Shown here: positions 1 through 30,052 of the stretch, in pieces
Numbering within the stretch: the stretch's first letter is position 1
How the letters are laid out: each line of letters opens with the position of its first letter
IMG/VR virus record: IMGVR_UViG_3300046536_000122
Span: 1 to 30,052 of that record
DNA from: a virus
Reading direction: 5' to 3' (one strand)
DNA length: 30,052 bases
The notes under the pieces: model-generated
The model's database searches: none
Seen by the model: only the letters and a program-made list of their open reading frames with translations
What the model was told of the DNA's origin: nothing
Program-made: the position numbers and the translations under genes

Positions 1-1
1 G

Positions 2-2737
2 TGGGTCTACGACACCGTCGCCAAGATGGACCCGGACGAGGCACGGATGTTCGCTCTGTTCGTGGCCGACGATCTACACATCAACGAGATCGCCAACAAC
101 CAACGGGCACTGTCAGCAGAGTACGACCGAGTCCAGAAGTCGATCTCGGACGATCTCGCTCCCTACTTCCTGCGCGAGCTGAACAAGGGTGCTGACCCCG
201 AGGTCCTGGTGGCTCAGGCGGCAGCAGTCGCGGTGGCCAAGTCCAACTTCACCAACGACTGGTACATGTACCAGCAGCGTGACCATGGCAAGTTCGGTCG
301 GATGACTCGTGGTCAGTACAAGGCTCAGGCCGAGCAGATCAAGGCTGGACAGAAGTCCGACTACGAGGACCTGAAGGCTCTGAAGCGAGGTTACGTGGCG
401 CGTGGTGGTCGGGCCACTGCCCATATGGCCGACACCCTGCACCAGCCTGTCCGTGACTTCGAGTCCCGATTCAACGAGCGCCCGAGCAATGAGAGCCAGG
501 CCACCGACACGATGCGCCGGATGGGTGCCACCGGGAACCTGGTCTCGTCCCTGGGAATAGCTACCGGCAAGCCCAGTGTGGTGGCTGCTGGTCAGTTGGC
601 CAGCATCGCCGGTATGTACGGGCCAGAGGCCGAGAAGGTGATCGGCCCCTCGATGAGGAAGACGGCTTACCGCTACCGAGGGACCGAACGCACTCCGGAC
701 AAGAATCTGCAGGCCTACCAGAAGCACGCCGCCGCCCAGTTGAACCGGAACGAGGGGCGTCCAGCCAGCACCCCGCTGAAGCCCAACGAGAAGGTCTACG
801 CCTCGCATCAGGCGGCGGTCAACTACATGCTCGGACTCGGCACTCAGAACGGTGAGCCAGCCCGGTCCCGGGTGCCCAGCGCCAAGATGGCCAACCTGCA
901 CCGTCAGGCGGGTCGGGTCACTCCGTCCGAGGGCATCATGATTGACGCCGAAGGCAACACGATTGCCCAGGCGGTCGGGTTCGGAGAAGATCACTACCTG
1001 CCATTCAACCTGAAGAATCTGGGTGGTCTGAAGGGCGGCTCCTACGTCCGCACCCGGGAGTCCGGTGGGCTGACCTCAGAAGACATCTACGCTGGTCTGC
1101 TCTCCGGTGCCCGCTCGGTCTCGGTGGTCTCCAACTCCGGGGTGTTCACCCTGCACTTCGACGACGACCTGCGTGGTGGTCGGCGCTACAACGACAAGGC
1201 CAAGCAGATGGTCGGTCGTTACGAGCACCTGCTGGACGCCGTCAAGTCAGAGAACGTGAAGAACCCAGAGCGGATGATGTCGCCTGAGACGAAGGCCCGG
1301 ATTCGGCAGGAGACCGAGGACGAGTTCGCCGCACTGGATCTGCACCCGTCCAAGCAGGAAATGGAAGGCTACGTCGAGCAGGCCATCACTGAGGCAGCCA
1401 AGAAGCCACAACTGACTCCGGAGCAGAAGACCAAGCTCGACAAAGACGTGGCTGACATCACCCAGCACGAGGGCGAGGCTGCTGCTCGCCGGTTCAAGTA
1501 CGAGAAGGAAGACGAGCTGCTGACCGACAACGCCGGGCAGAACTACCGGCTGGACGGTGAGGGCTACCAGGCGGCGATGCAGGCTCTGAAGGAGCAGTTC
1601 CCGTACTACATCGACGACGTGGAGTCGACCACCAGGAACAAGGTGCTGAACTCTGCCTCTGGCATCCCGGGCAGCCGGTTCCACGCCAAGCCTGATCAGG
1701 GCTATGTGAAGCCCCGGTATAACCGTCCCGAGGGTGCTCGGGCGGGCTACTTCGACACCACCATCACTGGCGAGGGCAAGCGCGGGGCTGACAAGACCAA
1801 CTACCAGAACTGGCGGGCACGAGGTCCCGAGCGGAAGACGAGCGAGGGGGATACCGCGACCACTCCGGCAACCACTCCAGCCAGTAGTCCCCGGGAGCAG
1901 GCCCGCCAGATCCAGGACCGCCAGCGAGACGCTGACAAGCAGGACCGGCTGAAGACAGCCACCAAGCACGATGCCAATCTGTGGTTGCAGACCCATGAGG
2001 CGGTCAAGGCGACCAACAACGCCGGGGTGATCTCCTCGATCCGGCATCCGTTGATGGACCGCTATCGGGGGATGAGCGAGGCCGAACGGGAGTCTTTCCT
2101 GGACTCTGACGAAGCACCCAAGCTACGGGGTGAGATCAAGACTCTGCTGGATGCCCACGGTGGCACGCTGCGGGCCAAGAACCCTGGTTTCAGCGCTGAT
2201 GACTTCGACGAGATCGGGCTGGTCGAGCGTCAGACGGCCAAGCCGAAGTGGGATGACAGCAAGCTTGCCAGCCACACTGCGCCAGAGTCTCCGATGGGTC
2301 TGGACACCGATCAGCTGAAGACAGTCGCCGGGGACAAGGATCTGCTGGAGCTCTCGGCCAAGAGCGACGAAGAGCTGAAGACGATGTCCAACCAGGCCCG
2401 GACCAACCGTCGTCAGGCTGACATTCGGATGAACGGCCCTCACGTCAAGCAGTACGACGCAGAGGTGAAGCGGATCGAGCAGGCTCGGGCGTTGAAGGTG
2501 TCCCGGCCTCCGGAGCCGAAGACCGCTGTGGAGACCAAGCCCGCCACCACTGCGGTGGATACCAAGCCAGACGCGCACGCCGCCTTTGAGAACGAGGTCA
2601 AGCGAGCCAACTCGATCTCTGACCGGTTTGACCGGGCAGAGGCTCTGGACCGACTTCAAGAAGATGAGCATGGTCTGTTCAGCGGGGTGCCGAATGATGA
2701 GAAGGAAGCTGTCCTCCAGCGTCACCGGAGGAACTAG
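2..2737 (+). CDS. large uncharacterised phage protein, 5' end outside window
   Basis: The reading frame is open from base 2, so the gene begins left of the window; the first in-frame ATG (26) is probably internal. At least 911 residues are visible and I do not recognise the family. The first third is helical and charged, with a Gly/Ala/Val-rich stretch around bases 530-625. The middle holds a compact, less charged part (bases about 940-1250) with hydrophobic strands and a Gly-Gly-Arg-Arg turn. The last third is hydrophilic, with a Thr/Pro linker near 1840-1890 and long Lys/Glu/Arg helices. It ends with TAG directly followed by the ATG of the MuF-like gene. By position (before MuF, protease and capsid) it should be a head-associated or co-injected virion protein or lie just after the portal. 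I see no convincing portal signature in the visible part, but the missing N-terminus could change this. Confidence 0.75.
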   Translation, partial: WVYDTVAKMDPDEARMFALFVADDLHINEIANNQRALSAEYDRVQKSISDDLAPYFLRELNKGADPEVLVAQAAAVAVAKSNFTNDWYMYQQRDHGKFGRMTRGQYKAQAEQIKAGQKSDYEDLKALKRGYVARGGRATAHMADTLHQPVRDFESRFNERPSNESQATDTMRRMGATGNLVSSLGIATGKPSVVAAGQLASIAGMYGPEAEKVIGPSMRKTAYRYRGTERTPDKNLQAYQKHAAAQLNRNEGRPASTPLKPNEKVYASHQAAVNYMLGLGTQNGEPARSRVPSAKMANLHRQAGRVTPSEGIMIDAEGNTIAQAVGFGEDHYLPFNLKNLGGLKGGSYVRTRESGGLTSEDIYAGLLSGARSVSVVSNSGVFTLHFDDDLRGGRRYNDKAKQMVGRYEHLLDAVKSENVKNPERMMSPETKARIRQETEDEFAALDLHPSKQEMEGYVEQAITEAAKKPQLTPEQKTKLDKDVADITQHEGEAAARRFKYEKEDELLTDNAGQNYRLDGEGYQAAMQALKEQFPYYIDDVESTTRNKVLNSASGIPGSRFHAKPDQGYVKPRYNRPEGARAGYFDTTITGEGKRGADKTNYQNWRARGPERKTSEGDTATTPATTPASSPREQARQIQDRQRDADKQDRLKTATKHDANLWLQTHEAVKATNNAGVISSIRHPLMDRYRGMSEAERESFLDSDEAPKLRGEIKTLLDAHGGTLRAKNPGFSADDFDEIGLVERQTAKPKWDDSKLASHTAPESPMGLDTDQLKTVAGDKDLLELSAKSDEELKTMSNQARTNRRQADIRMNGPHVKQYDAEVKRIEQARALKVSRPPEPKTAVETKPATTAVDTKPDAHAAFENEVKRANSISDRFDRAEALDRLQEDEHGLFSGVPNDEKEAVLQRHRRN

Positions 2738-4879
2738 ATGACGGTCCAACTGGACGAGACCAACCACGTCATCTGGCCAGATGACCTGACTCCGGATGAG
2801 ACCAACCAGATCAACGCGGTTGCTGCCATGCCGGATCAGACCGGCAGAACACTGCCCAAGGCGGCAGCTGCCATCGGGGGTGCTTTCCTGGTCTACCAGG
2901 CCTACATGAAGCATCGGCTGAGCAAGCAGTTGAAGGGTGCCGAGGACCTACCACCCCAGCAGTACGCGGCGGTCATCCAGCAGACCTTCAACACTTTCAT
3001 GCCTGCCTGGACCTACATGGTCACCCCGGCCATCTTCAGCTCCTACCTGTCCGGAGTGGAGATGGCCGAACAGTCGATCGCCTCTCAACAGCTGCGGGAT
3101 CTAGCCCTGCGCTACTCCTGGGGCCTGGGTGAGTACCTGAACAACAGGAGTATCGACGCTGCCATCCGGGGCTATCAGGCTCAGCTGAACCGGAACATCA
3201 ACGGCAAGATCGCCCTGGCCAACATCATTGATGCCTTCGCCGTGCCGGTTCCGGGGGTCAGGAGCCTGGTCACCCTGTGGACCGGGCGTGCGGAGGCGAA
3301 GGTTTCTGAGGCTGCGCTGCCCTCGGTGAAGAAGGCCAGGATCAACCGGCAGATCGTTGCCCAGCTGCACCAGCGGGCAGAGCTGATCGGTGACCAGGAG
3401 AGCTTCAGCGCCCAGTCCACCGGCAAGCAACTGGCCTGGTCCTACGCTCAGCAGATCGGTCTGATCCCGGAGAACGCCACCCGGGTCTGGGAGACCGCAG
3501 ACGATGAGCGTGTCTGCCCTGAGTGTGGCCCGCTGAACGGTATGGAGATGCCGGTCAATCAGCCCTTTGAGATCAACAAGAAGAAGTTCTGGTCACCCCC
3601 GCTACACGTCAACTGCAGGTGCAACGCCCGGTTGAAGTCTCACTTGGCTAGTGAGCTCGGCCAGCAGCTGTACCACCAGCTGCAGGATGCCAACGTCACC
3701 AAAGCCGACTGGGATGCTCGTGAGCACCCACGGGATACGAGCACTGGTCAGTTCTCCCGGGCTCATCACGGCTCTTTGCAGCGACTTCGTCAGATGGACA
3801 GACCCACGGTCTTTGCTGAGCCAGAGCCCGACATCAGCACCCTGGCGAACGAGGCACTGCTGCGTGAGGCGACGGTGGCACCGGAGAAGCCGAAGCTCAA
3901 TCTGAACATCTTCGACACACCACAGACGGGTGAGGGCAAACCGAACCTGAATGTTGCCGCTCTCGATCTGGCCATCGACGTGCCGAAGGGTCCGGAGCTG
4001 GCGGTCGGGCCGACGCTGGACATTGCACCAGATTTGGCTCTCGGGATGGATCTGGACATCGGTCCGACTCTCGGCGGCAAACGCCCGAACATGCACCTGA
4101 AGCCGATCACCTCGATCACTCCTCCAGAGACCAGGAAACGGAAGCAACAGCACTCCTACTCACCCCTGCCTCAGCCGGTGTACGCCATCTACAACGAGGA
4201 CTCGCCAAGTTTCGGACCATGGGGCAGACCGGATGTGGGGGATGCCATGGAAGTCACCAACGTGCACTTCACCTCCGATCCCTACAAGGTGCAGCGCTGG
4301 GCCGAGGACTATCGCCGGGAGAAGCTGGCCGATGCCAAGGATGTCTTCCGGGAGTGGAGTGATGTGCCCGGTGCCATCTCACTTCCCGCCCAGCAGTACG
4401 GTCGTGATGCCAACTACATCCTGAGCGACCATGACATCGACAACGCGGTGGCCTGGTACGAGCGAGCCGAGGCACGCGTCGAGAATGGTGATGACTACGA
4501 CGAGGTGCCGGATGACTTCGCTCAGGTTCGGATCTACGATCCGAGTGAGCCGACGACCAGAACGACCAGTCGTTGGGGGTTCCCGGTGGAGCATCACGGC
4601 GGGCTGGGCACCGACGAAATCACCTACCGTCAGATAGTCGAGCTGTTGCATCTGGATGAAGTAGTCGCCGCGATGGAGCCTCGTCTGGTTCGGGTGGAGG
4701 ACGCTCGTGACGACGCTGACGTGCACTACGACTCCGATGCTGATTCCACCGAGGCGCTCCTTCGGGACGACTACAGGATCGAAATGAAGTGGCGGGAGAT
4801 CAGTTTGGCTGGGCAGAAGTTCTTGACGATGTATCTCGCGCCGATGCCAGACAGCAAGCAGATGGATGTCGAGGACTGA
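2738..4879 (+). CDS. MuF-like phage head morphogenesis protein with long C-terminal extension
   Basis: The 713-residue product has a MuF-type (phage Mu gpF / SPP1 gp7-like) minor head domain at about residues 190-297. Its hallmark is visible: C260-x2-C263 followed by PLNG, then HVNCRC with H290, C293 and C295. In this family the protein sits near the portal and takes part in head assembly or DNA delivery. A WDxREHPRD motif follows at about 325. Residues about 385-446 are low complexity, rich in Leu, Asp, Pro and Asn. Residues about 470-713 form a further acidic, globular-looking domain that I do not recognise. MuF proteins without extensions are far shorter, so roughly half of this protein is accessory. 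The ATG follows the previous TAG directly, with GGAGG seven bases upstream. Confidence is high for the MuF domain and nil for the function of the C-terminus. Confidence 0.88.
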   Translation: MTVQLDETNHVIWPDDLTPDETNQINAVAAMPDQTGRTLPKAAAAIGGAFLVYQAYMKHRLSKQLKGAEDLPPQQYAAVIQQTFNTFMPAWTYMVTPAIFSSYLSGVEMAEQSIASQQLRDLALRYSWGLGEYLNNRSIDAAIRGYQAQLNRNINGKIALANIIDAFAVPVPGVRSLVTLWTGRAEAKVSEAALPSVKKARINRQIVAQLHQRAELIGDQESFSAQSTGKQLAWSYAQQIGLIPENATRVWETADDERVCPECGPLNGMEMPVNQPFEINKKKFWSPPLHVNCRCNARLKSHLASELGQQLYHQLQDANVTKADWDAREHPRDTSTGQFSRAHHGSLQRLRQMDRPTVFAEPEPDISTLANEALLREATVAPEKPKLNLNIFDTPQTGEGKPNLNVAALDLAIDVPKGPELAVGPTLDIAPDLALGMDLDIGPTLGGKRPNMHLKPITSITPPETRKRKQQHSYSPLPQPVYAIYNEDSPSFGPWGRPDVGDAMEVTNVHFTSDPYKVQRWAEDYRREKLADAKDVFREWSDVPGAISLPAQQYGRDANYILSDHDIDNAVAWYERAEARVENGDDYDEVPDDFAQVRIYDPSEPTTRTTSRWGFPVEHHGGLGTDEITYRQIVELLHLDEVVAAMEPRLVRVEDARDDADVHYDSDADSTEALLRDDYRIEMKWREISLAGQKFLTMYLAPMPDSKQMDVED

Positions 4880-4896
4880 ACAGGGAGAATGAGGCC

Positions 4897-5754
4897 ATGG
4901 ACGTTGTCAGCGCGCTGAGGCAGCACAGCGAGGCCGGTGCTGCCATCGTCGACCTGCTCTACGGGGAGATGGGCTCTGAGGTCTCCAAGGCGCTGATCGA
5001 GTTCGGCAAGGCTGCACCACCTACTGCCACACCTCAGACTGACCTGCGTAAGCGGAGGATGACTGCGGCGCTGAGCACAGTTGGTGCTGCTGCTGGTGCT
5101 GGTGGGCTGGCGCTGTCGGGCAAGAAGTTCGGGGGTGCAGCCAGGGCTGCCTACAAGGCGGCACCCACCTTGCGGAAGCTGCCTCGTCTCGGCCATGCCA
5201 TCTCCCAGGGTGTCAAGCACGAAGGCGGCTCAGCGGCGCTCTTCCCACTGGAGGTCGCCGGTCTGGGTGGTGAGATCTCAGCCACCAAGATCCTGCATGG
5301 CGACACCCAGCAGAAGAAGCAGCAGCAGCCGATGGCCAAGTCGGTGGACGAGGTCGGCATCTACGCCGAGATCTCCAAGGTCGACACCGACAAGCGACAG
5401 ATCTTCGGCTGGGCCAGCGTGACCAGCGTCAACGGTCAGCCAGTGGTCGACCTGCAGGACGACGTGCTGGACCTGGAGGAGATCGAGAAGGCTGCCTACT
5501 CCTTCGTGCAGAAGTCCCGGATCGGGGGGAACATGCACCAGAAGGAGGAGACCGGTCCGATCCACGTCTCCGACATGATCGAGTCGATGGTCATCACGCC
5601 GGAGAAGAAGAAGGCGATGGGTCTGCCGGACGAGGTCCCGGAGGGCTGGTGGGTCGGTTTCAAGGTGAACGACGACCAGACCTGGGCGGACGCCAAGACG
5701 GGCAAGCTGGCCGGGCTGAGCATCCATGGTTCTGGACGAAGGGTGCCGGTCTGA
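4897..5754 (+). CDS. XkdF-like capsid maturation (prohead) serine protease
   Basis: The start is ATG 4897 with AGGGAGA upstream; a longer frame from 4789 would overlap the MuF gene and lacks a ribosome site. The 285-residue product carries a protease domain at about 146-285 resembling the B. subtilis XkdF / S78-type phage protease family: the GWASV strand near 170, the VVDLQDDVL segment near 188, the candidate catalytic His in GGNMHQKE (H214), the GWWVGFKV strand near 249 and the candidate catalytic Ser in LSIHG (S275). Such enzymes cleave scaffold and capsid proteins inside the prohead. The first 145 residues are extra: a helical start, a Gly/Ala hydrophobic stretch (56-73) and a basic linker ending in a Gln-rich tract. 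An internal ATG at 5332 (residue 146) would give just the protease domain, though it has no good ribosome site. It overlaps the next gene by one base (TGATG). Confidence 0.85.
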   Translation: MDVVSALRQHSEAGAAIVDLLYGEMGSEVSKALIEFGKAAPPTATPQTDLRKRRMTAALSTVGAAAGAGGLALSGKKFGGAARAAYKAAPTLRKLPRLGHAISQGVKHEGGSAALFPLEVAGLGGEISATKILHGDTQQKKQQQPMAKSVDEVGIYAEISKVDTDKRQIFGWASVTSVNGQPVVDLQDDVLDLEEIEKAAYSFVQKSRIGGNMHQKEETGPIHVSDMIESMVITPEKKKAMGLPDEVPEGWWVGFKVNDDQTWADAKTGKLAGLSIHGSGRRVPV

Positions 5755-6776
5755 TGGCCTCGTTGACCACGCTGAACCACGCCAACAACGCGCTGCAGCA
5801 GAATGTCGACTTCAAGGGCACGAAGCCAGCTCTGAAGAAGGGCTCTCCAGCTGCCAAGGTGGCCCAGGGCAGCAACCAGATCTACCGGCAGACGTTCGGT
5901 AAGACCTCTGAAGCTCAGCTACGACATCAGAAGAAGATCAGTGCCAACACCACCATGGTGACCTCGACTCTTGGTCTGGGGGCAGCCGGTGCTGCTGCTG
6001 GTGGTGCGTTGACCAGGAAGGTCGGCGCAGTCAAAGGCAGTCTGAAGTTGATGCGGGCGGGCCGCAACCTGACCAAGGTGGGTGTCCCGGTCTCGCTGAC
6101 CGCTGGTGCCATCTCCGGTGCCTCGGGTTACAACAACGCCTCGATCCAGCGAGCCGAGGCGCGTCGCCGTAACCAGACCACACTGATCAAGGCCTACGAC
6201 CCGGAGTACAACCGGCAGCGCCGGAACAAGGTCGAGTCGGTGGCTGCGGCCACGGGTGGGGCCGGTGCGCTCGGTGGCGCTGGTTACCTCGGCCAGCGAG
6301 CTCTGCGTCATGACACCAAGAACCTGCACCAGGCCCAGGCACACCAGGTAGGGGAGCAGGAGCAGGTCAATCGGGTGACCGGTGAGCACAACATGTGGAA
6401 GAACCGTCTGGCCGGTGCCAATGCTGAGCATCGCAGATTGCACGCTGTCCGGACACAGATGGATGTCGGGAACAAGTTCAGTCCCGCCGACAAGCGAGCG
6501 CGAACTGGTCAGATCAATGCGCACCTGAAGTACCGGGACGTGGTGGTCAACAACATCAAGGAGACGGAGAAGCTGATCGGTCAGCACAAGGGCCGAGTCG
6601 GAGAAGCTGCCAGGGCGGTGAGTGGTCTCCGCAAGGTACGCAGGGTGCGGGGGGTCAAGGCTGGTGCGCTCGGTCTGGCCGGTGCCGGAGCCCTTGGTGG
6701 AGCGGCTTATCTACACCGGAAGCCCAGCACCAACAGCTGGGCCAGCTACTCTCCCCGCTATCGCCCGCAGTCCTGA
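5754..6776 (+). CDS. Gly/Ala-rich protein with hydrophobic segments, unknown head-module protein
   Basis: ATG 5754 overlaps the protease stop by one base, which decides the start over longer in-frame options. The 340-residue product is basic. It has Gly/Ala-rich hydrophobic stretches at about 67-86, 109-125 and 162-180 and near the C-terminus (about 303-322). The last two share the motif GAGALGGAxYL, so they look like an internal duplication. Between them lies a long polar helical region (about 185-300) rich in Gln, His, Lys and Glu. There is no signal peptide. I recognise no family. Position between protease and scaffold points to a head-internal protein. The alternation of amphipathic helices and membrane-compatible Gly/Ala segments recalls ejection proteins in general character only; this is inference. 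Confidence 0.75.
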   Translation: MASLTTLNHANNALQQNVDFKGTKPALKKGSPAAKVAQGSNQIYRQTFGKTSEAQLRHQKKISANTTMVTSTLGLGAAGAAAGGALTRKVGAVKGSLKLMRAGRNLTKVGVPVSLTAGAISGASGYNNASIQRAEARRRNQTTLIKAYDPEYNRQRRNKVESVAAATGGAGALGGAGYLGQRALRHDTKNLHQAQAHQVGEQEQVNRVTGEHNMWKNRLAGANAEHRRLHAVRTQMDVGNKFSPADKRARTGQINAHLKYRDVVVNNIKETEKLIGQHKGRVGEAARAVSGLRKVRRVRGVKAGALGLAGAGALGGAAYLHRKPSTNSWASYSPRYRPQS

Positions 6777-6812
6777 ACCCAGGTTGCGGCCTTGACCATA
6801 ATTGGTGGTGAC

Positions 6813-7631
6813 ATGCCGAACAAACTGAGCGATCTGGAAGTCGACGAGATCTCCCTGGTGTACAAGGGAGCGAACCAGCATTCCAGAGTCGCCATTGCCA
6901 AGTCTCTCGACGGTCAGCAGGAGGAAACCGTGGAAATCTTCGACCAGGACGGAAACCCGGTTGATCCCAACGCTCTAGAGCTGGGGGACGTGGTCTTCGA
7001 CGCTCAAGGTGAGGCCTACCAGTTCTCGGATGATGACGAGGACGACGAGGCCGAGGAGTACGAGGATCAGCCTGAGCTGACTGGGGTAGGCAAGTCGGCC
7101 TTCACCACTCAGAAGCAGGGTGTGGCCAAGAGCGCCACCGGCTTCGCGGACGACTTCCGGGTCCAGCTCTCCAAGGCACTCACTGACTCCGCTCGGGACG
7201 AGGTTTTCGCCAAGGCTGTCGACTACGTCAGCTACCTGGAGAAGATCGCCATGGGTGCTGAAGAGGTTGCCAAGGCTGAGCGCGACACCCGTCGTCGGAG
7301 TGAGTACCTGGAGATCGCCAAGTCCTACTCGCTGCCGGTTCACGACAACGACCTGGCCGACGCCATGATGGCGATCGAGGACAATGTCGCTCCGGAGTAC
7401 GTCGAGGTCATCGCCAAGTGCCTCGCGGCTGCTTCTGACGTGATGTTCGACGAGCTCGGCAGCAAGGGTGGTGGCACCAGCTCCTACCTGATCGACCAGA
7501 TCGAGAGCTACGCCAACAACCAGGTCACCAAGAGTGACACCAGCAAGGCTGAGTTGATCGCCAAGTCATTCGCGGACGATCCCTCTCTGTACGACCGGTA
7601 CCTCGACGAGTCCGGTCCCTACAACCGCTGA
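6813..7631 (+). CDS. scaffold-like capsid assembly protein
   Basis: I choose ATG 6813 (272 residues) over an in-frame TTG at 6792 because GGTGG lies just before it and the product then begins directly with a familiar N-terminal motif, VDEISLVYKGAN (about 10-21). That motif is common in phage proteins encoded beside XkdF-type proteases. A strongly acidic tract (about 73-88) follows, then predominantly helical sequence to the C-terminus, the composition expected for a scaffold. Short motifs of the type Ile/Val-Ala-Lys-Ser recur along the chain (first at 28-31) and may matter for processing. It sits between the maturation protease and the decoration and major capsid genes, the usual place for a scaffold. 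The role is inferred from motif, composition and place. Confidence 0.7.
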   Translation: MPNKLSDLEVDEISLVYKGANQHSRVAIAKSLDGQQEETVEIFDQDGNPVDPNALELGDVVFDAQGEAYQFSDDDEDDEAEEYEDQPELTGVGKSAFTTQKQGVAKSATGFADDFRVQLSKALTDSARDEVFAKAVDYVSYLEKIAMGAEEVAKAERDTRRRSEYLEIAKSYSLPVHDNDLADAMMAIEDNVAPEYVEVIAKCLAAASDVMFDELGSKGGGTSSYLIDQIESYANNQVTKSDTSKAELIAKSFADDPSLYDRYLDESGPYNR

Positions 7632-7654
7632 AACCCCGAGGAGGGTAGACCAAC

Positions 7655-8065
7655 ATGGCGTATGACGAAGCCATCCGGAATGTCACGCTGACTGCTGACA
7701 GCAGCCTGGCGGGCTACACCGGAGTGCCTGGTACCCCCGGGGCGGCTGACCCGAACTACGGGAAAGCCCAGTACCGGTTTGTCAAGGTGACCGGTGCCAA
7801 GCAGTGTGGACTTGCCACGGCAGTTGCTGACCATGTCGTGGGAGTAGCCCAGAACAAGCCCCAGGTAGCCGGACAAGCTGTCACGGTCGCCATCCGAGGC
7901 ATCTCCCAGGTGCTCAGCGGAGGGGTCTTCATCCCTGGGGACCTGATCGACACCGACGCCACCGGGCGAGCCGTGAAGTCCGGGGCCGGGAACGGTATCG
8001 GTATCGCGATCGAAGCATCTGGCGGGGCGAACCAGTTGTCCTCCGTCCTGCTTCGGTGCAACTGA
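7655..8065 (+). CDS. head decoration / capsid cement-like protein
   Basis: The 136-residue product looks like the small DUF2190-type capsid stabilising proteins found before major capsid genes. It is rich in Gly, Ala and Val. It shows the typical run of short beta strands, with a VVGVAQN segment (about 61-67), an AVTVAIRG strand, a GGVFIPGDLIDTDATGRA turn and a final GIGIAIEAS strand. Decoration proteins of this sort bind the outside of the expanded capsid and strengthen it. The ATG has GAGGAGGG eleven bases upstream. The major capsid gene follows after 14 bases, consistent with co-translation at high level. Confidence 0.75.
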   Translation: MAYDEAIRNVTLTADSSLAGYTGVPGTPGAADPNYGKAQYRFVKVTGAKQCGLATAVADHVVGVAQNKPQVAGQAVTVAIRGISQVLSGGVFIPGDLIDTDATGRAVKSGAGNGIGIAIEASGGANQLSSVLLRCN

Positions 8066-8079
8066 GAGAGGAGTGAGCG

Positions 8080-9096
8080 ATGCCTAACCCGACCCAGGCG
8101 GATCTTCACGTCAATGTGCCGCTGACCAACGTCAGCGTGGCGTACATCCAGAACGCCAGTAATTTCATTGCGTCGAAGATCTTCCCCCGCGTGCCAGTGT
8201 CCAAGCAGTCGGATCTGTACTGGAAGTACAGCAAGTCCGACTGGCGACGCACTGACGTGCAGCGTCGTGCCCCGTCGACCGAGACGCCTGGCACGGGCTG
8301 GAACGTCACGACGGACCAGTACTTCGCGCATGTCTACGGCGTCCACAAGGACATCGACGACCAGCTGCGAGCCAACGCCGACTCGGTGTTCCGGCTCGAC
8401 AGTGACGCGACCAACTTCGTCACCAACCAGCTGCTGCTCAAGCGGGACCTGGACTGGGCTGCTTCCTACTTCCGGACCGGTGTCTGGGGCCAGGACATCC
8501 AGCTCAAGAAGGCCGGTACCACAGCTGCTGAGGACCAGCGTTGGGATCTCGCCACGAGCGACCCGGTGTCCTGGTTCGCCACGGCTCAGGTCAACTTCAT
8601 CCAGCAGACCGGGTTCAAGGCCAACACGCTGGTGCTCGGTGCCTACACCCTGAAGGCGCTGAAGAACCACCCGGCGATCATCGACCGGATCAAGTACACC
8701 CAGAAGGGCATCGTCACCACCGATCTGATCGCTGAGCTGTTCGATGTCGAGAAGATCCTGGTCAGCTACGCCACCCTGAACTCCGGTCCGGACATCCCGG
8801 ACATGAAGGCTCAGGACGCGGCTGGCGTGATGAACTTCATCTCCAACCCGACCTCGGCACTGCTCTGCTACACCACCAACAGCCCCAGCCTGATGCAGCC
8901 GACCGCTGGCTACACCTTCACCTGGAACGGCTATCTCGGTGGCAACGCCCAGGGCATCCGGATGAGCCGCTTCCGCCAGGAGGCGATCCGTTCGGACCGG
9001 ATCGAGGGCGAGATGACGTACGACATGAAGGTGGTCTCACCTGACATGGGCCTGTTCCTGTCTGATGTGGTGGGGTCCGCAGCCGACCTGCCGTGA
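8080..9096 (+). CDS. major capsid protein
   Basis: The 338-residue product forms the capsid shell, presumably with the HK97 fold. Evidence is the N-terminal pattern of ASNFIASKIFPRVPV (about 27-41) followed by QSDLYWKY, typical of a large group of phage capsid proteins, and a C-terminal beta-rich part with GIRMSRFRQEAIRSDRIEG and a final MKVVSPDMG segment. Size, place after the scaffold and decoration genes and the strong GAGAGGAG ribosome site support the call. The absence of a long N-terminal scaffold-like domain fits a separate scaffold gene upstream. A hairpin terminator follows within 20 bases of the stop, as is common after capsid genes. Confidence 0.9.
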   Translation: MPNPTQADLHVNVPLTNVSVAYIQNASNFIASKIFPRVPVSKQSDLYWKYSKSDWRRTDVQRRAPSTETPGTGWNVTTDQYFAHVYGVHKDIDDQLRANADSVFRLDSDATNFVTNQLLLKRDLDWAASYFRTGVWGQDIQLKKAGTTAAEDQRWDLATSDPVSWFATAQVNFIQQTGFKANTLVLGAYTLKALKNHPAIIDRIKYTQKGIVTTDLIAELFDVEKILVSYATLNSGPDIPDMKAQDAAGVMNFISNPTSALLCYTTNSPSLMQPTAGYTFTWNGYLGGNAQGIRMSRFRQEAIRSDRIEGEMTYDMKVVSPDMGLFLSDVVGSAADLP

Positions 9097-9115
9097 TGCG
9101 CGAGGAGCACGTGAG

Positions 9116-9152
9116 GGGACGGTACCGATCGGGGGAGAGGTGCCGTCCCTTT
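9116..9152 (+). terminator. hairpin terminator after the major capsid gene
   Basis: Bases 9116-9126 pair with 9139-9149 to form an 11-bp, GC-rich stem with one G-T wobble and a 12-base loop, followed by TTT (9150-9152). It lies in the only sizeable gap (77 bases) of the plus-strand gene run. The U tract is short, so termination may be partial. It could instead protect the 3' end of the capsid message from exonucleases, lowering expression of downstream genes relative to capsid. Confidence 0.7.
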
Positions 9153-9173
9153 GCTCTGTAGAGGAGAGAACTG

Positions 9174-9896
9174 ATGGCTAGATACGTCATCGCCCGGAAC
9201 TTCATGGTGCCGGGTGACCAGATGCTGCAGTACGGGGAGATCGCTCCGCCTGAGATCGAAGCGAGCCCGAATCTGCTGTCTCTGGTGTCTGCTCACTACC
9301 TCTACGCCTTGCCGGACGAGGGTGACGGTGCCTGGCTGCCACCGCACCTGTACAGCCAGGTGGTCAACATCCAGATGCGGCGTGGCTTCATCCGGGAGGG
9401 CGAACCACCGAACCTGGGCATCAACTGGACCAAGCCTCCGGCAGTCGAGCGCTCCGAGGAACTGCTCGACGTGGAGGCAGCGAGCCACGAGGCCAACCGG
9501 ATCTTCGCGGAGCAGAAAGCGCAGCGGGTGATCGAGCGGGAGCGGACCTTCCGGCTCTCTCCGCGACCGGTAGAGCTTCCCCCGGAGAAGGTGCTGATCG
9601 ACTCCAAGTACGGGGAGGCCATGTCGTCAGGGACCGATCACATCATCCCGCCAGATGAGGTCGAGGTCCCCGACGAGGTGGCTGACTATGACCCGTACGC
9701 CGACGAGGACCAGCCCGTTCCGGCCGAGCCTGGCGAGCCAGCAGAGACCGACGAGGAGAACGACAACGACTACACCAGGGCTGATCTGCAGGAGCTCGGT
9801 CACACCTGGAACGATGACCACCCCGATGACCGGATTGCCCTGAACCAGTCCAAGGCTGAGCTGGAGGCTGCTCTGCGAGAGCGCGGGGCGCTGTGA
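9174..9896 (+). CDS. acidic protein between capsid and neck genes, unknown function
   Basis: The 240-residue product starts at ATG 9174 with AGAGGAGAG upstream. The first 90 residues look folded. From about 100 the chain is charged and probably helical. Residues about 160-200 form a very acidic, Pro/Glu/Asp-rich linker. The last 40 residues (ADLQELGHTWN then a SKAELEAALRERG helix) resemble a small helix-extended-helix or SAP-like module, known in other phage proteins and sometimes nucleic-acid binding; this resemblance is by eye only. The gene overlaps the adaptor gene by four bases. By place it may be a head-tail interface accessory protein. I do not recognise the family. Confidence 0.65.
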   Translation: MARYVIARNFMVPGDQMLQYGEIAPPEIEASPNLLSLVSAHYLYALPDEGDGAWLPPHLYSQVVNIQMRRGFIREGEPPNLGINWTKPPAVERSEELLDVEAASHEANRIFAEQKAQRVIERERTFRLSPRPVELPPEKVLIDSKYGEAMSSGTDHIIPPDEVEVPDEVADYDPYADEDQPVPAEPGEPAETDEENDNDYTRADLQELGHTWNDDHPDDRIALNQSKAELEAALRERGAL

Positions 9897-10387
9897 GCTT
9901 CACCTACGATGATCCGGCCAACACCAGGAACGAGGCTCTGCGGTTCCTGGTGGGTGATGTCGACCCGTCCCAGCCCCTGCTGCAGGACGAGGAGTACAGC
10001 TACCTGATCACCATCTGGGGCGTCTACAGCGACTACAAGGTCGCTTCCTACTGCGCGGCAGCCATTGCTGCCAAGCTCGCCCGCGAGGTGGATGTCAGCT
10101 CGGATGGTCAGTCTCTGGGGACCAGCCAGCTGCAGGAGAAGTACGAGAAGCTCTCCGTCACCCTGCGGGATCAAGACACAGCTACCTTCCCCGGGGATAT
10201 CTTCATGGGCGGTGTAGACCCCGGGGAAGGTGTCTACCCCGGGACCAACCCACTGGCCTTCGGCACCGGGATGCACGACAACCCAGCGGCAGGCACCCAG
10301 GACTACGGTGACTACCAGGACCAGTACGGATACGGCCCCTACGACGCCGACTGGCGCGTCAAGTGGGGCATGAGCGATGTGCCGTAG
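9893..10387 (+). CDS. head-to-tail adaptor (HK97 gp6-like)
   Basis: GTG 9893 overlaps the upstream TGA (GTGA). The 164-residue product begins with a helix pattern typical of gp6/gp15-type connector proteins: NTRNEALRFLVGDVD, then LLQDEEYSYLI and a long Ala-rich helix ASYCAAAIAAKLAREVD (about 52-68). These proteins form the ring below the portal that extends the DNA channel. The C-terminal 60 residues are Gly, Tyr, Asp and Pro rich and look disordered. Position after the capsid genes and before the closure-like and gp10-like genes supports the call. Confidence 0.78.
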   Translation: MSFTYDDPANTRNEALRFLVGDVDPSQPLLQDEEYSYLITIWGVYSDYKVASYCAAAIAAKLAREVDVSSDGQSLGTSQLQEKYEKLSVTLRDQDTATFPGDIFMGGVDPGEGVYPGTNPLAFGTGMHDNPAAGTQDYGDYQDQYGYGPYDADWRVKWGMSDVP

Positions 10388-10396
10388 GAGGCCACC

Positions 10397-10840
10397 ATGG
10401 GCTTGGCACCTGATGGCTCTCCGTTCAACCTGCGGATCAGCCCGTACGCGCTGACCTACCTGCGTGAGCGGGCTACTGACCTGATGAACTGCGCGATCAT
10501 CGCTTCTGAGCCGGTGGTGAGCTACGACGCGCTTACCCGGCGTGAGACCTCTGGTGTGGGATCGGTGATCTACGACGGTCCGGCCCGGGTCTGGCAGGTG
10601 CCTTCCTCGGCTCAGGTACAGGTCGGTGAAGACCAGGTCACCATCACCCAGACGATGCTCTCAGTGCCCTGGGAGACGCCGTCCTTCTCCTTGGACACCT
10701 TGATCCTGGTGACTGCTGCCGACGACGACGATCTGGTCGGTCGCAGTCTGAACATCGAGTCTTCGGTTCGTGGCGGAGGGCTTCGTGCTTCTCGCCAGTT
10801 CAGCGTCTCCATCTCCACCTCGAAGCGGGAGAGCTGGTAG
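10397..10840 (+). CDS. head closure / head-to-tail stopper-like protein
   Basis: The start is ATG 10397 with TAGGAGG just before it. The 147-residue product is mostly beta strand with an LRERATDLMNCAIIASEP opening, a YDGPARVWQVP segment (about 55-65) and a terminal SVSISTSKRESW strand. This is the pattern of the DUF6093-like / SPP1 gp16-like closure proteins of actinobacteriophages, which seal the neck after packaging. The call rests on by-eye similarity and on gene order between the adaptor and gp10-like proteins. It ends directly before the ATG of the next gene. Confidence 0.68.
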   Translation: MGLAPDGSPFNLRISPYALTYLRERATDLMNCAIIASEPVVSYDALTRRETSGVGSVIYDGPARVWQVPSSAQVQVGEDQVTITQTMLSVPWETPSFSLDTLILVTAADDDDLVGRSLNIESSVRGGGLRASRQFSVSISTSKRESW

Positions 10841-11290
10841 ATGGCCATCGAGTACTCCGCCGTGACGGAGCTGTCCAAGAACATGCAGCGGGCAGCTGAC
10901 AACGCCCCCAAGATCGTGAACACCTGGTTGCACCAGATGGTCGGTCCTGATCTGGTGCGGGAGATGAGTCAGCGGGCACCCTACAAGACCGGCAACCTGC
11001 GTAACCACATCCGTCAGATCAACCTGCCGGGTCAGGTGACGGTCGGTCCCTACGGTGTGGGCTACAACGAGTACGTGGTGCAGGGCACCAAGCCGCACGA
11101 CATCAAGCCGAAGAAGGGCAAGTACCTGGTCTTCCAGATCAACGGCAGGAAGGTCTTCGCCAAAAAGGTGCACCACCCGGGCACCAAGCCGAACCCCTAC
11201 ATGACCGACTCAGCAAATGTCGTGATGCGTCGGATGGTCCCGAAGCTCACCGGTCTGACGGTGCAGGTCCTGAGGACCGGCAATGTCTAA
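10841..11290 (+). CDS. HK97 gp10-like neck / tail completion protein
   Basis: The 149-residue product shows the classic HK97 gp10 layout: an N-terminal helix pair, then RAPYKTGNLRNHIR (about 46-59), then YNEYVVQGTKPHDIKP (about 77-92), then KVFAKKVHHPGTKPNPYM (about 106-123) and a final helix. The family sits at the head-tail joint and helps attach the tail. ATG 10841 abuts the previous TAG; the gene overlaps the next by eight bases. Family assignment is strong. Confidence 0.87.
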   Translation: MAIEYSAVTELSKNMQRAADNAPKIVNTWLHQMVGPDLVREMSQRAPYKTGNLRNHIRQINLPGQVTVGPYGVGYNEYVVQGTKPHDIKPKKGKYLVFQINGRKVFAKKVHHPGTKPNPYMTDSANVVMRRMVPKLTGLTVQVLRTGNV

Positions 11291-11747
11291 CACCTCACCG
11301 AACCGGAGATTCCTCACCGACTGGATGAAGGACTTGTTGACGACATCTGGTCTGAAGACCGATATCGCCGTGGCTCCACTGGACGCTGGGTGGAATGACA
11401 ACCCTCGGCTGAACGGTTCCTACTTCGACGCGTACACGGTCATCCTGCCGCTGGCGAGTGCCGATTCAGAGGGTCCACTCAATGACATGGGAGGCATCTG
11501 GACCCTCCCGTATTCGCTGAGTTCGTACGCCATCAGCTCTGCTGCAGTCGAGGATCAGGCGGACACCGCTCGTAGAATCGTGCATGAGGCTAACCGCTCG
11601 ACTGTTGATCTGGGCGGCACTTTCTGGAGGGTGATGAGCACGATGACCAGCTCGATCGGGGGCGTGGACATCAACTACCAGGTAGAGCCGCCGCAGCTGA
11701 TGCAACGAGATGTGGTCTCGCTGCGGATCACCAAGAAGGAGACCTGA
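11283..11747 (+). CDS. tail terminator-like protein
   Basis: The 154-residue product starts at ATG 11283 inside the end of the gp10-like gene. It has an N-terminal helix (FLTDWMKDLL), central strands, a helix with ADTARRIVHEANRS (about 93-106) and two closing strands, a size and pattern consistent with the gpU / gp17-like terminators that cap the tail tube. Gene order (gp10-like, this gene, tube protein) is the standard place for a terminator. It overlaps the next start by one base (TGATG). Confidence 0.65.
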   Translation: MSNTSPNRRFLTDWMKDLLTTSGLKTDIAVAPLDAGWNDNPRLNGSYFDAYTVILPLASADSEGPLNDMGGIWTLPYSLSSYAISSAAVEDQADTARRIVHEANRSTVDLGGTFWRVMSTMTSSIGGVDINYQVEPPQLMQRDVVSLRITKKET

Positions 11748-11950
11748 TGGCTGAGTCTGAGGACTACCGGGACAAGGCAGACAACCGTGGCTACGTCACC
11801 GTGAAGAAGGATGGCGAAGAGGCCCAGGTTGTTCCGTCCTCAGCCCATGTCTGGGTGGATCGTGGCTGGTCTGTGGTGAACCCGGCAGAGAAGAAGACGC
11901 CCACCCGGAAGCGCGCTCCCGCAAAGACCGCAGAGCCCAAGGAGGGCTGA
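11747..11950 (+). CDS. small basic protein before the tail tube gene
   Basis: The product has 67 residues. The first 48 could form a small beta domain with a GYVTVKKDGEEAQVV segment and an HVWVDRGWSVV segment. The tail is Lys, Pro and Ala rich and surely disordered. The ATG overlaps the TGA of the terminator-like gene, and AAGGAGGG inside its own 3' end serves the next gene. Tiny proteins of this kind are common at this place in actinobacteriophages. Function is unknown; a tube-tip or decoration role is possible. Confidence 0.7.
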   Translation: MAESEDYRDKADNRGYVTVKKDGEEAQVVPSSAHVWVDRGWSVVNPAEKKTPTRKRAPAKTAEPKEG

Positions 11951-11953
11951 GCC

Positions 11954-12433
11954 TTGACTCGCATCATCCCGAACGAAAACACCTTCATCGGCTTCGCTGT
12001 CACCTGTGCCGACCTCCAGGCCCCGAAGGCTTCGGAGGTGGCTGGTTCGGTCGATCTGACCGGGTACTGCCTGAGCATCAACGCCTCGACCACGGGCAAC
12101 ACGGTGCCGACCCCTGCGCTGGACAGCCTGTTCGAGACCAGCATCGCTGGCACCGTCCAGGGCTCGTTCACTGCCGACTTCTACCGCGATGACGAGGATG
12201 ACCTGGCCTGGGAGACCCTCCCGCGCAAGACCAAGGGCTACATGTTCATCTCCCGGTTCGGTGGCTCCAGTCCCAACGGGACGATGCCGATCTCCGGTGA
12301 CGACATCGAGGTCTGGCCGATCCTGGTGGTCTCCCGGACGATGGCTGCCAACGGCTCCAACACGGTGATGACCTTCACGGTGACGGCTTCCATCCCGGAG
12401 GAGCCTGTCGAGGACGGCGTCGTCGGTACCTGA
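11954..12433 (+). CDS. major tail (tube) protein
   Basis: The start is TTG 11954, chosen because AAGGAGGG lies eight to fifteen bases upstream and the previous gene stops just before; no nearby ATG is in frame. The 159-residue product is beta rich: SVDLTGYCLSINAS (about 31-44), GSFTADFYRDDEDD (about 75-88), GYMFISRFGG and a VMTFTVTASIPEEP closing strand. This is the usual look of siphovirus tube proteins, which stack as hexamers around the tape measure. It lies just before the chaperone pair. Its length is on the short side, without a C-terminal Ig-like domain. Confidence 0.83.
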   Translation: MTRIIPNENTFIGFAVTCADLQAPKASEVAGSVDLTGYCLSINASTTGNTVPTPALDSLFETSIAGTVQGSFTADFYRDDEDDLAWETLPRKTKGYMFISRFGGSSPNGTMPISGDDIEVWPILVVSRTMAANGSNTVMTFTVTASIPEEPVEDGVVGT

Positions 12434-12473
12434 GTAGTAGCGTGTCGTCCAACTCCACCGCCCAAGGAGAAGG

Positions 12474-12932
12474 ATGAGCACGGACACCAAAGCTGTTGGC
12501 TCCAACATCAAGCTCAACCGGTCGCTGACCGAAGACGCAGTGTCTCCTGAAGTACCAGAAGTCCCACAGGAGACACTGCGTGATCGCTTTCTGAAGAAGA
12601 AGCGACGGATCGAGGACCGCGAGATCACCATGGACGGTGAACAGGTCACGGTTAAGATCCAGGCCCTGACCCAACAGCAGCTCGACGACCTCTACTCCCA
12701 CCACCAGAAGCGCCGGAACAGGCAGGTCGACGATGCCCTCGGGGCCAACTCCGAGACCTTCCCGCCCGCTCTGTTCAGCATGTCCATCATGGAGCCGAAC
12801 CTGACCCAGGACGAGTGGCACGACCTGTGGGTCTCTCCGGAGTGGTCTCCAGGAGAGCTGGGCCACCTGCTGGACCTGGTGATGAACGTGACCACCCGTG
12901 GCTTCGACCCCCCTTTTGGCGGGCGCGGCTGA
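12474..12932 (+). CDS. tail assembly chaperone, unshifted product (lambda gpG-like)
   Basis: ATG 12474 follows AAGGAGAAGG. The 152-residue product is acidic at the start, then basic (RDRFLKKKRRIEDREI, about 36-51), with a QALTQQQLDDLY helix and a C-terminal helix ending in GFDPPFGGRG. Chaperones of this type coat the tape measure protein before tube polymerisation. Place directly between the tube and tape measure genes and the slippery site near the 3' end identify it. Most ribosomes should end here; a minority shift to make the longer product. Confidence 0.87.
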   Translation: MSTDTKAVGSNIKLNRSLTEDAVSPEVPEVPQETLRDRFLKKKRRIEDREITMDGEQVTVKIQALTQQQLDDLYSHHQKRRNRQVDDALGANSETFPPALFSMSIMEPNLTQDEWHDLWVSPEWSPGELGHLLDLVMNVTTRGFDPPFGGRG

Positions 12933-13378
12933 GAAGTGACCATCAGTTCGCGCTCGAAGTCTCCTGGTGCTCTGAACACGGGTTACCGCACTCGAAACTG
13001 TTGAAGTGGTCCCAGGAAGATCGGGCCAAACTGATCGCTCATCTGCTGGAGGAATCCACTCGTTGCTCGATGTGCGGAACCAAATCCTGGGAGTGGGAAG
13101 AGAACAAACGGGCCTACATGCCCACCGAAAAGTACTGTCACGGCTGCTATCTGAAACACGTCGGATCAGAAGACGCCAACGCACTTCCTGGAACCACGAT
13201 CGAGCTGATGCCCTACGACGCTGCCCTTGTCGAGTCTCAACGCTTACGCTACGAGCAGGCGATTATGAGTCGGGCGCAGAGCAGGGGCGATAGTGGCGAA
13301 CGAACAGTACGGGGTAACCCTCACAGCGGACAGCCAGCAGTACCAGCAGTCCCTCAACCAGTCGGTCCAGTCCACTAA
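12474..13378 (+). CDS. tail assembly chaperone, -1 frameshift fusion product (lambda gpGT-like)
   Basis: The fusion joins 12474..12917 to 12917..13378, giving about 301 residues. The shifted part begins WRARLRSD and reads HQFALEVSWCSEHGLPHSKLLKW, a pattern often seen in the second half of actinobacteriophage chaperones. It has a CxxC (C198, C201) and a second CxxC (C222, C225) twenty residues apart, with Trp and Tyr between, which looks like a zinc-ribbon knuckle. The T-like frame has no ribosome site of its own near any start, so expression by frameshifting is the sensible reading. Its 3' end overlaps the tape measure gene by 86 bases. Confidence 0.85.
12911..12956 (+). promoter_or_regulatory. 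programmed -1 ribosomal frameshift signal
   Basis: In the zero frame the bases read C CCT TTT (12911-12917), a canonical X XXY YYZ slippery heptamer; both tRNAs can re-pair one base back. Downstream, 12920-12927 can pair with 12949-12956 (8 bp, one G-T) and 12929-12932 with 12943-12946 (4 bp), separated by a G opposite TT, with a 10-base loop. The core stem from 12923 starts five bases after the heptamer, a normal spacer. The zero-frame stop is at 12930-12932, inside the stem. Confidence 0.85.
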
Positions 13379-16300
13379 CTCCCTGACCGATGCCCTGGGT
13401 CGCGCCGGGGTGGCGATGCAGGGTCTGTGGCAGAAGACCAACCGGAAGCTCACCTTCATCGCCGCTGGCGAGGTCGCGGCTATCACTGCGGCCTCGATCG
13501 CGGCTGGCAACCTGCAGCAGCAGATGGCCCAGCTGCAGGCCCGCCAGGTGCTCCTGCACCAGGACACCAACTCTTACGTCGGCACCGTCTCCAACCTGCA
13601 GCGTCAGTACGGACAGACCTCTCAGCAGGCCGTCCAGCTGATCCAGCAGCTGAACCAGCTCCAGGTGCCGTTCCGCCAGCAGCAGGCTACCGCCCAGAAC
13701 TACATCCGGATGGCCTCGGTCACCGGGGAGAACGTGAACCAGCTGGCCACCAGTCAGCAGAACTTCATGCGGGCGATGGGTGGCTCCCAGCGCTCGGTCG
13801 AGAACTACTCCTCGATGATGTCCAAGCTGCAGGCCACCACAGGTGCCTCGGCTTCAGCCACTGCTGACTTCGCCACCTCGATCGCTCCGATCTCGCGCAC
13901 CCTGGGGATCAACTCCAAGGAGGTGGCCGGGATCTCGGCTGCCTTCGTGAAGAGCGGCCAGGACGGCTACGCAGCGGCCAACGTCTACACGAAGATCATG
14001 TCCGACATCAACCGGGCAACCCAGTACGGATCGCCTGAGCTGAAGACCTACGCCGATCTGCTCGGGGTCAGTGTGGACCAGTTCAAGCAGATGCCCAAGG
14101 CCGAGGCCATCACCCAGATCTTCGACGATCTGAACAAGCAGGGTCCTCGCGGCATCAAGATGCTGGAGCAGCTGGGTCTGGAGGGTGTCCGGTCTCAGCG
14201 GGCCATCGCCTCGGTGGCTCAGCAGGGTGGCCTGGGTGGGGCCATCAACACCGCCAACGACGCCTACAGCAAGACCGGTGACTACCAGAAGGCCTCCAAG
14301 GAGGCCCTGTCTGGGATGAACGACGAGCTGTCCAAGACCCAGCAGAGCCTGACCGCTGTGGCTCAGGGCTTCGGCTCGCTGTTCATCCCGATGATCACCA
14401 AGGCTGTCCAGGCGGTGAATACCTTCATCTCCCCGCTGGTGAAGCTGACCACCATGCTGGCCTCGATGCCGGACTGGATGAAGAGCATGGGGGCGCTGCT
14501 GGCCGGTGGCGCGGTGGCAGCCAACTTCATCCCCCGCATCATCGCCGGTCTGGCTGGGGCCACCGGTATCGCTCAGGTGCTCCGTGGACCGGCCTCGCTC
14601 GGAGTCAGGGCAGGGTTCCGCCCGAACAACCTGAACGAGGCCCAGCAGAACTTCATGAAAGGTGAGGGGATGGCTGGTCCCCGCACCCTGTTCCGTGCTG
14701 GTGAGTTCGTCGGTCGCAACGTCCGTCCCTCCACCTGGGTCGAGCGGTTCGGTGGTGCTGAAGGACTGTCCCGCTACCAGGACCGGATGGCCAACCTGGG
14801 CGGATCAGCTGGCGATCGTTGGCGTCGACTCGGGATCAGTGCAGTCAGTGGTGTGGGCAGCCTGGCCTCGTCGATGTTCCTGCCCTGGCAGAAGGACTAT
14901 CTGCAAGACCCCTCGCAGATGCACAAGAACCCATTCGTCTCCCGGATGATGATGACCGACCAGGGCACCTGGGGCGATCAGTTCAAGAAGTGGTTCGGGG
15001 TCACCCAAGAGCAGAAGGATGCCTTCCGGGACGCCACTGGGCGAGAGGCAGCGGCGGGCAACCTGGCGGCGATCAAGGCACAGACCGGTGCCCTGAACTC
15101 CATGAACAAGGAGACCAACAACGCCACCACGGTGATGGGCCAGTTCCGTAAGTCAGCTGGCCAGTTCGCCAGGGCCGGGCTGAACGCGATGGGCGGGGCA
15201 GCCTATGAGGGCGGTCGGATGGGGATGGCCGGTCTCCGTGCCGGAGCTCCCCGCGCCCTTGGTGCGCTGGGTCGTGGGGTCGGTGCGGTAACCGACTTCC
15301 TGGGTGGTCCGGTCGGGCTCGCCATGATGGCCGGTACCGCCGCTGTCGGGGCCTACGGCCAGTACAAGTCCGGGATCGAAGGTGGCAAGGTCGATGCCGG
15401 TGACGATGTCGGTGCTGGTCACACCTACCGCGAAGCACTGGGGATCGCTGCTCGGGCCACCACATCTTTCGCTGATGTCATCAACGAGAGCGCCCACTCC
15501 ATCAACGACGCGGTTACCTCGGTAGCCGGGGCCATCCAGGTCAGCGCCAAGGACATCCAGACCGCCAGCGGCAAGCCGGTCCAGGACCAGAACGTCAAGA
15601 ACCTGACCGGGACCAACCTGCAGAACTACGTCACGGGCGCGCTGTACGGGGCCTCTCCGCAGGAGGCTCAGTCGCTGAAGTACGACCTGCTGGCCAAGGG
15701 GATGAGCCAATCCGAGGTCCAGCAGATGCTGAACACGGGGACCAACCAGAACACCCCGTTGACCGGGCTCTACGGAGCGATCAACACCTCGAACCAGACC
15801 GGCCTGTGGGGCACCGGGCTGTTCAACCAGTTCGGTCTGTCCAGTGCCAACCAGCAGAACGTCCAGACGGCCACAGGAACCGCTCAGCAGCAGCTGGCGC
15901 TGATCAACCAGCGGCTTGGCCCCCAGGCTGCCAACCAGTTCACCCAGGCCCAGTACGCCGATCTGGTGCGGGCCAACTACGGTGCTGCCACTGCCAGTGG
16001 TGGCTTCGACACTTCGCAGTTCAACGGCACGATGGGCTCGGGTAGTCGAGAGGCTCAGGGCCGTCAGCAGGCCTTTCTGCAGTTCCTGGGCACCACCGAC
16101 CCGGAGTCGCTGAAGGCTCTGCAACAGACTCAGACAGACCTGGCCAATCAGATGGGCGGCAGTACTGCTCAGGGTCAGGGTGGTGGTGCTGGCATCCGGA
16201 ACCGGTTCGGTGGCCGGAACGCAGTCGGTGGTCAACAGGCCAAGCAGCTGACTGCGGAAGAGCAGAACAAGCTCATCCGCAACAGCATGAACAAGCTGGC

Positions 16301-19300
16301 CAACAGCGGCACTCCGGCTGGCGAGAAGATGCGTCAGGCCATGATCGACGCGGGGATGAACCCCAACTTGACCTACGACCAGGGCACGCTGCAGGACGAC
16401 CCGCTGAGTGTGTTCGGCAACGAGCAGACCCGCTCGTCGATGGCGATCAGCTCCTCGGCTGCCGCCAACCTGTTCGGCACCCAAAATCAGAACCAGCGCC
16501 GGGTCATCAGCGCGATGAACAACGAGGGCAACGCTGGCGCGGCCTTCTCCGGTACCCAGGCCCTGATGTACGGGCAGATGGGCTCTCGGATGGGCGGCGG
16601 TCTGGATCAGACCATCGGGGAGCTGCAGAAGTTCGGTGGAGCAGTCGGTGCGGCCAACCCTCCTCTGCGGGCGATGATCGACGCCGCCGAGCAGGCCTCC
16701 ATTGCGCTGCGGAACTACAAGGACACCATCGGTGGCCGGACCACCCTGATGGACCAGGCTGGCACCCGACTGACCGACTTCGGCCACGCGCTGGCTGCCT
16801 ACCGCCAGAACCCGAACGACGAAACCAACGTCAAGCGGCTGCAGGGTGCTCAGGATGATGCCAAGCAGACAGCGTTGTCCATCAACGACTGGATGCAGAA
16901 CATGGTCCAGCAGTACCGGGCCTTCGATCGTCAGCGTCAGCAGGGCCAGGAGCAGTTGGACCGGTCGATGCAGCGGCAGAACCGCGACTACGGCATCCAG
17001 ATGGAGCAGGCTGACGAGGACTTCAACACCCAGCGGTCGCGGAACGAAGAGAACTACCACATCCAGCGGAACCGCAACATCAGTGATTTCCATCAGCAGG
17101 AGCAGCGTGCTCAGGCTGACTTCAACAAGCAGCGGAGCCGGGAAGAGCAGGACCACCAGACTCAGCTGAAGCGGATGGCTGAGGACTCGGCCAAGAGCTT
17201 CTACGACGTGTACACCCGGATCACCACCCAGCGCACCTGGGACTCTGCCAGTCTGCTGCAGAACATGGGTGTGCAGACCCAAGCGATGCAGCAGCAGAAG
17301 ACCGACCTGGGCACCCTGCGGAAGATGGGACTGTCCAACGCAGCCATCCAGCAGCTCGGACTGTCGGACCCCCAGCAGGCCCAGGAGGTCACTCGGCTGC
17401 TCCAGGGCCTCCAGGCCAATCCCTCCCAGATCAAGCAGTTCAACGCCGGGGTGGGGACCCGGACACAGTCGGCAGGTTCGTTGGCGATGGATGCTGGCAA
17501 CACCGAGTACGCCCGCTCAGAGGCCGACCGGAAGAAGGCGCTGAAGCGCAGCTCGGATGACTTCGACGAGTCGATGGACCGGCAACGTAGTGACTTCCAC
17601 AAGCAGCTGAGCCGCTCCGGACAGGACTTCTCGCGGGCGATGAGCCAGTCACAGAGTGACTACAACAAGATGCGCAAGCGTCAGCAGGATGCTCTGAAGC
17701 GGTCTCAGGACGACATGCAGAGCGACTTCAACAACTCGATGAAGATCCAGCTGAGCAACATCAACTTCTTCGCCCAGCAGACCTCACAGACCTTCACCGA
17801 TGCCCAGAAGACGGTGGAGTCGCGCACGTCCGGGATGACCAAGAAGCAGGTCCAGGACATGGGCGACCTGATGGGCAAGCTGAACTACGTGGTGGTCACC
17901 CAGGTTGATTCCATGGACACCACGGTGGCTGGGCCGTACAAGAAGTGGGGGATCTCCCCGCAGGGCAAGCAGCTCATCTCCGGTGGTGCTGGTGGAGCTG
18001 GTGGCAGGACTGCTCCGGGCAAGGGCAACATCCACGGCAACATCCCGGGTGGTGGTCCTGGCGACGATGCCTCGGTGGCCTCGGTGCTGACCACCTCCCA
18101 CATCGGAGGCGGTGGCAGTGGTGGCAGCGGCAAGAAGGACTGGCCGGTCGCCAACCACCACGTCGGTACTCCCTGGGGCAAGCCAGGTGGCTGGAAGGGT
18201 TCCAAGACCCTGGGTCCAGGCTTCCACTCCGGTGCCGACTTCCCGGTCGGTGTCGGTACCCCCGTGCACGCGGTCGAGGACGGCACGATCTCCTCGGCGG
18301 GCTGGAAGGGTGCCTACGGCAACATGGTGGACATCAACCATGGTGGCGGCATCCACACCTGGTACGCCCACAACTCCTCCCTCGGGGTGAAGCGTGGCGA
18401 CCACGTCACTGCTGGTGAGGTCATCTCCCACTCTGGTGAGACCGGTCGTGCCTTCGGTCCCCACGTCCACCTGGAGCTGCGGGTCAACGGCTACGACAAG
18501 GACCCGATCCCCTGGCTGAAGGGTGCTGCCACCCCCAGTGGTGGTTCTCCCAGTGGTAGCGGTCAGAGCGGTGCCACTGAGCCGCATCCGGACTTCAAGA
18601 AGTTCGTGGAGAAGTTCGAGTCCGAAGCTGACGCGATGAACTACCTCAGTTCTCACCGTGAGCAGTTCCACTCCGGCTTCTACTACAAGAAGGGTGAGCT
18701 GGCCGATGCCATGGCCGCTGATTTCCACGAGCAGTGGCAGAACAAGTACGGCGGTGTTGCCTACGGCGACGGGTCAACTGGTGATGGCGGTGTCACCACG
18801 GGTGGCAAGGGTGGCGCTATGGGGATCTGGAACGCGCTACGGACCGGTGGGTTGAGCGAGGTCCAGGCCGCTGGCGTGATGGGCAACATGCACGACGAGT
18901 CGGGGCTGAGCTGGAACATCAAGCAGGGTGGTGGCACCTCCAACAACCCGTCGTCAACCGGTGCTGGCTACGGCCTGGTGCAGTGGACTCCCGGCTCCAA
19001 GCTGACCGAGATCTTGAAGGCGATGGGACTGCAGAACTCCCTGGAGAACCAGGTCAAGGCGCTGTTGAACCAGCTGTCAGGTCATGGCCCGGACAGCGAG
19101 GGTCGGGCAGGGAAGATGCTGAAGGAAGCCACCTCGGTCTTCGACGCGACCAAGGCCTTCCTGCGCGGCTACGAGCGAGCGGCAGACACCTCCGACGCGG
19201 CGGTCAACCGGCGCAACAAGTGGAGCGAGCAGTACTACAAGCAGTTCCACGGAGGGAAGCTGCCCGACTCGGGTGCCATCAAGGGCACGCCCGGGGACAA

Positions 19301-19979
19301 GTTCGCTCAGGCGTTGAAGTGGGCCGAATCCCAGAGCGGTCTGCCCTACGTCTTCGGCTCACCTGGTCCTGGTGGTTACGACTGCTCCGGCTTCATCGGT
19401 GCGGTCCAGAACTACATCGAGGGCAAGCCACTGCACGTGCGTCGGTACTCCACCCAGCAGTTCGGTGGTCACACCAACTTCGACCACTTCACCAAGGGGA
19501 AGAAGTCACCCTTCATGATCGGGGTCAAGCCGGACACCGGTCGGTCCGGGCACATGGCGGGAACCCTGGACGGGGTGAACATCGAGTCTTCCGGTGGCAA
19601 GGGTGTGCACTATGGCAGGGGAGCCAGGGGCTGGAACGACTCATACTTCTCCTGGCGCGGCGGCTACGGCGGCTACGGCGGGGGCACTGGATCGGCCAAT
19701 CCGGGCTGGCACTGGGTTGGTGAGCACGGTCCTGAGCTGCGGGCCTTCAAGGGCGGGGAGACCGTTCTGAACGCTGCCCAGTCGATGAATGCCATGATGA
19801 GAGCCAAGTCCAACCAGGTGGTGTCGGCGTCAGGTAACCACATCACCACCAACAACAACTCCTTCGATCACTCGGTACAGGTGGCCAGCGTGACGGTCAA
19901 GGCAGACAACCCCCGGACGATGTTGACCGAGCTGGAGCGAGAGGCCCGGTTCGCTGCTCTGACGGGGACGAAGAAGTGA
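13293..19979 (+). CDS. tape measure protein with three peptidoglycan hydrolase domains
   Basis: GTG 13293, with AGGGG upstream, starts inside the chaperone frame. The 2228-residue protein sets tail length and fills the tube. Order: Gln-rich helical N-terminus (1-350); hydrophobic segments at about 360-430 and 666-690; long Gln/Asn/Gly-rich helices; two blocks of 11-residue coiled-coil repeat (about 1211-1299 and 1424-1512); a Gly-rich linker. Then come an M23 metallopeptidase (about 1625-1735; HSGAD with H1645 and D1649, HVH with H1724 and H1726), a phage tail lysozyme-like domain (about 1843-1984; candidate Glu E1869 in MHDES), and an NlpC/P60-like Cys peptidase (about 2010-2130; YDCSGF with C2031, GHMAG with H2087). 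The C-terminus has GEHGPELRAFKGGETVL, common in tape measures. Having M23, glycosidase-like and NlpC/P60-like domains together implies local cell wall opening during DNA entry. Confidence 0.95.
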   Translation: MANEQYGVTLTADSQQYQQSLNQSVQSTNSLTDALGRAGVAMQGLWQKTNRKLTFIAAGEVAAITAASIAAGNLQQQMAQLQARQVLLHQDTNSYVGTVSNLQRQYGQTSQQAVQLIQQLNQLQVPFRQQQATAQNYIRMASVTGENVNQLATSQQNFMRAMGGSQRSVENYSSMMSKLQATTGASASATADFATSIAPISRTLGINSKEVAGISAAFVKSGQDGYAAANVYTKIMSDINRATQYGSPELKTYADLLGVSVDQFKQMPKAEAITQIFDDLNKQGPRGIKMLEQLGLEGVRSQRAIASVAQQGGLGGAINTANDAYSKTGDYQKASKEALSGMNDELSKTQQSLTAVAQGFGSLFIPMITKAVQAVNTFISPLVKLTTMLASMPDWMKSMGALLAGGAVAANFIPRIIAGLAGATGIAQVLRGPASLGVRAGFRPNNLNEAQQNFMKGEGMAGPRTLFRAGEFVGRNVRPSTWVERFGGAEGLSRYQDRMANLGGSAGDRWRRLGISAVSGVGSLASSMFLPWQKDYLQDPSQMHKNPFVSRMMMTDQGTWGDQFKKWFGVTQEQKDAFRDATGREAAAGNLAAIKAQTGALNSMNKETNNATTVMGQFRKSAGQFARAGLNAMGGAAYEGGRMGMAGLRAGAPRALGALGRGVGAVTDFLGGPVGLAMMAGTAAVGAYGQYKSGIEGGKVDAGDDVGAGHTYREALGIAARATTSFADVINESAHSINDAVTSVAGAIQVSAKDIQTASGKPVQDQNVKNLTGTNLQNYVTGALYGASPQEAQSLKYDLLAKGMSQSEVQQMLNTGTNQNTPLTGLYGAINTSNQTGLWGTGLFNQFGLSSANQQNVQTATGTAQQQLALINQRLGPQAANQFTQAQYADLVRANYGAATASGGFDTSQFNGTMGSGSREAQGRQQAFLQFLGTTDPESLKALQQTQTDLANQMGGSTAQGQGGGAGIRNRFGGRNAVGGQQAKQLTAEEQNKLIRNSMNKLANSGTPAGEKMRQAMIDAGMNPNLTYDQGTLQDDPLSVFGNEQTRSSMAISSSAAANLFGTQNQNQRRVISAMNNEGNAGAAFSGTQALMYGQMGSRMGGGLDQTIGELQKFGGAVGAANPPLRAMIDAAEQASIALRNYKDTIGGRTTLMDQAGTRLTDFGHALAAYRQNPNDETNVKRLQGAQDDAKQTALSINDWMQNMVQQYRAFDRQRQQGQEQLDRSMQRQNRDYGIQMEQADEDFNTQRSRNEENYHIQRNRNISDFHQQEQRAQADFNKQRSREEQDHQTQLKRMAEDSAKSFYDVYTRITTQRTWDSASLLQNMGVQTQAMQQQKTDLGTLRKMGLSNAAIQQLGLSDPQQAQEVTRLLQGLQANPSQIKQFNAGVGTRTQSAGSLAMDAGNTEYARSEADRKKALKRSSDDFDESMDRQRSDFHKQLSRSGQDFSRAMSQSQSDYNKMRKRQQDALKRSQDDMQSDFNNSMKIQLSNINFFAQQTSQTFTDAQKTVESRTSGMTKKQVQDMGDLMGKLNYVVVTQVDSMDTTVAGPYKKWGISPQGKQLISGGAGGAGGRTAPGKGNIHGNIPGGGPGDDASVASVLTTSHIGGGGSGGSGKKDWPVANHHVGTPWGKPGGWKGSKTLGPGFHSGADFPVGVGTPVHAVEDGTISSAGWKGAYGNMVDINHGGGIHTWYAHNSSLGVKRGDHVTAGEVISHSGETGRAFGPHVHLELRVNGYDKDPIPWLKGAATPSGGSPSGSGQSGATEPHPDFKKFVEKFESEADAMNYLSSHREQFHSGFYYKKGELADAMAADFHEQWQNKYGGVAYGDGSTGDGGVTTGGKGGAMGIWNALRTGGLSEVQAAGVMGNMHDESGLSWNIKQGGGTSNNPSSTGAGYGLVQWTPGSKLTEILKAMGLQNSLENQVKALLNQLSGHGPDSEGRAGKMLKEATSVFDATKAFLRGYERAADTSDAAVNRRNKWSEQYYKQFHGGKLPDSGAIKGTPGDKFAQALKWAESQSGLPYVFGSPGPGGYDCSGFIGAVQNYIEGKPLHVRRYSTQQFGGHTNFDHFTKGKKSPFMIGVKPDTGRSGHMAGTLDGVNIESSGGKGVHYGRGARGWNDSYFSWRGGYGGYGGGTGSANPGWHWVGEHGPELRAFKGGETVLNAAQSMNAMMRAKSNQVVSASGNHITTNNNSFDHSVQVASVTVKADNPRTMLTELEREARFAALTGTKK
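16923..17189 (+). repeat. 11-residue (33-bp) coiled-coil repeat block 1 in tape measure
   Basis: Aromatic or large hydrophobic residues recur exactly every 11 residues: F1211, L1222, Y1233, F1244, Y1255, F1266, F1277, H1288, S1299. The unit approximates D-[F/Y]-x-x-Q-x-x-R-x-x-x, with Asp or Glu just before the aromatic. This is a hendecad pattern, compatible with a nearly straight helical bundle. It is a protein-level repeat; DNA copies have diverged. Confidence 0.85.
17562..17828 (+). repeat. 11-residue coiled-coil repeat block 2 in tape measure
   Basis: A second run with the same spacing: F1424, F1435, F1446, Y1457, L1468, F1479, I1490, F1501, T1512. The unit again has Asp before the aromatic and Arg or Lys and Gln or Ser in the middle. 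It is separated from block 1 by about 125 residues that are not in the same register (125 is not a multiple of 11), so the blocks are independent helices. Confidence 0.83.
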
Positions 19980-20461
19980 CCACCATCCGCACTGGTCCGA
20001 TCCAGCTGCCGAATGACTTCGACGACGAGGTCGACTTCGACGCCCAGATTGCCTACGGCACGCAGTGGCAGTCCATCAACGACCACATCAACTTCCGGGT
20101 GGCTTCTGAAAGCTTTGGGACCACCGGTCAGACCTACCGCAGGATCGAGCTGAGCAGCTCCTTCTACGCCGGTACCTACGACGTGAACCACGTGCCGGAT
20201 GCCCAGAAGCGGAACATGGTGGTCTGGGTGAAGGGTCGAAACTTCGAGGACCTGGCCACTGCCCGGGATCAGCTGGTCACCTGGTTCACCCAGGACGACT
20301 TCATCCTGCGGATCGTTCGGGGTGACACGTATGAGTACTGGGAGTGCCACTGTGCCGACTACCAGATCGACGAGTCCCAGGCCATGATGTTCAACCGGAT
20401 GTGCAAGCTCAGCTTCACGATGTCGGTGATGCCTGGCGTCCAGACATACGTGGTGCTCTGA
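19976..20461 (+). CDS. distal tail / minor tail protein
   Basis: GTG 19976 overlaps the tape measure stop (GTGA). The 161-residue product is beta rich. It follows the tape measure directly, the usual place of distal tail (Dit)-like proteins that join tube and baseplate. Visible features are an SFYAGTYDVNHVPDAQKRNMVV segment broken by a loop, a helix FEDLATARDQLVTWF (about 83-97), a YEYWECHCADYQID strand (about 118-131) and a C-terminal MCKLSFTMSVMPG strand. The helix plus the late strands fit the N-terminal half of a Dit-like fold, without a galectin-like C-terminal domain. The function is inferred mainly from place. Confidence 0.65.
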   Translation: MTTIRTGPIQLPNDFDDEVDFDAQIAYGTQWQSINDHINFRVASESFGTTGQTYRRIELSSSFYAGTYDVNHVPDAQKRNMVVWVKGRNFEDLATARDQLVTWFTQDDFILRIVRGDTYEYWECHCADYQIDESQAMMFNRMCKLSFTMSVMPGVQTYVVL

Positions 20462-20892
20462 TGCCAGCAGGACCCACTGCTTCTGGCCTGGACTATCTCG
20501 CTAATCTGATGACGACTGGCGAGACAGCGGTCCCCTGGTACTACCTCGCGTTGATCCCAGAGATCGAGCCAGGCTTCTCCTCGACCGGTGAGACCATCAC
20601 CGAGCCAGCCTTCGACGAGTACGCACGGGTCGGGATTCTCAACCAGTCGTCAGCCTGGAACGTGAGCAACGGGGTGCTCACCAACTCCTATGAGGTGGAC
20701 TTCCCGATGGCGATCGGTGAGTGGGGGAGCATCGCCTACTGGGCTGTTCTGGATGACCCGGTCGGTGGTCGAGCCTTTTGGGTTGGTGAGTTCGGGACAC
20801 CCTTCTACGTCGGTGCCGGAGGTATTGTCACCTGCGCCCCCGGCACGTTCTCCCTCTGGTTCGAGGGCAACCAGTGGAAGATGGGCCAGTGA
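20461..20892 (+). CDS. small fibre/baseplate protein, Gp80-like family
   Basis: ATG 20461 overlaps the previous TGA by one base; a longer frame from 20344 would lie inside the previous gene. The 143-residue product has the pattern of small phage fibre or baseplate proteins: YYLALIP near the start, EYARVGI (about 59-65), then LTNSYEVDFPMAIGEWG (about 77-93), AYWAVLDDP and a late VGAGGIVTCAPG turn. The N...FP.A.G.WG...YW...D core is the recognisable part. A related but diverged copy is encoded at 23995..24363. It overlaps the next gene by four bases. Confidence 0.65.
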   Translation: MPAGPTASGLDYLANLMTTGETAVPWYYLALIPEIEPGFSSTGETITEPAFDEYARVGILNQSSAWNVSNGVLTNSYEVDFPMAIGEWGSIAYWAVLDDPVGGRAFWVGEFGTPFYVGAGGIVTCAPGTFSLWFEGNQWKMGQ

Positions 20893-21779
20893 GTGTCACT
20901 CCCTGGGGTTTTCTCTCGCCCACTGTCGACTACACGAAGACACCATCCACTCAGCCGATCGACCGTCTGGTCCCACGCCGGACGATCTCGCTGACGCCAG
21001 AGGACGCCATCATGCTGAACGGCTTTCCCCGGGTGCCGAAGAGCGGCGTGATGGCCCGAGCGATGTTCAGCACTGATGGCGTGTACTACACGGAGCGGAA
21101 GTCCTTCGACGACATCAACCACGACTCCTGGGCGTCGTTCGTCGGCTCATCGGTCTACTGGGATCCGGTCGCTGGCATCTGGTCTCCGATCCGGTCCAAC
21201 TCCCCGGTGCTCTACCAGTTCACTGGTGTGCCGGGGACCACGCCTGTGCTGGACACGCTGGAGTACCGCTCCGGCAAGGAGTTGATGACCAACGACGCTC
21301 TGGTCTTCGACAACACGGTGACCTTGTCAGCTCAGTTCAACGAGGGTCTGGACGATGCGACAAGATTCACCCTGGCGATGGCACTGTTCTGCCAGGACTC
21401 AGGACCGAACACCGTCATCACGTTCGCAGATGGTGCAACAGTCGGGGTCACCCCGACCGGGCTGACTGCCACTATGGACGGGATCACCTGGGACGTACCA
21501 ATCAAGACGGGGCCGATGAGACTCGGACCACTCTTCTTGATCCTGGAGCTGAAACCTCCGACCGCCAACCTCTACGCCGGATACAGCCCGACCAACATCT
21601 CTTGGGGAAGCTCAGTGATCTCTCGGAACACGACGCGATTCGCCTTCACTGTGGGGTCTCCGATGAGTCTGTTCGCACTGGATGTCTGGGGTGACGGTGC
21701 TCCAATCGCCTCTCAGATCGTCTCTGACTACGCCAGCGTGCTCGGTAACACCGACTCCCCGGTGGCGATGTTCGCATGA
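20889..21779 (+). CDS. minor tail protein
   Basis: GTG 20889 overlaps the previous TGA (GTGA) and is preferred to an in-frame ATG at 20874. The 296-residue product is beta rich with few charged stretches. A central part (about 120-250) has a jelly-roll-like strand rhythm with FTLAMALFCQDSGPN and FLILELKPP. Regions of this style appear in lectin-like fibre proteins. I recognise no precise family. It lies between the Gp80-like protein and the large hub-like protein and overlaps the latter by four bases, so it is likely a baseplate or tip component. Confidence 0.65.
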   Translation: MSVTPWGFLSPTVDYTKTPSTQPIDRLVPRRTISLTPEDAIMLNGFPRVPKSGVMARAMFSTDGVYYTERKSFDDINHDSWASFVGSSVYWDPVAGIWSPIRSNSPVLYQFTGVPGTTPVLDTLEYRSGKELMTNDALVFDNTVTLSAQFNEGLDDATRFTLAMALFCQDSGPNTVITFADGATVGVTPTGLTATMDGITWDVPIKTGPMRLGPLFLILELKPPTANLYAGYSPTNISWGSSVISRNTTRFAFTVGSPMSLFALDVWGDGAPIASQIVSDYASVLGNTDSPVAMFA

Positions 21780-23995
21780 GCAGCGCCCCCAGGCTGTACC
21801 AGCAGGCCGGAGGATCTGGCTATTTCCGGATCTGGGCCAAGAGCCCGAGCGGTGTGTCGACCGAGATCACTTTCGTCCGGGACGTGCCGACCATCATTGA
21901 CTCGATGTCGACTGCAGACCCGTTCAGTGACTCCTCTGCCTCGCTGTCCTTCAGCGCAGTGACCGGGTTCGATCGCCCGGGTAACGGGATGCTGAGCTGG
22001 CTGGTGCCGTACTCCCAGATCACCATCCGCTGGTACGACATGACCGAAGTGGTGGTCAACGGTGTGTCGACGACTGTTCCGGTGGTGAACCCGAACTGGG
22101 TCTGGGAGGGATACATCGCCTCTGAAGAGATCGGCCAGCCATACCAGGTCCAGTGCAAGGGTGCGTTGTTCCAGGCAGACAACTTCCTGGCTGAGCCGCT
22201 CTACCCGACCTACCCGATCCCGTACGAGACGATGATCTCCAAGATGCTGGATCCGGTCTCCCGGCCCACTATCGGTACGTCCAAGCTCGTGGTCGAGTAC
22301 CCGAGTGACTGGGCTACCAAGGTGCCGACCTTCAAAGAGCCGAGCTACCTGTGGTTCCTGGTCCCCCAGGGGCTGGCTACCGGCGCGAACTGGTCCGGGC
22401 TGACCACCCGCGACACTGGCTCCTGGAACCCGATCATGACCGGCTACATCCAGAACCTGCTGGCCACGATGTACACGCCAACAGGGGAGCAGTGGACCCT
22501 GATGAAGCGGGTCGGCAGAGTGCCGGTACTGATGGTGCGTAACCGGGTCATCTTTCCCGATTCCCAGACCTTGGTGGTCTACTACGAGGCTCCAGGCACC
22601 AAGAGCTCCTTCTCCCGCGACTTCACCCAGACCGCCAATGTCATCTACGGCGACGGCAAGGACCTGGCCGGATCGACCTTCACCGGGATGCAGATCGCGG
22701 CTGACCAGACCACCTGGTACGAGCCGTACTCGGCTCTGCCCCAGGTCTATCCGGCCAACGCCTCGAACCCTCGCTGGCTGAAGACGATGCCGGTCAAGGA
22801 GATGCACTTCTCGTTCCAGCAGGGGATGGATGAGCTGACCGCGAAGGACACCGCCTACGCCCAGCTGCAGAAGTTCGCTGACCCCGGCTACACCGGCAGC
22901 ATCACGATCCAGAGTGATCCGATGCGAGACGGCCAGCCCTTCAACAAGTTCCTGATCCAGGCGGGCCAGAGTGTGCTGCTGAAGAACTTCCGGGGTGGTG
23001 ATGTGCTGTTCCATATCGCTGCCGTCACGGTGTCGCCGGAGGAGAACTCGGTCAGTCTGACGGTCGACAACAAGTACCGGGACGCGCTGACGGTCGGTGA
23101 GGTCAGGGCCAGAACACGTGACGCGTTGGACCCGATCAACCTGCTCAAGCCGGGATCAGTGTCTGGTGTCGTCAACGACATGCTCAAGCCGTGGAGCTAC
23201 GCGAACGGCTCTGGTGTCATCCCCAGTGGTGGTAACAACGATGCCACCCCCTTCTTCAAGTCGATGCCAGCAACCTCGGTCTTCCCCTGGACAGACTGGA
23301 CGGCGAAGTACCCGCCGAAGAAGTTCCCGCAGTACTACATCAAGGTCAGCCGGAAGAGCGCGTCAGCGTCTGATCGCTGGCAGGACTACTGGGGGACCTA
23401 CAAGGTCAGGCCGAAGTTCGCTGTCTCGGTACCGATCAAGGGCGCTGAGGCTGGCACCATCCGACTGACCCAGATCGCTGCTTACGACCGGGACGGCAAA
23501 CAGGTTCCGTGCCGGTTCCACTTCGCCATCTACGACAACAACGGGGTGACCGTTCAGGCCATGCCGATGATCCCGGCTGGCGTCAAGGGCCTGCCTACTG
23601 GCTACGCGGCGGGCCAGTACTACCCGTTCTTCCCTGCCGCCTTCAACAACTACAAGCCGTCCGGAGAGCTGACGACCCAGGGTGGTGTGCTGCTCAGCAG
23701 TGGTTCCACGATGTTCGCTGGCTGGGGGACATCCGAGGAGCCAGCTGGCTACTCTCCGGGGACCAAGGGAACCGGTAGTGCGGTGACTGGCAGGCTGGAG
23801 GACGCCGCCTCCTGGTCCTTCGACACCGCGACGAACGACAAGAACTTCGACAAGTCTTCGGCCCAGAACGTGGCAGGTTACAAGACTGCCGGTTACATGT
23901 ACTGCATGCTGTTCCAGGACGATCTCCCAGAGGCCTACTTCATCGGTCGGCTCTGGAAGGACCCAGCAACAGCTCCGACTGGCGGTGGCGGCTAG
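21776..23995 (+). CDS. large minor tail protein, probable tail hub / tip protein
   Basis: ATG 21776 overlaps the previous stop (ATGA). The 739-residue product has an N-terminal part like siphovirus hub proteins: strands with SMSTADPFSDSSASLSF (about 43-59), a WVWEGYIASEEI strand (about 105-116) and YQVQCKGALFQADNFL (about 122-137). A motif near 420-450, NSVSLTVDNKYRDALTVGE followed by RTRDALDP, is common in actinobacteriophage minor tail hub proteins. Residues about 460-739 are a Gly, Tyr and Pro rich beta region that may bind a cell surface ligand. Hub proteins anchor fibres and form the tail tip opened at infection. Function is inferred from motif and order. Confidence 0.72.
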   Translation: MSSAPRLYQQAGGSGYFRIWAKSPSGVSTEITFVRDVPTIIDSMSTADPFSDSSASLSFSAVTGFDRPGNGMLSWLVPYSQITIRWYDMTEVVVNGVSTTVPVVNPNWVWEGYIASEEIGQPYQVQCKGALFQADNFLAEPLYPTYPIPYETMISKMLDPVSRPTIGTSKLVVEYPSDWATKVPTFKEPSYLWFLVPQGLATGANWSGLTTRDTGSWNPIMTGYIQNLLATMYTPTGEQWTLMKRVGRVPVLMVRNRVIFPDSQTLVVYYEAPGTKSSFSRDFTQTANVIYGDGKDLAGSTFTGMQIAADQTTWYEPYSALPQVYPANASNPRWLKTMPVKEMHFSFQQGMDELTAKDTAYAQLQKFADPGYTGSITIQSDPMRDGQPFNKFLIQAGQSVLLKNFRGGDVLFHIAAVTVSPEENSVSLTVDNKYRDALTVGEVRARTRDALDPINLLKPGSVSGVVNDMLKPWSYANGSGVIPSGGNNDATPFFKSMPATSVFPWTDWTAKYPPKKFPQYYIKVSRKSASASDRWQDYWGTYKVRPKFAVSVPIKGAEAGTIRLTQIAAYDRDGKQVPCRFHFAIYDNNGVTVQAMPMIPAGVKGLPTGYAAGQYYPFFPAAFNNYKPSGELTTQGGVLLSSGSTMFAGWGTSEEPAGYSPGTKGTGSAVTGRLEDAASWSFDTATNDKNFDKSSAQNVAGYKTAGYMYCMLFQDDLPEAYFIGRLWKDPATAPTGGGG

Positions 23996-24363
23996 TGGCA
24001 AACTACGGCACGTTTTCGAGCTACCAGGTCGAGATCTGGCTGGCGACGCTGAACAATCGGTACGTCGCCCTGCACTTCGACAACCCGGAGACCACCGGGG
24101 CCTACATGTCAGAGATCCACGGCGGTGCCTACGCCCGCCAGCTGGTCCAGATGAGCGCTCCGGACAATCGGGCTACCTGGAACGTCAACGACTTGTCCTG
24201 GTCCGTCCCACCTGCCACCAGGATCTCCTACGTCGCCTTCTGGGACGCGGTCGTCAACGGTAACTACCTCTGCTCCGCCCCACTCGATGTCGAGCAGACC
24301 ATCGTGGCCGGTAAGCGGTTCGACTACCCGGCCCTGAGCCTGGCGCTGAGCTTCGACTCCTAG
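23995..24363 (+). CDS. small fibre/baseplate protein, Gp80-like family
   Basis: GTG 23995 overlaps the previous TAG by one base. The 122-residue product resembles the 20461..20892 protein: WLATLNN near the start, GGAYARQLV (about 43-51), then WNVNDLSWSVPPATRISYVAFWDA split over about 62-85, an NGNYL turn and a final ALSLALSF strand. The GG-YAR and N...P...YVAFWD core fits the small phage fibre or baseplate family. It is the last plus-strand gene; its TAG shares bases with the stop of terL on the other strand. Confidence 0.65.
   Translation: MANYGTFSSYQVEIWLATLNNRYVALHFDNPETTGAYMSEIHGGAYARQLVQMSAPDNRATWNVNDLSWSVPPATRISYVAFWDAVVNGNYLCSAPLDVEQTIVAGKRFDYPALSLALSFDS
24360..24363. other. shared CTAG supplying stop codons on both strands
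   Basis: Bases 24361-24363 are the TAG of the plus-strand gene and bases 24362-24360 are the TAG of terL on the minus strand. The palindrome CTAG thus ends both converging genes, with a two-base overlap of the stops. No intergenic terminator fits here, so any terminator must lie inside a coding region. Confidence 0.97.
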
Positions 24364-25838
24364 CTGAGGGAGAACACGTTGTCTTCCTGCTTGACCACCT
24401 GACCGTCGATCCGGTCGTACTGACTCTTGACGTTGTCCTCCACCGCGTGGGTCATCCAGTTGTTGTTCACCTTCGGCGGGGCGAACGGAGAGACGATCGG
24501 GAACCGGTTGGCCACCATCTTCCAGGCCAGCGCGGAGGAGCACACCTCGTCGGGCAGGTGGAACTCCTTGGACCGGGAGAACATGTCGTCGGTCGACACG
24601 TGCTTGTGCGCGGTGTAGATCGAGTCGATCCGAGAGGCCCGGACCCACTTCCGCTCCACGGCTGAGACGTACTCGCTGAGCATGTTGTCCCGTTGTGCGC
24701 CGGTCATCAAGAAGTTGCGGACCCGGTCCTCCAGGTAGTCCGCCACCACTCCACCCAGCCCGGTGGCGTCGTGAATGCCCTCCGCGTGGTAGCGCTTCTG
24801 CAGGGCGTTGAAGTAGCCCACCATCAGTGGGTAGGGACGGCGCTGCATCCGGACGTAGTAGGCCAGTCTGATCGGGGTCTCAGTGGCGTCCCAGACGGTG
24901 ATGACGGTCCAGTCCACGTCCCTGGCCCAGTCGGCGGCGATCACGTAGTCACGGATCACCTCAGGCTGCAGGATCAGGTACTCCTGGTGGTCACGAGTCA
25001 GCTTCAGCGGTTCCGGAGCTGGGGCGTCGAACATGAACTCGACCGCCTCGGAGTCGATGGCCCGGTTGCCGATCGAAGGCTCACCGAGCTCGTACTCCAC
25101 CCGCCAGGTTTCCCGGGAGACGGTCCGGCGCTTGTTCTCGATGGCCTCCTGACTCAGCCACCCGTCGATCGGGTTCGAGGTGTCCTTGTAGCAGAACTCA
25201 TAGATCGGCAGACCCTCTTCGCGGAACTTGGCCATCGCCTTGGTCATCGTGGAGTCCGCGTACTGGTGGGTGCTGACGGCGATGGTGTTGGCCGGGATCT
25301 CCACCCCGAGCCAGTTCTTCTGCGGCATCGGCTGGCCCAGCGCAGCCTCGTAGATCGATTCGTCCATCTCGTCGATCTCGTCCAGCGCCAGGAACGCCGG
25401 GTGAGGACCACGAACCGTCTTCTGGGATGCGGTCAGCGGCCGGATCTTTGCTCCGTTGGTCAGCTTGATCTCGGTCTTGTTGTCGCTCAGGATCATGTAG
25501 CTGGGTGCGTCCTGGTAGCGCCAGGCTCGGCTCATCGACTCGATCACGTTGTTCGACTGGGCCAGCGAGCCACCCAGCACGTTGACATCACAGCCCCAGA
25601 CCACAGCCTTGGTCAGGGCCAGCAGAGACATCATCACGCTCTTGCCGCTCAGGCCACGAGAACCCTTGACCAGCACCTGAGGCTCACGACCGAAGAAGGC
25701 GGTGGAGAAGGCGTCGAAGGGTGCCTGGTGCTCTGCGCAGACCTTATGTCGTGGCACCGTGAATCCCCAGAGCGACTGGACCAGTTGGTAGAGCTCGTCG
25801 TCGTTACGAGGTGGGCGGGTCAGGTGGATCCTGGTCAT
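24360..25838 (-). CDS. terL: terminase large subunit
   Basis: The 492-residue product is the packaging motor ATPase and nuclease. The ATPase half shows a Walker A-like GSRGLSGKS (59-67), Walker B FLALDE (149-154, with D153 and E154) and a coupling motif VSTHQYAD (188-195). The RNase H-like nuclease half shows VIAADWARDVDW with D303 and D309, then HDATGLGG with D357, and a late aspartate-bearing helix (about 440-450). Length and domain order are normal. It cuts concatemeric DNA and pumps it through the portal. It is the last gene of the minus-strand run, on the opposite strand from the head genes; its ATG lies 35 bases inside the small membrane protein gene, implying translational coupling. 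No small subunit is seen in the window. Confidence 0.95.
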   Translation of the reverse strand: MTRIHLTRPPRNDDELYQLVQSLWGFTVPRHKVCAEHQAPFDAFSTAFFGREPQVLVKGSRGLSGKSVMMSLLALTKAVVWGCDVNVLGGSLAQSNNVIESMSRAWRYQDAPSYMILSDNKTEIKLTNGAKIRPLTASQKTVRGPHPAFLALDEIDEMDESIYEAALGQPMPQKNWLGVEIPANTIAVSTHQYADSTMTKAMAKFREEGLPIYEFCYKDTSNPIDGWLSQEAIENKRRTVSRETWRVEYELGEPSIGNRAIDSEAVEFMFDAPAPEPLKLTRDHQEYLILQPEVIRDYVIAADWARDVDWTVITVWDATETPIRLAYYVRMQRRPYPLMVGYFNALQKRYHAEGIHDATGLGGVVADYLEDRVRNFLMTGAQRDNMLSEYVSAVERKWVRASRIDSIYTAHKHVSTDDMFSRSKEFHLPDEVCSSALAWKMVANRFPIVSPFAPPKVNNNWMTHAVEDNVKSQYDRIDGQVVKQEDNVFSLS

Positions 25839-26070
25839 TCTTGCCCTTCTGGATGGAGGTACCAGCCAAGTATCCGATGAGCGCGCCCACGATGGTGTTG
25901 ATGATGTCTGCGATCCCCCGTGCTACCTCAGTCAGGTCCTCCTCGGGGTGTAGCACGAAGGTGATGATCAGAGTCACCCCGGTACTGATGATGAGTACCC
26001 CAGCGCAACTGGCCAGGATCAAGATGACGATCTCTCCAGCAGGGCGCTCCCGTAACTTCTTCGATGGCAC
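25804..26070 (-). CDS. small two-helix membrane protein, holin-like
   Basis: GTG start at 26070 with CGGAGGAAGA just upstream. The 88-residue product has a basic N-terminus, a first hydrophobic segment at about 14-40 (IVILILASCAG... ) and a second at about 52-72 (IADIINTIVGALIGYLAG), then a polar Pro/Asp-rich tail. Two membrane helices, small size and a charged end fit a holin or other phage inner-membrane protein, but no endolysin gene lies beside it in the window, so the role is open. Its 3' end overlaps terL by 35 bases. The ribosome site is inside a predicted hairpin. Confidence 0.75.
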   Translation of the reverse strand: MPSKKLRERPAGEIVILILASCAGVLIISTGVTLIITFVLHPEEDLTEVARGIADIINTIVGALIGYLAGTSIQKGKNDQDPPDPPTS

Positions 26071-26071
26071 T

Positions 26072-26102
26072 CTTCCTCCGCTCGGCTCCCGGGCGGAAGA
26101 AG
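26072..26102 (-). promoter_or_regulatory. hairpin masking the ribosome binding site of the membrane protein gene
   Basis: On the minus strand, 26102-26093 pairs with 26081-26072 in a 10-bp stem with one G-U wobble. The 11-base loop can form three more pairs (CGG with CCG). The 3' arm contains the GGAGG of the GTG at 26070. The upstream stop codon (26109-26107) is five bases before the stem, so ribosomes finishing the fibre gene could open it. No U tract follows, which argues against a simple terminator. Confidence 0.6.
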
Positions 26103-26106
26103 CGGT

Positions 26107-27699
26107 CTAGCCCACTACGGTCACGGTAGCTGGCCGCTCTCCGGTGCCGGGTGAGTAGCGAGCCACCACGGTCCCTGAGGGCGTGCCTGCAGGCAGTGGG
26201 TCCCCGGTGTGCAGAGCTAGCACGTTACCGACCGGTAGGGACAGGTTCAGGGTCTGCACGGGCCAGTTGCCGGAGATCTCGGCGTCCAGTGCTCCAGCGG
26301 TGACCTGCCCGACCTGCAGTCGGTAGTTGTTGTTCGGGTTGGGCAGCAGATCGGTAGTTGCCACGTAGGGGGTCTGGTAGGTGCCGTAGACCATGATGGT
26401 CAGCTGGGTCTGGGTCAGCCCACTGCCGCTGGTGACTTGAGTCAGTCCGGCCAGCTCGATCACCTTGGCGCTGTTGACAGTGGCGACACCAGCTCCCAGG
26501 GTGGTGCCATCAGGACGCAGGGCCGACCAGGAACCGAAGATGCCGGTGTAGATGCCGTTGGAGGCAGTGGCGTCGACGAAGGCCAGAGACGACCCGTTGA
26601 GCCAGTTGGTGATGGTCATCATCACCGAGACGTTGTCCGGGGTCACCGGTCTGGCCTGAGCGTTGACCACCATCGCCCCAGTCGTGATCGGGGTGTTGGT
26701 GGCATCGAAGACGGTCACCGCGAACGGGCTCCAGGGGAGCGGGTTGTACGGGTCCATCTTGTAGATCAGCCTGCCGGTGGCATCCAGCCAGGAGACCGCC
26801 TGGTTGCTGACCTGCACCGCGCTGCCGTTGTCGGAGACGTTCAGCAGCTCCAGCACGTTGTCGGTCGAGGACCGCATGTAGGTCGCGGCGTAGTTGTAGC
26901 CGCTCAGCACGTCATGGTTGTGCACGGTCGGCGCTGCACCGATCGAGATAGCGGTGAGGATGACATCACCGGTCAGCGCGTTGACTGAGGTGACCGAGAA
27001 ATCTGAGGAGATCACCTTCCAGTTGCTCAGTACGGTCGGGTCAGAGGCTCCCAGGACATAGGAGCGTCCTTGGTCCGGTCTGATACAGATGTCGCCCATC
27101 TGAGCGAACAGGGCCATCATCTCGGTGTCGCTCTGAGCCGAGTAGCTGTTCTGGAACCTGATGGCCGGGATCTCGCCAATCGGGATCACGCCATTGATGA
27201 GCTCAGGCACCGTGACACCGATGTCGGTGACATTCACCTTCGTGGTGATCAGCGTGGTGTTGCTACTCACCAGGAGCGAGAGTGCCGCCAGTTGGTTGTA
27301 GATCGACCGGTCCAGATCGCCCGCGATGGCCTGTACGTCGGAGAGGGTCGGGTAGACACCCGGCGTCGGAGGTGGCGGCTCGGTCGGGTACAGCGTGGGT
27401 AGTGAGACGACATCCGGGGAGTCCGGTCCGAGTGCGATCCACCAGGACTGAATGATGGTCCGCCCGACCAGCTCCTCGACCAGATAGAGGAAGTTGTCCG
27501 GGACCAGGTCGGTCTGCTGCGGGTAGAGATCGACGCTGAAGTCACCGTCGCCGTTGGTCAGGGCGTAGACAGGTTCTCCCAGCACGATGATGTTCTCGGT
27601 GCTGTTCTTCAGCGCAGATGACGGGGTGAAGCGCAGCTCGATCTTCGCCGCGTTGCCCTCCGGATCGAGGTAGCGCCCAGTGAGCTCGATGGTCCTCAT
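26107..27699 (-). CDS. tail fibre / minor tail protein
   Basis: ATG 27699 follows the previous TAG directly with GGGAGGAC upstream. The 530-residue product begins with a module of about 105 residues (LRFTPSS, then VLGEPVYALTNGDGDFSVDL) that is also present in the neighbouring 27700..28011 product. A Pro-rich linker (PPPPTPG, about 108-114) follows. Residues about 240-270 carry a fibre motif, VNALTGDVILTAISIGAAP followed by HNHDVL, typical of phage fibre shafts. The remainder is beta-rich with many Thr, Ser and Asn and may form the receptor-binding end. It should act outside the cell in adsorption. Confidence 0.78.
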   Translation of the reverse strand: MRTIELTGRYLDPEGNAAKIELRFTPSSALKNSTENIIVLGEPVYALTNGDGDFSVDLYPQQTDLVPDNFLYLVEELVGRTIIQSWWIALGPDSPDVVSLPTLYPTEPPPPTPGVYPTLSDVQAIAGDLDRSIYNQLAALSLLVSSNTTLITTKVNVTDIGVTVPELINGVIPIGEIPAIRFQNSYSAQSDTEMMALFAQMGDICIRPDQGRSYVLGASDPTVLSNWKVISSDFSVTSVNALTGDVILTAISIGAAPTVHNHDVLSGYNYAATYMRSSTDNVLELLNVSDNGSAVQVSNQAVSWLDATGRLIYKMDPYNPLPWSPFAVTVFDATNTPITTGAMVVNAQARPVTPDNVSVMMTITNWLNGSSLAFVDATASNGIYTGIFGSWSALRPDGTTLGAGVATVNSAKVIELAGLTQVTSGSGLTQTQLTIMVYGTYQTPYVATTDLLPNPNNNYRLQVGQVTAGALDAEISGNWPVQTLNLSLPVGNVLALHTGDPLPAGTPSGTVVARYSPGTGERPATVTVVG

Positions 27700-28011
27700 C
27701 TAGGGTCCTCCCACTGGCCGGATGTCAGCGTACTGGTAGTCAGCCTGGTCCGATGGGAGGGTGAACAGCACCTTCCCACCCAGGAGGGATGTCTCGTAGA
27801 CCATCCAGACCCAGTCCTTGGTATTCAGCATCTCCGAGTTGTCCGGCAGATCGACACTCACCTGACTGACCCCCGGGCTGATGTTCTGGGTCAGGGCGTA
27901 GACCGGCTCACCGACCACCACGTCTCCGGTGGAGTCGGTGAACCGCTGACGGGACGGTGTGAAGACAACGGTGGCCAGATCACCGATCACCGTGCCCGAG
28001 ACGCTGATCAC
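27700..28011 (-). CDS. small fibre-associated protein sharing the GEPVYALT module
   Basis: I place the start at GTG 28011, four bases after the upstream stop (28018-28016), giving 103 residues; a longer frame to 28179 would lie inside the upstream gene and is low-complexity. The product consists of a single module, VVFTPS ... VVVGEPVYALTQN ... SVDLPDN ... WMVYE, matching the N-terminus of the next gene. It is probably a fibre attachment or chaperone-like subunit. The stop is immediately followed by the next ATG. The start remains uncertain because the ribosome site is weak (AGGTAG). Confidence 0.65.
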   Translation of the reverse strand: MISVSGTVIGDLATVVFTPSRQRFTDSTGDVVVGEPVYALTQNISPGVSQVSVDLPDNSEMLNTKDWVWMVYETSLLGGKVLFTLPSDQADYQYADIRPVGGP

Positions 28012-28015
28012 CGCA

Positions 28016-29035
28016 CTACCTGACGTAGGTGACTGTGATCCGCCCAGTGCCGGTCCCAGACCCGTAGAAGGTGCCGCAGTACTTGTCGGTGTCATGGTCG
28101 CCAGAGCCCTGCTGAGAGGTGATCCCCAGGCCGACGATGCTGCCACTGAGCATGCCTGGGAAGAAGGACGACGGAACACCGACCTGCAGGGTCTGGCCGT
28201 GGTTTGCGCTCTGCCAGCCGCTGTCGGTGATCAGGATCTTGCTCATCGGGTTGGTGGTCGGCTGGTTCTGCAGGGAGTGCCCGAAGATGTGGAACTGGGT
28301 GGCTCCGTTGTAGTCCCACTGGGGGTGACGCTGGATCTGCACCTTCATCGAGGTGATGCTCTTCGCGCCCTTCAGCAGGCTCAGCATCCTGGTCGAGTAG
28401 AAGAGGAACCCGCGTCTGTTCTCCGGTGTCCCGATCCGCAGGTACTGGTCGGTGTTGTGGTCCCAGTAGCCGGAGGTGTTGTACCAAGACTTCGAGTACG
28501 ACGGGTCGAGGATCGCGGTGTAGCTCTCCGGAGCTGCCACACCGGTAGACAGGAACTTCTCGTAGCCGCTGACCGGAGTGGAGTAGTTGTGCGAGGTGTC
28601 CTCGGTCCAGGCGGTGACGTAGTAGGTCGACCCAGCGGTCAGCGAAGAACCATCGGCAGGGTAGTACTTGGTTCTGGTCTGGTTCGGGCTGATCAGCCAG
28701 TCCGACCAGTTGGCGTCAGCACCATCGGGTGTGTAGATGTAGTTGGCGTCGGTGTTGTTGTTGACCGACACCGCCTTGCCGACCTTGACCCGGACCCGGT
28801 AGGTATCGGGGTTGGCCGGTGCCTGCACAGTGATCTTCAGCGTGTTTCCGGTGATGCCCAGGGTCAGTGTCGGCGGGGATGGCGGAGCCAGGTCAGCTGT
28901 GTAGAACGAAGTCCAGACAGTGGCTGAAGTCTTCCGGTAGGCGGTCCGGACACGACTCCAGCCACTGGGAACCTTGGTCCAAGGCACACCGACAAGCCAG
29001 GAGCTGTCGTCTGTCTTGGTGTAGAACTGTCCCAC
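28016..29035 (-). CDS. minor tail protein with fibronectin type III-like domain
   Basis: GTG 29035 has GAGGAGC upstream. The 339-residue product opens with a short domain rich in Trp and Tyr (WLVGVPWTKVPSGWSRVRTAY, split at about 13-33) that resembles virion attachment peptides. Then APPSPPTLTLGI (about 50-61) begins an Ig-like or fibronectin III-like part ending near 170 (TYYVTAWTEDTSHNYSTP). The C-terminal half (about 175-339) is beta rich with Trp, Tyr, His and Gly and probably binds a surface ligand. FnIII-like domains are common in phage tail proteins and often assist weak carbohydrate contact. The start overlaps no other gene. Confidence 0.73.
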   Translation of the reverse strand: MGQFYTKTDDSSWLVGVPWTKVPSGWSRVRTAYRKTSATVWTSFYTADLAPPSPPTLTLGITGNTLKITVQAPANPDTYRVRVKVGKAVSVNNNTDANYIYTPDGADANWSDWLISPNQTRTKYYPADGSSLTAGSTYYVTAWTEDTSHNYSTPVSGYEKFLSTGVAAPESYTAILDPSYSKSWYNTSGYWDHNTDQYLRIGTPENRRGFLFYSTRMLSLLKGAKSITSMKVQIQRHPQWDYNGATQFHIFGHSLQNQPTTNPMSKILITDSGWQSANHGQTLQVGVPSSFFPGMLSGSIVGLGITSQQGSGDHDTDKYCGTFYGSGTGTGRITVTYVR

Positions 29036-29048
29036 GGTAGCTCCTCAA

Positions 29049-29387
29049 TCAGTACTGCAGATACACGTCGCCCACGCCACCGAGGGTGCCTGCCGGAGCT
29101 GTCGTGCCGGTGAAGATCTGCTTCTCGGTCGGATAGATCCGGTGCCAGGCACCACCGACGTAGCCGAAGAAGGCACTCTGGTCAGCCACGTAGGCGACCA
29201 TCCCGTTGACCGGGGTGAGGATCGCTCCGACCAGCTTGTTGGACAGGTCGGTCATGGTGGCGAACCGCATCACCGAGAACGGCTCACCCTGGGTCGCCAC
29301 CTTGTTGGAGAAGACGTACCCCTGGTTCAGGTTCTCCTGGTTGTTCGGAACGTCGATGTTGTTGATCGGTGTCTTGGTGTAACCCAT
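29049..29387 (-). CDS. small fibre-associated structural protein
   Basis: I choose ATG 29387 (112 residues) because TAGGAGAAGAG precedes it; the longer frame to 29534 runs into the upstream gene. The product reads MGYTKTPINNIDVPNNQEN, then RFATMTDLSNKLV (about 41-53), VNGMVAYVADQSAF (about 59-72) and a closing TAPAGTLGGVGDVYLQY. The last motif (aP...lG..GD.Y) and the MVAYVAD...W pattern are often seen in phage tail fibre or spike linker proteins. No enzymatic residues are seen. Confidence 0.7.
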   Translation of the reverse strand: MGYTKTPINNIDVPNNQENLNQGYVFSNKVATQGEPFSVMRFATMTDLSNKLVGAILTPVNGMVAYVADQSAFFGYVGGAWHRIYPTEKQIFTGTTAPAGTLGGVGDVYLQY

Positions 29388-29395
29388 CTCTTCTC

Positions 29396-29767
29396 CTACA
29401 TGCTCACCAGTGGGTACTTGGACAAGAAGCAGAACAAGGTGACCAGCACGTTCGGCTTGATGGTCATGTAGCACTGCATCGTCCCAGCCATCGAGTACTT
29501 CAGCGGGGACATCACACCCTGACACGTCACCCAACCGGCGTCTTGGGACGGCAGGTAGTTCAGATCAGGCACCTGCACCTGCAAGGTACCGGCAGTACTC
29601 GGTGCGTCAGCAAAAATCATCGGCCAGGAGCCCAGCCCGATGTTGTCGGACCAGGTCAGCGGGAAGACACCACCAATCCCCCCGATCGTCGTCCCGTTGA
29701 ACGTGAAGGTCGCGTTCAGCGAGTAGTAGGACGGGGCAGTGTCGGTCGTGATCCTGGTGACAGTCAC
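29396..29767 (-). CDS. small tail protein, unknown
   Basis: GTG 29767 starts three bases after the upstream stop. The 123-residue product is beta rich and poorly charged, with FTFNGTTIGGIGGVFPLTW (about 20-38), a middle VQVPDLNYLPSQD (about 64-76), and a hydrophobic C-terminus (TIKPNVLVTLFCFLSKYPL). It lies between the collagen-like and the small fibre protein and is probably a virion surface or fibre component. I recognise no family. Confidence 0.6.
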   Translation of the reverse strand: MTVTRITTDTAPSYYSLNATFTFNGTTIGGIGGVFPLTWSDNIGLGSWPMIFADAPSTAGTLQVQVPDLNYLPSQDAGWVTCQGVMSPLKYSMAGTMQCYMTIKPNVLVTLFCFLSKYPLVSM

Positions 29768-29770
29768 GCA

Positions 29771-30052
29771 TCAGCCACCGATGTTGGCGTAGGTGGTGTT
29801 GTTGTTCACCAGGGCACCAGCCGGGCCGACCGGACCAGTTGGGCCAGTCTGACCGACCGGTCCAGCTGGACCCTGCGGACCAGCAGGCCCTTGTGCCCCT
29901 GGTCCGAGCTTGGTGCAGTAGAACTTGCTCTGCGTCGAGATGGCCACCGTGTCGGACTGGGTGGCCCGGAAGTTGATGAGCAACCCACCGGTCGTGGCCG
30001 AGAGGATGGTCCGCAGACACATCGAGGTGTCGATGTCGGGGATGGCGTTCTG
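29771..30052 (-). CDS. collagen-like minor tail protein, 5' end outside window
   Basis: The frame stays open to the right edge, so the gene begins beyond the window; an ATG at 30022 is possible but probably internal. The 93 visible residues hold a beta-like part (LINFRATQSDTVAIST) and nine Gly-X-Y triplets rich in Pro, Ala, Gln and Val (GAQGPAGPQGPAGP onward), then an Asn-rich end. Collagen-like triplets form trimeric shafts in many phage fibres. The gene heads the visible minus-strand run. Confidence 0.78.
   Translation of the reverse strand, partial: QNAIPDIDTSMCLRTILSATTGGLLINFRATQSDTVAISTQSKFYCTKLGPGAQGPAGPQGPAGPVGQTGPTGPVGPAGALVNNNTTYANIGG

Follow-up and report, generated by a model that had tools for sequence, protein, structure and literature searches.

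The window, by which we mean the whole 30,052-nucleotide stretch analysed here (IMG/VR record IMGVR_UViG_3300046536_000122, a 30-kb linear virus fragment), carries on its plus strand a tape measure protein gene whose product contains three predicted peptidoglycan hydrolase domains in series. The gene and its parts are located as follows.

13293..19979, + strand: tape measure protein, 2,228 aa, GTG start; matches to TIGR01760 and PF10145
18222..18506, + strand: peptidase M23 domain (LytM/lysostaphin fold), aa 1644-1738; Pfam E 9.6e-30
18525..18797, + strand: linker joining the M23 and lysozyme domains, aa 1745-1835, helical in part; segments at a similar place in relatives
18819..19247, + strand: Phage_lysozyme2 domain (phi29 gp13-type), aa 1843-1985; Pfam E 7.5e-27
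19299..19700, + strand: NlpC/P60 (C40)-like cysteine peptidase domain, aa ~2003-2136; from profile, PDB and AF2 evidence
19701..19976, + strand: C-terminal tail with the GWHWVGEHGPEL..GGETVLN motif, then ~30 aa

The open reading frame at 13293-19979 is the longest in the tail module, and its product belongs with the TP901-type tape measure proteins, as evidenced by matches to TIGR01760 (tape_meas_TP901; 48.5 bits, cut-off 28.8) and PF10145 (PhageMin_Tail; 40.8 bits, cut-off 33.2, E 2.8e-10). The protein is a siphophage-type tape measure protein. The hydrolase domains occupy its C-terminal quarter in the order M23, tail lysozyme and C40-like, and no convincing Pfam match was found for the linker at aa 1745-1835. 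The original prediction, made from the letters alone, had placed an M23, a tail lysozyme-like and an NlpC/P60-like domain in series at 18150-19700. The domains map to 18222-19700, in agreement with those coordinates, and the motifs that it quoted (HSGAD/HVH, MHDES, YDCSGF and GHMAG) are all found in the translation. The series itself is borne out by Pfam for the first two domains, and by a profile, PDB matches and AlphaFold for the third.

The first domain is a member of the Peptidase_M23 family (PF01551; 103.1 bits, cut-off 28.7, model positions 2-96 of 96). All residues of the HxxxD...H...HxH pattern are intact, namely H1645 and D1649 in HSGAD, H1693, and H1724 and H1726 in HVH; following established chemistry, we take H1645, D1649 and H1726 to be the zinc ligands and H1693 and H1724 to be catalytic. 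The sequence matches PDB entry 9gy1 with an E-value of 3.8e-22, and lysostaphin is also matched. In an AlphaFold model of aa 1610-1995 (pLDDT 71.1), the M23 part resembles LytM, lysostaphin and similar chains with a Z of ~10, and Foldseek agrees. The second domain falls within PF18013 (94.7 bits, cut-off 28.2, positions 4-140 of 140). It matches phi29 gp13 (3csr) in sequence with an E-value of 1.4e-7, with E1869 of the MHDES motif pairing with E45 of gp13, and the model superposes on 3csr over 140 residues (Z 17.5, rmsd 2.1), giving it the gp13 fold. The catalytic Glu, E1869, is kept in 99 of 99 aligned lysozyme rows. The Pfam E-values place both the M23 and the lysozyme matches beyond chance.

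The third domain is less readily captured by Pfam. The NLPC_P60 model (PF00877) matches aa 2016-2056 with 14.8 bits, below its cut-off of 23 (E 0.029), and the match spans only the first 38 model positions, which is the Cys half. Homologous tape measure domains, where they are matched by this model, score 16.8-24.1 bits, mostly under the cut-off. We built alignments of the domain from 11 reference sequences and then from 36 IMG/VR relatives, the latter set giving a profile of 37 rows. Searched against the PDB, this profile finds gp16, the tape measure protein of Douge (8zdo), with an E-value of 3.4e-12 and, independently, the NlpC/P60 enzymes 7cfl (1.1e-8), LytE (3.4e-6) and SagA (1.9e-5). The resolved part of the Douge protein is confined to residues 1,658-1,699 (PMC13033339), so its copy of this domain is without a solved structure. 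The AF2 model of the window's domain (pLDDT 75.6, pTM 0.77) has NlpC/P60 or CHAP structures as its top matches, with VIA Z-scores up to 9.2 over ~115 residues and Foldseek probabilities up to 1.00 (lowest E 2.6e-3). All 176 aligned rows of the domain keep C2031 (YDCSGF), H2087 (GHMAG) and E2098; the last is a further catalytic residue, absent from the original prediction, and places a Glu where the third catalytic residue is usually His, Asn or Gln. A precedent for Glu at this position is RipA of M. tuberculosis, for which the entry titles describe structures mutated at C383 and E444. The profile match to NlpC/P60 structures, the predicted fold and the invariant C, H and E together exclude chance, and both sequence and model assign the domain to the NlpC/P60 fold, C40-like. 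Since it belongs to a divergent branch that the Pfam model covers poorly, we file it outside the curated family.

Homologous domains with the same C-H-E residues and 32–48% identity are found in Marky, Rowa, Kromp, Zuko, P1312, Faith1, P1201 and Douge gp16, which are tape measure proteins of Streptomyces, Thermobifida, Corynebacterium and mycobacteriophages. Those of this set that were scanned carry the domain alone or with SLT, and never with M23 plus tail lysozyme as in the window; a hidden tail lysozyme upstream of the domain in Kromp or Zuko was not supported. A tblastn search with the domain returned 94 phage records, every one a phage of actinobacteria. This C40-like branch is common in actinophage tape measure proteins and is largely missed by the Pfam NlpC/P60 model. 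The tape measure motifs of mycobacteriophage TM4 gp17 likewise place a hydrolase domain within an actinophage tape measure protein (PMC1796659), as a single motif (mt3), in contrast to the window's series of three different families. Equating the window's third domain with mt3 was rejected, judged by description only, as the description of mt3 fits metalloendopeptidases (PMC1796659).

How unusual the three-part series is was addressed with a local HMM census of fetched loci, a non-random sample taken from scans that list at most the best 80 matches, in which some loci share a contig and the window itself accounts for two entries (L001 and L114). Among the matches listed, the third domain occurs alone in 170 open frames and with SLT in three; none of these 173 other open frames has M23 and tail lysozyme beside it, a count that covers the modelled hydrolase types only and from which near kin of the window may be missing. 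The listed matches further include 16 open frames with lysozyme followed by M23, four with M23 followed by lysozyme, one with M23 and two lysozymes, and one with lysozyme followed by NlpC (MarsHill). According to a 2017 review, one or two lytic domains are carried by a virion-associated lysin (PMC5380687). Within this sample, the suggestion that three domains in one tape measure protein form a heavier set than usual therefore holds. When the 547-aa three-domain stretch was searched as a whole, viral contigs gave only two weak C-terminal matches, and bacterial genomes gave matches to the M23 part in Firmicutes only.

One locus, L129, was examined as a possible further triple, or even quadruple, case. 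It contains a 2,735-aa open frame (3-8207) that reaches the end of the locus, in a phage of low GC (33%). The M23 and both lysozymes were confirmed, and the candidate was set aside at its last C..H stretch, which has no Pfam or PDB match. By eye, this final stretch, located after both lysozymes, is CHAP-like.

Known systems provide pairs of these activities. The SPbeta-like tape measure proteins of Staphylococcus and Mammaliicoccus phages resemble the window in having tail lysozyme and M23 in one protein, and phi29 gp13 combines the same two in one tail protein. In both, the order is lysozyme then M23 and an NlpC/P60 domain is absent, whereas M23 comes first in the window. The MarsHill tail lysin joins tail lysozyme to NlpC/P60 in one protein, as a pair only. 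Enterococcal phage tail proteins combine lysozyme with NLPC/P60 (EF62phi) or M23 with NlpC/P60 (Kochikohdavirus) (PMC10194240). In MarsHill and the enterococcal phages, the pair lies in what is termed a tail lysin or a tail protein, whereas the window's set lies in the tape measure protein. Staphylococcus phage CF5 encodes a glucosaminidase, a tail lysozyme and a CHAP domain in three adjoining genes, so three activities per tail were already known, and the unusual point here is their presence in one tape measure protein. We conclude that the virion-associated muralytic set of the window is real and modular, and that its combination of three parts is uncommon. Where virion-associated lysins usually have one or two catalytic domains, here three families share a single tape measure protein.

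The relatives of the protein bear on how such a set could arise. A scan with the N-terminal region of the tape measure protein gave 32 relatives, 14 of them with a full-length protein, whose C-termini were checked by Pfam (L295 and L299 by local HMM only). Five of the 14 carry M23-SLT (L286, L287, L290, L296 and L298), two carry M23-lysozyme (L303, on the same contig as L122, and L289, on the same contig as L124), one carries M23 alone (L284) and one a weak SLT without M23 (L282); no hydrolase domain was detected in the remaining five (L292, L295, L299, L301 and L307). An M15-like peptidase suspected by eye in L282 was not confirmed.

The most informative of these relatives are L122/L303 and L124/L289, from uncultivated phages in IMG/VR, whose C-terminal part is also homologous to that of the window. 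L122 and L124 share with it a region at about aa 95-394, a coiled coil at about 1174-1528 and the lysozyme (45–51%), and they have M23 before lysozyme as the window does. They differ in two respects. Their M23 is without the first zinc ligand, and the C40-like domain is absent, such that the lysozyme runs directly into the C-terminal tail. Compared with these relatives, only the window has the C40 domain, followed by the GWxWVGExGPEL..GGETVLN motif, separating the lysozyme from the conserved C-terminus. The two parts of the tail have different affinities: the GWHWVGEHGPEL..GGETVLN motif is held in common with tape measure proteins that carry the third domain, and the last ~30 aa with L122/L124. 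The C40 domain and the motif after it are similar to third-domain proteins such as L034 and L019, with local scores of 93-113 for the motif region, and the terminus gives 73 and 54 against L122/L124, where the shuffled mean is 25. The simplest reading of these sequences is that a C40 cassette was inserted into an M23-lysozyme tape measure protein, and we infer that it was gained by recombination with the tape measure type common in actinophages. The direction, gain in the window as opposed to loss in the relatives, is taken from gene content.

A wider reading, which we offer tentatively and hold at somewhat under even confidence, is that this tape measure family serves as a platform for swappable cassettes, with an endopeptidase slot, a glycosidase slot in which SLT and tail lysozyme replace each other at one position, and an optional third slot for a C40 domain brought in as a unit from a different tape measure lineage. 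If so, a single protein of the triple form would supply three bond specificities at entry. The members of the family, with zero, one, two or three domains on one backbone, constitute a natural series for the contribution of each activity to infection.

Tape measure proteins occupy the tail tube and are ejected once the baseplate opens. In Douge, the trimeric C-terminus of the tape measure protein occupies the lumen of the baseplate, and ejection is proposed to be triggered when it is released (PMC13033339). By analogy, this location suggests that the C-terminal end, where the window's hydrolases reside, would leave the tail first. Opening of the baseplate would then expel the tape measure protein, and the C-terminal domains could cut the wall locally. 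From their families, M23 would be expected to cleave cross-links or stem peptides, the lysozyme glycan strands, and the C40 domain cross-links or stem peptides as a D,L-endopeptidase. The resulting local opening of the peptidoglycan would let protein and DNA get through. The experimental precedent is motif 3 of the TM4 tape measure protein, which hydrolyses peptidoglycan and, although dispensable for viability, aids infection of stationary cells (PMC1796659). The claim that the tail can cut several bond types is thus plausible, given three hydrolase families or folds with intact catalytic residues. We consider it highly probable that the explanation as a whole is correct, that is, a modular three-enzyme C-terminus, gain of the C40 domain, opening of the wall at entry and a probable actinobacterial host.

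That the three domains are working enzymes could be questioned, since pseudo-enzymes occur in the same families: entry titles describe RipD (4jxb) as a non-catalytic NlpC/P60 protein and EnvC (4bh5) as an amidase activator of LytM fold. One or two of the window's domains might accordingly be wall-binding or structural. Indeed, three of the eight relatives compared (L303, equivalent to L122; L289, equivalent to L124; and L298) have an M23 without its first zinc-ligand His, and these domains are likely kept as pseudo-peptidases. In the window, however, every catalytic residue checked is present in all three domains, and we regard a non-enzymatic role as unlikely. Of the two outcomes that would have gone against the original prediction, neither arose: HMM and structure prediction gave hydrolase families or folds throughout, and no catalytic residue was lost on alignment. 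It is also conceivable that the domains act at separate stages, with the third, for example, functioning in tail maturation or virion release and not jointly with the others at entry. Some tape measure proteins do undergo proteolytic processing, which would accommodate such a division. Against it, all three domains are C-terminal, the end that in Douge sits in the baseplate lumen (PMC13033339), and we think it very improbable.

The original prediction had further taken the size of the set to indicate a thick or modified wall in the host. The two-domain virion lysins all come from Gram-positive phages, for which a link to wall thickness has been suggested only (PMC5380687). Full-length relatives range from none to two hydrolase domains, and most tape measure proteins with the third domain were found without a second hydrolase of the modelled types. 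The set is not tied to any wall type. With 0-2 domains in the relatives, M23 degraded in three of eight, and a third domain that looks like a transferred cassette, the thick-wall inference is unsupported, and adaptation to an unusual wall seems to us quite improbable. We retain the reading of a modular set acting together at entry. Its host is most likely an actinobacterium, which we infer mainly from the third domain, since the closest named relatives of the tail lysozyme are in Firmicute phages. The capsid protein has its nearest counterparts in phages of Pseudomonas, Rhizobium, Microbacterium and Arthrobacter and leaves the host undecided.

Beyond the hydrolases, the window has no named near relative, given that 25 kb of it found no match among known phages at the nucleotide level and that two further proteins, at 26-2737 (903 aa) and 21776-23995 (739 aa), returned nothing when 50,697 phage records were searched with tblastn. 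These two proteins are likewise without Pfam or PHROG matches, and the tape measure protein minus its hydrolases gave four weak matches. A weak match to the terminase large subunit (phrog_9, E 1.4e-7) lies at 24360-25838 on the minus strand, opposite to and downstream of the tail genes. At 23995-24363 on the plus strand is a Gp80-type protein that matches podophage GP4 fiber I (PF23140, E 4e-17) and phrog_240; the tail module is siphovirus-like. Finally, a slippery heptamer, C CCT TTT, is located at 12911-12917 in the 0 frame of the ORF at 12474-12932. In the -1 frame, ORF 12815-13378 stays open as far as 13378, overlapping the start of the tape measure gene, and the heptamer is a candidate site for programmed -1 frameshifting in a tail assembly chaperone of the G/GT type.
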